Shown here: in pieces, positions 1-64,000 of the stretch
How positions within the stretch are numbered: the stretch's first letter is position 1
Layout of the letters: the number at the start of each line of letters is the position of its first letter
Assembly (NCBI RefSeq): GCF_000235425.2
Contig: NZ_KI912266.1
Coordinates: 3,105,671-3,169,670 of the forward strand
Direction of reading: 5' to 3'
From: Pseudofrankia saprophytica
GTDB taxonomy: Bacteria; Actinomycetota; Actinomycetes; Frankiales; Frankiaceae
Length of the DNA: 64,000 nt
The notes under the pieces: model-generated
Databases searched by the model: none
What the model saw: only the letters and a program-made list of their open reading frames with translations
Told to the model about the DNA's origin: nothing
Translations under genes and position numbers: made by a program

Positions 1-151
1 GTTCGCCCTCCCGGATCAACACTTCGCCGGGCGCGACGTCCCGATGGTCGCCCCGGGTCGCGAGGGTCTCGATCTGGCCGGCCGACAGCCGCGGATACGC
101 GCCGTAGCTATCCGGAGACTCGGTGACTCCGACTGTGTCCGTAATCGTCAT
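1..151 (-). CDS. N-terminus of a cyclic-nucleotide-binding / FAD oxidoreductase-like protein (partial)
   Basis: The gene runs off the left edge, so only about 50 residues are visible, starting at the ATG at 149-151. The peptide contains YPRLSAGQIETLA and then VAPGEVLIREGE. This matches the start of Crp-type cyclic-nucleotide-binding domains, which open with a helix and then a 'G-E-x-L-x-x-E-G' strand. In actinobacteria this N-terminal pattern is common in proteins where the binding domain precedes a thioredoxin-reductase-like FAD domain. The rest is outside the window, so the second domain is inferred. Good codon usage and a clean ATG support a real gene; a plain Crp-like regulator is the alternative. 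Confidence 0.55.
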   Translation of the reverse strand, partial: MTITDTVGVTESPDSYGAYPRLSAGQIETLATRGDHRDVAPGEVLIREGE

Positions 152-543
152 GGGCTTCTCCGATGCGGGTGTGCCGCGGGGCGGTCTCGGGAGCCGGCAA
201 CCGCGGCCGTCCTTGGTCCCTGTCGCTGTGCCGCTACCGGACTTCGGCAGTTCGCGACATCCAGCACCGCATCTCGGCAGCAATCCGAAACCCGGCCAGA
301 TGACATACGTTGCCAATGACGGACATCCGTCTCGTGTTAGACCGAACGCACCAGGCTCGAAGCCCCGAATATTGGCCGATGCTACCCACTTCATCGACCC
401 GTACACGTCGACTGGCCACGTCCTGTCCGACTACCACCAAGACCACCGGGTAAACCAAGCTAGGTCGCGCCGAGGGTACACATTCGGCTTTTTTCCGTGC
501 TAGCCGTAAGTGCGCATGTGTTCGGAACGTCGAGGAGGCCGAG
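152..543. other. gene-free stretch between divergent gene start and ALDH remnant
   Basis: No convincing coding region, RNA gene or repeat is seen in these roughly 390 bases. GC content is lower than in the flanks, especially around 470-500. The stretch should hold the promoter of the leftward partial gene starting at 151. The ALDH homology to the right starts abruptly near 544, so part of this stretch may be a deletion or insertion junction. Confidence 0.4.
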
Positions 544-1254
544 AGCGGCAGCGACCCGTTCATCGTGCTCGATGACAACAACCTCGACCGCACCGTCGAA
601 GCGGCCCTGGTCGGCCGCCTGCACAACATGGGGCAAAGCTGCGTCAGCGCCAAGCGGGTGATCGTGGTATCCGAGGTATTCGACCGGTTCGTGACCGCGC
701 TGGCCGAACGGATGCTCAAGCTGGTTCCGGGCGACCCCGTTGACGAGGCCACCACGCTGGCACCAGTGTGCTCCGAGCAGGCCGCCCAGACGCTGGTGGA
801 CCAGGTCCGCGACGCGCTGGACAAGGGAGCGACCGCGGTCGTCGGCGGCGGGCACGCCGACCACCCCGGAGCGTTCGTGCAACCCACGGTCCTCGTCGGC
901 GTGACGCCGAAGATGCGCGCCTTTCGCGAAGAGCTGTTTGGACCGATCGCGGTCGTCTATCGGGTACAAGACGATGACGAGGCGGTCTCCTTGGCGAACG
1001 ACTCGCCTTACGGTCTCGGCGGTGCGGTATTCAGCAGCGACATCTCCCGGGCGCGTGCAGTCGCCAGCCGGATCGAGAGCGGGATGGTGTGGATCAACCA
1101 TCCGACGTCCTCCGAGCCGGAACTGCCCTTCGGCGGCATCAAGCGGTCCGGCTATGGCCGAGAGCTGTCTCACCTCGGCATCAAGGAGTTCGCCAACCGG
1201 AAGCTGATCGTGACGATGGGGACGGACGCGCCGATCACCGACGCTTTGGGCTGA
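544..1254 (+). pseudogene. 5'-truncated NAD-dependent aldehyde dehydrogenase (succinate-semialdehyde dehydrogenase type)
   Basis: About 236 codons match only the C-terminal half of an aldehyde dehydrogenase. Homology starts at [11 protein letters not shown], includes the catalytic-cysteine motif (MGQSC), the late motif [12 protein letters not shown], and ends with [25 protein letters not shown], typical of succinate-semialdehyde dehydrogenases. Family members are about 455-490 residues, so the N-terminal 230 or so, including most of the NAD-binding fold and the LELGG glutamate, are missing. The frame is closed by a stop at 451-453, and the nearest in-frame start (GTG 565) lies inside the homology with no ribosome site. 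I read this as a dead 3' fragment. Confidence 0.75.
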
Positions 1255-1429
1255 CGCCTGCTCGGACGATGTGCCCCAACTACCCCGGCCCAGCGTCTCC
1301 TCGTCTCGCAAGCTTGGTCTGACGTCGACGACCGCGCACGCACGGTACACGTCGTCGTAGGGGTTCCCCCGCGCCGTCTGCGAGCATGGTGGGTGTGCGT
1401 TTGTTGGAGGACTCGACGGGCCGCGCGCG

Positions 1430-1942
1430 ATGACGCACCCCATACCAAGGCCTGAACGAGATCGCGACGACGGCGGCCGGGCGCGGAACGCGCGGCCGCG
1501 CGACGGGCTGGGCAGACCGCTGCCACGAGGCGCCGAGGGGGTCGTGTGGCAGTCCGAAGTCGTGGGGTACTCGCCGGATGAGGCCTTGACGGCGGCGCAG
1601 CGGCTGCTCGATGCGGGAATGCCGTTCCACGCCCACGAGGTCCTGGAAAACACCTGGAAGACCGCGCCACCCGACGAGCGCGCATTGTGGCGGGGATTGG
1701 CTCAGTTCGCGGTCGGCCTCACCCACGCGGCGCGCGGCAACGCTAGGAGCGCGGTGGCGCTGCTGTCGCGGTCGGTTGACGCCATCGCCCCGTACGCGGC
1801 CGCCGCGCCGCATGGCATCGACGTCGTCGGGCTGGTTGCGTGGGCGCGCGCGCGAACCGGGGATCTCGCTTCGGACGCGGCCCAGGCTCTCCGGCCGCCG
1901 CCGCTGCGCCGGCACCCCCCTCGCCCCGCCCTTCCCGGGTGA
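1430..1942 (+). CDS. DUF309 family protein
   Basis: The 170-residue product carries the DUF309 signature: PFHAHEVLENTWK, then ERALWRGLAQFAVGLTHAARGN, then an ALLSRS helix, roughly residues 60-130. The family is a small helical metal-binding-like fold of unknown function. The first 45 residues are charged and low complexity; an internal start near the homology is possible, but the ATG at 1430 is the first good one. The last 40 residues are proline and arginine rich. Its stop overlaps the likely GTG start of the next gene as GTGA, suggesting translational coupling. Confidence 0.7.
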   Translation: MTHPIPRPERDRDDGGRARNARPRDGLGRPLPRGAEGVVWQSEVVGYSPDEALTAAQRLLDAGMPFHAHEVLENTWKTAPPDERALWRGLAQFAVGLTHAARGNARSAVALLSRSVDAIAPYAAAAPHGIDVVGLVAWARARTGDLASDAAQALRPPPLRRHPPRPALPG

Positions 1943-2301
1943 GCGTCCGGGCGGCCAGCTCGGCGCGGAAGCCAGGGCGCGCCGCCCCCGGCAGTGACGA
2001 GGACACGGTCACCGCCGCGTCGGATCTGGCGGCGACGTTGCGGGCGCAGGGGGATCATCCGGCTGCTCGGGCGCTGGATGAGGACGTGCTCTCGTGGCGG
2101 CAGCGGGTGCTTGGTGAGGATCACCCGCACACGATTGGTGCTGTGGCGAACCTCGCGGTGACTCTCTCTCGCCTGGGCGACGCTGCGGCCGCGCGGGTGC
2201 TGCGAGCGGAGGTGGTCGCGCGTCGGCGGAGGGTGCTTGGCGAGAACCATCCCGCCACGATCCAGGCCGAAGCGGCGTTAGTCGATCTTGATGGCAGTTG
2301 A
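1939..2301 (+). CDS. short tetratricopeptide-repeat protein (possible remnant)
   Basis: The 120-residue product holds about two kinesin-light-chain-like TPR units, with repeats such as LAATLRAQGDHPAARALDEDVL, then RRQRVLGEDHPHTI-type linkers (GEDHPHTIGAVANLAVTLSRLGD) and GENHPATIQAEAAL. In actinomycetes such repeats usually form the C-terminal half of large NB-ARC or FxSxx-COOH-linked proteins of 800 or more residues. This copy is far shorter, so it may be a broken remnant. The GTG at 1939 is chosen because it overlaps the DUF309 stop by four bases; an in-frame GTG at 1840 also exists inside DUF309. Confidence 0.5.
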   Translation: MSVRAASSARKPGRAAPGSDEDTVTAASDLAATLRAQGDHPAARALDEDVLSWRQRVLGEDHPHTIGAVANLAVTLSRLGDAAAARVLRAEVVARRRRVLGENHPATIQAEAALVDLDGS

Positions 2302-2546
2302 TCGCGTGCCGACGGGCGCTACGGGGCGAACCTCGGGGCGATGCTCCCTGGAGCACTAGCGATTTCTTGCGATGAGGCGAGGAACCGAAATTGCTCATCT
2401 AGTTGGACTGATCGATTGTGATGCTCGTCACTGCGTCGTAGAGATCCGTGTGCACTGCCTGGGGTGCGCGGCCGTCGTTCCGTTCCGGTGGGATGATGTT
2501 CATTTGGGTCACTGGTCTGCCACGGCTGGTGGCTGGTCGGTGACGG

Positions 2547-2717
2547 GGGTGGCTGCCGGTGGGTGGCTTGTCGGCGGGTGGGGTCGCGGAGTTCGCGAGG
2601 GTGTTCCCGGATGCGGGTTCGGCTGGGCGGGTTCTGGCGGCTGCGGGTGTGCCGGTGGAGTGGTTTCCGGGAGACCGGCGCGGCGGCCTCATCCACGAAT
2701 ACCTGCAGGCAGCCTGA
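2547..2717 (+). pseudogene. remnant peptide, effector-associated-domain-like or transposase tail
   Basis: An open stretch of 56 codons ending at TGA 2715-2717 reads VAEFARVFPDAGSAGRVLAAAGVPVEWFP and then GGLIHEYLQAA. The first part resembles the helical effector-associated domains of actinobacterial NLR-like conflict proteins. The last 11 residues resemble the C-terminal tail of integrase-type transposases seen elsewhere in this window (GGLLHEY and GGILHEY). Neither match is decisive. There is no clear start. The AT-rich stretch at about 2780-2835 just downstream contrasts with the flanks. Confidence 0.25.
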
Positions 2718-2946
2718 CCGGACCCGATTTCGGGCACCCACCGGCGCGCCCGAACCCGCACCACTCGTCGTCCAGAAGATCGAACACGTTTCTCGACGAT
2801 CCTCGCCTGATCGATTTTCGATCTTTGTTTTCTTGTTCCTGAACAGATGGCCCCGGCCGGTGCAACAGACTCGCCGGCCCGTACCACGCCTCGGTCCGCT
2901 TCGACGCAACAACGTCGCCACGAGGTCCTCCTCCCGGGAGCCTGAT

Positions 2947-4323
2947 TCAGCACAACTGCAGGAATCGTTCCAGGATGGCGACTCCGGCGCGGATCGCGTC
3001 GACCGGCACACGCTCGTCCACGCCGTGGAAGGCCGCGGGGAAGTCGAAACCGTCGGGCAATTGCAGTGGAGCGAATCCGAAACAGTTGATGCCGAGCTGG
3101 CTGAAGTGCTTGGCGTCGCTGCCCGCGGGCAGGAGGTAGGGAACGGTGATTGCGCCGGGATCGGTGGCGATGACTGCCTGCGTGATCGCCTCGCTGACAG
3201 GCCCGCTGAATTCGGTCTCCACCGCGATGGCGCGGTAGACGATCTGGTGGTCGACGCCCGGCCCGATCAGCTCGCGCATGCGCGCCGCGCAGGCTTCTTC
3301 GGAGCCGGGCAGGAACCGGCAGTCAAACCGCGCTGTGGCGTGCGGCGGTATGACGTTCGTCTTTCCGCCCGCGGCCAACTCGGTCGGCGAGGCGACGTCG
3401 CGCAGTGACGAAGCGATCATGCGGGCGGCCGGGCCGAGGTGGTGCAGCAACGCTTCTGGGTCAACCGGATCGAACGGTTCGCCGACGCAGTCGGCGACGG
3501 TCTGCAGCAGGGCGCGCGTGGTCGGGGTGAGGCGATACGGGAACTCGTGCCGGCCGATGCGGGCGACGACCTCGGCTAGGTTCACCACGCTGTTACCGTC
3601 ATTGATCATCGATGCGTGCCCGGCGGGACCGCGCGCGGTGACCTCGAACCAGAGGACGCCCTTCTGCGCGGTCTCGATGAAATACAGTCGTTGCCCGGTG
3701 GGCAGCCGCGCCGAGTACCCGCCGACCTCTCCGATGGCCTCGGTGCAGTCGTCCAGTAGGTCGCGATGATGCTCGACCAGCCACCGCGCGCCCAGTCGGC
3801 CGCCGTTCTCCTCGTCGGCGACGAAGGCGAGCACGACGTCACGGGCCGGCCGCTGCCCGCTGCCTGACCAGGCCCGGATCACCGCAAGCACCTGGGCCAC
3901 GAAGTACTTCATGTCGACCGCACCGCGACCCCACAGGCATCCGTCCGCCAGCTCGGCGCCGAACGGGTGCCTGCTCCAGATGGCCGGTTCCGCCGGGACG
4001 ACGTCGGTGTGGGCGTGGATGAGGAGCGGTGGCCGTGTTCGGTCCAGTCCGGGCCAACGCGCCATGACCGTGGTGCGTCGGGGGCGGGGTTCGATGATCT
4101 CGACAGGCAGGCCCGCGTCGGCCAGAACGGTCGCGCAGTATTCCGCGGCGGTGCGCTCGCCCGGGCCGTCGTCGGTGCCGTAGTTGGAGGTGTCGATCCG
4201 CAGCAGGTCGGCGCAGATGGCCACGGCGACGTCGGCCGCGGAACGGGGGGCGCGCTCGCCCGCGGCGACCGCGGCGATCCCGGCGGCCGCGACCGGGGCT
4301 GCCGGGGTCGCGCCGTCAGGCAT
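2947..4323 (-). CDS. M20 family metallopeptidase / amidohydrolase (ArgE/DapE-like)
   Basis: The 458-residue product has the M20 zinc-site motifs in order: LLIHAHTDVVPAE (metal His and the adjacent Asp), GRGAVDMK (bridging Asp), and FVADEENGG (catalytic Glu and metal Glu). A dimerisation domain follows and a late His lies in FPAAFHGVDERV. These cytosolic enzymes remove acyl or carbamoyl groups from amino acids or cut dipeptides. The ATG at 4321-4323 overlaps the upstream MFS stop by eight bases; a GTG at 4333-4335 is an alternative. Coupling to an MFS porter suggests uptake and hydrolysis, or deprotection, of an N-acylated compound. The substrate is unknown. Confidence 0.8.
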   Translation of the reverse strand: MPDGATPAAPVAAAGIAAVAAGERAPRSAADVAVAICADLLRIDTSNYGTDDGPGERTAAEYCATVLADAGLPVEIIEPRPRRTTVMARWPGLDRTRPPLLIHAHTDVVPAEPAIWSRHPFGAELADGCLWGRGAVDMKYFVAQVLAVIRAWSGSGQRPARDVVLAFVADEENGGRLGARWLVEHHRDLLDDCTEAIGEVGGYSARLPTGQRLYFIETAQKGVLWFEVTARGPAGHASMINDGNSVVNLAEVVARIGRHEFPYRLTPTTRALLQTVADCVGEPFDPVDPEALLHHLGPAARMIASSLRDVASPTELAAGGKTNVIPPHATARFDCRFLPGSEEACAARMRELIGPGVDHQIVYRAIAVETEFSGPVSEAITQAVIATDPGAITVPYLLPAGSDAKHFSQLGINCFGFAPLQLPDGFDFPAAFHGVDERVPVDAIRAGVAILERFLQLC

Positions 4324-5788
4324 GCCGCGGCCCACCGGGCTGGTCCAGTTCCAGGGCCGGTGTCAGTTCGCGCGCGGTGGGTGCTGGCGCTGGCCGCCGT
4401 TGGGGCAGAGCGGCGGCCTGGTCCACCGGCAGTCCCGTGGTGCGTGGCCCGAGCGCGAGGACGTCGAGGGCCAGGATGACCAGGGCGGCGGCGACCACGG
4501 TGAACACGGCTCCCGACCCGGCGTGGTCGAGGACGGGGATGAGGACGAAGGGCAGCGCGGCGGTGACGAGCCGGCTCAGCGCGTACGCCGCGCCGACCGC
4601 CGTGGCACGCACCGCGGTCGGGTACAGCTCGGCCGTAAAGACGTGGTAACCATTGGAGTAGACGTTGCTGATCAATGTAAACAGCGTTCCCCACAAAACC
4701 ACGGTGGTGCCGGAGCCGGCGAACCCGAACAGCAGCCCGGTGACGGCCATTCCACTGGCCGAGACCGCCACGACGGCACGGCGCTCGAAGCGTTCGATCA
4801 CTGGCAGCGACAGCAGTGAGCCGAGCGGATAGCCAACATAGGTGAGGGCGAGGAAGCTCAGCGAGGTAAGCACCGTGTAGCCCTTCGCGACCAGCACCAG
4901 GGTCGCGATCGTGCCGAATCCGTAGTAGCCGATCGCCGACATCACATTCATGATCCAAGCCATCACGGTGCGCCGCAGGAACGGCCCGGTGAACAACACA
5001 CGGAACGGCGGGCGCCGCAGTGCTGTCTCGGGAGGCGCCGTCGGGGCCGGGACGGGGACCGGTTCGGAAAGGGCGTGCCCACGCCGGACGGCGTCGGTCT
5101 CCCACGCGGTGACGATGCGGTCGGCCTCCTCATGCCGCCCGACCGACTCCAGCCAGCGCGGCGACTCGGGCAGCACCCGCCGCAGCGCCCACACCAGCAC
5201 GGCGCCGAGAGCGCCGAGGAAGAACATCCAGCGCCATCCGTCGACGCCGACCGGACTGCGCGCCACGAGCCCGCGGCCGAGAAACCCGGCGGCCGGGACG
5301 CCAAGGAAGCCGATCGTGTACGCGACGGCAATGAGCCGGCCGCGCACCCGCGGTGGCAGCAGATCGGACAGGTAGGAGTCGCCGAGCGTGAGCTCAGCCC
5401 CCAGCCCCATCCCGGCCAGGAACCGTGCGCCGACGAGGACCTCGACGTTCGGCGCCAGTCCGCCGACCAGCGAGAACACCGAGTAGATGAGCAGGTTCAG
5501 CAAGAACGAGTTGCGGCGGCCGATGCGGTCGGCCAGCCGGCCGAGTACCAGCGCGCCGGCAAACTGGCCCACGAAGGCACTGGCCAGCAGAAGCTTGAGC
5601 GCATCCCCTCCGAATCCGAATCTCTCCTTCAGCACGACCGACAACGTGCCGGCCAGAAACACCTCGTAGGTGTCGAAGAAGAACCCGAGCCCGACGCAGA
5701 TGACCGCGACGAGGTGGATCCTGCCAACCGGCAGGCGATCGAGCCGAGCCGCCAGGGATGGTTTGCCGACGTCGATAGAAGATGTCAT
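4316..5788 (-). CDS. MFS transporter, metabolite/sugar porter type
   Basis: The 490-residue protein has about 12 membrane segments. The loop after TM2 reads GRLADRIGRR (MFS motif A) and the loop after TM6 reads PESPRWLE, both typical of the sugar-porter/aromatic-acid:H+ symporter branch. A DTYEVF motif in TM1 fits the same group. The start ATG at 5786-5788 follows GGAGAA at good spacing. The C-terminus is proline rich and cytosolic. It overlaps the M20 gene, so the two are likely made together. It follows the YciI gene after a 203-base gap, so it may belong to the large operon upstream or have its own promoter. Confidence 0.8.
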   Translation of the reverse strand: MTSSIDVGKPSLAARLDRLPVGRIHLVAVICVGLGFFFDTYEVFLAGTLSVVLKERFGFGGDALKLLLASAFVGQFAGALVLGRLADRIGRRNSFLLNLLIYSVFSLVGGLAPNVEVLVGARFLAGMGLGAELTLGDSYLSDLLPPRVRGRLIAVAYTIGFLGVPAAGFLGRGLVARSPVGVDGWRWMFFLGALGAVLVWALRRVLPESPRWLESVGRHEEADRIVTAWETDAVRRGHALSEPVPVPAPTAPPETALRRPPFRVLFTGPFLRRTVMAWIMNVMSAIGYYGFGTIATLVLVAKGYTVLTSLSFLALTYVGYPLGSLLSLPVIERFERRAVVAVSASGMAVTGLLFGFAGSGTTVVLWGTLFTLISNVYSNGYHVFTAELYPTAVRATAVGAAYALSRLVTAALPFVLIPVLDHAGSGAVFTVVAAALVILALDVLALGPRTTGLPVDQAAALPQRRPAPAPTARELTPALELDQPGGPRHA

Positions 5789-5991
5789 GGCCTTTTCTCC
5801 AGGTCGCTATAGCCGCGTTTCCGCGGCAAGGAAATGGGCTCTGCTAGCCCAGCGGCGTCGGCGACGCTGGCGTGTCAGTTAACGCGGGAAAGGCGCTATT
5901 CGCGGATAGCCGAGGAGGCTCGAGCGGAACGGTGTTGTCCGCTCCGTGGCTGCCGCAATGAACAGCACGCGGTTTCGGCTCCGGGCGGCGC

Positions 5992-6342
5992 CTAGGACGA
6001 CATGGTGGCGTCGGCTGCCGCCGCCCGAGCCCGGTCCAGCTCGGCGTCGAGCAGCCCGGGTGGGTCCTCGGGAACCATCTGTCGCATGGGATGGACGACG
6101 ACGGACTCGAACACCCCGGCCCGGTGGTAGGGCTCGCCCGCGAGGAACCGCGAGGCTTCGGACGTAGTGGCCACTCGCAGGGCGAACACCGCACCGATGG
6201 CGAGCCCGTCCTCGGCGGTCAGCGGGCCACCGAAGACCAGCCTCGACCGGGCGGCCATCATGTACTCGAGGTGCGCGGGCCTGATCGCGCGGCGGAGTTC
6301 CTGGGTGCCGGTCCGGTCGCGGCACAGAACTAGCACGATCAT
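5992..6342 (-). CDS. YciI-like protein
   Basis: A 116-residue protein with the YCII fold: HLEYMMAARSRLVFGGPLTAEDG, then ASRFLAGEPYHRAGVFESVVVHP. Family members are small ferredoxin-like proteins with a conserved His and Asp. Some act as dehydrochlorinase-like or cyclohydrolase-like enzymes, but most have no assigned reaction. Its ATG overlaps the upstream MFS stop as ATGA (6339-6342), which makes it the last translationally coupled gene of the operon that starts at 12,261. A role in handling the operon's product is possible but not shown. Confidence 0.75.
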   Translation of the reverse strand: MIVLVLCRDRTGTQELRRAIRPAHLEYMMAARSRLVFGGPLTAEDGLAIGAVFALRVATTSEASRFLAGEPYHRAGVFESVVVHPMRQMVPEDPPGLLDAELDRARAAAADATMSS

Positions 6343-7976
6343 GGCTGCTGCCTTCCGTGATGACCGTCGCTACCACCGGGGCTCGGGACGTGCGCGGGGC
6401 CGCCCCGAACGGGGGCCGGGCGCCGCAGGGTCGAAGCCGCGAGGGCGGCCGCGACGGTATAGGCGGCCGCCACCGCGATGAGCGCTCGGCCGATACCCGC
6501 CCGCTCACTTCCCGCGCCCGCGACTACTCCGCCGAGCAGCGCGATGCCGAGGGTTCCGCCGATCTGGCGGGCGGTGTTGTTCAGCCCGGACCCTAGGCCG
6601 GCCCGCGCTCCCGGGACGGCCGCGACCGCGGTCGACACCACCGCCGGCAGCGCCAGCCCGATGCCCACGCCCGCGAGCACCAGACCGGCGGTGGCAGCGA
6701 CTCCCGACGCCCGGTCGGCTGCGACGAGCGCGACACCCGTACCGGCGGCCAAGCCGCCAAGCGTCCCCGGGACGCGTTGGCCGAACCGGTCGGCGATCCG
6801 CCCGGCGAGCATGCTGACGGCGGCATAGGCCGCGAACAGCGGAGCGATGCGGACGCCCGTAGCGGTGGCTGACCGGCCGTCCACATGCTCGAAATCGAGG
6901 CTGAGCAGGTAAAGCAGGCCGAGAGTCGCGAAGTTGACCAGCAGCGAGGCGAGGTTGGCGCCCCGGAAGGTTCGCGAACGGAACACCGACAGTGGCACGA
7001 GTGGCGTCGCGCACCGGCGCTCCACCGCGACGAATCCCGCCGCGAGCAGGACCGAGGCGCCGAGCGCCAGCCATCCGATGACCGACCCGGGCTCCGCGGC
7101 TGCCTCGGACAGCCCCCAGGCCAGGGCGCCCAGCATGAGCACGGCGAGGATCTGGCCGCCGCGGTCGAGGTGGCGGTCGTGGCCGCCGCGACGCGACTCG
7201 CGCAGCACCCTGCGCCCGGCCGCGATGCTCACGAACGAGATCGGCACGTTGATCCAGAAGATCCACCGCCACCCCAGTCCGTCCACGACCAGACCACCGA
7301 CGAGTGGACCGACGACCAGGGCGATGCCGGCCACGGCCGACCACACGCCGATCGCGCGGGTGCGGTCGGTCCCGTCGAAGGCGTCAGTGAGGATGGCGAG
7401 CGAAGACACGAGGACGGCAGCGCCGGCGACGCCCTGCAAGGTGCGGAACAGGATCAGCCAGCCGACTCCGGGCGCGGCCGCGCAACCAGTCGACGCGGCC
7501 GCGAAGCCGGCCAGCCCGGCCAGGAAGACCCGCCTGCGCCCGAACAGGTCGCCGACGTCGCCAAAACCGATCATGAACGCGGCGAACGTCACGAAATACC
7601 CGTCGACCACCCAGGTGACCGCGCCGGTGGACGCGTGCAGCCGGCGACCGATCGCGCCGACCGCCACGTTGACGACGGTCAGATCCAGCTGGGTGACGAA
7701 CAGCCCGACGCAGGTGACGAGCAGCACCGACCAGTCCCGGCGGCTCCAGCGTCCAGCCACGGACTGGTTGGCGCCAGCGTTCCCGCCCACGGCGGTCGCC
7801 GCCGCTGTGCTGGGCGTCCGCAGGCTCACCGGCTGACCGACCATGGCCGGCGTGGCACCGTTCGGGCCGGCGCGATCTCCCCGGTGTTGCGTCCATCCCG
7901 GCCATCCCAGCGGCGAGCGCGGCACGGACGGTGCGACCGGGTGGCAAGCCATCTGATCATCATCGCGCCTAGTCAT
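6339..7976 (-). CDS. MFS drug-efflux-type transporter, DHA2 (14-TMS) family
   Basis: The 545-residue product starts its membrane core near residue 84 (SVLLVTCVGLFVTQLDLTVVNVA, a DHA2 hallmark), then GFGDVGDLFGRRRVF (motif A), a motif-C-like GPLVGGLVVDGLGWRWIFWINVP, and about 14 membrane segments. Such proteins export small molecules by proton antiport. The first 80 residues are unusual for the family, so a later ATG (for example at 7842-7844) is possible. The start at 7976 overlaps the chorismate mutase stop by eight bases, which supports it. Within an operon for phenylpyruvate supply and methylation, export of the end product is the simplest role. Confidence 0.8.
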   Translation of the reverse strand: MTRRDDDQMACHPVAPSVPRSPLGWPGWTQHRGDRAGPNGATPAMVGQPVSLRTPSTAAATAVGGNAGANQSVAGRWSRRDWSVLLVTCVGLFVTQLDLTVVNVAVGAIGRRLHASTGAVTWVVDGYFVTFAAFMIGFGDVGDLFGRRRVFLAGLAGFAAASTGCAAAPGVGWLILFRTLQGVAGAAVLVSSLAILTDAFDGTDRTRAIGVWSAVAGIALVVGPLVGGLVVDGLGWRWIFWINVPISFVSIAAGRRVLRESRRGGHDRHLDRGGQILAVLMLGALAWGLSEAAAEPGSVIGWLALGASVLLAAGFVAVERRCATPLVPLSVFRSRTFRGANLASLLVNFATLGLLYLLSLDFEHVDGRSATATGVRIAPLFAAYAAVSMLAGRIADRFGQRVPGTLGGLAAGTGVALVAADRASGVAATAGLVLAGVGIGLALPAVVSTAVAAVPGARAGLGSGLNNTARQIGGTLGIALLGGVVAGAGSERAGIGRALIAVAAAYTVAAALAASTLRRPAPVRGGPAHVPSPGGSDGHHGRQQP

Positions 7977-8346
7977 GTTCGGTGGACGGACGGACGTCGA
8001 CCGACGGGGCCGGTCCCCGGCACAGCAGAAGCAACGCCACCGCGACCTCGCTGCCGGCTGGGCCGAGCGCGTCCAGGAATCTGCGGGTGACCTCGTACTC
8101 GCGGGTCATCTCGATCCGCCCTCCGCCGGCGGTCATCCGCAGCTTCTGTATCCGCCAGGCCACCCGACGCCGCAGCACGATCACGTCGCGGATCAGGTCG
8201 TCGAGCTCGTCGATGATCTCGCGACCCTCAGTCACCGAGTCGATCGTGGAGATGTCCGGGGTCTCGGGGCCGAGCAGGTCGAGGCCGGTCGGCCAAGACC
8301 GGCTAGGTGCCGGGTGCGGTCGCGCGTCGAGTTCGCCGGCGGTCAC
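7969..8346 (-). CDS. chorismate mutase (AroQ class, mycobacterial MtCM-like)
   Basis: The 125-residue protein contains an AroQ helical domain: IIDELDDLIRDVIVLRRRVAWRI, then RMTAGGGRIEMTREYEVTRRF and LGPAGSEVAVALLLLCRG. This layout closely resembles the short intracellular chorismate mutase of mycobacteria, including the loop before the last helices and a C-terminal tail. It converts chorismate to prephenate. About 35 extra residues precede the domain. It starts at GTG 8344-8346. It lies downstream of prephenate dehydratase and upstream of the exporter in one operon, so prephenate made here would feed the neighbouring dehydratase. A separate housekeeping copy should exist elsewhere in the genome; this is inference. 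Confidence 0.82.
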   Translation of the reverse strand: MTAGELDARPHPAPSRSWPTGLDLLGPETPDISTIDSVTEGREIIDELDDLIRDVIVLRRRVAWRIQKLRMTAGGGRIEMTREYEVTRRFLDALGPAGSEVAVALLLLCRGPAPSVDVRPSTEHD

Positions 8347-8380
8347 CGCGGCACGTCCCGAGAGCAGGTGCGGCCGGTCT

Positions 8381-8659
8381 TCAAGCGCATGGTGTGTCTC
8401 CTTCGTCGTCGTTCGTGACTGCCGGTCTCGGCGGGGCCAGCCGGCCTGGCAGCGCCCCGCAGACCAGCGCGGCCAGCAGGTAGGCGGCCGCGGCCACGGC
8501 CAGTCCGACCCGCGTGCCCGCGGCGACCGAGTGGGAGCCGGCGACGATGCCGCCGAGCAACGCGACGCCGCGGGCCGGCGTGCGGGGGCCGAACCGTTCG
8601 ACGAGTCGCCCGGAGAGAAGGCTGATGATCAGCAGCACGCCCCAGGCGCCGCGGTCCCA
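8381..8659 (-). pseudogene. MFS (DHA2) transporter remnant with internal deletion
   Basis: About 90 codons read DRGAWGVLLIISLLSGRLVERFGPRTP and then jump directly to ALLGGIVAGSHSVAAG and a final membrane helix, AAYLLAALVCGALPGRL. In the intact DHA2 gene at 6,339 the equivalent segments (MLAGRIADRFGQR and ALLGGVVAGAGSERAG) are about 75 residues apart. So this fragment has lost both its N-terminal two thirds and an internal block. The frame is still open. It sits between prephenate dehydratase and chorismate mutase, as if an older exporter gene was eroded and replaced by the intact one downstream. Confidence 0.6.
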
Positions 8660-8686
8660 ACGAGCCCGGGGATGCGTCCACCTTGG

Positions 8687-9631
8687 TCACCCGGCCTTCC
8701 TGGGCCGGCTGGGCGTGGGCCGGCTGGGCGTGGGGCGGCTCGGGGCGGGCTCGTCGAAGGTGCCGAGGACGCGGACCCGGACGCCGTGCTCGGCCAGCTC
8801 GCGCAGCACGGCCCGTGGCGGCGGGTCGTCGGGATGGCCGTGCCACTCGATGAGGAAGTAGAAGCGGCCCAGCCCGTCGCGGGTCGGCCGGGATTCGATC
8901 CGGAGCAGGTCGATGCCGGCGCGGGCGAACGGTTCGAGGACGGTCATCAGCGATCCGGGCCGGTCGCGCCGCTGGAAGCAGGCGATGACCGTCCGCTCGC
9001 GTCCGGTGCGGGCCGGCTCGTCGCGGCCGAGGACGACGAACCGGGTCTCCGCTGTGGCGGTCTCCCCAATGTCGTCGGCCAGAACGCTGAGCCGCGGGGC
9101 GGCGAGGCCCGCCTTTGGCGTGACCGCGGCGGTTCGGCCGGTCGGGTCGCCCAGGGCGAGCTCGAGCGCGGCCGTCGTGGACGGGGTCGGGACCAGGCTG
9201 GACCGCGGGGCGTGCTCGGCCAGCCAGGCACGGCATTGGTCGAGCGCGTGCGGATGTGAGGAGACCGTGCGCAGTGCCTCGGGGCTGGCACCGTGCCGGC
9301 CGACGAGCTGGAACCGGACCGGGATGACGACGTCGCGGTGCAGGCGGACCTGGCTTCGTTCGGACGGGTCCACGGCCTTTCCGGTGCCCAGGCCGGCGAG
9401 CAGGTCGGCCGTCGGCCCGACCAGGCCGGCGACCGAGTTCTCCCAGGCCAGCACGCCGTAGGTGACCGAGCCGTCGCTGAGCCGGGCCATGAGTTCGTCG
9501 GGGTCGGCGCAGGGGACGTGCCGCAGCGCGGCCAGGGCCGGATCGGCCAGCACGGTGCGGTGGGTGAAGGTACCCGCCGGTCCGAGGTAGGCGACGGACG
9601 CGGCTGGGGCGGGATCGAGTGTGGTGGTCAC
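8687..9631 (-). CDS. pheA: prephenate dehydratase with ACT domain
   Basis: The 314-residue protein begins VAYLGPAGTFTH, contains the catalytic TRF motif at residues 196-198 (ETRFVVLGRD), and ends with an ACT domain (about 212-290) that keeps the phenylalanine-binding ESRP motif at 246-249. The other ACT motif, usually GALV, reads GSLM here, so feedback control may differ. The enzyme converts prephenate to phenylpyruvate. The C-terminal tail is a PTPSR repeat encoded by a 15-bp tandem repeat (8701-8745). GTG at 9629-9631 follows AGGAG. Its place beside a chorismate mutase and an MppJ-like methyltransferase suggests dedicated phenylpyruvate supply. Confidence 0.9.
   Translation of the reverse strand: MTTTLDPAPAASVAYLGPAGTFTHRTVLADPALAALRHVPCADPDELMARLSDGSVTYGVLAWENSVAGLVGPTADLLAGLGTGKAVDPSERSQVRLHRDVVIPVRFQLVGRHGASPEALRTVSSHPHALDQCRAWLAEHAPRSSLVPTPSTTAALELALGDPTGRTAAVTPKAGLAAPRLSVLADDIGETATAETRFVVLGRDEPARTGRERTVIACFQRRDRPGSLMTVLEPFARAGIDLLRIESRPTRDGLGRFYFLIEWHGHPDDPPPRAVLRELAEHGVRVRVLGTFDEPAPSRPTPSRPTPSRPRKAG
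8701..8745. repeat. 15-bp tandem repeat in the pheA 3' end
   Basis: Three consecutive 15-bp units lie here. The first two are identical (TGGGCCGGCTGGGCG) and the third is degenerate. The repeat is in frame and encodes the PTPSR-type tail of prephenate dehydratase after the ACT domain. Unit number could vary between strains without a frameshift. Confidence 0.8.
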
Positions 9632-9724
9632 GGCCGACTCCTGGAGGTCTCCACGCGCGGGACGGGTCGACGCCGCCGGTGCCGCCGGGGGCGGCCCCGG
9701 CTATTGGGTGAGGCCTTCGGGCGA

Positions 9725-11149
9725 CTAGCGGGCCGCCAGCGCGTCCGACAGCAGGTCGGGCCCGACGACCTTCCCTGGATTGAGCACGTTGGCCGGGTCG
9801 AACAGGTCCTTGATACGGGCCATCCACAGGGCCGCGTCGCCGTGCTCGGCGGTCAGGTACTGGCGCTTGCTCAGGCCGATGCCGTGCTCGCCGGTGCAGG
9901 TGCCGCCGACGCGCAGCGCGTGGCGGACCAGCTGGTCCGAGAACAGCGCGGCGGGGGCGTCCTGGCCCTCGGCGACCGCGACGACGGTGTGGATGTTGCC
10001 GTCGCCGACGTGACCGGTGGTGACCACGTCCAGCCCGAGATCGGCGCGCAGCTCGCTGATCACCTGCGCGTGCTCGACGATCGCCGACAGCGGCACAGCC
10101 GTGTCAGTGATCAGGTATCGCCGGCCGGGGAAGGCCCGGCGGATCGACCAGTACAGGCGGTGGCGTGCTTCCCAGATGGCCTCCCGCTCCGCCTGCGCGG
10201 TCGCCGTGCCGACCGTGCTCGCGCCGGCGTCGAGCAGGACTCGGCGGGCGATGTCCAGCTCGGTGGCCAGGCCGGCCGCGGTGGAGCTGTGCAGTTCGAC
10301 GAACAGGGCAGGGGCGTCCGGGACCAGGCCGGGCACGTCCTGGGCGAGCAGGCCGGCGGTGATCTCGTCGAGCAGCTCGAGGCGGGCGATGGGCAGCCCG
10401 GTCCCGACCGCGGCGAAGGCGCCGGCCACCGCGGCGGCGACGTCGGGGAAGAACGCCCGCAGAACCGCGATCTCCTCGGGTACGGGGTGCAGCGCGACGG
10501 TGAGTTCGGTGATGACGCCCAAGGTGCCCGCCGAGCCGATGAACAGGTCGCGCAGGTCGTAGCCGCTGCTCGACTTGCGGACCGGCCGGCCCAGCCGCAG
10601 CACCTCACCGCTGGCCAGCACGACCTCCAGGGCCAGAGTGTTGGCCCGCATGCCGCCGTAGCGGATCGTGGTCGTGCCGCTGGCGTTGGTCGCCGCCATC
10701 CCGCCGAGGCTCGCGTCCGCGCCCGGGTCGACGGGAAACGTCAACCCGAACTCCCTCGCCCGGGAGTTGAGCCCGTTCCTGGTCAGGCCCGGCTGGACGA
10801 CCGCGCGGAAGTCCTCCGGGCACAGCGCGACAAGCCGGTTCATCCGGGAGACGTCGAGGCTCACCTCGCCGCCGAGTGGCACCACATGGCCCTCGGCGCT
10901 GGTGCCGGTACCGAACGGGATGAGCGCCACGTCGTGGCGGGCGGACCATCGCATCGTGGTGACGACGTCGTCACGGGTCTCGGCGAACACCACCGCTCGC
11001 GGCGGGATGCTGTCCAGGTGGTTCTCGTCGCGGCCGTGGGTGTCGAGGTCGGCGGGCCGGGTCGACACCGTGCCCGCGAGCCCGGCGGCCAGCTCGGCGA
11101 GGGCGTCCGCGTCCGGGACCACCCTGGCCGGCCGGCTGACGGTGGTCAC
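9725..11149 (-). CDS. FAD-linked 2-hydroxyacid dehydrogenase (D-lactate dehydrogenase / glycolate oxidase GlcD-like)
   Basis: The 474-residue protein has an N-terminal PCMH-type FAD domain with IPFGTGTSAEGH and PVDPGADASLGGMAATNASGTTTIRYG, and a C-terminal FAD-oxidase domain with GHVGDGNIH (metal site) and TCTGEHGIGLSKRQYL. This is the D-lactate dehydrogenase (cytochrome)/D-2-hydroxyacid dehydrogenase family, which oxidises a D-2-hydroxyacid to a 2-oxoacid. GTG at 11147-11149 overlaps the methyltransferase stop as GTGA. In this operon the likely substrate is an aromatic hydroxyacid such as D-phenyllactate or its methylated form, but that is inference from context. Confidence 0.8.
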   Translation of the reverse strand: MTTVSRPARVVPDADALAELAAGLAGTVSTRPADLDTHGRDENHLDSIPPRAVVFAETRDDVVTTMRWSARHDVALIPFGTGTSAEGHVVPLGGEVSLDVSRMNRLVALCPEDFRAVVQPGLTRNGLNSRAREFGLTFPVDPGADASLGGMAATNASGTTTIRYGGMRANTLALEVVLASGEVLRLGRPVRKSSSGYDLRDLFIGSAGTLGVITELTVALHPVPEEIAVLRAFFPDVAAAVAGAFAAVGTGLPIARLELLDEITAGLLAQDVPGLVPDAPALFVELHSSTAAGLATELDIARRVLLDAGASTVGTATAQAEREAIWEARHRLYWSIRRAFPGRRYLITDTAVPLSAIVEHAQVISELRADLGLDVVTTGHVGDGNIHTVVAVAEGQDAPAALFSDQLVRHALRVGGTCTGEHGIGLSKRQYLTAEHGDAALWMARIKDLFDPANVLNPGKVVGPDLLSDALAAR

Positions 11150-12261
11150 CGCGCGGCCGACACGGTCTCGGTGACGGCCTGCACGACGTCCACGGAGGCG
11201 GCGCCGGCCGGCGCGACCGGGACGAGCTCGAACAGGACGCCGCCGGGTGGGGCGACGGTGTGGTGGGCCGCGCGGGGCGTCCAGCCGGCCTCGGCGAATG
11301 CCTCGCCCCACTCGGCCTCGGTCGGCAGGTAGGTGTGCATGAGCGCGTGGGCGGCCTCGAAGCCGAGCCGGAAGATGGGCGTGTCCGGCCCGGGCGTGTC
11401 CTCGGACCGGACAACGTCGCAGAGCAGCATCGTCCGAAGGTTCGGGAAGGCGATCCGCAGGTTGGTCAGCACCCGCACGCACGACTCGCGCGGCCAGAAG
11501 TCGTGGCCCATGAACACGCAGGTGACGACGTCGACGTCGGACAGGTCGTCGGCGGGGGTGAGCCGGTGGACGTCGCCCTGGCGCACGCTGAGCCGGTCGG
11601 CCAGGCCCTCGGCCGCGATGACCTGCCCCGCCAGCTCGACCGAGGCGGGGGCGAGGTCGATGCCCACCCCGGTCACCCCGGGATTCCGCTTCATGATCCG
11701 GACCAGGCGCCCACCCGAGCCGCAGCCCAGGTCGGCGACCCGGGTGAGCTCGAGGCCGCCCAGGACGCGGTCGAACAGCGGCTCGACCTCGCCGTTGCCC
11801 ATGAGCCGGGAGCTGAGGGCCACCGCGCGCATGTCGCGGTGATAGGTGACCTCGTCCCGGTCGGGCGCCAGGTCGGCCGCGTAGGTGAACACCTCGCCGT
11901 TGCCGCGCACCAGCCAGTAGAAGTAGCCACGCAGTTCGTACGCGTCGGCGAAGCGCGGACCGGGCCGGACCAGCAGGGCCGGGTCCGAGGTGTCCAGCTC
12001 GACGATGCCGGCCCAGGCCAGCGCGTTGAGCAGGGCGCGCGCGACCCAGGGCGACACCGGCTCGCCGCCACGGCGCAGGTCGTCTGCCCGACAGGTGCCG
12101 CCGTCGGCGAGCGTGTCGAACAGGCCGAGCTCGACGGCGGCTGAGATCGCGCTGGCGGCCACGTAGGAGGAGAAGATGTCGGCCACCGGGCCGATGGTCG
12201 CGGGCGGCGGCGCGGCGGGGGCCGCCGAGGGAGCGGGCTGTGGCGAAAGGGAGGCGCACAT
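11146..12261 (-). CDS. SAM-dependent methyltransferase, MppJ-like (phenylpyruvate C-methyltransferase candidate)
   Basis: The 371-residue protein has an N-terminal helical dimerisation domain and a class I fold with VADLGCGSGGR (residues 175-185) as the SAM site. It carries His253-Asp254 (FMGHDFWPRE) and His305 (FEAAHALMH). MppJ of the mannopeptimycin pathway is a ferric-iron methyltransferase that methylates the benzylic carbon of phenylpyruvate; from memory its iron ligands are His243, Asp244 and His295, the same H-D pair and the same 52-residue spacing. The product would be 3-methylphenylpyruvate. AAGGA precedes the ATG at seven bases. It is the first gene of an operon with prephenate dehydratase and chorismate mutase, which fits that substrate. 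O-methyltransferase relatives are the alternative. Confidence 0.75.
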   Translation of the reverse strand: MCASLSPQPAPSAAPAAPPPATIGPVADIFSSYVAASAISAAVELGLFDTLADGGTCRADDLRRGGEPVSPWVARALLNALAWAGIVELDTSDPALLVRPGPRFADAYELRGYFYWLVRGNGEVFTYAADLAPDRDEVTYHRDMRAVALSSRLMGNGEVEPLFDRVLGGLELTRVADLGCGSGGRLVRIMKRNPGVTGVGIDLAPASVELAGQVIAAEGLADRLSVRQGDVHRLTPADDLSDVDVVTCVFMGHDFWPRESCVRVLTNLRIAFPNLRTMLLCDVVRSEDTPGPDTPIFRLGFEAAHALMHTYLPTEAEWGEAFAEAGWTPRAAHHTVAPPGGVLFELVPVAPAGAASVDVVQAVTETVSAAR

Positions 12262-12536
12262 AGCAATTCCTTCGCTGGGAGCCGGTGGGGGAATGGGGAT
12301 TACCAGGGGTGGGTCGTCGCGAATATGAGCACGACAACGGAGCGTTCACCGCAGGCGCCTATTGCGTGCCGCGGTTCGGCGTTGACCGAACGAGAATCGG
12401 ACCAACGAACTGAGAATGTCTTTTCATTTATGGTGCGGACGGCGGCCGCCGAGTGTCAAGCGAAGGAATGTTAACATTCTATATCGGCATGTTACACTTG
12501 GTGCATATTTCTGCCTCGTTTCGGCGGGACTGGACG
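12262..12536. promoter_or_regulatory. divergent promoter region for the methyltransferase operon and tetR
   Basis: These 275 bases separate the leftward operon head from the rightward TetR gene. The right half is clearly more AT rich than the surrounding coding DNA and contains the 14-bp palindrome listed separately. It must hold both promoters. I cannot assign -35 and -10 boxes with confidence. Confidence 0.5.
12466..12479. promoter_or_regulatory. perfect 14-bp palindrome, probable TetR operator
   Basis: GAATGTTAACATTC is identical to its reverse complement. It lies 57 bases before the tetR start and about 205 bases before the methyltransferase start, in the divergent intergenic region. Location, symmetry and AT content fit an operator for the adjacent TetR protein, which would then repress itself and the methyltransferase operon. 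Binding is inferred. Confidence 0.5.
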
Positions 12537-13193
12537 ATGGAAAGGGTGGTTCACACGCCTACGGCGAGCGGTTCGATCCGCGGCGAGGAACCGGGCAGCC
12601 GCCGGATCAGGCGGGATTACCTGGCGAGCCGGCGGGATCTTCTGGATGCGGCCGAGCGATTGCTCGCGAAACACGGCGGGCGGTTCAGCCTCGTGGATCT
12701 CGCGGCCGAGGCCGGTGTGTCGACCGCCACTGCCTATCGACATTTCCCGGACGTGGACGCGGCCCTTGACGCCTATTACACGCAGCTCGTGGAGACCCTG
12801 GTCAGCCACATGGAGGCGGTGCCGGCCGCGCCGGATGTGCTGCGCCGTTTCGTCGCCGTGTGCGAGCTGTGGGTCCGCGAGGCCGTGAGCTGGGGGCCGG
12901 CCGTGGTGCACGTCCGGTCCTCCCGCGGTTTCCTGCAGCGGCTGCGCGCGGACGACCCGGTGATCGGCCGGCTGTTCGGGGCGCTCGCGCCGCTGCTGGC
13001 CGCGCTGACCGAGGCCGGTTTCATTCCTCCCGGGCCCGCCGAGTACGGGGTGCTCATCTGGGTGACCGTGTTCGACGAGCGGGTGGTCGTCGATCTGCAC
13101 GACAGCCTGAGCTGGCCGTCCGCGCGCATCGCGGCCGAGCTGACCGGCAGCGTGCTGCGCGCCCTCGGCCGGCCCGCCGGGGCGGCCGAGTAG
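12537..13193 (+). CDS. TetR/AcrR family transcriptional regulator
   Basis: The 218-residue protein has a TetR N-terminal helix-turn-helix: LLDAAERLLAKHGGRFSLVDLAAEAGVSTATAYRHFPD, at about residues 33-70, followed by a helical ligand-binding domain. ATG 12537 is chosen; an in-frame GTG at 12453 would place translation through the palindromic operator. It is divergent from the methyltransferase operon and convergent with the RidA gene, 27 bases apart. It most likely senses an aromatic 2-oxoacid or product and controls the operon through the palindrome at 12466. Confidence 0.8.
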   Translation: MERVVHTPTASGSIRGEEPGSRRIRRDYLASRRDLLDAAERLLAKHGGRFSLVDLAAEAGVSTATAYRHFPDVDAALDAYYTQLVETLVSHMEAVPAAPDVLRRFVAVCELWVREAVSWGPAVVHVRSSRGFLQRLRADDPVIGRLFGALAPLLAALTEAGFIPPGPAEYGVLIWVTVFDERVVVDLHDSLSWPSARIAAELTGSVLRALGRPAGAAE

Positions 13194-13220
13194 CACTCGG
13201 CTACCCGGCCGCCCCGGCGC

Positions 13221-13646
13221 TCAGCCGAGCACGGCCGTCGCCTCGATCTCCACCAGCAGGCCGGGCCGCACCAGCCCGCAGACCACGGTCGTCCGGGCCG
13301 GCGGGTCGACCGGGAAGGCCTCCCGGAACGCGACGTCGAGCTCCGGCGCGGCGGCGGCCTCGGTCAGGTAGCACACGCAGCGCACCACGTCGGCGAGGCG
13401 GCCACCCGCCCGGTCCAGGACCTCGGCGATCTGGCCGAAGATGTCGCGCGCCTGGCTCACCGTCGTGCTGCCGCGCGGCCGGCCGGTCGCCGGGTCCAGG
13501 GCGACGCAGCCCGAGAGCACGACCAGGTCATCGACCCGCACCGCGGCGCTGATCGGGGCCAGGCCGGCGAGCCCGGGCGGCAGCGGCACGGTCGTCCTGG
13601 TCGAGCGTGGCCGGTCGACGGATCCGGTCCTCGCGCCGATCACCAT
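13221..13646 (-). CDS. RidA family (YjgF/YER057c/UK114) protein
   Basis: The 141-residue product shows a RidA core: DDLVVLSGCVALDPATG, QARDIFGQIAEVLDRAGG, and the end motif with the conserved Arg, VDPPARTTVVCGL, then VEIEATAVLG. RidA proteins hydrolyse reactive enamine/imine intermediates from amino-acid enzymes to 2-oxoacids. The ATG at 13644-13646 overlaps the stop of the upstream FMN oxidase by seven bases, so they are coupled. A role in cleaning up imines around an aromatic 2-oxo/amino-acid pathway fits, but the real substrate is unknown. Confidence 0.8.
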   Translation of the reverse strand: MVIGARTGSVDRPRSTRTTVPLPPGLAGLAPISAAVRVDDLVVLSGCVALDPATGRPRGSTTVSQARDIFGQIAEVLDRAGGRLADVVRCVCYLTEAAAAPELDVAFREAFPVDPPARTTVVCGLVRPGLLVEIEATAVLG

Positions 13647-14836
13647 CGCGACGCCGCCGACGGTCTGATCATCGTGTCGGTCAGCTCGTCGACGCCGCTT
13701 GCTCCGAGAAGCTTGATGGTCGTCGAGATCTCCTCGCGTAGCAGTTCGTGCAGCCGGCCGACGCCTTCCTCGCCGCCGGCCGCGAGCGCCATCGCCGCGG
13801 CGCGGCCGATGACGACGACGTCGGCGCCGAGCGCCAGTGCCTTGACGACGTCGCTCCCGCGGCGGATCCCCGAGTCCAGCGCGATGGGCACCCGACCGCT
13901 GACCGCCGCGACGACCTCCGGAAGCTGGTCGAGGGCCGCGGGCACCGTGTCGAGCTGCCGGCCGCCGTGGTTGCTGACCAGCACCGCGGCGGCTCCGGCC
14001 CGCACGGCCGCCTCGGCATCGGAACCGGTGAGGATGCCCTTGGCCATCCAGGGCAGCGGCGAGTCCGCCATCCGCCCGGCGAGCTCGTCCCAGGTCCAGA
14101 TCGGCTCCCGGCGGACGAACAGTTGGCCGAGGGTGTCGGCCAGGTCGGCCGGACCGGCGTGCGGGTAGTTGCCGCTGACCACGTCGACGGCCACGTCGAA
14201 CCGGTTGCGCATGTTGCGCTCGCGCCAGCCGGCCGTCGGGCAGTCCAGCGTCAGGCAGAGCGCGCTGAAACCCGCGGCGGCGGCCCGGCGCAGCATCGCG
14301 GCGAAGTTCGCCGGGTTGCCCATCGGGTGCAGCTGGGCCATCCGCGCGGCGCCCGGCGCCGCCGTCGCCACCTCCTCCCAGGAGTACGACCCGGCCTCCG
14401 GCACGATCGAGGCCACGCCGGCCTTGGCGTTCGCCCGGGCGACGGCGAGCTGGCCGTCCCGGTGCATCAGCCGGTCGGCGCCGAACGGGCTGGTGAGCAC
14501 CGGCATCGACAGCTCGATGCCGAGGAAGGTGCGGGCCAGGTCCGGCTCGCCGGCCCCGGTCATCAGCCGTGGCAGCACCGCCCACTGCTCGAACGACGAC
14601 AGGTTGGCCCGCAGCGTCTGCTCGCCGCCCGAACCACCGTCGAGGAAGTCCCACACCTGCGGGGGCAGCGCGCGACGGGCCTCCTCGTAGATCTCCCCGA
14701 CCGTGGCGAACCGGTCGGCTGAGGTGAAGGAGACGAACGGGCTCGGGTCGGTCCCGGTCGGGGCCGTCGCGTCCCGCGGCCGGGCGGGCCGCGCCGGCGG
14801 GACCGCGGCCTGGGTCGAGGCGTCAGTGGCTGTCAC
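13640..14836 (-). CDS. FMN-dependent alpha-hydroxyacid oxidase / dehydrogenase (L-lactate or mandelate type)
   Basis: The 398-residue protein is a TIM-barrel FMN enzyme. It contains MPVLTSPFGADRLMHRDGQLAVARAN, WMAKGILT with the FMN-binding Lys (residue 266), and the active-site SNHGGRQLD with catalytic His290. It ends with GVPIALDSGIRRGSD-type and GADVVVIGR phosphate-binding motifs. The family oxidises L-2-hydroxyacids (lactate, mandelate, 4-hydroxymandelate) to 2-oxoacids. Start is GTG 14834-14836. It is paired with RidA and sits beside a D-specific FAD dehydrogenase gene, so both enantiomers of an aromatic hydroxyacid could be drawn into one 2-oxoacid pool. That assignment is inference. Confidence 0.82.
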   Translation of the reverse strand: MTATDASTQAAVPPARPARPRDATAPTGTDPSPFVSFTSADRFATVGEIYEEARRALPPQVWDFLDGGSGGEQTLRANLSSFEQWAVLPRLMTGAGEPDLARTFLGIELSMPVLTSPFGADRLMHRDGQLAVARANAKAGVASIVPEAGSYSWEEVATAAPGAARMAQLHPMGNPANFAAMLRRAAAAGFSALCLTLDCPTAGWRERNMRNRFDVAVDVVSGNYPHAGPADLADTLGQLFVRREPIWTWDELAGRMADSPLPWMAKGILTGSDAEAAVRAGAAAVLVSNHGGRQLDTVPAALDQLPEVVAAVSGRVPIALDSGIRRGSDVVKALALGADVVVIGRAAAMALAAGGEEGVGRLHELLREEISTTIKLLGASGVDELTDTMIRPSAASRW

Positions 14837-14959
14837 GTGTCACTCCACTCCACTCCTGTCTGATCGGCGGCCGTGCCGGGCGATCAGGACGTCGCCGCGC
14901 GGACGGCCTGCGTCCCGGCCGCCGCTTCGGTAGAGCTCGATCTCTGTCGGCTGGCCCGA

Positions 14960-15751
14960 TCACCCCGCGAGCAGCTGCCGGTCCGACGGGGCGTCCCCGA
15001 GCCCGGACACGATGTCGACCAGGTCGGACGGCGTCAGCGCCGTCTTAGCGGGCCCGGCCACGTCGTAGATGACCCGGCCGCGCGACATCACCAACAGCCG
15101 GTCGCCGACCTCGATCGCGTGGCGCATGCTGTGCGTGATCATCATCGAGGCGCAGCCCAGTCGTTCGTGCATCTGGAGGGTGAGGTCGAGGACCCGCGTA
15201 CGGGTCCTGGGGTCCAGCGCCGCCAGGTGCTCATCGAGCAGCAGGAGCTTGGGTTTCCGTAGGCCGGCCATCAGCATCGTCACGCTCTGCCGCTGCCCTG
15301 CGGACAGCAGCGTCACCGGGTCGGCGAGGCGGCGCTCCAGGCCCAGGCCGAGCACGGCGAGGTCCTCGCGCATGCCCGAGCGCCGGCCCGGGGTGACCGC
15401 GGGCGACAGCCGCCGCCGACGGCCGCGGGCGGCGGCGAGAGCGAGGTTGTCGGCCAGGGAGAGATCGGGCGCGGTGCCCGCGAGTGGGTCGTCGAAGACG
15501 CGGGCCACCGCGCCGGCGCGGGCGTGGACCGCCAGCCGCGTCACGTCCCGGCCGCCGAGCAGCACCCGCCCCCGGGTCGGCCGGTAGACCCCGGCCACCA
15601 CGTTGACCAGGCTGCTCTTGCCGGCGCCGTTGCTGCCGACGACGGTGACGAACTGACCAGCCGGGATCTCCAGGTCGACGTGGTCGAGCGCGACGACCTC
15701 CGTCGGGGTGCCCGCGCCGTGGACCAGGCGCACTCCGTCCAGCCTCAGCAT
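14960..15751 (-). CDS. ABC transporter ATP-binding protein (TrpXYZ-like, aromatic amino acid type)
   Basis: The 263-residue ATPase has Walker A GSNGAGKSS, the signature in an LSAGQRQSVTMLMAG form, and Walker B LLLLDEHLAALDP. The LSAGQRQ signature and DEHLAALDP box are characteristic of the ABC.X4 group, whose members include tryptophan/tyrosine uptake systems in Gram-positives. It forms one minus-strand unit with the permease and lipoprotein genes upstream; the permease stop and this ATG at 15749-15751 are adjacent or overlapping. It powers uptake of what is probably an aromatic or related small molecule. Confidence 0.82.
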   Translation of the reverse strand: MLRLDGVRLVHGAGTPTEVVALDHVDLEIPAGQFVTVVGSNGAGKSSLVNVVAGVYRPTRGRVLLGGRDVTRLAVHARAGAVARVFDDPLAGTAPDLSLADNLALAAARGRRRRLSPAVTPGRRSGMREDLAVLGLGLERRLADPVTLLSAGQRQSVTMLMAGLRKPKLLLLDEHLAALDPRTRTRVLDLTLQMHERLGCASMMITHSMRHAIEVGDRLLVMSRGRVIYDVAGPAKTALTPSDLVDIVSGLGDAPSDRQLLAG

Positions 15752-16812
15752 CAGCCAGCCTCCTTCATCGTCGCCGAGGCCGAGGCCCGCCCGGCGGCGG
15801 CGGGCTGGCGGGCAGGAGGGACAGTCGGACCGTCGTCGGCCACCGGCCGGCCACCCGCCACGGCGGCGGTCCTCGGGCCGTCCAACGCCACCGCCCGGCT
15901 GCCGAGACGGCCGCCCGCGCCGAACCGGCCCAGCGCTCGGCCGATCTCGGGCAGGTAACGGTTGAGCGCGACCGCCGCGACCAGGGTGAGTGCGGTGATG
16001 CCGGACAGGTCGGTCGCCTGCAACCCGGCCCGCAGCGCGCCGACCAGGATCAACCGGTACAGCAACGTGCCGGCGACCACGGCGGCGATCACCCGGCCGA
16101 CCCGGGACGCCCCGCCCGGCCGGGCGATCAGCTCACCGAGCATCACCGCGCCGACACCCGCCAGCAGTGTGCCCGTGCCCGTCGACGAATCGGAGAAGCC
16201 CTGGGACTGCACGGTCAGCGCGCCCGACAATCCGGCGCTGGCGTTGGCCAGCGCCAGGCACAGCGCCAGCGAACGCCGGTCGTCGACGCCCTGAGCCCGG
16301 GCCATCCGGGGGTTGACCCCGGTGGCCCGCAACGCCAGACCGATCTCGGTGAGCAACAGGTAACCGACGGCGGCGAGGAACACGGCGGCGAACGCGGCGA
16401 GGATCGCGATCGTCAGCCAGTCCTGAACGTCCGGAGCCAGGCCGATCAGTCCACCGAACAGGGTCCGGCCGCTGTCCAGACTGATCGACGGCCGTCCCAG
16501 CACGTGCAGGTTCAGCGTCGTCATGCCGATGCTCATGACCAGCCCGGCCAGAATGACCGGGATGCGAAACGCCAGGTGCAGCCCGGTCGTGACGAGCCCC
16601 GCGGCGGCGGCCCCGGCCACGGCCACGAGCATCGCCAGCGGCACGCCCAGTCCGTGATTGAGTAGCACAGCGGTGATCGCGCCGCCCAAAGTGAAGCTGC
16701 CGTCGACGGTGAGGTCGAAGTCCTGCCTGATGCGGACGACGAGGTAGATGCCCATGACGACCGGCAGCAGCGGCAGACCGGCGATCAGGGTGTCGGTGAC
16801 GAGGAATCGCAT
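15751..16812 (-). CDS. ABC transporter permease (TrpXYZ-like)
   Basis: The 353-residue membrane protein starts MRFLVTDTLIAGLPLLPVV and has about 8-9 hydrophobic segments, with VDGSFTLGGAI and the late GVGAVMLGE region typical of ABC.X4/branched-chain-like permeases. The last 60 residues are a polar alanine- and proline-rich cytosolic tail not usual in the family. The ATG at 16810-16812 lies just inside the end of the lipoprotein gene (2 bases before its stop codon), so translation is coupled. It forms the channel for the adjacent ATPase and substrate-binding lipoprotein. Confidence 0.78.
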   Translation of the reverse strand: MRFLVTDTLIAGLPLLPVVMGIYLVVRIRQDFDLTVDGSFTLGGAITAVLLNHGLGVPLAMLVAVAGAAAAGLVTTGLHLAFRIPVILAGLVMSIGMTTLNLHVLGRPSISLDSGRTLFGGLIGLAPDVQDWLTIAILAAFAAVFLAAVGYLLLTEIGLALRATGVNPRMARAQGVDDRRSLALCLALANASAGLSGALTVQSQGFSDSSTGTGTLLAGVGAVMLGELIARPGGASRVGRVIAAVVAGTLLYRLILVGALRAGLQATDLSGITALTLVAAVALNRYLPEIGRALGRFGAGGRLGSRAVALDGPRTAAVAGGRPVADDGPTVPPARQPAAAGRASASATMKEAG

Positions 16813-16814
16813 GG

Positions 16815-17810
16815 CTAACCCATCGCCGCGGACGGCATGGTGACCTCGAGCGCGCCGAGCGTCGAATGGTTGACGTCCCACTCGAGCGCACCCGGCCGGC
16901 CGAACGGGGTAGCCGCCGGCTGGGCACCGTCGAGGACCTTCACGGCGACGTCGGCGCCCTGCGAACCTAGGTCTGCGTAACTCGGCCCCAGCGTGGCCAG
17001 CACCCCGCTCGTGGTCGCGTCTCCCGACGTCAGGTACAGCGGGATCTTGTTCGACAGGGCGACCGCGCCGACCGCCGCGATGCCCGACGCCACGGCCGCA
17101 TCGGGTCCGACGAGGATCGTGTCGGTCCGGCCGACCAGGGATCGGGCGGCGCTCTGCACGTCACCGGCGCCCGCCACGGTTGCCTCGACCAGTGAGAGAC
17201 CGGGCCGCGCCTTGATCGCCGTCCGCAGCTGCGCGACCCAGACCTGGCTGTTCTCGTTCGACGGATCGTAGATCGTCCCGATCCGCCTCGGCGCCGGGGT
17301 GACCTTGGCCAGCTCGCCGAGGAGCTCGGCGGGGTCGACGAAGTCGATAGTGCCCGTGACATTGCGCCCGGGGCGGTCCAGGCTGTCGGCCACCTTGCCG
17401 CCGACCGGATCCCCCATCGCCAGCGCGATGATCGGATGCGTCTTGTCCTGCTGCGCCATGGCGATGACGGCCGGAGTGCCGATCACCGCGATCAGCGAGG
17501 AATTGGACCGGGAAAGGTTGCGGGCGATGCTCTGGATCAGGGACGGATCGCCGTTCGCGTTGCTGACGCTGTAGCTGACCGTCCGTCCGGCCAGCTTGGC
17601 CGTGAGCTCCTTCTTGAACGCCGTCTCCAGGGTGGTGACGACGTCGGCTTGCGCGACCTCGAAGATGTTGACCTTGACCGTGCCCGAACCGGCGCTCGAC
17701 GAGGTCGTCGATCCGGACGAGCTCCCGCAACCGGCGATCACACCGATCATGCCGATCGCGCCCAGTAGCGCGCCGGCCATCCGGCGGCGACGCGATGTCC
17801 CCAGCTTCAT
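16815..17810 (-). CDS. ABC transporter substrate-binding lipoprotein (TrpX-like, ABC_sub_bind)
   Basis: The 331-residue protein has a lipoprotein signal: basic start, hydrophobic core, and lipobox VIAGC with Cys28. It then has the ABC_sub_bind pattern, with IAVIGTPAVIAMAQQ, HPIIALAMGDPVG, and RRIGTIYDPSNENSQ, typical of tryptophan/tyrosine-type binding proteins. ATG 17808-17810 is preceded by GGGAGG. It would capture substrate outside the membrane for the permease and ATPase downstream. The position next to phenylpyruvate-making genes suggests an aromatic ligand. A perfect dyad lies 14 bases upstream of the start. Confidence 0.82.
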   Translation of the reverse strand: MKLGTSRRRRMAGALLGAIGMIGVIAGCGSSSGSTTSSSAGSGTVKVNIFEVAQADVVTTLETAFKKELTAKLAGRTVSYSVSNANGDPSLIQSIARNLSRSNSSLIAVIGTPAVIAMAQQDKTHPIIALAMGDPVGGKVADSLDRPGRNVTGTIDFVDPAELLGELAKVTPAPRRIGTIYDPSNENSQVWVAQLRTAIKARPGLSLVEATVAGAGDVQSAARSLVGRTDTILVGPDAAVASGIAAVGAVALSNKIPLYLTSGDATTSGVLATLGPSYADLGSQGADVAVKVLDGAQPAATPFGRPGALEWDVNHSTLGALEVTMPSAAMG

Positions 17811-17823
17811 CCGACCTCCCAAT

Positions 17824-17841
17824 CTGAGAAGTTCTTCTCAG
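17824..17841. promoter_or_regulatory. inverted repeat in the leader of the TrpXYZ-like operon
   Basis: CTGAGAAGTTCTTCTCAG has perfect 8-bp arms around TT. It ends 14 bases before the lipoprotein start codon, directly upstream of its GGGAGG ribosome site. It could be an operator overlapping the promoter or a short hairpin that masks the ribosome site. No T-box or riboswitch features were recognised around it. Confidence 0.45.
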
Positions 17842-18084
17842 GTCAGGTTGGGAACCTCGTGTTTCTTACCGATAAAGGTTTCTGATCGTTCTGGTAACGA
17901 CTCTGTGGGCTGGTGTACTCACTGTGAGCATCGATTCAACTCCGGCGACTCTGTGTAATGAAGGCGGCGTTCCTAACGCGTAGGCGGCGTTGACGGTGAC
18001 CGTCTGCCGAGGGCACGGGGACGCGGCTCGCCCGGTCCGGATGCCGTCTTGGTCACGGAGGCGTGGGGACTGTCCTACATCCCG

Positions 18085-18276
18085 TCTGAGCCAACCCAGC
18101 TCAAGGCCCGGCTGCGGCCGATGCGCGGGCTCAAACGCCTACGCTCCGCCCAGACGATCAGCACTGGACACGCCCTGATCCAGAACATTCGCCGCGGCCA
18201 CTACGAACTCGCCACCGACGCCGACCCACAGCTGCGGCTCGCGACGGCGTTCACCGAACTCGCTCACGCCATCTGA
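18085..18276 (+). pseudogene. C-terminal remnant of an IS6-family-like transposase
   Basis: About 64 codons match the tail of IS6-like DDE transposases: LKARLRPMRGLKRLRSAQ, then STGHALIQNIRRGHYEL, and the end LRLATAFTELAHAI. The catalytic core is missing; the open frame begins near 18049 without a ribosome site. The fragment ends 80 bases before the intact IS256-family element. Confidence 0.7.
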
Positions 18277-18349
18277 CCAGCGAGCCAGCGACGGTCCAAC
18301 GCGTCCCGACTCCGCCCAAACGCAACAGCCCCGCCGTCGCTGGTTGGCA

Positions 18350-18357
18350 TTCGGCTG
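18350..18357. repeat. left target-site duplication of the IS256-family element
   Basis: TTCGGCTG here is repeated exactly at 19782-19789, immediately outside the two element ends. Eight bases is the usual duplication length for IS256-family insertion, so the insertion is probably recent. Confidence 0.85.
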
Positions 18358-19781
18358 GGGACTGTCAAGTTAACGGTGTAACGGATTGTTATTGAGTTGC
18401 TACTTTCGGCCGGCGGTGAGGCGCCCGTCGAACGCGAGGTCGAAGGCGTTCAGCGGTGCCTTCCAGCGGATCATCCACTTTGCCCGGCCGCGTCCGGTGG
18501 GGTCGAGGCTGGTCACGGTGAGGTAGAGGTGCTTGAGTGCGGCCTGTTCGTTGGGGAAGTGGCCGCGGGCCTTGACGGAGCGGCGGAACCGGGAGTTCAG
18601 CGACTCGATCGCGTTGGTCGTGGCGATGACGGTCCGGATCTCGGCGTCGAAGCGCAGGAACGGGACGAACTCGGCCCAGGCGTTCTCCCAGAGCCGGATG
18701 ATCGCGGGGTATTTCTTCTCCCAGATCGCGGAGAAGTCGGCGAACCGGTCGAGCGCGGCCGCCTCGGTCGGGGCGGTGTAGACGGGCTTGAGGTCGCGGG
18801 CGAGTGCGGGCCAGTCCCTCTTGGACGCATATCTGAACGAGTTGCGGAGCAGGTGCACGATGCAGGTCTGGACGATGGTGTCGGGCCAAACCTGGGCGAC
18901 GGCGTCGGGTAGGCCGGTCAGGCCGTCGCAGACGAGGATGAGGACGTCGGCGACGCCGCGGTTCTTCAGGTCGGTCAGGACAAGCTGCCAGTGTTTGGCG
19001 CCTTCGCCGCCGGTGCCGGCCCAGAGGCCGAGGATGTCGCGTTCGCCGTCGGCGGTGACGCCGATCGCGGCGTAGATCGGCCGGTTCGCGACCTGCCCGT
19101 CGCGGATCTTCACCATGATGGCGTCGATGAACACGACGGCGTAGACGGCGTCCAGGGGGCGGGCGCGCCAGGCCTCCATGCCCTCGATGACCCTGTCGGT
19201 GATGTCCGAGACCTGCTGGCGCGACACGGTGGTGCCGTAGATCTCGGCGAGATGCGCCTGGACCTCGCCGGTCGTCAGTCCCTTCGCGACCAGCGAGACG
19301 ACGAGGTCCTCGACCCCGCCGAGGCGGCGTTGGCGCTTGGCGACGATCGTCGGGGTGAAGGTGCCGTCACGGTCACGGGGCACGTCGATCTCGACCGGTC
19401 CGATCTCGGTGACCACGGTCTTCGTTCGAGTGCCGTTACGGGAGTTCCCGCCGTCACGGCCGGCCGGGTCGTGGGCCTCGTAGCCCAGATGCGAGCTCAG
19501 CTCGGCGGCGAGGGCCTTCTCCAGGACCATCTTCGTCAGGGTGCCCAGCAGCCCGCCCGGCCCCGTCAGCGACAGCCCCTCAACCCGGGCCTTCTCCACG
19601 AGGCTCTGCGCGAGCGCCTCGTCCACGACCACGCCCGCCGGCGCCCCATCGCCATCCACCGGTCTGACCGGGATCGCCCCAGCCGCCGTGTCAGCCATCG
19701 TGTCGGTCATCTGGTGTCTCCTCTACCTGCACAGATGCACAGAGTGTCACAGGGGAGTTACACCGTTGTTCTTACAGGCCC
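18358..19781. mobile_element. complete IS256-family insertion sequence
   Basis: The element is 1,424 bp. Its 25-bp terminal inverted repeats (18358-18382 and 19757-19781) begin GGGACTGT and GGGCCTGT read inward and share the inner block AACGGTGTAAC; they differ at about five positions. It has one full-length transposase gene and is flanked by 8-bp direct repeats TTCGGCTG. It landed in already decayed mobile-element DNA, between an IS6-like tail and a HipA fragment. Confidence 0.9.
18400..19710 (-). CDS. IS256 family (mutator-type) transposase
   Basis: The 436-residue transposase has the family's DDE residues in FIDAIMVKIRDG (first Asp), LVCDGLTGLPDAV (second Asp) and TTNAIESLNSRFRR (Glu). 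It also has the N-terminal DNA-binding part with HLGYEAHDPAGRDGGNSRNG. Length is normal and no frameshift is seen, so it is probably active. The gene fills the element and reads toward its left end. Confidence 0.95.
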   Translation of the reverse strand: MTDTMADTAAGAIPVRPVDGDGAPAGVVVDEALAQSLVEKARVEGLSLTGPGGLLGTLTKMVLEKALAAELSSHLGYEAHDPAGRDGGNSRNGTRTKTVVTEIGPVEIDVPRDRDGTFTPTIVAKRQRRLGGVEDLVVSLVAKGLTTGEVQAHLAEIYGTTVSRQQVSDITDRVIEGMEAWRARPLDAVYAVVFIDAIMVKIRDGQVANRPIYAAIGVTADGERDILGLWAGTGGEGAKHWQLVLTDLKNRGVADVLILVCDGLTGLPDAVAQVWPDTIVQTCIVHLLRNSFRYASKRDWPALARDLKPVYTAPTEAAALDRFADFSAIWEKKYPAIIRLWENAWAEFVPFLRFDAEIRTVIATTNAIESLNSRFRRSVKARGHFPNEQAALKHLYLTVTSLDPTGRGRAKWMIRWKAPLNAFDLAFDGRLTAGRK

Positions 19782-19789
19782 TTCGGCTG
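19782..19789. repeat. right target-site duplication of the IS256-family element
   Basis: TTCGGCTG follows the right inverted repeat and matches 18350-18357 exactly. Together they define the element ends. Confidence 0.85.
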
Positions 19790-19815
19790 GCCATGGACGT
19801 GGTCGGTAGAGGGTG

Positions 19816-20212
19816 TCAGCTCCTGCTGTCGAGGCGGACGCGTTCGGCCTGTTGCTTGATGATGGCCAGGACTCGTTCGTCGCCGGGTGTGCTGGGAATG
19901 GTCGCCAGGATCCGGTCGAGTGTGTCGGTGACGATGGTCGACGCGGCGCGCCGTCGTAGGCCCCATCTGGTGGCTTCGTCGATGAGGTGGACAGTGGTCA
20001 CCTGCTGGATGTCGGTCTGGCCGCCGACGCGTTGGCCCATGCGGGTTTCGGCTCGCATCGGTTGTCCGAGGTGGTCGCGGAGTTCGAGGGCGATCGTGGA
20101 CAGGACGTCGTACAGCGGTGCGAGGCGTACCGCTGGATCATCTGTCGCGTGCAGGATCGAGAGGTTCTTGGCATGTGCGTCGACGTTGCCTATGGCGATG
20201 TTGCCAAGGCCA
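19816..20212 (-). pseudogene. HipA-like kinase toxin, C-terminal fragment
   Basis: Translation upstream from the TGA at 19816-19818 gives GNVDAHAKNLSILHATDD, LAPLYDVLSTIALELRD, then a helical tail ending RVLAIIKQQAERVRL. N-x-D-A-H-A-K-N is the catalytic/metal loop of HipA-type serine kinases and LAPLYDVLST follows it in the family. The N-terminal 250 or so residues are missing: near 20212 the sequence switches into a truncated transposase. No HipB-like antitoxin is nearby. It is a dead fragment. Confidence 0.7.
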
Positions 20213-20771
20213 CGGTGTCGTTGGTGAGGAAGTCGCAGGCCAACACGCCGCGGGCCTGGCTACGCAGGAACTGTGACCATCTTGGCCCGGCGCCGCGGCG
20301 GGGTGCCGGACCGAGGCCGTGGCGGCGCAGGAGGTTGCGGACCGAGGTGGCTGACACCTGGACCTGCAGCTTGCTGCATTCCCCGACGATGCGGACGTAG
20401 CCCCAGCGGGGGTTCTCCCGGGCCAGGCGGAGCACCAGCTGCACCGTGGCCTCCTCAAGTCGGCGACCACGATGCGGCTGCGGGTAGGTCCAGCGTCGGC
20501 GGCCCAGCTCGCGGTGCCAGCGCAGGAGGGTGGCAGGGGTGACGAGGAACGCCGACCAGCGCGGTCGGGGCAGGAGCTGGGCCAAGGTGGCCAGCAGCAT
20601 CCGATCGGATGAGGTGTACCGCGGCCGGGCGAGCTGGCGATGCAGGACCGCCAGCTGGTGGCGCAGGACGGCGATCTCGATGTCCTTCTCGTCCGGCCGG
20701 CCACCGAGACCGGCCACGCCGGGCAGCCTACGGATCAGCAGGAGCACGACCGTCGACACCATGTCCACCAT
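20190..20771 (-). pseudogene. integrase-type transposase, N-terminal part only
   Basis: From ATG 20769-20771 the frame reads GRPDEKDIEIAVLRHQLAVLHRQ, then VTPATLLRWHRELGRRRWTY, ENPRWGYVRIVGE and SQARGVLACDFLT, which is the start of the catalytic domain of IS3/IS481-like transposases. Just after the first catalytic Asp region the sequence breaks into the HipA fragment (junction about 20212-20225) and hits a stop at 20190. Most of the DDE domain is absent. The region upstream of its start (20772-20834) resembles 62,349-62,410. Confidence 0.75.
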
Positions 20772-20948
20772 GATCCCCGCCGTGCTGTTCGCCCAGCTCA
20801 GCGCCCCTGATCGCCTACTTGCACCCCACAGGTCCGGTACAAAGGCTGACCAGGGCGAAGGAGAAGCCGCCGTCAGACAGGACCGGCCACTGGCCGTAAC
20901 CGCGCTGTGCCGAAGCCGCCGGATCGCCCGCCGGCAGGCGCCCATGGA

Positions 20949-21743
20949 TCAGGCGATGGACTCTAGCCAGGTGTCCACGAGCGCGTTGAACTCGGCGGGG
21001 CGTTCCTGGTGCAGCCAGTGGCCACATCCTTCCCAGGAGACGGCCTTGGAGCTGGCATCGGCGAACAGCGTCGTCTCCACGGACACCCGCGAAGGGTCGG
21101 CGTAGAACGACAACACTGGACAGCGTCGCCGTCGTAGGTAGCGCTCCCCGCTGGAGCGCATCGACGTCACCTCGGACCCGGCAGCCATGTTGGTGAGTGT
21201 GTCGCGGAGAACGTGGTTGGGCATGCCGGCGACCCGGCGAAGGTGCCAGGCGCGAAGCGCGGGAACTGACGCCGGGGTGTCGCTCGCGCCCAGCAGGCCT
21301 TGGACGAATGGCACAGGATCGCTGGCATCCATGACGGCCGTGAGGGCGGGGATGGCTTCGACGAGTGCGTCATCGACGAGATAGCCGGGATCGACGGCGA
21401 CCAGCGCCTGGACCATCTCTGGGTGTTCGACGGCGAGGGCGCTGACCACGAGGGCGCCCATCGAGTGGCCCACGGCGACAACCGGCCCGCATCCGAGATG
21501 CTTGACGAGGCGAGCCACGTCGTCCGCGAAGACCCGCGGCTCATAGCCGCCCTCGGGGGTGCTGGAGTGCCCATGCCCTCGGAGATCCAGGGCGATCACC
21601 CGATGCCTGGCCGCGAAGTGCGGCAGCTGCCAGGTCCAGTCGTGCGAATCACAGGTGTACCCGTGCACGAAGAGCATCGGCGGGCTGCCGGTCCCCTCGT
21701 CGGTGAAGAACAGCTGCGCATCACCGAGGTCGGCGAATGCCAC
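20949..21743 (-). CDS. alpha/beta hydrolase
   Basis: A 264-residue alpha/beta hydrolase: oxyanion-hole region LFVHGYTCDSHDW, nucleophile elbow GHSMGALVVS, then an acid-region YADPSR and the catalytic His in GCGHWLHQERP. The fold suits an esterase, lactonase or C-C hydrolase; the substrate is unknown. The open frame extends upstream to 21863, but those residues (ADTLGASGVKVVLADVREE) belong to an SDR fragment. The GTG at 21741-21743, six bases after AGGA, is therefore my preferred start. The gene looks intact. Confidence 0.75.
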   Translation of the reverse strand: MAFADLGDAQLFFTDEGTGSPPMLFVHGYTCDSHDWTWQLPHFAARHRVIALDLRGHGHSSTPEGGYEPRVFADDVARLVKHLGCGPVVAVGHSMGALVVSALAVEHPEMVQALVAVDPGYLVDDALVEAIPALTAVMDASDPVPFVQGLLGASDTPASVPALRAWHLRRVAGMPNHVLRDTLTNMAAGSEVTSMRSSGERYLRRRRCPVLSFYADPSRVSVETTLFADASSKAVSWEGCGHWLHQERPAEFNALVDTWLESIA

Positions 21744-21803
21744 ATCCACTCCTGTCCTCGACGCTCGCGTCGACGCCGGCTCCCGCGCCGTGCGCCGGCG
21801 AGG

Positions 21804-21927
21804 TTCCTCCCGTACGTCAGCCAGGACGACCTTCACCCCGGACGCGCCGAGGGTGTCGGCCATGCCGAGGCCGTTTGCCGCTTGCGGCGCGGGTCATGAC
21901 CGCGACGCGCCCGCCGAACTTCTCCAT
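21804..21927 (-). pseudogene. N-terminal fragment of a short-chain dehydrogenase with a frameshift
   Basis: From ATG 21925-21927 the peptide MEKFGGRVAVMTRAASG is the start of an SDR NAD(P)-binding fold. One extra base in the glycine motif shifts the frame; after it the other frame continues GLGMADTLGASGVKVVLADVREE, the expected next part (SDRs usually read GxxxGxG then VVLAD). Then homology stops and the hydrolase gene follows. It is a broken gene start, now upstream of the hydrolase. Confidence 0.65.
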
Positions 21928-22267
21928 CGGTACCTGCCCCCGACGTCAGTGCCGGTTCAGCATCCGTACGAGTGTCGAGCAAACGTATCCAATATGCAAT
22001 AGTCGGAGGGCGGGAGAGCGGCTCGATCCGGCCACGGGCAGCCAGTCCCGCTCCTGCCTGGCTAACGGCCCCAGGGGCTCGGCGGCCTCGTCGTCCCTTC
22101 GGGCGTGGGCCAGGTCGCCCAGGACGTGGTCGATGCTCCGCCATCTCGGGCGTCTCCACCAGAAAGTCTCGCGCGGCGACATGTGGTCTTGAGGCGCGGA
22201 TTGTGGTGGATGCCGCCAGCGCTGGAGTCTGATCGTGTTGGAGGGAGCGGATGGGCGTCGATGACGG

Positions 22268-22725
22268 AACGCCACGGACTTCGGCACCGCTTCCTCCAGC
22301 GTGCTCAACCCCGGCGTCCGCCTCGGCGCCCACACCACCAGCAGTACGCGGTGGTCGGCTTCGGCGAGACGCTGCGGATGGAACTCGAGCAGGAGGGGAT
22401 CGGGGTGTCGATCCTGTTCCCGGCCAGCATGTCCACCCGTCACCTGGAAAGCAGCAGGCTGGCCCGACCAGCACAGCTGGGACCGTCCCTGCTGCGGAAC
22501 GAGGATGTCGCGGCGATGCTCGCCAGCCGCGACATGGACGACACGACGAACGTCGTCACGCCGGAGTTCGCGGTCCGCAACCTGCTGGACGATCTCGCGC
22601 GCAACGAGCCGTACATCGTGACACACGGTGGCTACCGGGATGCGTTGGTCCGGCGCCAGCAGGCGTTCGTCGCCACGTATGACCGGATGACCGGCTCGAA
22701 CGATGTGACGGAGCCGGCCCGGTGA
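22268..22725 (+). pseudogene. C-terminal part of a short-chain dehydrogenase with a frameshift
   Basis: The plus strand encodes TASSSVLNPGVRLGAHTTS in one frame and, after a one-base loss near 22343 that removes the catalytic K of YxxxK surroundings, continues YAVVGFGETLRMELEQEGIG, SILFPASMSTRHLESSR, and NLLDDLARNEPYIVTHGGYR. This is the second half of an SDR. The Rossmann N-terminus is missing on this strand; a similar N-terminal fragment is found inverted at 21,804-21,927. A ribosome site just after its stop serves the next gene, so the two were once an operon. Confidence 0.65.
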
Positions 22726-22756
22726 GCCAGGAGGAGTTACAGGAGGGGAGTTAGCC

Positions 22757-23233
22757 GTGGACGCCGGCACCCTCGTCGAGATCGAGAAGATCAAGCAGCT
22801 CAAGGCCCGTTACTTCCGGCTGCTGGACACCAAGAAGTGGGACGACTGGGCCGAGGTCTTCACCCCGGACCTCAACCTCTGGGTACAGGACGTTCCGGAC
22901 GTCATCTACACCAGCCGGGAGGAGTTCCTCGCCGCGATCGTCCCGATGCTCACCGGCGCGGTCACCACCCATCACGGGCACATGCCGGAGATCGACGTCA
23001 CCGGGTCGGACACCGCCCGTGGCGTCTGGGCCATGTTCGACTACGTCCAGCTCCGCACCCCGGACCGGTCGATCCAGCTAAAGGGCTTCGGCCACTACCA
23101 CGAGGAATACCGCAAGGGTTCGGACGGCCAGTGGCGGATCAGTTTGCTGCGGCTGCACCGGCTTCGCGTCGACTACAGCCGACGTGTACGCCAACGGTCC
23201 GCGTGCCCGCCCTCATCGGTCGCTTGCCAGTAG
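22757..23233 (+). CDS. SnoaL-like / NTF2-fold protein
   Basis: The 158-residue protein matches the SnoaL_4 family: EIEKIKQLKARYFRLLDTKKWDDW, FTPDLNLWV, TTHHGHMPEIDV, GVWAMFDYVQ, GFGHYHEEYRK and GQWRIS. Members are cone-shaped small proteins acting as cyclases, dehydratases or hydrolase-like enzymes in aromatic, steroid and polyketide pathways. GTG 22757 follows AGGAGGGGA. It is a close paralogue of the C-terminal domain of the gene at 23,272 and converges on it with 38 bases between. Reaction unknown. Confidence 0.8.
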   Translation: MDAGTLVEIEKIKQLKARYFRLLDTKKWDDWAEVFTPDLNLWVQDVPDVIYTSREEFLAAIVPMLTGAVTTHHGHMPEIDVTGSDTARGVWAMFDYVQLRTPDRSIQLKGFGHYHEEYRKGSDGQWRISLLRLHRLRVDYSRRVRQRSACPPSSVACQ

Positions 23234-23271
23234 ATGGTCGGGGCGCTCACGATAGCCGCGACGTCCGGGCT

Positions 23272-24513
23272 TCATCCATCCGCCGCGCTGTGGTCGAAGC
23301 GTTGCCGATTGTTGCGCTTGGAGCTGATCCGCCAGTGCCCGTCCGGGCATTTCCGGTACGTCTCGATGTAGTGGCCGTAGCCTTTGAGGCTCAGTCTGCC
23401 CTGAGGTCCGTCCAGCTGGACGTAGTCGAACATCGACCAGACGCCTTCGGCCTCGGTGTCGCTGAGCAACGTGATCTCTGGCATGTGGCCGTGATGGGTC
23501 GTCACGCCGTTGTCTAGCATGGGGATGGTGGATTCGAAGTACTCCTGGTTGAGCTGGAAGCGCTTCTCCCCTTCGATCGGGAGGTAGTGCTTGCAGTCCG
23601 CGGTGAACAGGTCGCGGAACGCGTCCCAGTTCTTCAGGTCAAGGTAGCGGAAGTACCGTGCCTTGAGCTGCTTGATCTGTTCGATGTCCCATAGCGCCTG
23701 CACGGAGGGTGAAACAGGCTGCTGACCGGACTCCGCGGCGGTCGCCAGGAGCCCAAGCTGCGTGCCCGCGGCGGCGGCGAGGGCCTTGGCGGTCGCGACG
23801 TCCTTGGTGATGTAACGGCCGGCAGCTTCCTGGAGGCGAGCCGACGAGCCGAGCGCGCGCACCGCGCCGAGGGCATAGCTGTTCCCGCTGCAGTGGCTGA
23901 TCGCGTCGAGAGCTTTCGCTGGGTCGAGCCCAAGTTCCCGAGCCACCCGTTCCGCTTCCGCCACCAGGCCGACGTTCGCCCCGAACAGCGCGTTGTTGAC
24001 CAGCTTCACCCGTTGGCCGTCACCGAGTCCGCCGACGTGCAGGATCGGGTTGGCATAGGCGGCCAGCACAGGCCGGACCGCCTCCAGAACGCTGGGCTCA
24101 CCGCCGACCAGCAGCGTCACCCGGCTCGCCGCGGCGTCCGCCGGACCGCCGCTGAAGGCCGCGTCGAGGATCCGGATATCACGGGATCGCCCGGTCTCCG
24201 CGAGCGCGGGCGCGGTGTCGGGGCTACAGGTCGTGTGGATCACCACGACGGAGCCGGGACGCATCGAGGCGAGCAGCCCCTCGTCGCCCCCGCACACCTC
24301 ATGTATCTGCTGGTCGGAGAAGACGCACACAACGACCACGTCGCTGGTGGCCGCCAGCGCGGCAGGCGTCGGTACGCTGCTCGCCCCCGATGCCTCGACC
24401 TCGCGCACCACCTCGGGCCGGCGGGCGTAGAACGACGCCTGGAAGCCTGCCTTGACAACTTGCTCCAGCATGGGCCGGCCCATGCTTCCCACGCCCAAGA
24501 ATCCGATCTTCAT
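23272..24513 (-). CDS. 3-hydroxyisobutyrate-dehydrogenase-like protein fused to a SnoaL-like domain
   Basis: The 413-residue protein has two domains. Residues 1-265 form an NAD-binding beta-hydroxyacid dehydrogenase: GFLGVGSMGRPM at 4-15, the substrate motif FSGGPADAAAS near 120, and the catalytic Lys170 in KLVNNALFG. Residues 277-413 are a SnoaL_4 domain (IEQIKQLKARYFRYLDLKNWD, THHGHMPEI, MFDYVQLDGP, KGYGHYIETYRK). This fusion is unusual to me. It may couple oxidation of a beta-hydroxyacid to hydration or dehydration of its product. ATG at 24511-24513. Confidence 0.8.
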   Translation of the reverse strand: MKIGFLGVGSMGRPMLEQVVKAGFQASFYARRPEVVREVEASGASSVPTPAALAATSDVVVVCVFSDQQIHEVCGGDEGLLASMRPGSVVVIHTTCSPDTAPALAETGRSRDIRILDAAFSGGPADAAASRVTLLVGGEPSVLEAVRPVLAAYANPILHVGGLGDGQRVKLVNNALFGANVGLVAEAERVARELGLDPAKALDAISHCSGNSYALGAVRALGSSARLQEAAGRYITKDVATAKALAAAAGTQLGLLATAAESGQQPVSPSVQALWDIEQIKQLKARYFRYLDLKNWDAFRDLFTADCKHYLPIEGEKRFQLNQEYFESTIPMLDNGVTTHHGHMPEITLLSDTEAEGVWSMFDYVQLDGPQGRLSLKGYGHYIETYRKCPDGHWRISSKRNNRQRFDHSAADG

Positions 24514-24617
24514 GCCGTGCTCCCGGATCCGTCACCGGCGGCCGTCCATGCGTTCCGGTCGAGGCCGAAACCGCCATCAGGGGCGGCCGTGATCGTCTCT
24601 GCCAGTTCTGCTGTCAT
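24510..24617 (-). CDS. small hypothetical ORF coupled to the dehydrogenase-SnoaL gene
   Basis: A 35-codon frame (MTAELAETITAAPDGGFG...) starts at ATG 24615-24617 and overlaps the start of the next gene as ATGA. No homology is recognised and there is no clear ribosome site; the open frame extends upstream to 24761 through the inverted repeat at 24667-24738. The four-base overlap is the only support. It could be a leader peptide or chance. Confidence 0.2.
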   Translation of the reverse strand: MTAELAETITAAPDGGFGLDRNAWTAAGDGSGSTA

Positions 24618-24666
24618 ATCCAACCAATCGTCGGGCGACTGTCCTGTCGAACAAGAGCACAAACGG

Positions 24667-24738
24667 TGAACCTTTTCCATTGCCGTTGGCGGATAGGGCC
24701 CGCCGTGGGCAAGGAGACGCACAAATGGAAAAGGTTCA
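24667..24738. repeat. inverted repeat, 15-bp arms around 42 bases
   Basis: TGAACCTTTTCCATT (24667-24681) is repeated as its exact reverse complement at 24724-24738. The loop of 42 bases is GC rich. The arms are AT rich against a GC-rich background and lie between the SDR gene at 24,870 and the dehydrogenase-SnoaL gene. It could be a regulator site pair, the ends of a tiny element, or an mRNA hairpin. Confidence 0.6.
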
Positions 24739-24869
24739 GTGGGAGGCGCCGGCAGGCCCACGCGGTAGTCGCCGCGAACGACCTCGCGCCCGGGTGTTGT
24801 CGGCCGAACCCTCGAGGACGGCTGCGGCGCGGCCCTGCCGGTGATGCGGACGCAGGCGTTCCCTCTTGA

Positions 24870-25643
24870 TCAGAGCCGGGAAATCCAGCCGCCATCGACC
24901 AGGATGGTCTGGCCGGTGATCCAGTCGCCTGCCTTCGAGCACAGCAGGAGAAGGGTGCCGATCAGGTCCTCGGGCGGCCCGGACTTCTTGCCGGGGATGC
25001 CCGAGTAGAGAGCGTTCCGGAGGGCTGAGTCCTTCGGCAGGCTCACGTATCCGCTGTCGTTGTCGACGAGCCCGGGTGCGATCGCGTTGACGTTGATACC
25101 GCGTCCGCCGAGCTCGGAGGCGAGGTTCACGGTGAGGCCGTGCAGCGCGTACTTCGAGACGCTGTAGATCCCGCCGGCGATGAAGGCGCCGGCGGACAGG
25201 CCGTTGACGATCCGGCCCCCGCCGCGGGCTGTCATCGATTCGAGCACTGCCTGGGTACACAGCAGCGGGCCGCGCAGGTTGACGTCCACGACGCGGTCCC
25301 ACTCGGGGACCGGCATGTTCGACAGGCCGTACGGGGGCAGGTTGGTCATGATCGCGGCGTTGTTGATCAGGATGTCGATCCCGCCGAAGGCCTCGACCGC
25401 GGTTGTCGCCATCGCCTGGGCCGACTGCGCCGAGGCGACGTCGACGTGCGCGGCGGCGGCGTGGAACCCGCTGTCGGTCAGGGTCTTCGCGGTCGACGTG
25501 GCCGCTTCGAGGTCGAGGTCCGCGAGGACGACGGACGCTCCGGCCTCGCAGAGCGCGCGGGCATAGACGACGCCGATGCCGCCGGCGCCCCCGGTGATGA
25601 TCGCGACCTTGCCAGTCAGGTCGAACAGCTCGGTGGGAGTCAT
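24870..25643 (-). CDS. short-chain dehydrogenase/reductase
   Basis: The 257-residue classical SDR has the cofactor motif TGGAGGIG (residues 17-24), NNAA (95-98), catalytic Ser150, Tyr160 and Lys164 (YSVSK), and the late DWITGQTILVDGG. An Asp at the end of strand 2 (LADLD) favours NAD(H). It is divergent from an ALDH operon; a long-arm inverted repeat lies between the starts. Role: oxidation of an alcohol intermediate, substrate unknown. Confidence 0.85.
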   Translation of the reverse strand: MTPTELFDLTGKVAIITGGAGGIGVVYARALCEAGASVVLADLDLEAATSTAKTLTDSGFHAAAAHVDVASAQSAQAMATTAVEAFGGIDILINNAAIMTNLPPYGLSNMPVPEWDRVVDVNLRGPLLCTQAVLESMTARGGGRIVNGLSAGAFIAGGIYSVSKYALHGLTVNLASELGGRGINVNAIAPGLVDNDSGYVSLPKDSALRNALYSGIPGKKSGPPEDLIGTLLLLCSKAGDWITGQTILVDGGWISRL

Positions 25644-25651
25644 GCCATCGA

Positions 25652-25710
25652 CTAACGCATGCGCATCAGGTCTAAGTCAACTAGTGTCGCCTCAAATGCA
25701 CATGCGTTAG
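25652..25710. promoter_or_regulatory. paired operator in the SDR/ALDH divergent promoter
   Basis: CTAACGCATGCGCAT (25652-25666) and ATGCACATGCGTTAG (25696-25710) are inverted copies matching at 14 of 15 positions. The first lies 8 bases upstream of the SDR start at 25643, the second just before the ribosome site of the ALDH gene at 25731. Such a pair would let one regulator control both directions; the TetR gene at 28,758, last in the ALDH operon, is the best candidate. Confidence 0.6.
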
Positions 25711-25730
25711 GTAGGCAGGAGGAGGTCGGC

Positions 25731-27191
25731 ATGACGATCGATCGCACGGTCCCAGCGGTGCATCTGCACATCGGAGAGGAAGCGCGCCCGCACGGCACGG
25801 GTGGGGTGCACGACCACGTCTTCCCGGTGACGGGCGAGGTCCAGGGGCCGGTCCCGCTCGCGGGGCGCGATGACGTCGACGCCGCGGTCAGCGCCGCGCA
25901 AGACGCGCTCGGCGCGTGGCGGGCGTGGAAGCCCGCGGACCGGGCAGCCGTCCTCCTGCGGCTCGCGGAGCTGATGCGCAGCGATGGCGATGAGCTGGCC
26001 CGGCTCGCGGTGCTCGACAACGGCATGACGCTCGGGAACGGCCAACTCGCCGTCAGTGTGATGGCGCAGTACATGGCCTACTACGCGGGCTGGGCGGACA
26101 AGATCGAGGGTCGGGTGACCTCGGTCCCGGGGCAGTCGCGTGAGCTCGCGTACACCGTCCCTGAGCCCTACGGCGTGGTTGCGATCATCATGACGTGGAA
26201 CAGCCCGCTGTTCTCAGTCGGCATGAAGCTTGCTCCCGCGCTGGCTGCCGGGAACACGGTGGTCCTCAAGCCGTCGGAGCTCACGCCGTACGCGTGCGAG
26301 CGGCTCATGGCACTGATCCGGGAGGCGGGCATCCCCGCGGGTGTCGTCAACCTGCTGCTCGGTGGGGCCGAGACAGGCGACGCGCTGGTCCGCCACCCGC
26401 TCGTGCAGAAGATCAGTTTCACCGGCGGTCCGGCCACGGCCCGGAAGATCCTCGCGGCCTGCGCGGAATCGCTCAAGCCGGCCGTCCTCGAGCTCGGCGG
26501 CAAGTCCGCCAACATCGTCTTCCCGGACGCCGACCTCGACGCCGCGGCGATGATCAACAGCTACAGCGTCCTCGGCACGCTCGCCGGCCAGGGCTGCGCG
26601 ATCGCAACCCGCATGCTCGTGCACGAGGACATCTACGACGAGGTCGTCGACAAGGTCGTCGCGCTGGTGAGCACGATGCGGTGCGGCGACCCGTTCGACC
26701 CCACGACGACGATCAGCCCCGTCATCACGAAGGCCGCGCAGGAACGCGTCGTGGGGATGATCGAGCGCGCTCGGTCGGAGGGCGCGGGCAAGCTCCTGCT
26801 GGGCGGCGGTGTCCCAGGCGGCGACCTTGCCAACGGCTTCTTCGTCGAGCCGACCGTCTTCGGCGAGGTGGATCCGGCCAGCGAGCTCGGTCAGGTCGAG
26901 GTCTTCGGTCCCGTGCTCTCGCTGATGCGCTTCGCCTCGGAGGACGAGGCAGTCGCGCTGGCGAACGCGACCGAATACGGGCTCGCCTCCTACGCGTACA
27001 CGAAGGACGTACGCCGGATCAACCGCCTCGCGACCCAGCTGCACGCCGGGGGCGTCTACGTCAACGGTGCGTCGCCAGTCCTGGGATGCGAGCTGCCGTT
27101 CGGTGGCGTGGGCATCTCCGGCTACGGCCGCGAGGGTGGCCTCGAGGGCCTGCTCGAGTTCGTCCGCACCAAGGCGGTGGCCATCGCATGA
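25731..27191 (+). CDS. NAD(P)-dependent aldehyde dehydrogenase
   Basis: The 486-residue protein has all main ALDH residues: Asn157 in MTWNSPLF, Lys180 in VLKPSE, Glu254 in LELGGKSANIVF, and catalytic Cys289 in GQGCAIATR. It also has EVFGPVLSLMRF and the end motif PFGGVGISGYGREGG. ATG 25731 follows AGGAGGAGG. It opens an operon with an SDR (ATGA overlap), a CMD-family protein and TetR. It oxidises an aldehyde to an acid; the substrate is unknown. Confidence 0.9.
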   Translation: MTIDRTVPAVHLHIGEEARPHGTGGVHDHVFPVTGEVQGPVPLAGRDDVDAAVSAAQDALGAWRAWKPADRAAVLLRLAELMRSDGDELARLAVLDNGMTLGNGQLAVSVMAQYMAYYAGWADKIEGRVTSVPGQSRELAYTVPEPYGVVAIIMTWNSPLFSVGMKLAPALAAGNTVVLKPSELTPYACERLMALIREAGIPAGVVNLLLGGAETGDALVRHPLVQKISFTGGPATARKILAACAESLKPAVLELGGKSANIVFPDADLDAAAMINSYSVLGTLAGQGCAIATRMLVHEDIYDEVVDKVVALVSTMRCGDPFDPTTTISPVITKAAQERVVGMIERARSEGAGKLLLGGGVPGGDLANGFFVEPTVFGEVDPASELGQVEVFGPVLSLMRFASEDEAVALANATEYGLASYAYTKDVRRINRLATQLHAGGVYVNGASPVLGCELPFGGVGISGYGREGGLEGLLEFVRTKAVAIA

Positions 27192-28006
27192 CGATTCCGC
27201 TGAAGCTGGACGGAGCAACCGCCGTCCTCACCGGAGCCGGCAGCGGCATCGGCCGCGCGAGCGCGCTGGAGTTCGCCCGCCGTGGCGCCCGGGTCGCCAT
27301 CAGCGACCTCGATGCCGACCGCGCGGATGCCGTCGCCGCCGAGGTCGAGGCCGCCGGCGGCGCGGCCGTCGCCGTCCGTGCCGACGTCACCAGCGAGGAC
27401 GATCTCGTGCGACTGCGCGAAGCCGCGTTGACGCGGTTCGGCCGGGTCGACCTCGTCATGAACAACGCCGGGGTGCTCGCCATGGGCGCGCCCGAGTCAC
27501 TGCCCGACGAGGCCTGGCAGTGGGTGCTCGACGTCAACCTGATGGGCATCGCCCGCGGCAACCGGGTGTTCCTGCCCCTGCTGATCGAGCAGGGCAGCGG
27601 CCACCTGGTGAACACCGCGTCGGCGTCCGGACTGCTCGCCTATGGCTTCGACCGGCTGCCGTACGTTGCGAGCAAGCACGCGGTCGTCGGCGTGTCGGAG
27701 GCTCTCGCGTCGTATCTCGGTCCGCGGGGGGTGGGTGTCACCTGCCTCTGTCCATCAGGAGTGATCACCAACATGCCCGAAGGGTTCCGGGTCTACGGGG
27801 AGACCTCCACCAGGCCTCGCGCTCCTGAGCACGAGATCGTGACGGCGGAGCGGGTCGCCGAGCTGACCGCGGACGCTGTCACGCTGGGCCGGTTCCTCGT
27901 AACCACCGTGCCGGACGTCGAGGCCGAGCTCGTCGAGCGGGCGCGAGACATCGAGGCCTACCTGCAGGCGCGCATCACCGAGCAGACCGCCGACCGAGAG
28001 GACTGA
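27188..28006 (+). CDS. short-chain dehydrogenase/reductase
   Basis: The 272-residue SDR has TGAGSGIGR (15-23), the DVT acidic site, NNAG, a Ser in NTASAS (about 145) and Tyr159-x3-Lys163 (YVASK). The ATG overlaps the ALDH stop by four bases. An Asp after strand 2 (ISDLD) suggests NAD. It resembles SDRs that act on bulky alicyclic or acyl alcohols. With the ALDH it could carry out successive alcohol and aldehyde oxidation, but no substrate can be named. Confidence 0.87.
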   Translation: MTIPLKLDGATAVLTGAGSGIGRASALEFARRGARVAISDLDADRADAVAAEVEAAGGAAVAVRADVTSEDDLVRLREAALTRFGRVDLVMNNAGVLAMGAPESLPDEAWQWVLDVNLMGIARGNRVFLPLLIEQGSGHLVNTASASGLLAYGFDRLPYVASKHAVVGVSEALASYLGPRGVGVTCLCPSGVITNMPEGFRVYGETSTRPRAPEHEIVTAERVAELTADAVTLGRFLVTTVPDVEAELVERARDIEAYLQARITEQTADRED

Positions 28007-28008
28007 CC

Positions 28009-28761
28009 ATGACTCCCGACGAGGTCTACCGCACCGTCATGACCATCGACCCGCCAGCGGTCGAGACGCCGTTCGAGGCCGCGAGCCGGGAATTCCTCTT
28101 CGGGAACGTCTGGAACCGTCCCGGCCTGAGCATCCGCGACCGCAGGCTGGTGTCCCTCGCCTGCGTCGCGGCGGCGGACGCACCCAAGCCGATCGACGAC
28201 CATGTCTACGCGGCACTTCGCAGCGGCGACCTCACGATCGAGCAGATGAACGAGGTGACCCTGCAGTTCGCGGTCTACTGCGGATGGCCGAAGGGCTCGC
28301 ACCTGGAGATGACGGTCCGCACGCAGTGGCACCGGATCCACGCGGAGCGCGGCGAGCAGACGCCGCCGTGGCCGACGCGAACGCCGGAAGATCTCGGTCC
28401 CGCCGATCCTGCGCAACGGATCCTGGACGGCCAATGGGAGTTCGCCGACGTCAACGTCGTACCGGCTCCCCCGTCGGACTCCCCATACTTCTATGCCGGC
28501 ATCCTCAACTTCGTCTTCGGGCACGTGTGGCGCCGCCCGGACCTGTCACGTAGAGACCGGCGGCTCGTGACCATCCCGTGTGTCGGGCTGTCCGACTCGC
28601 CCGCGCCGATCCTCTCGCACGTGGGTTCCGCGCTAGAGACTGGCGACGTGACCTACGACGAGATGCAGGAGATCTGCCTGCAGTTCAGCGCGTACTACGG
28701 CTTCGCCAAGGGCGAGGCACTCCAGGACGCCGCTGAACGCTGGCGCCTGGGCAAGGCGTGA
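28009..28761 (+). CDS. tandem carboxymuconolactone decarboxylase (CMD) family protein
   Basis: The 250-residue protein holds two CMD/AhpD-like units. The first includes FLFGNVWNRPGLSIRDRRLVSLACVAAAD and VTLQFAVYCGWPKG; the second includes FVFGHVWRRPDLSRRDRRLVTIPCVGLSD and ICLQFSAYYGFAKGEAL. Neither shows the CxxC of AhpD peroxidases, so it is more like the decarboxylase/hydratase branch. The internal duplication is clear. It lies two bases after the SDR stop in the same operon. Function within the pathway is unknown. Confidence 0.82.
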   Translation: MTPDEVYRTVMTIDPPAVETPFEAASREFLFGNVWNRPGLSIRDRRLVSLACVAAADAPKPIDDHVYAALRSGDLTIEQMNEVTLQFAVYCGWPKGSHLEMTVRTQWHRIHAERGEQTPPWPTRTPEDLGPADPAQRILDGQWEFADVNVVPAPPSDSPYFYAGILNFVFGHVWRRPDLSRRDRRLVTIPCVGLSDSPAPILSHVGSALETGDVTYDEMQEICLQFSAYYGFAKGEALQDAAERWRLGKA

Positions 28762-29453
28762 CCCACCCAGCCACCACCCCGCTCAACGCGACGGCGCTGC
28801 AGCTCCTGGCCACCGCCGAGCGGCTGTTCGCCGAGAACGGCATCGCCGGCGTGTCCCTGCGACAGATCGGCACCGCGGCGGGGTCGGCCAACAGCTCAGC
28901 TGTCAACTATCACTTCGGCACCAAGGACCGGCTGATAGAGGCAATCTTCGCCTACCGCCTTCCGCACCTCCTCGAACGACGCGCGCTGCTGAAGGAACGC
29001 GTCGACCCGGATGACCTGCGCGCCCGCCTCGAAGCCCACCTGCTGCCCGTCCTCGAACTCGCGGAATCGCCGGGCAACTCCTACGTCTCCTTCGTCGAAC
29101 AGCTACAGCGAGGCGCGGACTCCTGGCGGCTCTTCGCCACGCAGCCCGACATCCGCCAATCGCGGGAAGAGTTCCTCGTCGACGTGCGGCGGCTACTGCC
29201 GGACATCGGCGAACCGACACTGGCCATCCGGGTCGGACAGGTGCAGAACCTCAGCCTCAACGCCGCGGCCGAACGGGAACGCGCCATCAACAGACAACAG
29301 AAGGTGATCCCCTTCGGCCTGTTCGTCACCACAACCCTCGACGGTTTCACCGGCTTCCTGACCGCACCGGTTTCCTCCGAAACTCGACGATTCCTCGCCC
29401 GGCCGCCCACGACGGTTACTCCGGAACCCGCGCAGCAGACGGCGCCTCACTAG
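28758..29453 (+). CDS. TetR family transcriptional regulator
   Basis: The 231-residue protein has a TetR DNA-binding domain (LLATAERLFAENGIAGVSLRQIGTAAG, then NYHFGTKDRLIEAIF, roughly residues 12-60) and a long helical C-terminal domain. Start GTG 28758 overlaps the previous stop as GTGA. As last gene of the ALDH-SDR-CMD operon it probably autoregulates by binding the paired site at 25652-25710. It converges on a hydrolase gene only six bases away. Confidence 0.85.
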   Translation: MTHPATTPLNATALQLLATAERLFAENGIAGVSLRQIGTAAGSANSSAVNYHFGTKDRLIEAIFAYRLPHLLERRALLKERVDPDDLRARLEAHLLPVLELAESPGNSYVSFVEQLQRGADSWRLFATQPDIRQSREEFLVDVRRLLPDIGEPTLAIRVGQVQNLSLNAAAERERAINRQQKVIPFGLFVTTTLDGFTGFLTAPVSSETRRFLARPPTTVTPEPAQQTAPH

Positions 29454-29459
29454 ACGACG

Positions 29460-30251
29460 TCAGGGCCGCGCCGCCGCGGTTTTCCCAGCTCCGCCGGAGC
29501 CGAGCGCCAGCCGGTCCGCCTCGCCGCCGAGGATGGCGGCGAGCGCGGGCACGGCGGTGACGAACGGGGAGTGCGCGGTATCCAGGGTGTGGACGGCGTC
29601 GACCCGCGCGGCCTGGTGCATCCGGCGCTGGCATGCGATCGGGAGCGCGAGATCCTGCGCGGTCTCGACGTAGACCTTGCGGACCTGTCCCCATCGCTCG
29701 TCGGTGAGTGCTACGGGTTCGGCGGTTACGAGGGGTGATTCGGGTACCAGCAGTGCCCCGAAGCGGCCGTAGTCGGTCTCCGGGACGTCGGTGTAGAACG
29801 TCTCGCGGCCGAGCTCGACCGGTACATAACTGACGCGTCTTTCCTCGTCGAACCGCTGGCTGGTGATGACCAGCGAGTCGGCGAAGTCCTGGTGGCCGCC
29901 GATGTCGATCAGCGACTGGCCGTCTGCCGGGACGAACGCGGCCAGGTAGACCAGGCAGCCGACCAGGTCGGGCACGATCTCGGCCGCCTGGGTGATGGTG
30001 AGGCCGCCCATGCTGTGCCCGACCAGGATGACCGGCCCGCGGGCGGCGTGGATCCGTTCGACGACGGTCTCGACGAAGTCGGCGAGGGTCGCGGTGGCGG
30101 CCACGGCGGGATCGTCACGGCCGGGGAGGTCAACGGCGTCCACCGTGTATCCACGTCGCCGTAGTTCCGCTGTCAGCGGCTGCCAGCTGGCGCCTCGGTG
30201 AAATGCGCCGTGTACCAGCAGTAAGTGGCCACCCGTGGCCTCTGCGCTCAT
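29460..30251 (-). CDS. alpha/beta hydrolase (methylesterase-like)
   Basis: The 263-residue protein opens LLLVHGAFHRGASW, has the nucleophile elbow VGHSMGGLTITQ, and a late DTAHSPFVTAVPALAAIL segment carrying the catalytic His. This pattern is close to the salicylate/methyl-ester esterase and hydroxynitrile-lyase-like branch. The ATG is at 30249-30251. It sits convergent to TetR and downstream of a 44-bp palindrome. Substrate unknown. Confidence 0.82.
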   Translation of the reverse strand: MSAEATGGHLLLVHGAFHRGASWQPLTAELRRRGYTVDAVDLPGRDDPAVAATATLADFVETVVERIHAARGPVILVGHSMGGLTITQAAEIVPDLVGCLVYLAAFVPADGQSLIDIGGHQDFADSLVITSQRFDEERRVSYVPVELGRETFYTDVPETDYGRFGALLVPESPLVTAEPVALTDERWGQVRKVYVETAQDLALPIACQRRMHQAARVDAVHTLDTAHSPFVTAVPALAAILGGEADRLALGSGGAGKTAAARP

Positions 30252-30368
30252 CGTCGGCCTCCGTCGTTCTCGCTGCTGCTGTTTGGCGTTCAGCGGTGTT
30301 CGGGTGACGCCCGGCGGGCGATCAACGCCCCGTGCCCTGCCTGGCGCGGGTCACGGTCCGACGTCTTC

Positions 30369-30412
30369 TTCGTGGCGCCGCCGCCGCCCGCGGGCGGCGG
30401 CGGCGCCACGAA
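30369..30412. terminator. 44-bp perfect GC-rich palindrome
   Basis: The sequence is a perfect dyad with 22-bp arms and no loop, starting TTCGTGGCGCCGCCGCCG. It lies 30 bases past the end of the lipoprotein gene at 30,442 (read on the minus strand) and 118 bases before the hydrolase start. A strong transcription terminator for the lipoprotein gene is the simplest reading. There is no clear T run, so a cruciform or protein site is possible. Confidence 0.5.
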
Positions 30413-30441
30413 CATTTGATGCGTCCCGGCCCTGGTGGGGC

Positions 30442-31800
30442 CTACGGCGCCGGTGTGATGACGCCGCAGGTCTCGGGAGGCGCGGTCCAGGTCTTGTCCT
30501 TCAGGTGGGCGAGGGTTCCGCAGGGTGAGGGGGCGATGTGGTTGAGCGGCCAGCGCGTCTCGGGCAGCGCTCCTGGGACGTAGTTGGTGAAGTTGTCGTT
30601 GAGTACTTTCAGGAAGCTGTCGACGGTGAGATTGCGCCCGACCTTCCGCAGCGCGCTGATGACCAGGTCCGCTGACCAGTAGCCGGCCATGACGGGCGTG
30701 CTGAGCGCGACCCCGGGGGCGTAGGCGGCGAGGTCCTTGACCATCTGCGCGATGGCGGGGACGTCGGTGGAGATCCCGGGCTGCCACCCCACGATGGCGT
30801 AGGTGTCGTCAAGCTCGGCCACGCCGGCGAGGCGGGGGTCGTAGATCGGGGTGATGAGGATGCCCTTGTAACCGGCCGCCTTGAGCGCGGAGACCATTTT
30901 GACGGAGTCGGCGAACTGGAGGACCGTGAACACGGCGGCTGGCGGCTTTCCCCCGTCCGCCGTCATGATCGCGCTGACGATGGGGGTCGGATCGGTCAGG
31001 CCGGACAGAGGTACCGGTGACTTCTGGTAGACGACCTTGAATCCGGCGGACTCGAAGCCCTGGCCGATGGTGATGTTGCCCTGGCGGGCGGCCTCGACGT
31101 CATTCCCGACCACGGCGATGGTCTTCGCGGCGCCGGCGGGCAGCAGCTTCGCGACGGCGATGGGTGGGCCGGTGCTGACCGTGCGCTGGGCTTTCGGCGC
31201 CGGTGTCTGGCAGCCGGTGATGCCGAAGCCGATGGCGTTGCCGCAGAAGGCGGTGTTCGTTCCCCAGCCGACGAACGGGACGACCTGCTTGCAGAACGTG
31301 TCCAGGAAGTTCGGCGCCGAGACGGCGACCGGGGCCACGGCGAACACCTGCTCCTGCTGGACGAGGACACTCGCCTGTTGGCCGTCCCGAGCCGCGTCGC
31401 TGCCGTCGTCGCGGACTCCGACGAAGTCGATCTGGCGGCCCGCGACACCGCCTTCCGCGTTCGCCCGCGCGAAACGCGCCTTCGCGCCCGCGTCAATGTC
31501 GCCGAACACCGCGCCAGCCGGGCTGGTCAAGGACGCCAGTCCGCCGATCTTGATTGAGGTGTCCGTGACACCACGGTTCGGGTTTGGCGCCGCCCCCTGG
31601 CAGGCGAGCGTCTTCGGATCGAGCGTCACGTTCGTCTGGCTCCAGCCGTGGTCGGGCCCCTCCTTGCTGAAAGCGGGGTCCGCCGAGACCACCCCGGCGC
31701 CGCCAGATCCTCCGTCCACCCCACCACCACCACCACAGCCGGCGATCCCGACCAAGGAGACGATGGATAAGACAAGGGCCGTTCGAATTCCACGCTGCAT
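30442..31800 (-). CDS. branched-chain-type ABC substrate-binding lipoprotein
   Basis: The 452-residue protein has a signal with lipobox VGIAGC (Cys22), a glycine-rich linker, then a periplasmic-binding-protein type 1 fold: TSIKIGGLASLTSPAGAVFGDID, ARFARANAEGGVAGRQIDFVG, VFAVAPVAVSAPN. This is the Leu/Ile/Val-binding (Peripla_BP_6) group, which in actinobacteria binds many carboxylates and aromatic compounds. ATG follows AAGGAG. No permease or ATPase genes of this type are in the window, so it is an orphan, perhaps delivering a catabolic substrate. Confidence 0.85.
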   Translation of the reverse strand: MQRGIRTALVLSIVSLVGIAGCGGGGGVDGGSGGAGVVSADPAFSKEGPDHGWSQTNVTLDPKTLACQGAAPNPNRGVTDTSIKIGGLASLTSPAGAVFGDIDAGAKARFARANAEGGVAGRQIDFVGVRDDGSDAARDGQQASVLVQQEQVFAVAPVAVSAPNFLDTFCKQVVPFVGWGTNTAFCGNAIGFGITGCQTPAPKAQRTVSTGPPIAVAKLLPAGAAKTIAVVGNDVEAARQGNITIGQGFESAGFKVVYQKSPVPLSGLTDPTPIVSAIMTADGGKPPAAVFTVLQFADSVKMVSALKAAGYKGILITPIYDPRLAGVAELDDTYAIVGWQPGISTDVPAIAQMVKDLAAYAPGVALSTPVMAGYWSADLVISALRKVGRNLTVDSFLKVLNDNFTNYVPGALPETRWPLNHIAPSPCGTLAHLKDKTWTAPPETCGVITPAP

Positions 31801-31879
31801 GAGCTTCTCCTTCGAGACTTGATCCGCTCCTCGACGCCGCCGAGGCGCGGGGTTGTGGGGGGCGCCCAGGGAGCGGCGC

Positions 31880-33427
31880 TCAGGAGACCTCCTTCAGGTA
31901 CTCGTCACGCAGCTGGCCCTTGGCCAGCTTGCCGGTCGCCATCCGGGGCAACTCGTCGCGGAAGCTGAACATCCGCGGGACCTTGTAGTGGGCGAGGTTG
32001 TCGCGCGCGTAGCGGTGCAGCTCGTCCGCGAGTTCCTCGTTCGCCTCGACGCCGGGCGCCGGCGCGACGACGGCCTGCACGAACTCGCCCATCTCGGCGT
32101 CGGGTAGGCCGAAGACGGCTACGTCGGCGACCTTCGGGTGCATCACGAGGCGGGCCTCGACCTCGGCCGGGTAGATGTTGACGCCACCGGATATGATCAT
32201 GAAGCTCTTGCGGTCGGTGAGATAGAGGTAGCCCTCGTCGTCGAGGCGGCCGATGTCGCCGACCGCCGTCCAGTTCGGGTGGTCGGGATGCCTGCTCGCC
32301 GCGGTCTTCTCGGGATCGCCGTGGTAGCTGAACGGGGCGTCGGGTTGCTCGAAGTAGAGCAGGCCGGGCTGGCCGGCGGGCAGCTCGGCGCCCTCGTCGT
32401 CGCAGACGTGGGCGATGCCGTTCAGCATTTGCCCGACCGAGCCGGGGTGCTTCAACCAGTCCGCCGCGCTGATGTAGGAGATTCCCGCGCCCTCGGTGCT
32501 GGCGTAGTACTCGTCGACGATGGGTCCGAGCCAGTCGATCATCTGGCGCTTGACGTCGGGCGGGCACGGCCCCGCCGAATGGATCACTCGCCGCAGGCTC
32601 GACAGGTCGTGGCGCAGCCGTCGTTCCCCAGGCAGCTTGAGGACCCGGACCAGCATCGTGGGCACGACCTGCGTGTGGGTCACCCTTTCCCGCTCGATGA
32701 CCTCGAGCAGACCCTCGGCGTCGAATTTCTCCATGAGCACGAGGGTGGCGCCGAGCTCGTGGACACCGGTCGACCACTGGATCCCCGCCGAGTGGTACAG
32801 CGGGGTGGGACACAGGTAGATCGAGGTCTCGTCCATCCCGAACACGTGTCGGGCCAGGATCGACGTGCCAACGTCCTTCGGGTCGTCGACGGTCCGGCCG
32901 CTCAGCGGCCGACGCACGCCCTTGGGCCTGCCGGTCGTACCCGACGAGTAGAGCATCAGACCGCCGCGCGGCTGCTCGTCGAGTGGCGTCGCGGGCTGGG
33001 CCGCCACCGCGTCGTCGTAGGGCTCGAAGCCGTCGGCGGCGCCGTCGACCACGAACCGGTGGATGCAGCCGCGCGCGGCGGCCACCGCGGCGACGGCCGT
33101 GGGCGCCAGGGCCCCGGTGGTAACGATCGCCTTGGCGCCAGCGTCGTTGAGGATGTATGCCGCCTCGGCCGGTGACAGGTGTCGGTTGATCGCCGTCAGG
33201 TATAGCCCGGACCGCCTCGCCGCCCAGACCACCTCCATGAAGCGCAGGTGGTTCTCCGCCAGCAGAGCCACGGCGTCGCCGGGCCGCAGACCGCGTTCCC
33301 GTAACAGCCGTGCGAGCCGGGTCGACCCGGCGTCGAGTTCGGCGTAGGTCATCCGGGCTCCGGAGCCCGCCATGATGACGGCCGGCTTGTCCGGCGAGGT
33401 GCGCGCGTGCGCACCGGGATAGACCAT
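31880..33427 (-). CDS. acyl-CoA synthetase / AMP-dependent ligase
   Basis: The 515-residue protein has the adenylation signatures LMLYSSGTTGRPKGVRRPL (P-loop), YYASTEGAGISYI, GDIGRLDDEGYLYLTDR, and near the C-terminus the catalytic Lys in PRMATGKLAKGQL. It resembles FadD-type ligases that activate carboxylic acids as CoA esters. ATG 33425-33427 follows GGAGGG; longer upstream frames lack support. It starts the CoA-dependent part of the neighbouring degradation genes (acyl-CoA dehydrogenase, enoyl-CoA hydratase). Confidence 0.88.
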   Translation of the reverse strand: MVYPGAHARTSPDKPAVIMAGSGARMTYAELDAGSTRLARLLRERGLRPGDAVALLAENHLRFMEVVWAARRSGLYLTAINRHLSPAEAAYILNDAGAKAIVTTGALAPTAVAAVAAARGCIHRFVVDGAADGFEPYDDAVAAQPATPLDEQPRGGLMLYSSGTTGRPKGVRRPLSGRTVDDPKDVGTSILARHVFGMDETSIYLCPTPLYHSAGIQWSTGVHELGATLVLMEKFDAEGLLEVIERERVTHTQVVPTMLVRVLKLPGERRLRHDLSSLRRVIHSAGPCPPDVKRQMIDWLGPIVDEYYASTEGAGISYISAADWLKHPGSVGQMLNGIAHVCDDEGAELPAGQPGLLYFEQPDAPFSYHGDPEKTAASRHPDHPNWTAVGDIGRLDDEGYLYLTDRKSFMIISGGVNIYPAEVEARLVMHPKVADVAVFGLPDAEMGEFVQAVVAPAPGVEANEELADELHRYARDNLAHYKVPRMFSFRDELPRMATGKLAKGQLRDEYLKEVS

Positions 33428-33625
33428 GTCAGCCCTCCAGCAGAGGCAAGTGGCGTCCTCCGCGGCCGCGGAGCAGAGGACGGTGTGCGTTCGGCGAGGA
33501 GCCCGCGGCCGGCACCGCGCGAGCGCCGTCGGCCTCGGTGAGGCGGTCAGCGACACCGAGGCCGACCAAGCTGAGCCCGGTTGGGCCCGCGTGGACAGGT
33601 CGCCGGCGCCGACGTCCGCGAGTGC

Positions 33626-34660
33626 TCAGCCAGGGTGCGTGACGCCGTGGTGACTGTGCCCGCCCGAGGCGGCGGACATGAACGCTTCGAGTTCGTCGAT
33701 GACGTCCGGGGCCGCGGGGGCGTAGACGATCTCGGTGATGCCTGATTCGCCTGCTTCGTGGATGCGGGTGGCCACCGTCGCGGCGTCGCCGGTCCAACCG
33801 GTGCCGAGGATGGCGGGGCCGGCCGCGGTGACGGCGGGGCGGTCCCGCTCGGTGATGACCGTGATGTGGCCCTCGTGTACGGCGAGGTGGCGCTGCTCCG
33901 GCGGGCGCGCGGCCAGCATCGCACCACGCCAGACCGTGCCACCCGGAACCTGCTCGACCAGGTCAGGGGACAGGTCCCAGAGCCCGTGGAACGAGAGGGT
34001 CGCGAACCACGGGCCGGCGGCTTCGACCAGGCGTGGTGTGGTGTGGTCCTCGCCCGGGCGGACGATCGTTCCGTGGGTCAGCAGCGCCGTCGGTCTCCCG
34101 GTGCGCTGGTGTGGCTCCGGCACCGTGGGGACGATGACGCCGGCGACGTCCAGCTCCTGGGCTGTCACGTGGCCTTTGGGCCCGCTGGGGGCCAGCCACA
34201 GGGGGGTGGTGATGGGGCGCGGCGGCGCCCAGCCGGCCGCGTGCAGCAGCTGGCAGGGCACGCCCTCGATCTCGACGACCTCGCCGTCCAGCAGGCCGCG
34301 TAGCTGGCGGATGTACGTCGCCACGTCCGCCCACTTCATCGCGGGCTTGCCCATCGCCTTGCGGCCGGTGAAGCCGGTGCCGAAGGCGGCCACGAGTCGG
34401 CCGGGCGCGAGGTCCTCGACGGAGGCGATCGCCGACGCGGTCACCATGGGATGGCGCAGGCTGGGGATCGCGACGCCTGTGCCGACGCCGATGCGCCGGG
34501 TGGCTTCGGCGATGCGCGCGAGCGCGATCCAGATGTCGCCGTAGAGCGCCGGCGAGTCATACACCCACACGCGGTGGTATCCCAGTCGTTCCGCTGCCCG
34601 CGCGTACTCGACGATGCTCTTGCTCGGAGGTAACGCGACGGAGATTTCCGGTCGTACCAT
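33626..34660 (-). CDS. LLM-class (F420- or flavin-dependent) oxidoreductase
   Basis: The 344-residue luciferase-like TIM barrel has ARAAERLGYHRVWVYDSPALYGD, IGVGTGVAIPSLRHPMVTASAIASVEDLAPGR, and AFGTGFTGRKAMGKPAM. These are typical of actinobacterial LLM enzymes that use F420 or FMN. The N-terminus and start (ATG 34658-34660) fit. It stands between a lactonase-like gene and the acyl-CoA synthetase on the same strand. A role as monooxygenase or reductase in the same pathway is likely; the substrate is unknown. Confidence 0.82.
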   Translation of the reverse strand: MVRPEISVALPPSKSIVEYARAAERLGYHRVWVYDSPALYGDIWIALARIAEATRRIGVGTGVAIPSLRHPMVTASAIASVEDLAPGRLVAAFGTGFTGRKAMGKPAMKWADVATYIRQLRGLLDGEVVEIEGVPCQLLHAAGWAPPRPITTPLWLAPSGPKGHVTAQELDVAGVIVPTVPEPHQRTGRPTALLTHGTIVRPGEDHTTPRLVEAAGPWFATLSFHGLWDLSPDLVEQVPGGTVWRGAMLAARPPEQRHLAVHEGHITVITERDRPAVTAAGPAILGTGWTGDAATVATRIHEAGESGITEIVYAPAAPDVIDELEAFMSAASGGHSHHGVTHPG

Positions 34661-34711
34661 GGTCGCCTCGACACGCCTTTCTCGTCGTCTGAACCGGCTG
34701 GCGCGGACCGC

Positions 34712-35560
34712 TTAGGGCCGGCCCGTTCCTGGCACTTCCACCGGTAGTTGGACGATCGATCCGGTCGGCTCGGCGTGCCGGTCGCGCTTGAAGGCCACCG
34801 TGTTCATGCAGACGAACAGAGTCCGCCGGTCATCGCCGCCGAGCACGCAGGCGAGGGGAATGTCCTCGACGTCAATCTGCTGGTCGACGCCGCCCGGACC
34901 GACGTGCAGGATGCGCCGGCCCCAGGGGTCGGCGACCCACACGTCGCCCCGCTCGTCCAGGCAGATCCCGTCGGGGGCCACCAGTGCCTCGCCACTTCGC
35001 GGAGTCAAGGGGACGTGGGTCCGGTCGACGAGTTCGCCGTTTTTGATCGAGAACCGGGACAGCCGGCGGCCTGCGGACTCGGCCACGACCAGGGTGTCGC
35101 CGGCCGCGGTGACGGCCGCCCCGTTGGGGCACAGCATCTGGTCGGCGCCGACCGACACCTCGCCGTCCGGACAGACACGGACCAGGACCGTGGGCTGCCC
35201 GGTCGGGGCGCCGCCCATCGGGAATCCCAGCTGGGTGACGTAGGCCGTCCCGTCCGGGGTGACGATCATGTCGTTGATCCCGTGCGGGGCGAGGTGGGAG
35301 ACATCCGCGTGCGGGTGGGCGGTGCCGTCCTCGATCCGGTAGACGACGCTGTGTTCCATTCCGGCGACCAGCATGCGGCCGTCTGGCAGCCAGCCGATGC
35401 CGCCGGGGTCCTCGTCGTCGGGGAAACGGTGCACGGCGGTACGGCCGCCGGCGTCGTCGAACCGGTAGACGGTGTGCGCCCACATGTCGGATAACCACAG
35501 CGCGCCGTCGTGCCAGCGAGGGCACTCGACAAACTCGAGGTCACGGGCAAAGATCTCCAT
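34712..35560 (-). CDS. SMP-30/gluconolactonase/LRE family protein
   Basis: The 282-residue beta-propeller has repeated strands with the metal-site pattern: FVECPRWHDGALWLSDM (Glu), HGINDMIVTPDGTAYVT (Asn-Asp), and APDGICLDERGDVWVADPWG (Asp). The family hydrolyses lactones or acts as calcium-binding esterase. ATG 35558-35560 is preceded by GGGAG. It probably opens a lactone intermediate of the catabolic pathway encoded on both sides. Confidence 0.85.
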   Translation of the reverse strand: MEIFARDLEFVECPRWHDGALWLSDMWAHTVYRFDDAGGRTAVHRFPDDEDPGGIGWLPDGRMLVAGMEHSVVYRIEDGTAHPHADVSHLAPHGINDMIVTPDGTAYVTQLGFPMGGAPTGQPTVLVRVCPDGEVSVGADQMLCPNGAAVTAAGDTLVVAESAGRRLSRFSIKNGELVDRTHVPLTPRSGEALVAPDGICLDERGDVWVADPWGRRILHVGPGGVDQQIDVEDIPLACVLGGDDRRTLFVCMNTVAFKRDRHAEPTGSIVQLPVEVPGTGRP

Positions 35561-35614
35561 CTGGGACTCCCGTTCAGGCTCGTTGTGCGGCGGGTGCGCG
35601 CTAGGACAGCCGCG

Positions 35615-37780
35615 CTAGGACAGCAGGGGGTCTCGGGGCAGGCCGAGAATCCGTTCCGCGATCTGGTTCCGGGCGATCTCGGACGTGCCGCCAGCGATGG
35701 TGAGCGCACGGGTCGCCAGCAGCGACCTTCCGGCGGTCCCGCCGAAGCCGTCGTCGAGGGCGACGTCCTGGCCGGCGAACTCGGTCAGCAGGGTCGCGGC
35801 GCGTTGCCCGTGCTCGGCCGTGACGAGCTTGGTGACGTTGCCCTCCGGGCTGGGTCCGCTCCCGTCCAGGGCGCGGACCACTCGCCGCAGGTCAAGCAGC
35901 CGCACGGCGATCGCCTCGGCGACGTGTTCACCCAACCGGGTCTCGGCTCCTGGCACCCGGTGCCCGTGCTGCCGGTACAGGGCGAACATCTGGTCGGCGG
36001 TGGTGCCACCGAGGTTACCGCTGAGGGTGATCCGTTCGTTGCCGAGCGTGGCGCGGGCGACGTTCCAGCCCTTGCCCGGTTTCCCCACCACGTCCGCGTC
36101 GGGGACGAACACGTCGGTGAGGACCACCTCGTTGAAGTAGTGGTCGCCGGTGAGATGGCGCAGCGGCCGTACCTGCACACCCTCGGTGGCCATGTCGACG
36201 ACCATCGTGGTGATACCGGCGTGCTTGCTCGCCGACGGGTCGGTACGCACGGTGGCAAGGCCGTACCGACACCGGTGGGCGTCACTGGTCCAGACCTTCT
36301 GGCCGCCCAGCACCCAGCCGCCCTGGACCCGTTCGGCTCTGGTCCGCACGGCGGCGGCGTCGGACCCGGCGCCGGGCTCGCTGAACAACTGGCACCACTG
36401 CTCCTCGCCGTAGAGCGCTGGCCGGACCCAACGCGCGACCTGGTCCTGGGTGCCGTGTTGGACAAGGGTCAGAATCACCCAACCAGTGATCATCAGGTTG
36501 GGGACCTTGAGGTCCGCGGCCCGGAACTCCTGCTCGATGACGAGTTGGAGTCCCGCGGAGGCGCCGAGCCCCCACGGACGCGGCCAGTGCGGCTGCAGGT
36601 AGCCGGTGTCGGCCAGCCGGCGGCGCCGCTCGTCATCGGGGAGCGCCGCCAGCTCGGCGGCGAGCGCCCGGATCTCGGGCCGCGCCGCCTCGGCCTGCGC
36701 GGGCAGGTCGAACGCGGGTGCCGTCCGGGAGACGCCCGCGCCGCCCAGACGGGTCACGTCCGCGGCGGCGGTTCCCGGCGGCACGATGGCCTTGCTGGTG
36801 ATGGCCCGCCGGTAGAGCAGGTGGGCGTCGTGCTCCCAGGTGTAGCCGGTTCCGCCGTGTACCTGGATGTTGAGTTCCGCGTTCCTGACGAAGGCCGGTA
36901 CCGCGAGGGTGGCCGCCACGGCCGCCGACAGCTCGAACTCCTCGGTTGGTCCCGCCGCGGCGCGCGCCGCGTCCCACACCGCCGCGGTCGCGAGCTCGGC
37001 GGCGACCAGCATGTTCGCGAGGTGGTGCTTCACGGCCTGGAACGTGCCGATGGTCCTGCCGAACTGCTCGCGCACCTTCGCGTAGGCCGCGGCGACCTCG
37101 ACGCATTCGTGCGCGCCGCCGCTCGCCTCGGCCGCGACGAGTGTCCGCATGATCGCCTGGGCGTGGGCCAGCGCACCCGGCAGCACGTCGCCTGGTGCCA
37201 CCCGCGCCTCGGTAAGGCGGAGCCGAGTGGAGCGCCGCGACCGGTCCAACGATCCGAGGGCCTCGTCCGTCACGCCGGGGTCGGCCGTCGACACCACCAC
37301 GAGGTCCTCGCCGACCGCGAGGAGCACGAAGTCGGCGAGCGCGCCGCCCGGGACGACACCGGACCGGCCCGACATCCGTCCGTCGCTGTCCAGGTCCAGG
37401 TCCCCGCCGAGACCGACGGCGCCGACGGCCGTGCCCGCGGCGAGTCCCGGCAGCAGGCGGGCACGCGCCTCCGGGCCTCCACTGGCCGCTATCACCGCCG
37501 ACGCCAGGACCGTCGGGAGAACGGGCCCAGGCGCGACCGCCCTACCGGTCTCCTCGAGGATCACCACAAGTTCCGGCAGCCCGAAACCGCCGCCCCCGAA
37601 CTCCTCCGGCAGATGCACCCCGAGCAGACCGAGATCGGCGAACTCCTTCCAGAAGCCCGGCAGGTGTTCCTCGTCGGCGTCCAACAGGGCCCGGCCGGCC
37701 GCGCGTGCGTCGCGCGAGGACAGCAGCGATTGGGTAGTCCGGGCGAGCGCCCGGTGTTCCTCGCCGATTGCTATCCCCAT
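35615..37780 (-). CDS. two-domain acyl-CoA dehydrogenase (FadE34-like fusion)
   Basis: The 721-residue protein has two acyl-CoA dehydrogenase units. The first (1 to about 345) has LHLPEEFGG-type, REQFGRTIGTFQAVKHHLANM and VHGGTGYTWEHDAHLLYRR motifs but lacks the usual central flavin-binding segment. The second (about 365-721) has LFSEPGAGSDAAAVRT, GQKVWTSDA and ALTIAGGTSEIARNQIAERILGLPRDP. Similar fused FadE proteins act on steroid side-chain CoA esters in mycobacteria; that substrate is only an analogy. ATG follows GGAGGAG. It would introduce a double bond for the enoyl-CoA hydratase divergently encoded at 38,024. Confidence 0.87.
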   Translation of the reverse strand: MGIAIGEEHRALARTTQSLLSSRDARAAGRALLDADEEHLPGFWKEFADLGLLGVHLPEEFGGGGFGLPELVVILEETGRAVAPGPVLPTVLASAVIAASGGPEARARLLPGLAAGTAVGAVGLGGDLDLDSDGRMSGRSGVVPGGALADFVLLAVGEDLVVVSTADPGVTDEALGSLDRSRRSTRLRLTEARVAPGDVLPGALAHAQAIMRTLVAAEASGGAHECVEVAAAYAKVREQFGRTIGTFQAVKHHLANMLVAAELATAAVWDAARAAAGPTEEFELSAAVAATLAVPAFVRNAELNIQVHGGTGYTWEHDAHLLYRRAITSKAIVPPGTAAADVTRLGGAGVSRTAPAFDLPAQAEAARPEIRALAAELAALPDDERRRRLADTGYLQPHWPRPWGLGASAGLQLVIEQEFRAADLKVPNLMITGWVILTLVQHGTQDQVARWVRPALYGEEQWCQLFSEPGAGSDAAAVRTRAERVQGGWVLGGQKVWTSDAHRCRYGLATVRTDPSASKHAGITTMVVDMATEGVQVRPLRHLTGDHYFNEVVLTDVFVPDADVVGKPGKGWNVARATLGNERITLSGNLGGTTADQMFALYRQHGHRVPGAETRLGEHVAEAIAVRLLDLRRVVRALDGSGPSPEGNVTKLVTAEHGQRAATLLTEFAGQDVALDDGFGGTAGRSLLATRALTIAGGTSEIARNQIAERILGLPRDPLLS

Positions 37781-37983
37781 GTCTCCTCCATCCGCCGGTG
37801 GGCCAGTTCCGTGGGCAGGGGTCAGTCAGGCATGCGGCGGGCAACGCCGCCTGAGGTCGGCCCGCCGGCAAGGGTCCTGGGAGCTGCGCGCCCCGGTGCC
37901 AGGGGGCGGGATGGCCGGCCGCGTCGTCAATCTGTCGCCGGCGCCTGCGGCAGATGTTGACAGATCTGACCAACTGGCACAAG

Positions 37984-37997
37984 GTCCCACTTGGGAC
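37984..37997. promoter_or_regulatory. inverted repeat upstream of enoyl-CoA hydratase
   Basis: GTCCCACTTGGGAC has perfect 6-bp arms around CT. It lies 26 bases before the hydratase start, with TTGACA at 37957-37962 upstream as a possible -35 element. It is placed to be an operator for the TetR protein encoded after the hydratase. No convincing -10 box was found. Confidence 0.4.
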
Positions 37998-38023
37998 ATC
38001 GGTCCGGCAGGTGGGAGACGGCG

Positions 38024-38866
38024 GTGCTGACCAACAGCGATCTGTACCTTCGGAGCACCCCGGAGACGGGGCGGACCGTCCTGGCCGACACTCCTGCCCC
38101 GGGCGTCCGGTTACTGACGCTGAACCGGCCGGAACGCCTCAACGCGATGTCCGGTGAGCTGGTCCGGGACCTGCACGCGGCGCTCGACGAAGTGGCAGCG
38201 GACGACGAGTGCCGCGTCGTCGTGCTGACCGGTGCTGGCCGGGGCTTTTGCGCGGGGCTAGACCTGCACGAGCCGCCGAAGCCGAGCAAGGCAGGATCCG
38301 GCCCTCAGACGGGGATGCGGGTGCAGCAGGCCATCGCGTCCCTGGTTCCCAAGCTGCGCAACCTGCGTCAGCCCGTGATAGCGGCGGTGAACGGCCCGGC
38401 GTCCGGCGGTGGCTTCGCGCTAGCCCTTGCCAGCGACGTGCGGGTCGCCGCCATGTCAGCGAGGTTCAACGCCGCTTTTGTGCGCGTCGGGCTGTCGGGC
38501 TGCGACATCGGGGTGAGCTGGCTGCTCCCCCGGCTGATCGGGGCCGGCCGTTCCCACGAGCTGCTGCTCACCGGCCGTCTCGTCGACGCCGACGAGGCGC
38601 TGCGCATCGGTCTGGTCAACCGCGTCGTCGACGACGGCAAGGTGGTGGACGCCGCGCTGGAGACGGCCGCGCTGATCTGCGCCAACAGCCCCATGGGCGT
38701 GTGGATGACCAAGGAGGTCAGCTGGAGCCAGCTGGAGATCGGCAGCCTGCAGGCCGGCATCGACCTGGAGAACCGCACCCAGGTCCTCACCTCCTACACC
38801 CAGGACCAGAAGGAACAGGTCAGCGCCTTCCTGCGGCGACGTTCCCCGAACTACACCGACTCCTGA
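38024..38866 (+). CDS. enoyl-CoA hydratase/isomerase family protein
   Basis: The 280-residue crotonase-fold protein has LLTLNRPERLNAMSGEL, VVVLTGAGRGFCAGLDLHE (oxyanion hole), and PVIAAVNGPASGGGFALALASDVRVAA. The position that carries one catalytic Glu in true hydratases reads FVRVGLSGCDIGVSW, so the exact reaction (hydration, isomerisation or hydrolysis) is unsure. GTG 38024 follows GGGAG. It is followed directly by a TetR gene and is divergent from the acyl-CoA dehydrogenase. Confidence 0.85.
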   Translation: MLTNSDLYLRSTPETGRTVLADTPAPGVRLLTLNRPERLNAMSGELVRDLHAALDEVAADDECRVVVLTGAGRGFCAGLDLHEPPKPSKAGSGPQTGMRVQQAIASLVPKLRNLRQPVIAAVNGPASGGGFALALASDVRVAAMSARFNAAFVRVGLSGCDIGVSWLLPRLIGAGRSHELLLTGRLVDADEALRIGLVNRVVDDGKVVDAALETAALICANSPMGVWMTKEVSWSQLEIGSLQAGIDLENRTQVLTSYTQDQKEQVSAFLRRRSPNYTDS

Positions 38867-38909
38867 CGGCCGTGCCGAGGTGACACCAGATGTGAGAGTC
38901 TCCGGACCG

Positions 38910-39587
38910 ATGGAAGCAACGAAAAGATCGCTGCGTGAGCGGAAGAAGGAACGCACCTTCGAGCACGTCGCCCGGACCGCGGTCAGGCTCGCCATGGAGC
39001 ACGGTCTGGCGGCGGTCCGGGTCGAGGACATCTGCGAGCGAGCCGAGATCGGCCGGTCGACCTTCTTCCGTTACTTCGACTCGAAGGAGAGCTGCTTCGT
39101 CGCCGGCGTGCATCGGGGGCACCTCGAGGCGGTCCTGGCTGCCATTGAGGCCCGCCCGGCGGACGAGGGACCGCTCACCGCGCTGTGCAACGCGTTCCTG
39201 GCGATCCAGGAGGACTGGCGCAGGCAGCGCGACGTCCTGATCCTCGACGCGCGGCTGCGGGCCGAGGTCCCGGCGGTGCGGGCGCACGCCAGCGCCACAC
39301 ACCTGGACTGGGAAACCTCCATTGCCCGGGCGATCGCGCCGCGGTTCGCCGCCCCGGACGTCGACCTCTTCCAGTCGCGCATCATGGTTGGAAGCGTGCT
39401 GTGCGCCGTTCGGGTGGCGACGGAGAAATGGCTCGCCGGGGGAGCGAACTATTCCCCGGCCGTGGAAGTCGCGGCGGCCTTCACCGTTCTCCGCTCGTAC
39501 GTGACCGTCGAGGCCCCGGAAGCGGGCGAAACCAGAGATACGGGCCAGGCCGGCGGCGGTGAGCCGGGGAGTTCCGGCCATCGTTAG
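38910..39587 (+). CDS. TetR family transcriptional regulator
   Basis: The 225-residue protein has a TetR helix-turn-helix: RTFEHVARTAVRLAMEHGLAAVRVEDICERAEIGRSTFFRYFDSKE. The start ATG 38910 is preferred for its usual spacing to the domain; GTG 38880 is in frame. It follows the enoyl-CoA hydratase by 43 bases and probably controls the divergent FadE/ECH promoter region, where a GTCCCA dyad is seen. The glycine-rich tail is variable. Confidence 0.8.
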   Translation: MEATKRSLRERKKERTFEHVARTAVRLAMEHGLAAVRVEDICERAEIGRSTFFRYFDSKESCFVAGVHRGHLEAVLAAIEARPADEGPLTALCNAFLAIQEDWRRQRDVLILDARLRAEVPAVRAHASATHLDWETSIARAIAPRFAAPDVDLFQSRIMVGSVLCAVRVATEKWLAGGANYSPAVEVAAAFTVLRSYVTVEAPEAGETRDTGQAGGGEPGSSGHR

Positions 39588-39640
39588 CACTCATATCATC
39601 CGAATCTTTCACGTGTCTTTCATGCGATGGGGTCCACGGC

Positions 39641-40474
39641 ATGGGGAATCTGAACGGAAAGGTCGTCCTCGTCACCGGCGCGGCGAACGGTTTCGGCCGT
39701 GAGATCGCCTTCCGGGCCGCGGCGCGGGGCGCGACCGCGGTCGCGTCGGACATCGATGCATCAGGTGCCGCGGAGGTGGCCTCGTCCATCATCGCCACCG
39801 GTGGCGCCGCGTTGGGGCTGGGGCTGGACGTGCGCGACCGGCAGGCATTCGCCGACGCGACCAGTCAGGTGATCACGCAATACGGCCGGCTCGACGTTCT
39901 CGTCAACAATGCCGGTGTCATGCCGCTGGCCTTCCTCGCCGACCACGCCCGCGCCGCAGACGCGTGGGACCGGTGCATCGACATCAACCTCAAGGGTGTC
40001 CTGCACGGCGTCTGCGCCGTGTACGACCAGATGGTCAGGCAGAACAGCGGCCACATCGTCAACATCTCGTCTGTCTACGGCAACGCCGGCGTCGCCGGGG
40101 CCGCGGTCTACAGCGCGACGAAAGCCGCTGTCGCGACGCTGTCGAATGCGCTGCGGGTCGAGAGCCAGGGGCGCATCAAGGTGACGATCGTCCGCCCCAG
40201 CGGGGTCGTCGGAACGAACCTCGGCGCAACCGTCCTGGACCCCACGGCGGCCGCCCCCCTGGCCGCGCACCGGGCCTCCGAATGGCAGGACAACCTCGCC
40301 CGGTACCTCGAGGGGAAGCTGGACACCGAGCAGACGGACCCAGCGGATGCGCGCTACTGGGTCCTGTCACCGGGGGAGGTCGCCGAGCACGTGGTGAACG
40401 TGATCGACCAACCGCTCGGCGTGGCAGTCACCGACCTGACCCTGCGAGCGACCGGAGAGGACTATGTCTTCTGA
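39641..40474 (+). CDS. short-chain dehydrogenase/reductase
   Basis: The 277-residue SDR has VTGAANGFGR (11-20), LGLDVRD, LVNNAGVM, and the catalytic set Ser144 (NISSVYG), Tyr157 and Lys161 (YSATK). An SDI/D sequence after strand 2 (VASDIDA) favours NAD. The start ATG 39641 follows a short AT-rich leader. It overlaps the next gene by 11 bases, so the pair is co-transcribed. The substrate is unknown. Confidence 0.87.
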   Translation: MGNLNGKVVLVTGAANGFGREIAFRAAARGATAVASDIDASGAAEVASSIIATGGAALGLGLDVRDRQAFADATSQVITQYGRLDVLVNNAGVMPLAFLADHARAADAWDRCIDINLKGVLHGVCAVYDQMVRQNSGHIVNISSVYGNAGVAGAAVYSATKAAVATLSNALRVESQGRIKVTIVRPSGVVGTNLGATVLDPTAAAPLAAHRASEWQDNLARYLEGKLDTEQTDPADARYWVLSPGEVAEHVVNVIDQPLGVAVTDLTLRATGEDYVF

Positions 40475-41282
40475 CACCAGCCCGGCCGGCGGCCTGACGA
40501 CGTTCGACACCGAGCCGCTCGAGCGCGCACTCACCGAGAGCCTCGACGTGTTCAGCGGGCTGACGGCCGACGAGATGGAAGCCCCGTCCGCCTGTGACGG
40601 ATGGACCGTCCGGACAACGCTCGCCCACCTCACCGCCGGCGTGGCGGCGATAACCGGACAGCTGCCCGCCGTGCCCTACGACAAGAACAAGGAGTTCGAA
40701 GCGGCCGTCGACGCCCAGGCACTGGATCTCGCCGCACGGCCGGCCGCGGAGCTTCTCGAGATCCTCCGATCGGCCTCGCCCGCTCTGGTGAACATCTTCG
40801 CCTCGCTGCCGGACGACTTCGCCGCGATGCCGGTGGACATGGGAACCGCCGGCACCTATCCCTTCGCGAGCCTCGCCGACGCCCTCACCTTCGACCACAC
40901 CTGCCACGTCCGGTGGGACGTCCTCACGCCTCGCGGGCAAGTCCGACGCACCCTGCCCGACCTGGACGCCGGACGCCTGTCGGCCTCCCTCCGGTGGCTC
41001 ACGGGCTGCATCCCGCAGATGACCACCGAACGGTTCCGGGACCTGCTCACCGACCCGCTGACCTTCATCCTGACCGGACCCGGCGCCGCGACGTTTCGAC
41101 TCACACCACACGCCGCATCAGTCGAAACGTCGACCGACGAACCGACACGGGCGACGGTGAAGTCGACGACGTCGGACTTCATCCTGTGGGGAACCGGACG
41201 AGAATCTCGACAGGGCCGGGTCAAGATCACCGGTGACGTCGCATATGCGGAAAGGGCACTCGACGCGTTCCGCGTCTACTAG
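40464..41282 (+). CDS. maleylpyruvate isomerase N-terminal (DinB-like, mycothiol-dependent) family protein
   Basis: The 272-residue protein has a four-helix MDMPI_N/DinB-like domain: ALTESLDVFSGLTADEMEAPSACDGWTVRTTLAHLTAG with the first metal His, then FDHTCHVRWDVL with two more metal His residues. The C-terminal part resembles an SCP2-like half (about residues 190-272). Members use mycothiol and a metal for isomerisations or conjugations. It is coupled to the upstream SDR. Exact reaction unknown. Confidence 0.8.
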   Translation: MSSDTSPAGGLTTFDTEPLERALTESLDVFSGLTADEMEAPSACDGWTVRTTLAHLTAGVAAITGQLPAVPYDKNKEFEAAVDAQALDLAARPAAELLEILRSASPALVNIFASLPDDFAAMPVDMGTAGTYPFASLADALTFDHTCHVRWDVLTPRGQVRRTLPDLDAGRLSASLRWLTGCIPQMTTERFRDLLTDPLTFILTGPGAATFRLTPHAASVETSTDEPTRATVKSTTSDFILWGTGRESRQGRVKITGDVAYAERALDAFRVY

Positions 41283-41480
41283 CGGCCGAACGCGGCCAGA
41301 CGTCATACCGACGTCGCGGCCGGCAGATTCGCCGACCTGCACGCGCCTTCCGCGGTGGGCACTTTCTAGAAGGAGAGCCGGGGGCGCACGGGGTTCTTGT
41401 CATCACCAAGCGGTTCGGAGCGCGCCTGTGGAGAATCGCGCCGCGCCGGTCAGGAAGCGCGATGCCTGGAGGAAGGCAGC

Positions 41481-42497
41481 ATGAAGGTCGACGCGATCGT
41501 TCATGACGATCTGGCGTTGGTGGGGGAGCGGGCCCGGTTGGCCCAGGAGCTCGGGTTCGACGGGATGAACGTCGCCGAGGTCGCGCACGACCCATTCCCG
41601 CCACTGACGCTGGCTGCCGTGGCGACAGAGCGGATCAGGCTGGGTACCGGGATCGCCGTGGCGTTCGCGCGCAGCCCGATGACGCTCGCCGTGCTTGCCT
41701 CCGATCTGCACCGGCTCTCGCACGGCAGGTTCGTGCTGGGCATCGGCAGCCAGATCAGGCCGCACATCACCCGACGGTTCTCGATGCCGTGGTCGCGTCC
41801 GGCGGCACGGATGCGGGAGTATGTCGCGGCCATGCGGGCGATCTGGGCGTCCTGGGCCACCGGCGACCCGCTGCGCTTCGAAGGCGAGTTCTACCAGCAC
41901 ACCCTGATGACGCCGATGTTCAGCCATGGCCCGTCCGAGTTCGGGGACCCGGCGGTGTTCGTCGCCGCGGTCGGGCCGGCGATGACCGCGGTGGCCGGCG
42001 AGGTGGCCGACGGCCTGCTGGCACATGGCTTCACCACTCCCGACTATCTGCGGGAGGTGACCCTGCGCCATCTGGAGCGGGGGCTGGCGGCCGCCGGCCG
42101 GACCCGGGCCGACATCGAGGTCTCCGTCCCGGTCTTCGCGGTCACGGGCCGAGACGAGGCGGAGCTGGCGGCGAACCTCGGCGCGGCCCGCCACCAGCTC
42201 GCCTTCTACGGGTCCACTCCGGCCTACCGGCCCGTGCTGGAACACCACGGCTGGGGCGAGCTCGGCGACGAGCTGCACCTGCTGTCCAAACGGGGCGAGT
42301 GGGCGCGGATGGCGCAGGCGGTGCCCCGCGAGGTCGTGGAGGCGTTCGCGGTCGTCGTGGAGCCCGCCGCCGTCGCCGGCGAGATCGCCCGCCGCTGGGG
42401 CGGCCTGGTCGACCGGGTACAGATCGGTCTACCAGACAACGACCCCGAGCGGATGGCCGCCGGTGCGGAAATGATCAAGGAGCTGGCCCAGAGGTAG
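41481..42497 (+). CDS. LLM-class F420-dependent oxidoreductase
   Basis: The 338-residue luciferase-like protein has GERARLAQELGFDGMNVAEVAHDPFPPL, IRLGTGIAVAFARSPMTLAVLASDLHRLSHGRFVLGIGSQ and SMPWSRPAARMREYVAAMRAIW. These match an F420-dependent subgroup common in actinobacteria (TIGR03617-like). ATG 41481 follows GGAGGAAGG. It is followed by an alpha/beta hydrolase on the same strand. Substrate unknown. Confidence 0.85.
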   Translation: MKVDAIVHDDLALVGERARLAQELGFDGMNVAEVAHDPFPPLTLAAVATERIRLGTGIAVAFARSPMTLAVLASDLHRLSHGRFVLGIGSQIRPHITRRFSMPWSRPAARMREYVAAMRAIWASWATGDPLRFEGEFYQHTLMTPMFSHGPSEFGDPAVFVAAVGPAMTAVAGEVADGLLAHGFTTPDYLREVTLRHLERGLAAAGRTRADIEVSVPVFAVTGRDEAELAANLGAARHQLAFYGSTPAYRPVLEHHGWGELGDELHLLSKRGEWARMAQAVPREVVEAFAVVVEPAAVAGEIARRWGGLVDRVQIGLPDNDPERMAAGAEMIKELAQR

Positions 42498-42542
42498 CTC
42501 GTGCCCCGCATGCCCACCGACATTGCCCACGGGAGAGCCATC

Positions 42543-43517
42543 ATGACCACCGTCGAAGGCCGGCAGTCAGTGCACCTGCCGGCGCGCGACATTCCCATCC
42601 CGTCGTCTATCAGCCCCGAGGCGCGAGCGATCCTCGCCGCGCCACGGCAGGCGGACACCGGCTACCCGCCGCACGATGACGTGGCGGCCTGGAAGAAGAT
42701 GATCGCCGGCCGGCACGAAATGCTGGCCGCGATGGTGGGCAGTCGGCCGGTCGACGCCGCGGTGACCGTCGAAGACGCCGACGTCGACGGCGTGCCGGTC
42801 TACGTGGTCACCCCGTCCGGTGCGCCCGACGGCCGCGTTTACCTGGACATCCATGGCGGCGCGCTGATCCTTGGCGGTGGCGTGGTCTGCCGGGAGATGG
42901 CCGTGCACACCGCGGCCCGGCTGGGCACCCGGGTCTGGGCGGTCGACTACCGGATGCCGCCCGACCACCCGTACCCGACGCCGCTGGACGACTGCGTCGC
43001 CGTCTACCGGGCGTTGTTGGAGAACTACCACCCCGAGCAGATCATCGTCGGCGGCGCGTCTGCCGGCGGCAACCTGGCGGCGGCGCTGCTGCTACGGGCA
43101 CGCGACGAGGGGTTGCCGCTGCCGGCCGCCGCGGTGCTCAACACCCCGGAGGCCGACCTCACCGAGTCCGGCGACTCCTTCCAGACGAACCTGGGCCTCG
43201 ACCCGGTACTGCAGGGCAGCCTCATGCCGGTGAACCAGCTCTACGCCGCCGGCCACGACCTGGCCGATCCCTACCTCTCCCCGCTTTTCGGCGACTTCGC
43301 CCAGGGCTTCCCGCCCACCCTGCTCACCACCGGCACCAGAGACCTGTTCCTGTCGAACACGGTGCGGATGCACCGCGCCCTGCGCGCCGCCGGCATCGCC
43401 GCCGAACTGCACGTCATGGAGGCGGCCGGCCACGCCGGCTTCCTCGGCATGGCACCGGAGGATGCCGATCTGAACCATGAGGTCCGCCGCTTCGTCGACG
43501 CCCACTGGCCCGGCTGA
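42543..43517 (+). CDS. alpha/beta hydrolase, hormone-sensitive-lipase (HSL) family
   Basis: The 324-residue esterase has the oxyanion motif YLDIHGGALILGGG, the nucleophile elbow GGASAGGNLAAALLL, a late TTGTRDLFL (acid) and the catalytic His in EAAGHAGFLGMAPED. This is the HSL/bacterial carboxylesterase group. ATG 42543 after GGGAGA is preferred to GTG 42501. It follows the LLM gene and likely hydrolyses an ester or lactone made by that or another monooxygenase. Confidence 0.85.
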   Translation: MTTVEGRQSVHLPARDIPIPSSISPEARAILAAPRQADTGYPPHDDVAAWKKMIAGRHEMLAAMVGSRPVDAAVTVEDADVDGVPVYVVTPSGAPDGRVYLDIHGGALILGGGVVCREMAVHTAARLGTRVWAVDYRMPPDHPYPTPLDDCVAVYRALLENYHPEQIIVGGASAGGNLAAALLLRARDEGLPLPAAAVLNTPEADLTESGDSFQTNLGLDPVLQGSLMPVNQLYAAGHDLADPYLSPLFGDFAQGFPPTLLTTGTRDLFLSNTVRMHRALRAAGIAAELHVMEAAGHAGFLGMAPEDADLNHEVRRFVDAHWPG

Positions 43518-43852
43518 CCGCTCCTGACCTCGACCGAGCCGGCGCCACCGGATGACATGGCGCTGGTCTGGGCCCCTGGTGACCTCGTGAACGGCCTGGT
43601 CATCGACACGCGACGCATCCTTCCGTGACCTCTCGGCGGTGATCAGTGAGTTCTACTCGAACGAATACGAACGAGCCTGGTAAAAGCCAGGTCGACGCAG
43701 GTGGCCGAGTTCTGGAACCCCACAGGCCGGCAGGCACCACGGTTCGGGGAACGAGGGCACCTGCCGGCGGGACGTGATCCGGCCAATCGGTTGACCGCGA
43801 TTGTTGCCCGATTCGTAGCATCTCTTCAACGTTCTGAATCGAGGTTCAGATC
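43518..43852. other. intergenic region before the amidohydrolase gene
   Basis: No gene or strong repeat is seen in these 335 bases. The last 60 bases are AT richer than the rest and probably hold the promoter of the amidohydrolase gene, whose start is preceded by a weak GAGG. Confidence 0.4.
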
Positions 43853-45595
43853 ATGGCCGCGTACGATCTTGTCATCACCGGTGGCACTGTCGTCGACGGG
43901 ACCGGCGCCACGCCGCGGGTCGCCGACGTCGCAGTACGCGACGGCATTCTTGCCGCCGTGACGGAACCGGGCGTTCTCGACGGAGCTGCGCGCGAGCGGA
44001 TCGACGCCGACGGACTGCTCGTCACGCCGGGATTCGTCGACATCCACACTCACTACGATGGACAGGCGACCTGGGATCCGCTACTGACGCCGTCCTGCTG
44101 GCACGGGGTGACAACGGTGGTGGCCGGCAACTGCGGCGTCGGCTTCGCGCCCGCGGCACCGGACAGGCGCGACTGGCTGGTCAGCCTCATGGAGGGCGTC
44201 GAGGACATTCCCGGCTCCGCCCTCGTCGAGGGGATGCGGTGGGCCTGGGAGACCTTCCCTGAGTACCTCGATGCGCTCGAAAGCACCCCGCGCAGCCTCG
44301 ACATCGGCGTCCAGATCGCGCACGGCCCACTGCGGGCCTACGTCATGGGGGAGCGTGGAGCCCGCAACGAGCCGGCCACGCCAGCCGACATCGAACGGAT
44401 GGCGACGCTGGTCGCCGAGGCCCTCCGCGCCGGGGCGCTGGGTTTCTCGACCTCGCGCACCCTGACCCACCGTGCGATCGACGGCGAGCCGGTGCCGGGA
44501 ACGTTTGCCGCCGAGGACGAGTTGTTCGGCATCGGCCGGGCGCTGCGCGATGTGGGCGCCGGTGTCTTCGAGGTCGCGCCGGCCGGCATCGTCGGCGCCG
44601 ACCACGCCGATCCGTACAAAGAGGTCGCGTGGATGACCCGGCTCGCCAAGGAGATCGACCGGCCGGTCACGTTCGGCATGAACCAGACCAACGACTCGCC
44701 GCGCGAGTACCTCGACCTGCTCGCCGCGGCTACCGCGGCCGCCGAGGCAGGCGATCCGCTGATTCCCCAGGTCGCGGGACGCGCCTCCGGTCTGCTGTTC
44801 GGCCTGGAGACCACCTACCACCCGTTCATGCACCGGCCGACCTGGCAACGGCTCGTGTCGCTGGCACCGGCACAGCGGCTGGACCGGCTACGGGAGCCGG
44901 CGATCCGCGACGCGATCCTGTCCGAACCAGATCCTGAAGGCAGGCCGTTGATCCTGGTCCTGTTCGCCGACCGGACGATCCCGGTCACCGACGAGCTGGA
45001 CTACGAACCGGCCGTCGAGGCCAGCATCGGGCACCTCGCCCGCACGTCCGGCCGTACCGCCTTCGAGGTGCTCTATGACCTCACGGTCGCGGGCGGCCCC
45101 GACCAGTTGTTCATGATGCCGATCCAGAACTATGCGGATTCAAGCCTCGATCCGGTTCGGGAGATGCTGCTGCATCCGCAGGCCGTGATCGGCCTCGGGG
45201 ACGGCGGCGCGCACTGCGGGATCATCTGCGACGCCAGCATTCCCACGACCAACCTCACGCTCTGGACCCGGGACCGGACCCGCGGCCCGCGGCTCCCGCT
45301 GCAATACATCATCCGCAAGCAGACCCGCGACACCGCCCGGCTGTTCGGCATACGCGATCGCGGCGTGATTGCCCCGGGCTACAAGGCCGATCTGAACCTG
45401 ATCGACTACGAGCGGCTACGGGTGCGGGCTCCCCAGATCGTCCACGATCTGCCAGGCGGCGCGAAGCGCTTCATTCAGCGGGCCGACGGCTACGCCGCCA
45501 CCCTCGTGTCCGGCCAGGTCGTGATCCGCGACGGTGAACCGACCGACGCCCGACCCGGTCGGGTGATACGCGGCGAACAGCCATCGCCGCGCTGA
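43853..45595 (+). CDS. amidohydrolase, N-acyl-D-amino-acid deacylase-like
   Basis: The 580-residue protein has the metal-dependent hydrolase start YDLVITGGTVVDGTG and VTPGFVDIHTHYDGQATWD (metal HxH), then TVVAGNCGVGFAP, and GLGDGGAHCGIICDASIPT in the late metal-binding region. It is in the D-aminoacylase/dihydroorotase-like group, which in such clusters often acts on cyclic amides or N-acyl compounds. It stands alone between two intergenic gaps. Substrate unknown. Confidence 0.85.
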   Translation: MAAYDLVITGGTVVDGTGATPRVADVAVRDGILAAVTEPGVLDGAARERIDADGLLVTPGFVDIHTHYDGQATWDPLLTPSCWHGVTTVVAGNCGVGFAPAAPDRRDWLVSLMEGVEDIPGSALVEGMRWAWETFPEYLDALESTPRSLDIGVQIAHGPLRAYVMGERGARNEPATPADIERMATLVAEALRAGALGFSTSRTLTHRAIDGEPVPGTFAAEDELFGIGRALRDVGAGVFEVAPAGIVGADHADPYKEVAWMTRLAKEIDRPVTFGMNQTNDSPREYLDLLAAATAAAEAGDPLIPQVAGRASGLLFGLETTYHPFMHRPTWQRLVSLAPAQRLDRLREPAIRDAILSEPDPEGRPLILVLFADRTIPVTDELDYEPAVEASIGHLARTSGRTAFEVLYDLTVAGGPDQLFMMPIQNYADSSLDPVREMLLHPQAVIGLGDGGAHCGIICDASIPTTNLTLWTRDRTRGPRLPLQYIIRKQTRDTARLFGIRDRGVIAPGYKADLNLIDYERLRVRAPQIVHDLPGGAKRFIQRADGYAATLVSGQVVIRDGEPTDARPGRVIRGEQPSPR

Positions 45596-45965
45596 GCCTC
45601 GCCGAGACTGGCAATGGGCGGGTGTCGCATCGCGGCTGTGGCCTACGCACCTGCTGCCGCAAGGGGTGCCACCGACCCGTACCTCACCGGTGATCGCCGG
45701 ATCCGCACCCTGTCGAACTGACGCCGCTCGCCAGGACCACGGTGAAGCCGTACCTCGTGACCAGGCTCGCCGTGGACAGGGGCCCAGGACCCGGCCGGCC
45801 CCTCCGCGAGGCTTACGGATCCGCCAACGACCTCGGCGCGGCCGGTCCGCATCCTTCCCGCCTGACCGACGCCCGTCGGCGGCGTTCCTAGCCCTCGCCG
45901 CCTGAGCGGCCCCTCTGACCAGCCCTCCCAAGTCCAGCGGCATTCGCCGAGATCCGGAGATCGTG
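45596..45965. other. intergenic region, nothing recognised
   Basis: These 370 bases contain no supported gene, RNA or repeat. The last 20 bases hold the ribosome site (CCGGAGATC) of the following ALDH gene. Confidence 0.4.
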
Positions 45966-47411
45966 ATGACCATCGTGAAGGACAGCCTGTACATCGGCGG
46001 ATCGTGGGTGGCGCCGGCGAGCGACCGCGCGATCAACGTCATATCCCCGCAAACCGAGGAGGTCGTCGCCACCGTCCCCGAGGCGAGCGAGGCCGACATC
46101 GACGCGGCCGTCGCCTCCGCCCGCGCGGCGTTCGAGGACGGCCCGTGGCCAGGCACCTCGCCCGCCGAACGAGCGTCGATGATCCGCGCGATCTCGGCGG
46201 CGATCCAGGCCCGTTCCCAGGAGTTCGCCGAGACCCTCACCACCGAGATGGGCGCGCCGAGCACGTTCGCGCTGTTCGGCAACACCTTCGCCGCGGCCAT
46301 GGTGCTCGACGGCTTCGCCGAGCTGCTCGACACCTTCCCGTTCGAGCAGGAGCGGCCTGGTCTCCTCGGCCGGATCCTGGTGGCGAAGGCACCGGTCGGC
46401 GTCTGCGCCGGGATCGTTCCCTGGAACGTCCCGCTCTTCCTGACGGCCTCGAAGATCGGGGCGACCCTCGCCTCCGGCTCCACCATGATCGTCAAGTCTG
46501 CGCCCGAGTCGCCGCTGACCGGCTACCTGCTGGCCGAGGTCCTGGAGTCGGTCGGCCTGCCGCCGGGCGTCATCAACATCATCGCCGCGGACCGGGAGAT
46601 GAGCGAGGTCCTGGTCCGCCACCCCGGCCTGGACAAGGTGTGCTTCACCGGCAGCACCGCCGTCGGACGGCGCGTCGCCGCGATCTGCGGCGAGCAACTC
46701 AAGCGCTGCACGCTGGAACTCGGCGGCAAGTCGGCATCGATCGTCCTCGACGACGCCGACCTTTCGACCGTGCTGCCGGCACTGATACCGGCGGCGTTCG
46801 CCAACAGCGGCCAGATCTGCGCCGCGCAGACTCGGGTCCTGGCGCCCCGCTCCCGCTACAAGGAGATCGTCGACGGACTCGCCGACCTCGTCGCCGCCAC
46901 CAGGGCCGCCGACCCGAACGACCCCGAGACCATCGTCGGCCCGCTCGTCGCCAGCCGCCAGCGCGACCGCGTCGAAGGCCTGATCGGATCCGGTATCGAT
47001 CAGGGTGCCCGGCTCGTCTGCGGCGGCGGGCGCCCCAAGGACGCCCCCAGCGGCTGGTACGTCGAGCCCACGTTGTTCGTCGACGTCGACAACGGGATGC
47101 GGATCGCCCAGGAGGAGATCTTCGGTCCCGTCCTGTCGGTAATCCCCTACGACACCGAGGAGGACGCGGTCCGCATCGCCAACGACTCCACCTACGGCCT
47201 GTCCGGCTCCGTCTGGACCGCCGACGAGGCACACGGCGTGGCCGTCGGCAAGCGGGTACGCACCGGCTCCTTCGCCGTCAACTCCGGTTCCTACATGGAC
47301 CTGAAGAACCCCTTCGGCGGGTTCAAGCAGTCCGGCATCGGCCGCGAGATGGGCATCGAGGGCCTCGATGCCTACCTGGAGACCCAGACGCTGGTCCTGC
47401 CGAAGGGCTGA
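45966..47411 (+). CDS. NAD-dependent aldehyde dehydrogenase
   Basis: The 481-residue ALDH has Asn154 (VPWNVPLF), Lys177 (IVKSAPESP), Glu251 (LELGGKSASIVL), and catalytic Cys285 (SGQICAAQTR), plus EEIFGPVLSVIPY and the end NPFGGFKQSGIGREMGIEG. ATG 45966 is preferred; a GTG directly before it is in frame. It is 41% or so similar in layout to the ALDH at 25,731 but clearly a different subgroup (geranial/betaine-type). It stands alone with a short inverted-repeat element right after its stop. Confidence 0.9.
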   Translation: MTIVKDSLYIGGSWVAPASDRAINVISPQTEEVVATVPEASEADIDAAVASARAAFEDGPWPGTSPAERASMIRAISAAIQARSQEFAETLTTEMGAPSTFALFGNTFAAAMVLDGFAELLDTFPFEQERPGLLGRILVAKAPVGVCAGIVPWNVPLFLTASKIGATLASGSTMIVKSAPESPLTGYLLAEVLESVGLPPGVINIIAADREMSEVLVRHPGLDKVCFTGSTAVGRRVAAICGEQLKRCTLELGGKSASIVLDDADLSTVLPALIPAAFANSGQICAAQTRVLAPRSRYKEIVDGLADLVAATRAADPNDPETIVGPLVASRQRDRVEGLIGSGIDQGARLVCGGGRPKDAPSGWYVEPTLFVDVDNGMRIAQEEIFGPVLSVIPYDTEEDAVRIANDSTYGLSGSVWTADEAHGVAVGKRVRTGSFAVNSGSYMDLKNPFGGFKQSGIGREMGIEGLDAYLETQTLVLPKG

Positions 47412-47420
47412 CCGGCCTTC

Positions 47421-47533
47421 CCTAGTGTCTCGTGATTCCGGACCGTTTTATGCCACTCTAAGTCATCTCCACAGGTCATATGCTTGATCCTTGGAGTCGA
47501 AACAACAAGGAAGCAGCATCACGAGACACTAGG
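47421..47533. mobile_element. MITE-like element with 16-bp perfect inverted ends
   Basis: CCTAGTGTCTCGTGAT (47421-47436) and its exact reverse complement (47518-47533) bound a 113-bp segment that is AT richer than the neighbours and has no gene. It begins ten bases after the ALDH stop. Size and perfect ends fit a miniature inverted-repeat element or a deleted IS. No duplicated target site of more than a few bases is obvious (CTAG is part of both ends). It could also act as a terminator. Confidence 0.55.
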
Positions 47534-47785
47534 TACCGGCCCCTCCCGAACACCTCACAACAACCCGACCGGCGGACTGGCCGGACCGGGAATAGCCAGC
47601 CCCTGAAATTCCTGACGCAGGACACCGGCTCAAGGCGCGGGTCGTGGTGGCCGGCGTCGCACTGTGGACTGCAGCCGGGGCGGATCCCATCGGTCCGGCC
47701 GGCGCGTTCCAAGCACGCGTGCTCTGCGAAGCAGCGGTCGCCCGGGTCATCGCCGGATACCGCACGGCACAGGAGGTTCCGCGCA

Positions 47786-48571
47786 GTGAAGCATCTCACC
47801 GATGACGAGATCCGGTCCGCGGCAGACATGCTCGTGGCAGCACGCAAGGGACGGTTGGTGCTGGCTGGATTGCCGGCAGACGTGACGCCGGAGCACACGG
47901 CGGATGTACAGCGAATCATCGACGCCGTGAGCGCCAGGATCGACCGACCGGTGCTGGGGTGGAAAAGCTATACGGTATACAAGCCAATGCACCCGCTGTT
48001 CTATGCGCCGATCTACGACGTCTACCAAAGCGGCGCGGAGATCCCCGCCCTAATCTCGCCGATGCGGCTCATCGAGCCCGAGATCATGTTTCGCGTCGAC
48101 CGCGACCTGCCCGTGCAGGACCGTAATTACAGTATTGGCGAGATCATGGACGCGGTAACGGCAGTCGTCGGGTTCGAGGTCATCGGATCACGCTTCGTCG
48201 CGGGCTCCTCCAATGGTCAAGGGTCGTTGTACGGCTCGCTGTCCGACCACATCTCCAACGGCTGTATCGTGGTCGGTGACGAGATCCCCCAGTGGCGGGA
48301 GGTGGCATTCGAGGACGTGGCGTTGCGGTTGACCGAATCAGACCGTGAACTCGTCTCGGTGATCGGCTGCCACCCCTTCGACAACCCCTTTCTCCCAGTC
48401 GTCGTCGGAATCAACCGCATGCGACGGGGTGCGGCTGTAAAAGCGGGTGACATCATCATTACCAGTTCATCGACTAGCTTCTTCTCAGTGGAGGCCGGCG
48501 CGTTGATCCGCGCCACATACCAGGGGCTCGGCGAAGTTACGGCCACGTTTCCAGTCAGCGCGGAGCCGTGA
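47786..48571 (+). CDS. 2-keto-4-pentenoate hydratase / FAH-family protein (MhpD-like)
   Basis: The 261-residue protein matches 2-oxopent-4-enoate hydratases and oxalocrotonate decarboxylases: LGWKSYTVYKPMHPLFYAPIYDV, PMRLIEPEIMFRVDRDLPV (metal Glu pair) and VVGFEVIGSRFV. Such enzymes act after ring cleavage in aromatic catabolism. GTG 47786 follows AGGAGG at seven bases. It is the only gene of an aromatic meta-cleavage type here; no dioxygenase is in view. Confidence 0.82.
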   Translation: MKHLTDDEIRSAADMLVAARKGRLVLAGLPADVTPEHTADVQRIIDAVSARIDRPVLGWKSYTVYKPMHPLFYAPIYDVYQSGAEIPALISPMRLIEPEIMFRVDRDLPVQDRNYSIGEIMDAVTAVVGFEVIGSRFVAGSSNGQGSLYGSLSDHISNGCIVVGDEIPQWREVAFEDVALRLTESDRELVSVIGCHPFDNPFLPVVVGINRMRRGAAVKAGDIIITSSSTSFFSVEAGALIRATYQGLGEVTATFPVSAEP

Positions 48572-48805
48572 CTATTTGTGGACCTCGAAGCCCCCGAGCT
48601 CGCAGCCGAAATGATGAATTCGTTGATGGAGTCGATCAGCACGCAGGCGGTCGACCCGGGCTCGATGAGGCGAAACGAGAGCTTCTTGACAGGCAAGGAC
48701 GCCTCTCCAACGAGGGCATCCGGATCAGCCGGCTGCTGGCGTTCCCGCGTGGCCAGAACCTCCCTGAAGGGTGCAACTAGACGATTGCGCAGGTCAGGCA
48801 ATTGA

Positions 48806-48886
48806 TCACGCGGCTCGTTGGTATTCGTGGAGGAGGCCGCCGAGGCGGTCGATGCGTCTGATTGGACCGCTCAGATCTCCGGCCGG
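48806..48886 (-). pseudogene. C-terminal remnant of an integrase-type transposase
   Basis: Read on the minus strand, 26 codons ending in TGA (48806-48808) give GPIRRIDRLGGLLHEYQRAA. The same tail (HDRLGGILHEYEHAT) ends the decayed transposase at 53,158. Nothing of the catalytic core remains. Confidence 0.5.
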
Positions 48887-48962
48887 CGGTGCGGCCTCCA
48901 GATTGCCGAGGCGGTGCGACTGGGGATCGGTCGCACCGCCTTCGGGTCGTGCGTGGAGGTGG

Positions 48963-50354
48963 TCAGGTTAGGGGGAAGAGGTATTCGTGGCCGAAGGTCT
49001 GGAGGTCCTTGATCGGTTCGATGGTCTTCTTGGGGCCGTCGAAGCGGACGATGGCGGCGCAGTCGTTGCCCAGGAGGCGTCCGGCGGGCCAGGTGGAGCC
49101 GCACAGCGCGTTGCCGAGCGCGGGGTAGTCGAACCCGGAGTTGAGGACCTTGGCGAGGGCCTCGGTGGTGACCGAGCCGTTGATCTTCGCGAAGGCCTTG
49201 AGGAACAGGTCGGCGGCGCCGTAGGAGGTCAGGGTTCCCGACGCGCTGGCGTCGGCCTGGGAACCGACGGCCTTCAGGTCGGCGTCGATCTGCTTGAAGG
49301 TGGCGCTGGGGAAGACGCCGGAGCCGAAGTTGGGCGTCATGGCGTAGACGCCGTCGAGCTGGTCGGCGAGGGGGGCTAGGCGTGGGTCGGCGAAGTAGAT
49401 GAGGATGTCGCCGGTGTAGCCGGAGGAGCGCAGCGCGGCGACGAGCGGGAAGATCGTGCCTGGGGCGGTCGTCGATGCGACGAGGTTCGCGCCGCTGGCG
49501 ATGATGTCGCGGGCGATCGGGGTGTAGTCGGACAGCGGCGGCGCCCCGGGGCCCGGGATCGGGGACTTGGCGTAGGGTGCCTTCATGCCGAGCCCGACGG
49601 CCATCTTCGCGAAGCTTTTGACGGAGTTCTCCGAAGCGGCGGCGCCCAGCCCGACGAACGCGGCGCTCACGTCGACCGGCTTCTTGCCGGCACCCGCCAG
49701 GTAGCTTTCCAGGCCGGCGGACGAGTAGAACGTCTGCCCGGGCAGCACACCTGTGCAGGCGACCGACTGGGTGATGGAGAAGCCGAACTGGCGGTTGTTC
49801 CAGCCGCAGTAGTCGTTCGAGATGCCCCAGCCGAAGTAGGGCACGTGCTTGTCGTTGAGGTAGTCCCCGACGGTGGAGACCGTCGCGGTGAAGGGCACCA
49901 GGCCGAAGACCTTCTTGTCCTCGACCATCTCGGTAACGGCGTCCTTGGACTTGGTCGGGTCGCCGCCGCTATCGGCGCAGCCGACGTAGGAGAAGGTGTA
50001 GCCGTTCACTCCGCCCTCGCGGTTGGCGCGTTCGAACCGCGCCTTCGCGCCGTCGCACACGCCCGGGAAGTTCTCGATACCGGTCGTGTCCTTGACGTCG
50101 GCGACGCCACCGATCGTGATGACCTTGCCGTTGACGCCGCGGACCGTGCTGCCGGTCGCGAACTGGATCGGCCCGGCCTTCTCGATCGCCAGTTTGCTGG
50201 CGGCGGCGGCGTCCATCGGCGTGCCCAGGTCGACGGGTGCCGAGGAGGTGCCGTTGTCGGTGGTGGAGCTGCACGAGGCGAACGTGACCGCGGCCACCAG
50301 CGCCGCGACGCCGGCCAACCCGGCCCGCGCTCGATGGGAACGCAGCAAGATCAC
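48963..50354 (-). CDS. branched-chain-type ABC substrate-binding lipoprotein
   Basis: The 463-residue protein has a signal with lipobox VTFASC (Cys28), then a type 1 periplasmic-binding fold: VITIGGVADVKDTTGIENFPGVCDGAKARFERANREGGVNGYTF, FGLVPFTATVS and HVPYFGWGISNDYCGW. Like the protein at 30,442 it is an orphan without transport partners. GTG at 50352-50354 follows AGAAGGAGA. Both could feed a shared branched-chain-type transporter elsewhere. Confidence 0.85.
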   Translation of the reverse strand: MILLRSHRARAGLAGVAALVAAVTFASCSSTTDNGTSSAPVDLGTPMDAAAASKLAIEKAGPIQFATGSTVRGVNGKVITIGGVADVKDTTGIENFPGVCDGAKARFERANREGGVNGYTFSYVGCADSGGDPTKSKDAVTEMVEDKKVFGLVPFTATVSTVGDYLNDKHVPYFGWGISNDYCGWNNRQFGFSITQSVACTGVLPGQTFYSSAGLESYLAGAGKKPVDVSAAFVGLGAAASENSVKSFAKMAVGLGMKAPYAKSPIPGPGAPPLSDYTPIARDIIASGANLVASTTAPGTIFPLVAALRSSGYTGDILIYFADPRLAPLADQLDGVYAMTPNFGSGVFPSATFKQIDADLKAVGSQADASASGTLTSYGAADLFLKAFAKINGSVTTEALAKVLNSGFDYPALGNALCGSTWPAGRLLGNDCAAIVRFDGPKKTIEPIKDLQTFGHEYLFPLT

Positions 50355-50935
50355 AGTTTTTCTCCTTCTTGGAGAACGTCCGGACGTGACGGGTAGCTTC
50401 CGACAGCGGCCGCGCCGCAGAGGGATACGAAGGTGAGCTCGGCGAGGTCGATAGCCAGGACGCCAAACGTCGACTGCAGACAGCCGAGCGAAACGGCGTT
50501 GATTCTGTTGAGCGCGACTACGGCGGGATCATTCGGCCCGACGGGGCGGTCGTGGCTGCGTAGCTTGGCCAGCACGGCTGGTCTTTTCTTCGGCAAGGGG
50601 ACCCGTTCGATGGCGACGACCTGATCAGAAGATCGCCAGCGTGGCGAGAGCTGTATCGCATATGCCAGCCTTGCTAGCGTCACGATGCCTTCGGCTGGCT
50701 GACCGTCGAGGACAACGTCTGGGGGTGGCTGCGTGGCGACTGGGGCGGCATGTCTCGGTCGATCTGTCCGTCAGCCGTACACCCGGGCTGCCGCGCGTCG
50801 ATAAGTCGGTCCTCGGGTCTTTCTATGAAGATCGCCACCGAGGTACCCGCCGCTATGCGTTCGAAGCCTGTCGCGACGCCGTACACCTACGGCGACACGG
50901 GGAGGCATCCCGAGGCGAGGCAAAGGCAGCTCCTT

Positions 50936-50952
50936 GTCCGTAGGATACGGAC
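50936..50952. promoter_or_regulatory. 7-bp inverted repeat, possible operator
   Basis: GTCCGTAGGATACGGAC has perfect 7-bp arms around GGA. Symmetry and size fit a regulator site, but no gene start is next to it, so its role is unclear. Confidence 0.3.
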
Positions 50953-51047
50953 CCGATCGTGACGTCCTGCTCGAATTCCGATGCGGACGCCGGCCTCAAG
51001 ACTTCCCTGACGACAACTCTACGCCCCCGTAGGCAACAGGAACTCGT

Positions 51048-51078
51048 GCCCCCTGCGGGGATCGTCCCCGCAGGGGGC
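51048..51078. terminator. strong hairpin, 14-bp stem with 3-base loop
   Basis: GCCCCCTGCGGGGA is followed after TCG by its exact reverse complement. The stem is very stable. It lies about 370 bases beyond the stop of the lipoprotein gene at 51,451 (minus strand). There is no clear T run. A terminator or RNA-processing hairpin is likely. Confidence 0.45.
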
Positions 51079-51450
51079 TGGCTGCCGGTCGCTGGAACAA
51101 GACCGGGAAGAGCGATCCAAGCGGCCAAGGCCGTGCGGACCCCGCCCGGCCCACGTCGACCTGGATACACAAGAAACCTAGAGAGAGCGAGAAGGGGGCG
51201 GCGGGCTAAGGAATTCCGCCAAAAATCACAACCTCGGATCATCTGGAGGTGGATTGTTGGCTCGCCGACAGTCGAGTGTTGATCCTGTAGTTGATGTCGC
51301 TCTCGAGTTCGACGATGAAGTAGTGCGCGGTGTGGCGGGACCGCGGTTGTTCGGTTCGTCGTCGGTCGCGCTGGCACGTCGCCATTCGGTGACCGCGGCG
51401 CGGCGACCTGTCCGGCGAAGACCGGCGCCAGGGTCCGCGCCGTGGTGTTA

Positions 51451-52710
51451 TTAGAGAGGTTCGCCACACCAGTAACCGTCGCGGTTGAGTGCCGCGGGTG
51501 GTGGGACGGCGGCGAAACTACCACCCGTCGAGTCGACGTTGATGAAGTTCTCGCAGAGGATCGGCTGGGTGGGCTGGGACAGGTTGATCGGGGGGATCAG
51601 GCCGCTGGCGGTGAAATCCGTCACCCTGCGGAGGGTTTGGATGAGCGCCTGGCGGGTGGGGCAGGGTCCGGCGAGTTGGAGTCCTTGGATCATCTCGTCC
51701 GCGGCCACGTAGCCGGCGAGGGCGAGCTCGTCGGTGGGGTCCGCCAGCTCCGGCGCGTATACGGTCATGGCTTTCTGGTAGGCGTTCATCGCGGGGGAGC
51801 CCTGCGCGGCGACACTTGACATGATCGACATTCCGGCCATGTCGCGACCTCGCTGGGCGAGCAGACCGGGGCTGAAACCGGTAGCATTCAACGCCACATT
51901 GATCTTGACCCCGAGAGACTTGGCCTGCGCATAGATGTCGATAAAGGGACTCGACTGGGCGGCGCCGACGAGGGTGTCCGCGCCGGAACTTTTCAGCTCG
52001 TCGGCGACCTTGGCTGGGTCGGTGACCCCTTCGGTGTAGGTGACCTCGTCGACGATCTGGATACCGCGGCTTCGCAGGCTGGGGACGAACTGTGCCGCGA
52101 GGCTTCGGGACGCCGCGACGTTCGGGTCGACGACGACGAGCGCCTTCCTGCCGCCCTGTGCCTTGACGAAGTCGCCAAAGACGGAGGTACCGCCGGTGTT
52201 GAACAGGTTGCCGGCATGGAAGAGGTTGGGATGGTTGCTCCAGGTGGCGCTCGTCCCGGTTCCGGTGACCGGGATGGTCTCCTTATCGAGCCAGCCGGCT
52301 GACTCGTCGAGGACGATCGAGGTGGCGATCAGGCCGAAGACGTGCTGGGTGTCGACGAGGTCGTGCGCGACCTTGGAGAAGGTCTCGGCGTCGGACTGGT
52401 CGTCGCCCCATACCAGGTCGATCCCGCGGTCGTGGACGCCGCCGGCGGCGTTCTGCAGGTCGATGCGCGCCTCGACGCCGCTGCGGGCGGCCTTGAAGGC
52501 GGAGGCGATCTCGGCGGGCCCGGTGTCGGGATAGATAAGTCCGATCTTGATGGAGGTGGGCGTCACGCCTGGTGCCTGGGTCGGGCAGGCGGCGGCCCCG
52601 CTGGTGGCCGAGTTCGACGGCATGTCACAGGCGGTGAGGCCGGAAAGCCCGACCAGCACGGCCGCGATTGCCCCTGCAGAGGTCCGCACGCGCAGGCGAC
52701 GAAGGATCAT
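51451..52710 (-). CDS. branched-chain-type ABC substrate-binding lipoprotein
   Basis: The 419-residue protein has a lipobox LSGLTAC (Cys28), then TSIKIGLIYPDTGPAEIASAFKAARSGVEARIDLQNAAGGVHDRGIDLVW, FGLIATSIVLDE and KALVVVDPNVAASRSLAAQFVPSL, the Peripla_BP_6 fold. It is the third such lipoprotein in the window and again has no permease beside it. It differs from the two others, which are closer to each other. ATG 52708-52710 follows GGGAGAGGG. Confidence 0.85.
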   Translation of the reverse strand: MILRRLRVRTSAGAIAAVLVGLSGLTACDMPSNSATSGAAACPTQAPGVTPTSIKIGLIYPDTGPAEIASAFKAARSGVEARIDLQNAAGGVHDRGIDLVWGDDQSDAETFSKVAHDLVDTQHVFGLIATSIVLDESAGWLDKETIPVTGTGTSATWSNHPNLFHAGNLFNTGGTSVFGDFVKAQGGRKALVVVDPNVAASRSLAAQFVPSLRSRGIQIVDEVTYTEGVTDPAKVADELKSSGADTLVGAAQSSPFIDIYAQAKSLGVKINVALNATGFSPGLLAQRGRDMAGMSIMSSVAAQGSPAMNAYQKAMTVYAPELADPTDELALAGYVAADEMIQGLQLAGPCPTRQALIQTLRRVTDFTASGLIPPINLSQPTQPILCENFINVDSTGGSFAAVPPPAALNRDGYWCGEPL

Positions 52711-53157
52711 GACGCGCCCTCTCCCATCGAAAGATCTATGTTAATAGTGGCAATTCGGTCATTTTTCGTGGCCCCACGTTAGCGTGCCGCCCGCGACGAG
52801 ATTCCAAGGGAACCGGCGGCGTGTCGCATCGAGTGAAGCCCGGCGATGCCAGCTGTGGATCTTTCTTCGAATGGGTCCTTGCGGTGCGAACAATCTTAAC
52901 TCGCGATGTCGATGTCGATGTCGATGTTGGTGGGCGCCGGGCGGCGGGCAGGCCGGCGGCATGAGGTTTGCCGTAGTTGTTTGGTTGATCGCCCGGATCG
53001 GGACGACGATCGGTCCCGTGTTGGCGCTGTTCGGGGCCGTCGCCGAATCGGGGTTCTGGAGTCCCCACGGCGTTGGCGTTCGGTGAGCTGGCAGGCGCGG
53101 CGGCCGGGCGGGGTGTTTATGGTGACGTTGTACCTGCCGAAAGTACGTCCGGGCAGG
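52711..53157. other. intergenic region with a short hexanucleotide repeat
   Basis: About 450 bases with no supported gene. Four near-perfect copies of GATGTC lie at 52905-52928. The first 80 bases are AT richer and should carry the promoter of the lipoprotein gene that starts at 52710. The right end borders the decayed transposase. Confidence 0.4.
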
Positions 53158-54252
53158 TCAGGTGGCGTGTTCGTACTCGTGCAGGATGCCGCCGAGGCGA
53201 TCGTGTCGGCGGACGGTGAGACGGGTCAGCCGGTCCGGCTCGGTGATTGGTTCGGGCAGCGGTTGGAGTGGTCTGGCGTTGGCGATGCTCTGGTGGGGGT
53301 GGGAGTTGTAAAACGCCTCGTACTGGCGGAGGGCGTGCAGGAGCTGCCGCTGGTTGTAGATCAGGGTGCGGTCGAGGAGTTCGTGGCGGCAAGTTCGCAC
53401 CCACCGTTCCATGATCGCGTTCAGGCGGGGACGTGGATGCCGCTGCGCACGATCGTGGTCCCGGCGTCGGCGAGGATCGCGTCGAACAGCGCTGGGAATT
53501 TGCCGTCGCGGTCGCGGATGAGGTAGCCGGCGGTCGAGGCGGCGTCCTGCAGATCCATGGCGAGGTTGCGGGCGGCCTGGGTGACCCATGCTGCGGTGGG
53601 GTGTGCGGTGGTGCCGAGGATTCGGATGCGGCGGCTGGTGTGTTCGATCACGGCGAGGATGTAGAGGCGTGTCCTGGTCAGGGGCACCGTCTCGAGGAAG
53701 TCGGCGGCGAGGATGGCGTGGGCCTGGGAGCGCAGGAAGTCGGCCCAGCTGGTCGCGGTCCGGTCGGGTGCCGGGTCGATGCCTGCCTCGTGCAGGATCT
53801 CCCAGACCGTGGGCGGGGCGATCTTGATGCCGAGGGTCAGGAGCTCGCCGTGTATGCGGCGGTAGCCCCAGCCGCTGTTTTCTCGGGCAAGGCGCAGCAC
53901 CAGGGCGCGGATTGAGGCCACAGTACGGGGCCGTCCGTGCTGCTTGGGTCGGGAGAGGGCGGCGTGGTGGCGGGCGATCAAGGCGCGGTGCCATCGCAGA
54001 ACGGTGTCCGGGCGTACGAGGAGTCGCAGGTGGCGCAGGGTTGGCCGCGGCAGCGTGTGCAGGAGCGCGGCGAGCAGGGCGCGGTCGGCGGGTCGGAACT
54101 GGATCCGTTGGCGTCGAGCTGGCGTTACAGCACGGCGATCAGGTGGCGCAGGGTGAGGATCTCGATGTCCTTGTCACGGTCACCGCGGGGCAGTAGGCGC
54201 AGCAGCGCGAAGGCGTTGGTGACACCGAGGTAGGTCAGCCGAAGCAGCACGA
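53158..54252 (-). pseudogene. integrase-type (IS3/IS481-like) transposase with nonsense and frameshift mutations
   Basis: Read on the minus strand the protein can be pieced together: DRDKDIEILTLRHLIAVL, a stop TAA at 54125-54127 where GAA (E of LERQL) is expected, a frameshift near 54100, then IQFRPADRALLAALL, DTVLRWHRALIARHHAALSRPK, ENSGWGYRRIHGELL, ILAADFLETVPL (first Asp), a second frameshift near 53430, then RLNAIMERWVRTCRHELLD (catalytic Glu) and the tail RRHDRLGGILHEYEHAT. All domains are present but the gene is dead. No clear terminal repeats were found. Confidence 0.8.
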
Positions 54253-54297
54253 AGTGGCATCCTCGCGCAGCCACCGATCCCGACGAGTGAGGGCCGG

Positions 54298-54663
54298 GTG
54301 CTAGGAGGGCCATGGTCGGCAGCCACGGCTGCGACTGTGCTGAGAGGGCGGATGGCATTTTCGGCGGCCACGGGGCCCTGGTACCTCGACGTCGGCCACC
54401 ACATCGCTTCCGTGCTGAGCGACGCGGACCGTAGAAAACGCGAACGCGACCTTCTCGCGCACTACCTTGACCGCCTGCGGGCAGGCGGCGTCGAGACACC
54501 CGCCTGGGACGAGGTGTGGAGCGTTCTTGGCCGCGGCGTCCTGGACGGCTTTTACCTCTGGGGTGTCACGGTCAAGGTCGACCCACCATCACCGCCGCAC
54601 TCCTGGAACGTCTCGGAACGGCCGCCGCCGACCACGACGCCTTCGCCACGGTCGCCGAGGTAG
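54298..54663 (+). pseudogene. C-terminal fragment of a phosphotransferase (APH/ecdysteroid-kinase-like)
   Basis: The frame reads HHIASVLSDADRRKRERDLLAHYLDRLRAGGVETPAWDEVW and GVLDGFYLWGVTVKV, as in the last helices of APH-family small-molecule kinases. Near 54585 one base shifts the frame; the next frame continues ITAALLERLGTAAADHDAF, the expected family end. The catalytic domain is missing. The fragment abuts the decayed transposase. Confidence 0.55.
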
Positions 54664-54781
54664 GGCGATGCCGCGCAGGTTCTGTGTGTACGACTGGGCG
54701 GTCGCGGCGGGGTCCTTCCTTTCGCGGGAGAGGTAAACGGACCCGCGGCCGGTGGGCAGCGGGTCCGTGGTGAGGGTCCGA

Positions 54782-56977
54782 TTAGACCGGTGCGCGTTCG
54801 TGGGTGGCGTCGAGGGGGTCGTGTCCGTCGTCGAGGAGGTGGTGCAGTTTCTCGCCTTCGACGTCGACGTTGGGCAGGATCCGGTCGAGCCAGCGGGGCA
54901 GCCACCAGGCGGCGCGGCCAAGCAGGGCCATCACCGCTGGCATGATGGTCATGCGCACGACCACCGCGTCGAAGAGCACGGCGACGCCGAGGGCCAACCC
55001 GATCGACTTGACGATCGATTCGGGCGACAGGATGAATCCGGCGAAGACGCTGATCATGATGAATGCGGCGGCGGTGACGACCCGGGCTCCGTGGCCGAAC
55101 CCGGTGATCATGGCCTGGCGTGGGGCGCTGCCGTGCGAGTACTCCTCACGCATCCGCGTGACCAGGAAGACCTGGTAGTCCATGGCGAGGCCGAACACGA
55201 TGCCGACCAGGACGATGGGCAGGAGGCTGAGGATCGGTCCGGTCTGCTCGATGCCAAACAGGTTGGCGAGCCAGCCCCATTGGAACACTGCCACGACGGC
55301 TCCGAACGTGGCCGCGATGCTGAGCAGGAAGCCGAGGGTGGCCATCACCGGCACGAGCACCGACCGGAACACCAGCAGGAGCAGGACGAACGCCAGGCCG
55401 ATCACGACGATCAGGTAGGGCACGAGCGCGTCGCCGAGCTTGGTGGAGACGTCGATGTTGATGGCGGTCAGACCGGTGACACCGATGGCGGTGCCGGGCG
55501 CGCTAGGGAGCTGTCGGATGGCGTGGACCAGCTTCTCGGTCGCAACATCGCTTGGTCCGGTCGTCGGGGTGACGGTGAGCAGGGCGGTGTCGCCCGCCTG
55601 GTTGATGACGGCCGGGGATACCGCGGCAACGTTGTGGAGCCCACGGATCGTCTGCGTGGCTTGGTCCGCTGCTGCCTGTGCCGACCCGGCGCGCGCGTCG
55701 ATGGTGACGGTCAGCGGCGCGTTGAAGCCGGGCCCGAACGCGCCTGCCAACAGATCATAGGCGTGACGCTGGGTGGTGGCAGGCGGGGCGGAGCCGTCGT
55801 CCGGCATGCCAAGGCGCAGGTCCAGGGCTGGTATCGCGATGACACCGAGTCCGATGACGCCGATGAGCAGCGCGAGGACCGGGCGGTGGGCGATCGCCCC
55901 AGCCCGCCTCGTGCCGATGTTGGGTGCCGGCGTGGCACCGGCCTCTTTCAGGTCGCGGGCGTGCAGCCCGCGGGGGTTCCGGGAGATGCGCTCGCCGGCG
56001 AAGCCCAGCAGCGCCGGCAGCAGGGTCAGCGCGATGAGCACGGCGACGGCCACGGTGAACGCGGCGGCCAGCCCCATCTGGGTAATGAACGGAATTCCCG
56101 CGACCGCCAGCGCCGCTAGCGCGATCACGACGGTCAGGCCGGCGAACACCACCGCGGAACCAGCGGTTCCGACCGCCAGGCCGGTAGCCTCCTCCCGATC
56201 GCGTCCGGTGGCGATTTCCTGCCGGTACCGGGAGACGATGAACAGCGCGTAGTCGATACCCACGGCCAGACCGAGCATCAGGGCGAGTGTCGGCGTGGTC
56301 GACGACAGGTTCACGAACCCGCTCATGGCAGTGATCGCGCCGATACCGATGGCGATACCGAGGATCGCGGTCAGCAGCGGCAGGCCGGCCGCCACCAACG
56401 AGCCGAACGTGATGAACAGGACCACGGCGGCGACGGCAATCCCGATGGCTTCACCCGCGCCCTGCGCAGGCTTGACCGTCAACGCGTCGCCGCCGACCTC
56501 GACGGTCAGGCCCTGGGCCCGGGCCTTGTCCGCCACGGCGGTGAGCGCGCCGCGGGCCGGGTCGGTCAGCTCCGCCGACGGCACCTGGTAGGTCGCCCTC
56601 GCGACGGCCACGGTGCCGGCGCTGTTGACCGTGCCGGGCTGGAACGGGTCGCTGACCGAGGCCATCTGTGGAGCCTTCTTCAGCTGTGCGATCGCGTCCT
56701 CGACAGCCGGCCGCATATCACTGAGCCGCTGGCCGTCCGGCGCGGCGAACACGACATTCGCCGTGGCGCCACCGGCCGACGCCTGCGGGAACCGCTTGTC
56801 GAGGAGGTCGATCGCCTGCTGCGACGGCGTACCCGGGATGCGGAACGCGTCGGAAGTAGATCCGGACAAGGTGGCGGCGCCGGCCAGCGCGCCGGCGAGG
56901 ACCGCGAACCACACCGCCGCGACCAGCCACCGTCGTCGGAACGCGAACCGGCCGAGCCGGTAGAGGAACGAGGCCAT
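54782..56977 (-). CDS. MMPL family RND-type transporter
   Basis: The 731-residue membrane protein has the MMPL/RND layout: TM1 near residue 20, a first extracytoplasmic loop, five membrane segments with LGLAVGIDYALFIVSRYRQE, a second large loop, and a second set with VFGLAMDYQVFLVTRMREEY. These GxDY-type motifs carry proton-relay residues. Such proteins export lipids or hydrophobic drugs. ATG 56975-56977 follows AGGAG. It is divergent from a TetR gene, which likely represses it. Confidence 0.9.
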   Translation of the reverse strand: MASFLYRLGRFAFRRRWLVAAVWFAVLAGALAGAATLSGSTSDAFRIPGTPSQQAIDLLDKRFPQASAGGATANVVFAAPDGQRLSDMRPAVEDAIAQLKKAPQMASVSDPFQPGTVNSAGTVAVARATYQVPSAELTDPARGALTAVADKARAQGLTVEVGGDALTVKPAQGAGEAIGIAVAAVVLFITFGSLVAAGLPLLTAILGIAIGIGAITAMSGFVNLSSTTPTLALMLGLAVGIDYALFIVSRYRQEIATGRDREEATGLAVGTAGSAVVFAGLTVVIALAALAVAGIPFITQMGLAAAFTVAVAVLIALTLLPALLGFAGERISRNPRGLHARDLKEAGATPAPNIGTRRAGAIAHRPVLALLIGVIGLGVIAIPALDLRLGMPDDGSAPPATTQRHAYDLLAGAFGPGFNAPLTVTIDARAGSAQAAADQATQTIRGLHNVAAVSPAVINQAGDTALLTVTPTTGPSDVATEKLVHAIRQLPSAPGTAIGVTGLTAINIDVSTKLGDALVPYLIVVIGLAFVLLLLVFRSVLVPVMATLGFLLSIAATFGAVVAVFQWGWLANLFGIEQTGPILSLLPIVLVGIVFGLAMDYQVFLVTRMREEYSHGSAPRQAMITGFGHGARVVTAAAFIMISVFAGFILSPESIVKSIGLALGVAVLFDAVVVRMTIMPAVMALLGRAAWWLPRWLDRILPNVDVEGEKLHHLLDDGHDPLDATHERAPV

Positions 56978-57228
56978 GAGTGTCTCCTGCTCAAGGGAGT
57001 TTGGGATTCGCCAGCCACAGACGGGCCCTGGATGCAGGCGTGGCGATTCGGGTCCCGCCGGCATTCGTGGCTCCCGGCGACACGGGTGACGCTAGTCGTT
57101 CGGCAAGGAGTTGACTAGCCGATCGTAAGGTACGTCACCTGCTAAACGGCTAGGATCTTGCTTTACGAACGACAAGTTCGTGCCGCACATCGACGGTGCC
57201 GTGCACTGGCCGATCGGCAGGTTGATTA

Positions 57229-57244
57229 CTTGCCAGTCGGCAAG
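57229..57244. promoter_or_regulatory. inverted repeat, probable operator for the MMPL/TetR pair
   Basis: CTTGCCAGTCGGCAAG has perfect 6-bp arms around AGTC. It lies 39 bases before the tetR start in the divergent region with the MMPL gene. Related CGGCAAGGA words occur at 57,089 and 57,270. It is a good candidate operator for the TetR protein. Confidence 0.5.
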
Positions 57245-57283
57245 CTAAGCTGTGGCCCCTTGAAGACTCGGCAAGGAGCGATC

Positions 57284-57901
57284 ATGAGCCTGGCGGCGCT
57301 GAAGGCACCCGGAGTGACCGATACCCGGCGCCGCATCGTCGACACGGCGGTCCGCCTGTTCACCAGGCACAGCTTCGCGGGCACGTCACTGCAGATGATC
57401 GCGGACGAGCTGGACATTACCAAGGCGGCGGTCTACCACCACTTCCATACCCGCGAGGAGCTTCTCCTCGCGGCGGTCGAGCCGGTGCTCGAGCCGTTGC
57501 GGACCATCGTCGAGACGGCCGAGACGCAACGCACTCCCCAGGCCCGGGCGGAGTACATGCTCGTTGGCTACGCCAACCTCGCGGTGCGCAATCGTGCCCT
57601 GCTCTCGGTGTTGGCCGCCGACCCTGGCGTGACCGATGTCATGCTTACCCAGCATGGCCTGGATGACTTGATCAACCGTCAGTTGAATCTTCTCGCCGAG
57701 GTCGACCGCGGCCCCAGCGGGCGGGTCAAGGCCGCCCTCGTGCTGGCCGGAATCCCCGGCGCGGTCGCGCCGAGGCTGATCGGCCTCGACGATGACGTCC
57801 TGCTCCAGTACGTCATCGAGGCGGGCCGCCGCACGCTGGGACTCCGCACACCAAGGCGGTCCACCCGCGACGCGGCACCTAACGTGCCCGAACGTCGATA
57901 A
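57284..57901 (+). CDS. TetR family transcriptional regulator
   Basis: The 205-residue protein has a TetR domain: RRIVDTAVRLFTRHSFAGTSLQMIADELDITKAAVYHHFHTREELL (residues about 16-62), and a helical sensor domain. ATG 57284 follows AAGGAG. Divergent placement to the MMPL exporter and an operator-like dyad upstream point to control of that exporter and of itself. Confidence 0.87.
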   Translation: MSLAALKAPGVTDTRRRIVDTAVRLFTRHSFAGTSLQMIADELDITKAAVYHHFHTREELLLAAVEPVLEPLRTIVETAETQRTPQARAEYMLVGYANLAVRNRALLSVLAADPGVTDVMLTQHGLDDLINRQLNLLAEVDRGPSGRVKAALVLAGIPGAVAPRLIGLDDDVLLQYVIEAGRRTLGLRTPRRSTRDAAPNVPERR

Positions 57902-58207
57902 CGCATCAAGCAGGTTCACTGCGGCAGAGGCCTGTCCCAGGTGGCTGTGGGTGCCCGATATCCGGTCGCAGGGTTGCACCCGGGTCCACGTGCCCGGCCC
58001 AGGCAACCTGCCCGCGAGGTCACGGACCAACCGCGACCCGACCAGCCCGTGCAGCGCTGGTCGCCCTGCAAAAACTCGACTGGCTCGCCAGACACGCTCG
58101 CTAGAAGTACTACCCGCCAGGTCGTTGTCGATCTGGACAATGAGGTGGCGGACATCCGAACTCAGGTGGGCGGGCTTTCGTCACTGCCGTCGGGTCGGTC
58201 GTATGCG
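57902..58207. other. intergenic region between convergent tetR and response regulator
   Basis: No gene is supported in these 306 bases between two convergent genes. No strong terminator hairpin was recognised. Confidence 0.4.
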
Positions 58208-58852
58208 TCAGATACCGAGGTAGCGCAGCACCGCCAGGACGCGTCGGTGGTCGGCCGCGGAGACTGGCAGCATGAGCTTGGTGAAGATATTCGCGACGTG
58301 TTTCTCGACGGCCCGTTCGGTGACGGTCAGCTGTCGCGCGATCGCGGCGTTCGACCGCCCTTGGGCCATCAGTGCCAGCACCTCGCGCTCGCGTGGGCTC
58401 AGTGTGTCGACGGCGGCGCGGCTCTGGCTTGCCCCGATCAGCTGGCTGACCACCTCGGGGTCGAGCGCGGTGCCGCCGGCTGCGACCCGGTCGAGTGCGT
58501 CGACGAAGTCCTTGACGTCCAGCACGCGTTCTTTGAGGAGGTAGCCGACTCCTGCCGAGCTGCGTGCCAGCAGCCGGCTCGCGTACTGGGTCTCGACGTA
58601 CTGGGAGAAGATCAGCACTTTCAGGTTCGGGTCCCGCTCGCGCAGTTCGATGACGGCGCGCAGTCCCTCGTCGGTGTGGGTAGGTGGCATTCGGATGTCG
58701 GAGACGACGATGTCCGGTCGGAGCTGACCGACCGCGGCCTTCAGCGCCTCGCCGTCTGCCACGGCGGCCACGACCTCGTAACCTTCCTCGACGAGCAGTT
58801 GGACGAGGCCTACCCGCAGGACCACCGTGTCTTCCGCGATCACTATCCGCAC
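58208..58852 (-). CDS. two-component response regulator, NarL/LuxR type
   Basis: The 214-residue protein has a receiver domain (RIVIAEDTVVLRVGL, phospho-acceptor Asp52 in VVSDIRMPP, Lys in YLLKERV) and a LuxR-type DNA-binding domain (LSPREREVLALMAQGRSNAAIARQLTVTERAVEKHVANIFTKL). GTG start at 58850-58852 overlaps the kinase gene by ten bases. It probably controls the adjacent ABC exporter. Confidence 0.92.
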   Translation of the reverse strand: MRIVIAEDTVVLRVGLVQLLVEEGYEVVAAVADGEALKAAVGQLRPDIVVSDIRMPPTHTDEGLRAVIELRERDPNLKVLIFSQYVETQYASRLLARSSAGVGYLLKERVLDVKDFVDALDRVAAGGTALDPEVVSQLIGASQSRAAVDTLSPREREVLALMAQGRSNAAIARQLTVTERAVEKHVANIFTKLMLPVSAADHRRVLAVLRYLGI

Positions 58853-60222
58853 GGGTCAGCCTCAGTCTTCCGGTCCCTGAACGGAACGTCCACGGTGATC
58901 ATGGTGGGGCCGCCCGGGGGACTGCTGACCGCGAGTGAGCCGCCCAGCGTGTGCACGCGTTCCGCGAGGCCACGCAGCCCGCTGCCGGCACCGGCGTAGC
59001 TGGCTCCCCCGATCCCGTCGTCGCTGACGGTCAGGCGCAGGGTGTCGCTGTCGGTCGCGATGCCGATCGAGCAGGCCGTCGCCTGGCTGTGCTTCCCGGC
59101 GTTGGCCAGCAGTTCGGTGGTGGCGAAGTACAGCATGGTCTCGACTGAGGCCGGCGGCCGGCTCGGCAGGTCTACTCGGACCGTGGTCGGGATCAGCCCT
59201 CGGGCGGCGAGCGTGGCAAGCGCCGGTTCGAGGCCGGCATCGAGCGCGGGTGGGTGAATTCCTCGCACCAGTTCGCGAAGATTGACGATGATCGTCTTGA
59301 CCTCGTCGCGTGACTCCCGGACCAGCTCCCGTGCCCGCGCGACGTCGGCCTTGTCGAGCCGGCTCTCGGCCCGCCCGAGCCGCATCCCGAGCGCGACGAG
59401 CTGGGCCTGCGCACCGTCGTGCAGGTCACGCTCGACCCGGCGCAGCGTCGAGGCGGCCTCATTGACCGCATGCAACCGGGTCTCCTCCAGCTCTCTGATC
59501 CGCAACGAACTGTCCGAAGGGCCGAGCAGCTTCGGCAACAACCAACGGTCGAGGCCGAGCACGGCCCGGGTGAGCCAGGGCGCCGCCGCCAGCACCAGCA
59601 CGCCGACGCAGCTGACCGCCAGCCCCAGCGGCCAGCTGTCGAGGTAGAAGTGCCCGAGCTGGAAGCCGTAGGAGCGCTCGGCCCTGCCGGCGTCGGCCTC
59701 GCGCGACCCGATGACCTTCGACAGCACTGGATAGAACAGAAACGTTGCGCCGTAGGCCCAGGGCAGGAAACCGGCCGCGAACTGGACCGCGCCAGCCGGG
59801 ATCCGGACGGCGAAGCAGCCCACGGCTCGCCAGGCGACCGGGTCGGCCAGATGGTAGGTGAGGAAGCCGAGGACCCCCCGCCGCCGCCGGGGCCGGTCGG
59901 GTCTGGCGACAGGCAGCCACAGCAGCGAGCCGGCCAGCCACCGCTGGACGTTCGCGAGGCCCCGGTCGAACGCGAGCACCGGTATCAGCACAGGTGCGAC
60001 GACGAACACCGTCGCCGACAGCGCGCCCACCAGCACGGTGGCGACGACGGCGGCCACGCCTACGCAGGCGGTCGGAAGGCTCACGAGCGCGTAGAGGCAT
60101 TCCCGCCAGGCGCGCGCACCGTAGGCCGTCCGCAGTGCGGCACCCAGACCGCGCCCACCCCACCCTCGTGCCGTCGGGCTCCTCACCGTCCGGCTCCTCG
60201 TCGTCCGCCGTCCACGGTCCAC
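58843..60222 (-). CDS. sensor histidine kinase, HisKA_3 type
   Basis: The 459-residue protein has an N-terminal region with about five membrane segments, then a HisKA_3 dimerisation domain (RRVERDLHDGAQAQLVALGMRLGRAE, phospho-His268) and an ATPase domain (ELLANAGKHSQATACSIGI, VSDDGIGG, GSGLRGLAERV). No large extracytoplasmic sensor is present, as in intramembrane-sensing kinases next to ABC exporters. The true start may lie inside the first 40 basic residues. It pairs with the response regulator downstream. Confidence 0.9.
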   Translation of the reverse strand: MDRGRRTTRSRTVRSPTARGWGGRGLGAALRTAYGARAWRECLYALVSLPTACVGVAAVVATVLVGALSATVFVVAPVLIPVLAFDRGLANVQRWLAGSLLWLPVARPDRPRRRRGVLGFLTYHLADPVAWRAVGCFAVRIPAGAVQFAAGFLPWAYGATFLFYPVLSKVIGSREADAGRAERSYGFQLGHFYLDSWPLGLAVSCVGVLVLAAAPWLTRAVLGLDRWLLPKLLGPSDSSLRIRELEETRLHAVNEAASTLRRVERDLHDGAQAQLVALGMRLGRAESRLDKADVARARELVRESRDEVKTIIVNLRELVRGIHPPALDAGLEPALATLAARGLIPTTVRVDLPSRPPASVETMLYFATTELLANAGKHSQATACSIGIATDSDTLRLTVSDDGIGGASYAGAGSGLRGLAERVHTLGGSLAVSSPPGGPTMITVDVPFRDRKTEADPCG

Positions 60223-60270
60223 CTGCCCATCGGTGCGTCGCCCCGGTACGTCGTCGTCTCGCCCGGCCGG

Positions 60271-61116
60271 TCAGGACACGTCCCGGCGCTTGACCGAGAC
60301 GAACCCGGTGGCGAGCAGCACCGCCGTCCAGACCACCAGGATTCCCAGGCACGCCAGCGGCGGGTAGACATCGTTGACGTCGTGACCGTTGCTCATGACG
60401 ACGAGGCCGCTGGTCACGGGCAGCGCGGCGACCAGGTGCTCGGCGAACGAGCCCGGCAACAGGCTCAGCACGAGCGGCGCCACGTACTGGAGACTGGCCA
60501 TCGCGCCGATGCCCGCGGCCGGGTGCTGCACGATCGCGCCGATGGCGAGCGCGATCAGGCCTGTCAGCGCCATGAACACCCCGAAGGCGAGGATCGCGCG
60601 CACCGTGGTGGCGTCGCCGATCGACGTCGAGGCGTGCTCGCTCGTGATGGCCGAGCCGACGAGGAACGCCGCCACCGCCACCGCCTCCGCCACCAGGAAG
60701 AGCAGACCGCCGAAGACGACGGCCTTCGCCGCCAGGATCGGCGTCCGACGCGGGGTCGCGAGCACCGAGGCGCGGATCATCCCGGTCGCATACTCCGACG
60801 CCATCAGCAGGACACCGAGGACACCTACGGCGAGCTGGCCGAATGTGGCGCCGGGCTGCAGGATCACGGCGACGTTGTCGGAGGTGAAACGTTCCTTCGT
60901 CGCCGCGTCGAGCGTCGGCCACGACGACATGAGCGCGGCGGAGGCGAAGACGGTGAACCCAAGCGAGATCACCGCCATCGCGAACAGGGACCAGCCGGTC
61001 GAGCGCACCGTCCTGATTTTCGTCCACTCGGCCCGACACAGGTCGCCGAACCCGGCGACCCTGGCGGCATCCGGAACGGCAGCAGCCCCCCTGCGAGACG
61101 CGATCGTGGCGGTCAT
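60271..61116 (-). CDS. ABC-2 type exporter permease
   Basis: The 281-residue membrane protein has CRAEWTKIRTVRSTGWSLF, typical of ABC-2 permeases, and six membrane segments with LLMASEYATGMIRASVLATPRR. ATG 61114-61116 overlaps the ATPase stop as ATGA. With the ATPase it forms an exporter, probably for a peptide antibiotic or membrane-active compound sensed by the kinase next door. Confidence 0.87.
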   Translation of the reverse strand: MTATIASRRGAAAVPDAARVAGFGDLCRAEWTKIRTVRSTGWSLFAMAVISLGFTVFASAALMSSWPTLDAATKERFTSDNVAVILQPGATFGQLAVGVLGVLLMASEYATGMIRASVLATPRRTPILAAKAVVFGGLLFLVAEAVAVAAFLVGSAITSEHASTSIGDATTVRAILAFGVFMALTGLIALAIGAIVQHPAAGIGAMASLQYVAPLVLSLLPGSFAEHLVAALPVTSGLVVMSNGHDVNDVYPPLACLGILVVWTAVLLATGFVSVKRRDVS

Positions 61117-61913
61117 GATGCTCCCTTCGCGGCGTACTCGACCGAGCCAGCCGTCAGTCGCATGAATGCCTCTTCGAGCAGTGCCGGTCGGGCGACGGCA
61201 GGAGTGGCGGCGTAGAGCCGCGGGTCGGTGTAACGCTCGACGAAGTCCCCAGTCGAGCAGTCCGCAAGCAGCCGGCCCCGGCCGAGGATGAGCAGGTGAT
61301 CGGCGGTCACGGCCATCTCGTTCATCAGGTGCGAGGAGACCAGCACGGCGCGGCCCTCGGTGGCCAACCGCTTCAGCAGATTCCGAAGCCACCGGACGCC
61401 TTCCGGATCAAGGCCGTTGACCGGTTCGTCGAGGACCACGACCCCCGGGTCGCCGAGCAGCGCGGCGGCGATGCCGAGGCGCTGCGCCATGCCGAGGGAG
61501 TAGCCGCCAGCCCGGCGGTCGGCCGCGTCCCGCAACCCGACGAGGTCGATCACCTCGTCCACCCGGTGGATGGGGAGGGCCTGCGACTGGGCCAGGCACA
61601 GCAGGTGGTTCCGTCCCGACCGGCCCCGGTGGAACGATCTCGTCTCCAGCATGGCGCCCACCCGGCGCAGTGGGGCGTCGAGCTCGGCGTACGACCGACC
61701 GTAGACGGTCGCTGTACCAGCGTCCGGCCGTTCCAGACCAAGCACCAGCCGCATCGTGGTGGACTTCCCAGCACCGTTCGGACCGAGAAAACCGGTCACC
61801 CTGCCAGGAACGACCGAAAAACTTAGATCATCGACGACCGTCTTGCCGCCATAGCGTTTCGTCAGGCCAAGCGCGCGGATCGCCGCCACCTGAGGATTTT
61901 CCTTGGAGGTCAT
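61113..61913 (-). CDS. ABC exporter ATP-binding protein
   Basis: The 266-residue ATPase has Walker A FLGPNGAGKSTT, signature YSLGMAQRLGIAAALLGDP and Walker B VVVLDEPVNGLDPEG, then the switch His in VSSHLMNEM. This is the drug/bacitracin-type exporter branch. ATG 61911-61913 is preceded by a weak GAGG. It heads the unit ATPase-permease-kinase-regulator, a typical self-resistance or stress module. Confidence 0.9.
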   Translation of the reverse strand: MTSKENPQVAAIRALGLTKRYGGKTVVDDLSFSVVPGRVTGFLGPNGAGKSTTMRLVLGLERPDAGTATVYGRSYAELDAPLRRVGAMLETRSFHRGRSGRNHLLCLAQSQALPIHRVDEVIDLVGLRDAADRRAGGYSLGMAQRLGIAAALLGDPGVVVLDEPVNGLDPEGVRWLRNLLKRLATEGRAVLVSSHLMNEMAVTADHLLILGRGRLLADCSTGDFVERYTDPRLYAATPAVARPALLEEAFMRLTAGSVEYAAKGAS

Positions 61914-62254
61914 GCCTCGAGACTGCCGATTGTGAGCCCTCCGCCGCGAGGGCGCGGCCCCCTGTCTTCCAGGTGGGGATAGCACGAATCGCCGGCGTCC
62001 ACCCGGACTTCGCGCGGCACGACAATCATCCCCACGCTCAGCGGCGGACGGGCCCCACACATCACTATCCGCGCCCCGCCCGGCCGCTGCGCCTGCCAGC
62101 TCATCGAACGCCAACGCCGTGTAGAGCATCAGAACTTCGATTCGGGCGATGACCTGTACGTATGCGTGTCCGCAGGACTCGTGTCGGGCAGGCTGGCTGG
62201 CATAGTGTGATCCCTGCTCCACGGCCCGGCGTGCAACGTCCTCGGACTGATGGC
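61914..62254. other. intergenic region upstream of the ABC exporter
   Basis: These 341 bases hold no supported gene. They should carry the promoter of the leftward ABC/two-component unit. No clear dyad or box was recognised. Confidence 0.4.
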
Positions 62255-62410
62255 GCTTCAGACCCGCGGGGACCGCGCGAAGGACCTGGGAACTCTCGTC
62301 CTGCACCACCAGCGCAGGAACACGATTGTCGACACCGAGCCCGCCATGATCTCCCGTCGCGGTGTCTGCTCAGTTCAGCGCCCTGACCGTGCGGTTGCAC
62401 CCCACAGGTC
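62255..62410 (-). pseudogene. remnant of a transposase start and IS end
   Basis: The block 62349-62410 resembles 20,772-20,834, the leader of the truncated transposase, and both end in the same 16-mer TTGCACCCCACAGGTC. On the minus strand an ATG at about 62353 starts MAGSVSTIVFL, similar to MVDMVSTVVLL of the other copy, then the homology is lost. It is probably the left-over end of the same IS type. Confidence 0.4.
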
Positions 62411-62659
62411 GTTGCCGAGCCAAGCCCGAACGGGAGGCTGAGCGCGACGACGACGGTGCTCAGTACGGTGACCAGGCGGAGCCGCGGCCAGTTGGCCGCT
62501 GGGATGAGGGGACGCAGGTCCTGCGGCTGCCGCTGGCATAGTGATCGCCTCTGGCTGGTTTTCGCCGGCTGGGACCGCCGTCGTATGGGTGCGGGTCATC
62601 GGTGTGCCCCGGTCCCTCCGGCCAGGAGGGCAAGGTCGAAGACCTCGCTTAGGCCGATC

Positions 62660-63117
62660 ATGTAGGAATGGGTTGAACCCCCCTTGGACACGATCCATTA
62701 CCCCACGGTAGGCGTCGTCGATCTTCAGGTCGGCCTTCACCGTGCTGGTCTCGACCTGGTAGGTCAGCCGTAGGCCCAGGTGGCGGTACAGGTCCGTCTT
62801 CTCTACTAGTTCCACTTCGGCGAGTGCTGTGGCTACGTCGCCGAGGGACGTGACCAGGTTGCTGATCTCCTCGCGGGTGAGCTGTCGTTCCTGTCCTTGC
62901 CGTACTTGGCGGAGGTCCCGCTCGGCGGTGGTCTTCTCCGCCTGGGCCTGTGCGATCCAGCCGGTGACGACCGCGGGGTCGGCGCCGGCGTCCAGCGCGG
63001 CTCGGTAGCGGGCCAGCTTGGCGTTGCTCTCCTCGATTGCCCGTCGGGCCTGCTCGGTGGCGAGGTCGTCGGAGACGTGCCGCTGGGCCAAGTGGCAGCA
63101 GACCAGCCAGTCAGGGC
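62660..63117 (-). pseudogene. C-terminal fragment of a large serine recombinase
   Basis: On the minus strand the peptide reads EQARRAIEESNAKLARYRAALDAGADPAVVTGWIAQAQAEK, then LTREEISNLVTSLGDVATALAE and KTDLYRHLGLRLTYQ. This is the coiled-coil and tail region of resolvase/invertase-type large recombinases of actinobacterial phages and integrative elements. The catalytic and zinc-ribbon domains are missing; at about 63,117 it is cut by the end of the thioesterase-like gene. Confidence 0.65.
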
Positions 63118-63899
63118 TGCGTGATGGGCGGGATACGGATCCAGAGGGTGGCGCAGGCGGCGACCAGCATGCCGTCCCGGGCGTAGAGAGCGGAGGAGGC
63201 GCGCAGCTTGCGGCCTTCGGCCGAGTCTGCGCGCGCGACAACGACGTAGGTCTCGCCGGGAAGCACCGATCCGGCGACGGCGACGGTCTGGCGGGCCAGC
63301 AGCGCAGCCAGTGCCTCGGTCGGCAGGGCGGCCTGGTGTACCCAGAAGGACGCGCAGTCGAGGGCTGACCACAACAGGTGCCGACCGATCGTGCCATCGG
63401 CGCTGGCGAGTGACGGGTGGACGGTCCACGGGGTGGCCGTCAGGCCGGGCGGTCCGCCGGGGACCGGGCCGGCGAGCAGCCGCAGCCCATCGCCGGGCGC
63501 GCGGCCGGTGCCACACCCGAAGCAGTTCGGGAACGGGTGCCCGCCGCCGCCAGGAAATCCGGGAAATGCCGCCGCCGCCTGCTCGGCCGCCGCGAGCTCG
63601 ATGAAGGGTGCCGGATTGGCGCGGATGCTGTCCGGTACGGCGTGTGCCTCGACCAACAGCGTCCCGTCGTGCAGGAGGCGCACTCCGCCGTCGACCGCCG
63701 CCTCGACGGTCAGCGTGACGTCCAGCGGTGTCCGTGCCCGCAACACTACCTCGGCCGCCCATCCGGACCCGGCCGAGCTGTCCTGCTCGGGGAGACGCTC
63801 GGCCACCGTACCCGCGATCCAGCCGCCGTTCGCGCTTCCCGGCGGCCCCTCGAACCGAGCCGGCACGGTCACGGTGCCCGTCGAGGTCGGGACCTGCAT
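63111..63899 (-). CDS. thioesterase-superfamily (hot-dog fold) protein
   Basis: The 262-residue protein has a double hot-dog-like layout: GPPGSANGGWIAGTVAERL near residue 18, a cysteine-rich FPNCFGCGTGRAPGDGLRL in the middle, then WSALDCASFWVH and TYVVVARADSAEGRKLRASSALY. This fits acyl-CoA thioesterases of actinobacteria with unknown substrate. ATG 63897-63899 is chosen; the open frame goes to 63,998 without a better start. The stop lies inside the recombinase remnant, so the last residues may have been changed by that junction. Confidence 0.75.
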   Translation of the reverse strand: MQVPTSTGTVTVPARFEGPPGSANGGWIAGTVAERLPEQDSSAGSGWAAEVVLRARTPLDVTLTVEAAVDGGVRLLHDGTLLVEAHAVPDSIRANPAPFIELAAAEQAAAAFPGFPGGGGHPFPNCFGCGTGRAPGDGLRLLAGPVPGGPPGLTATPWTVHPSLASADGTIGRHLLWSALDCASFWVHQAALPTEALAALLARQTVAVAGSVLPGETYVVVARADSAEGRKLRASSALYARDGMLVAACATLWIRIPPITQP

Positions 63900-64000
63900 G
63901 TCGATCCGGTCCAGTCTGCCCACCCGCAGGATGCTAACGATCGGCCCTGTCCCATGTGCCCCAACGTGACCGAACGCGTCAGACCGGGACTGTTTCACCA

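Follow-up and report, generated by a model that had tools for sequence, protein, structure and literature searches.

A putative horizontally moved, NRPS-free gene block in Pseudofrankia that may make a free beta-methylated phenylpyruvate-type metabolite

The window, the 64,000-nucleotide stretch of Pseudofrankia saprophytica DNA analysed here, contains a conserved block of about 15.1 kb whose 14 genes occur in the same order in four genomes of the genus, each time in a different place. We put at about 50% the probability that this block is an NRPS-free island that moved horizontally and serves to make a free metabolite of the beta-methyl phenylpyruvate or phenylalanine type. The block would make phenylpyruvate, methylate it and release the product through an exporter, all with no peptide synthetase, and this points to a free methylated compound resembling phenylalanine. 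Larger natural products are known to incorporate beta-methylated phenylalanine as a building block. Here the block's own phenylpyruvate supply, its methyltransferase, exporter-type transporter and importer, together with its presence in different places as a unit, suggest that the product is the small molecule in its own right. If true, a secreted free compound of the 3-methylphenylpyruvate type, made by an operon devoted to it, would be an end product of a kind new to this enzyme family. The system is compact and testable, belongs to little-studied actinobacteria and may provide an operon for a chiral beta-methyl 2-oxo acid; the boundaries of the moved block tell which genes function together.

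Gene content and organization

Features are given with window coordinates and strand.

2884..17959 (no strand): conserved block of about 15.1 kb, edges approximate, in four different genomic places
2947..4335 (minus): M20-family amidohydrolase/peptidase in the conserved block (Peptidase_M20 107 bits; NF005913 602 bits, cut-off 382)
4316..5788 (minus): MFS transporter in the conserved block, nearest to aromatic-acid/H+ symporters (TIGR00895 178 bits, below the cut-off of 418.55; Sugar_tr, MFS_1)
5992..6342 (minus): YCII-domain protein (YCII 48.4 bits)
6339..7976 (minus): predicted DHA2-type MFS efflux transporter (MFS_1 170.9 bits; EmrB-type model 212.1 bits, below the cut-off of 230.2)
7969..8346 (minus): AroQ-type chorismate mutase, second genome copy (NF005894 82.9 bits, cut-off 73)
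8381..8638 (minus): MFS transporter gene remnant between prephenate dehydratase and chorismate mutase, with a longer counterpart in locus L003
8687..9631 (minus): prephenate dehydratase with ACT domain, second genome copy (PDT 131.6 bits, E 3.7e-38; ACT 36.3 bits)
9725..11149 (minus): FAD-linked D-2-hydroxyacid dehydrogenase, LDHD type (FAD_binding_4 and FAD-oxidase_C; LDHD E 2.4e-98)
11146..12261 (minus): MppJ-type alpha-keto-acid C-methyltransferase, predicted phenylpyruvate beta-methyltransferase (dimerisation and methyltransferase domains; MppJ E 9.1e-66)
12537..13193 (plus): TetR-family regulator, divergent from the methyltransferase operon (TetR_N 35.5 bits; position)
13221..13646 (minus): RidA-family protein, imine/enamine deaminase family (Ribonuc_L-PSP 75.3 bits; start read from sequence)
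13640..14836 (minus): FMN-dependent hydroxyacid oxidase-like flavoenzyme (FMN_dh 355 bits)
14960..15751 (minus): ABC importer ATPase (ABC_tran 84.6 bits)
15751..16881 (minus): ABC importer permease (BPD_transp_2 71.5 bits)
16815..17810 (minus): TrpX-type substrate-binding protein of the importer (ABC_sub_bind 160.6 bits; relatives 6hni, 3lkv, 3lft)

An earlier, sequence-only reading had described an operon running from the methyltransferase to an exporter. All its genes are indeed open and lie in the given order, in a minus-strand run (12261-5992) that also includes the YCII gene. That they are joined by overlaps or short gaps is partly right: the methyltransferase and FAD dehydrogenase genes overlap by 4 bases, the chorismate mutase and DHA2-type transporter genes by 8 and the transporter and YCII genes by 4, but gaps of 93 bases (FAD dehydrogenase to prephenate dehydratase) and 340 bases (prephenate dehydratase to chorismate mutase) also occur. 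The larger gap contains the MFS remnant, which shows decay inside the run; the longer remnant in L003 is 54% identical to residues 387-494 of the intact MFS protein. A promoter scan returned no site for the methyltransferase operon and one weak site before the TetR gene, and terminator-like sites (5 against 3.3 expected) were not informative. The annotated start of the DHA2-type transporter gene may lie too far upstream.

The methyltransferase and its precursor supply

The methyltransferase carries Dimerisation and Methyltransf_2/25 domains in the Pfam profile search. Chains of MppJ are its top solved relatives (best E 9.1e-66, residues 25-346 aligned, almost the whole protein) and the next family, 8ftr, follows far below at E 2.2e-19. 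Identity to MppJ is 40.7% over the aligned part. Five checked MppJ positions (W99, R127, H243, D244 and H295) are the same in 15/15 aligned sequences, the window enzyme and 14 relatives, which bears out the earlier assignment to an MppJ-like family; M240 is replaced by Phe in all 15. Among the kept positions are H243 and H295, which we take to be the metal-site histidines of MppJ, and R127, presumably of functional importance. Because these active-site residues are kept, phenylpyruvate is likely the substrate. The metal site of SgvM is likewise formed by two histidines, H244/H296 (PMC10502145).

The scan that collected relatives L003-L015 looked for exact matches to six short peptide patterns from the query and may miss distant ones; in the alignment the L007 enzyme runs a few residues past its stop codon. 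SB-203208-like loci (L007, L008, L011, L012 and L014) hold 5 of the 11 relatives outside Pseudofrankia. The nearest by identity include two of these, L011 and L012 (55.4%); L015 (54.8%) and L005 (54.7%), from other contexts, follow closely. In the tree the enzymes of Pseudofrankia stand on a branch by themselves, outside the SB-203208-like and every other group.

As the sequence-only reading held, chorismate mutase and prephenate dehydratase would convert chorismate to phenylpyruvate; both genes are extra copies and share the run of the methyltransferase. The dehydratase shows the TRF and ESRP motifs, and the genome's other copy is at G000:C1:6478857. The mutase has no Pfam match at E 0.001 and resembles mycobacterial chorismate mutase at E 2.5e-10; its other copy is at G000:C1:2470510. 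The methyltransferase would then methylate the benzylic carbon of phenylpyruvate to give 3-methylphenylpyruvate (2-oxo-3-phenylbutanoate), which may leave the cell as such or be turned into beta-methylphenylalanine by a general aminotransferase. The DHA2-type transporter would export the product, its MFS family match giving neither a substrate nor, by itself, a direction. This scheme assigns no step to the M20, YCII and RidA proteins.

Aminotransferases of classes III-V are absent from the 14 block genes, and the nearest Aminotran_1_2 match lies about 0.5 Mb away. The lack of an aminotransferase, stressed in the earlier reading, is not remarkable, because E. coli TyrB serves the product of MppJ (PMC11496134), and in the paper on jomthonic acids (PMC6117699) the words 'aminotransferase' and 'prephenate' each appear 0 times in the main text.

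Distribution and movement of the block

The conserved unit is larger than the segment first described (5992-12536), adding the second MFS transporter, the M20 hydrolase, TetR, RidA, the FMN enzyme and the ABC importer. It is intact in 4/8 genomes of the genus, with different flanks in each, and the order of the 14 genes is kept in all four carriers. The methyltransferase is present in 4/8 genus genomes and 0/27 others of the family; at E 1e-30 the same four were found among 35 genomes in the order and the family. The block DNA is 95-96% identical to that of G029, the most distant carrier, whereas core DNA shows 68-87%, as measured on the longer matches between G029 and a core segment of 19.9 kb. 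Some core segments of G028 and G032 reach 96% identity as well, and therefore only G029 makes the transfer argument strongly. The same block in different places, more alike than the core, thus fits a horizontally moved island, with strong evidence from G029 and weaker evidence from G028 and G032.

In each of 42 comparisons, 14 genes against 3 genomes, the block gene met a counterpart free of stops with a coverage of at least 91%. The dN/dS ratios of 0.05-0.53 rest, per gene, on few changes (dS 0.02-0.16); in this run the starts of the TetR, RidA and substrate-binding protein genes were a few bases off, leaving the frames unaffected. The G+C content is 71.9% for the block against 68.7% for the rest of the window. 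There is no recombinase among the 14 genes, and within 60 bases of the approximate block ends no terminal repeats exceed chance. A phylum search at E 1e-40 returned 1/396 genomes, the own one, in a weak test that scored five candidates per genome. Plasmid relatives were found in 8/72,556 records, all from Streptomyces, below 60% identity and none covering 80% of the query.

Alternative explanations

The sequence-only reading had proposed a free methylated 2-oxo or 2-hydroxy acid; in the hydroxy-acid version the end product would be 2-hydroxy-3-phenylbutanoate, formed by reduction of 3-methylphenylpyruvate. A D-2-hydroxyacid dehydrogenase gene does follow the methyltransferase with a 4-base overlap, and in indolmycin formation a beta-methylated 2-oxo acid is reduced to a hydroxy acid. 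The enzyme is, however, FAD-linked and of the LDHD type: LDHD is its best solved relative, and it has the FAD domain, the C-terminal domain and the His/His/Glu motifs, which we take to be metal-binding, with the GHVGDGN and CTGEHGIG stretches kept. Since this family oxidises D-2-hydroxy acids, the enzyme would more probably feed (methyl)phenyllactate back into the 2-oxo-acid pool than form a hydroxy acid. No NAD-dependent 2-hydroxyacid dehydrogenase was matched among the 14 block genes. The second of the two claimed hydroxyacid oxidoreductases (13640-14836) lies beyond the segment first described, and both are flavoenzymes of oxidase families. In the FMN enzyme the Lys/His/Arg residues, presumably catalytic, are kept in the alignment, while Leu and His replace the two tyrosines that we assume bind the substrate; its cassette also occurs without the methyltransferase. 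A hydroxy-acid product is therefore improbable, though it is the likeliest of the alternatives weighed here. A different aryl 2-oxo acid as the substrate of the methyltransferase (4-hydroxyphenylpyruvate or indolepyruvate), with the dehydratase and mutase serving something else, seems to us quite unlikely. The identity of only 40.7% to MppJ and the Phe at M240 in 15/15 sequences would allow it, and the enzyme class takes in MarI, SgvM, CdpJ, MrsA and GlmT with distinct native substrates (PMC10502145). Against this, prephenate dehydratase makes phenylpyruvate, no other block gene is known for another aryl-pyruvate, and the nearest relatives include the SB-203208-like L011 and L012, even if L015 and L005 are close.

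The island might instead supply beta-methylphenylalanine in trans to an NRPS elsewhere, as for mannopeptimycin or jomthonic acid. Of the genome's 14 condensation-domain matches, 13 fall at 5.14-5.22 Mb, and an adenylation-type enzyme was found in 9/11 related loci outside Pseudofrankia within the stretch examined around each; this count is separate from an AMP-binding search that matched in 10/10 genomes of the relatives (L007 left out). Yet the earlier statement that no NRPS lies nearby stands: the nearest condensation-domain match is 0.96 Mb from the locus and itself a 44-bit fragment, and the large NRPS genes lie at a distance of 2 Mb. Condensation domains moreover occur in 8/8 genus genomes irrespective of the methyltransferase (14, 10, 9 and 15 matches with it; 24, 9, 10 and 13 without), G029 with the enzyme and G031 without having 9 each, and the block brings transporters of its own but no NRPS when it moves. 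In-trans supply ranks below the hydroxy-acid product and above another aryl substrate in probability. Least likely of all is that the block serves to take in and convert aromatic acids, methylation inactivating or modifying an imported compound and synthesis being secondary. The ABC importer, the MFS transporter nearest to aromatic-acid symporters, the M20 hydrolase and the two flavoenzymes agree with such a role, but the committed biosynthetic mutase and dehydratase, both extra copies in the run of the methyltransferase, do not.

Comparison with known systems

MppJ belongs to the same family, with the same five checked residues and the same predicted reaction. It serves an NRPS product, whereas the window enzyme has its nearest condensation domain 0.96 Mb off and shares its run with the mutase and dehydratase genes; the locus has no NRPS modules next to the methyltransferase such as a cluster of the mannopeptimycin kind would have. 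Bottromycin, put forward earlier for comparison, is unsuitable because its beta-methyl groups come from radical-SAM enzymes. In Pseudomonas syringae, mrsAB reportedly combines an alpha-keto-acid C-methyltransferase and an exporter to yield free 3-methylarginine. The block resembles it in having a C-methyltransferase and a predicted exporter with neither an NRPS nor a dedicated aminotransferase, and the island may work alike with phenylpyruvate in place of 2-oxo-arginine. The mrsAB exporter belongs to the LysE family and the substrate is 2-oxo-arginine, whereas the transporters of the block are MFS proteins; to our knowledge mrsAB has no precursor-supply genes. LDHD is alike as an FAD enzyme, but the block's copy sits in a phenylpyruvate-forming run. 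The jomM cluster for jomthonic acids has an MppJ-type methyltransferase as well, but together with a PKS/NRPS assembly line, of which the block has none.

SB-203208 carries beta-methylphenylalanine, which its pathway handles with carrier proteins and an adenylating enzyme that stands alone (PMC6331615). The five SB-203208-like relatives are 52-55% identical to the window enzyme, SbzD itself being outside the comparison. Their sbz partners (IleRS-like, GNAT, adenylating, ALDH and carrier protein), present in L007 by Pfam and in L008, L011, L012 and L014 by similarity to L007, are absent from the 14 block genes; conversely, the stretches examined at these five loci have no FAD dehydrogenase, prephenate dehydratase or chorismate mutase of the block's kind. 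A search of open-licence PubMed Central literature, mostly at the level of titles and abstract starts and hence no proof of absence, found no description of this gene set.

Importer cassette and regulator

As in TrpXYZ, the importer comprises a binding protein, a permease and an ATPase. Of the five ligand positions named for TrpX (PMC9382623), three are kept in the binding protein and two are changed (T129 to Gly, N233 to Ala), so its ligand is probably another one. The cassette of TetR, FMN enzyme and ABC importer is present without the methyltransferase in two further loci and may therefore act on something other than the methylated product. The importer, the FMN flavoenzyme and RidA may bring in a related aromatic acid and oxidise it, and TetR would regulate the island. 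It is doubtful, although less so than any of the alternatives above, that all this forms a self-contained transferable circuit that makes, exports, senses through TetR, re-imports and oxidises beta-methylated phenylpyruvate, by which carriers would secrete and recover a phenylalanine-family antimetabolite or signal. A palindrome at 12467, between the methyltransferase and TetR genes, was rejected as a conserved TetR operator, the exact palindrome being missing from the other three carriers. The open frame of the TetR gene begins at 12453.

Operon and methyltransferase

The window (G000:C1:3105671-3169670 of a genome of 9.98 Mb) contains a predicted phenylpyruvate C-methylation operon whose gene order and gene assignments, as the sequence-only reading gave them, are confirmed by profile matches of the operon genes:

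12261-5992, minus strand: operon encoding, in this order, an MppJ-type methyltransferase, an FAD-linked D-2-hydroxyacid dehydrogenase, a prephenate dehydratase (PDT) with ACT domain, a small chorismate mutase (CM), a DHA2-type MFS transporter and a YCII protein

The tight joins claimed for this operon are found only in part: three joins overlap by 4, 8 and 4 bases, but the PDT gene is flanked by gaps of 93 and 340 bases. The larger gap, between PDT and CM, holds an MFS remnant (8381-8638). Since a longer remnant with clear similarity to the intact MFS occurs at L003:13608-14057, in the same block of the related genome G032, we conclude that a tandem transporter copy has decayed here. No remnant match between PDT and CM was obtained in L004, the locus of genome G028. 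The window and L003 carry tandem second MFS remnants at unlike stages of decay.

Every top match of the methyltransferase among solved structures is an MppJ chain (best E 9.1e-66), with the 8ftr family next at E 2.2e-19; the identity to MppJ is 40.7% over the aligned part. We aligned MppJ with 15 sequences: that of the window, those of the three other block carriers and 11 from loci outside Pseudofrankia. The MppJ positions W99, R127, H243, D244 and H295, which have functional roles in that enzyme, are kept in all 15, and the M240 position is Phe in every one of them. In the MppJ relative SgvM, H244 and H296 are named as metal ligands (PMC10502145). In a tree the Pseudofrankia enzymes form a branch of their own that is nested in none of the other groups. 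The own genome yields no second full-length copy, the sole other match covering residues 173-301 at 34%.

Proposed pathway

Besides the operon PDT, the own genome encodes one other PDT, at 6.48 Mb, and the operon CM has two matches there, itself and one at 2.47 Mb; the operon PDT and CM are therefore extra copies. Because these stand together with the methyltransferase, the gene content points to phenylpyruvate as its most likely substrate. In its ACT motif the operon PDT is of the usual ESRP type. The second PDT (L028, G000:C1:6478857-6479381) has an unusual ACT region with ESFM in place of ESRP, reminiscent of alphaproteobacterial enzymes.

From what is observed directly (gene content, residue conservation and block conservation) we go on to infer substrate, flux direction, product, export and regulation of the pathway. 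CM would convert chorismate to prephenate and PDT prephenate to phenylpyruvate, from which the methyltransferase would form 3-methylphenylpyruvate; this may leave the cell via the MFS either unchanged or once a general aminotransferase has transaminated it. The product of MppJ is transaminated by E. coli TyrB (PMC11496134).

The operon had also been described as lacking an NRPS and an aminotransferase. A genome search bears out the former, as the nearest condensation-domain match lies 0.96 Mb away and is a 44-bit fragment, the other 13 being located at 5.14-5.22 Mb. Aminotran_1_2 matches come no closer than about 0.5 Mb, and no aminotransferase of classes III-V was found among the window genes scanned. 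Condensation domains are present in all eight genomes of the genus (14, 10, 9 and 15 matches in those with the methyltransferase; 24, 9, 10 and 13 in those without). Given that they occur irrespective of the methyltransferase and that the nearest is far off, a dedicated NRPS partner is unlikely.

A free 2-hydroxy acid had been put forward as an alternative to the 2-oxo acid on account of two hydroxyacid oxidoreductases. The operon FAD dehydrogenase is LDHD-like (E 2.4e-98) and keeps the GHVGDGN and CTGEHGIG stretches; LDHD-type enzymes oxidize D-2-hydroxy acids. The second protein (13640-14836) resembles FMN hydroxyacid oxidases and retains the family Lys, His and Arg in alignment, but at the positions of the two substrate tyrosines of glycolate oxidase (Y24 and Y129 in the numbering of that enzyme) it carries Leu and His. 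As enzymes of both flavoenzyme families convert hydroxy acids to oxo acids, a hydroxy-acid product is disfavoured.

The nearest working precedent is reportedly mrsAB of Pseudomonas syringae, for free 3-methylarginine, the exporter of which belongs to another family than the MFS of the block. In the open-licence literature we found no published description of the gene set, and MppJ and prephenate dehydratase appear together in one paper only, on E. coli engineering. The enzymes are of known kinds, while neither their combination nor its movement was found described in that literature. The product of the block is directly testable.

Related loci outside Pseudofrankia

Scanning 84,980 species genomes with six short peptide patterns taken from the query returned 13 methyltransferase loci: two belong to Pseudofrankia, and the other 11 show 51-55% identity. 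An adenylation-type enzyme is encoded in the examined stretch of nine of these 11; none was matched in that of L015 or of L006, which is truncated at a contig end. Common to five loci (L007, L008, L011, L012 and L014) are ALDH-PCP, luciferase-like, GNAT, adenylating and IleRS-like genes, a SB-203208-like set whose domains were read in L007 and assigned in the other four by similarity to L007. The genes named for SB-203208, a product containing beta-methylphenylalanine, include IleRS-like, adenylating, GNAT, ALDH and carrier proteins (PMC6331615). At E 1e-6, the FAD dehydrogenase, PDT, CM, MFS and YCII protein of the window have no counterpart in the examined stretches of the 11 loci. Within what was searched, sequence matches place the combination of these five with the methyltransferase in Pseudofrankia only.

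In the Streptomyces locus L015 (L015:635-11020) the MppJ-like methyltransferase stands beside a PEP mutase, an Fe-ADH, a FemAB/GNAT-type protein and an ATP-grasp protein with L-amino acid ligase domain. This gene set is suggestive of a peptide-phosphonate cluster involving a beta-methyl aryl amino acid.

A conserved block in unrelated surroundings

Comparison of window DNA 1-19900 with eight genomes of the genus revealed a single conserved stretch (about 2884-17959), present besides the window in G028, G029 and G032 and interrupted only around the remnant region. All 14 genes keep the same order in these three genomes; beyond the operon they encode an M20 hydrolase, an MFS protein nearest to aromatic-acid symporters, TetR, RidA, the FMN enzyme and a three-gene ABC importer. 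Past both block ends the DNA is unrelated between genomes, save for short edge-adjacent pieces and scattered repeats (compared on each side over 42 kb for the window and over 3.7-15.6 kb in the other genomes). In G032 (contig G032:C64, flanks L026 and L027) an RHS/YD-repeat-like protein, read from sequence, is encoded on both sides and the flanks match each other at 74-79%, as if the block had been inserted in or between RHS genes.

Between the window and G029 the block shows 95-96% identity, whereas the longer matches to G029 of a 19.9-kb core segment surrounding the other PDT gene are at 68-87%. For G028 and G032 this contrast is weaker, because some of their core pieces reach 96% identity. 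The block has a G+C content of 71.9%, compared with 68.7% elsewhere in the window. No recombinase was found among the 14 genes, nor repeats above chance at the block ends. Over 42 pairwise gene comparisons dN/dS ranges from 0.05 to 0.53, at a dS of 0.02-0.16 with few changes per gene and an MFS coverage of 91%.

Several elements lie near the edges. Just outside the block, an approximately 240-bp sequence (18096-18335) has many copies, about 72-90% identical, in this genome and in related ones. Near the right edge a Mutator-type transposase (18400-19710) has two further identical copies in the genome, and near the left edge a separate open frame (565-1254) encodes the C-terminal half of an aldehyde dehydrogenase (profile positions 245-460 of 461).

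Importer cassette

Genome G030, in which the methyltransferase is absent, contains the TetR, RidA, FMN enzyme and ABC genes at 81-90% protein identity. G032 has a second cassette copy (TetR, FMN enzyme and ABC genes) without methyltransferase or RidA match, and G029 one lone TetR relative. Since the cassette is also found without the methyltransferase, in G030 and in the second G032 copy, it probably predates the operon in the genus and was joined to it later.

Relatives of the importer binding protein are TrpX-type (6hni, 3lkv and 3lft). The five ligand positions given for TrpX (PMC9382623) were located by counting residues in the alignment: three are kept, whereas T129 is replaced by Gly and N233 by Ala; 6hni has Ser at the T129 position. 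Judged from these residues, the ligand is probably other than a plain aromatic amino acid.
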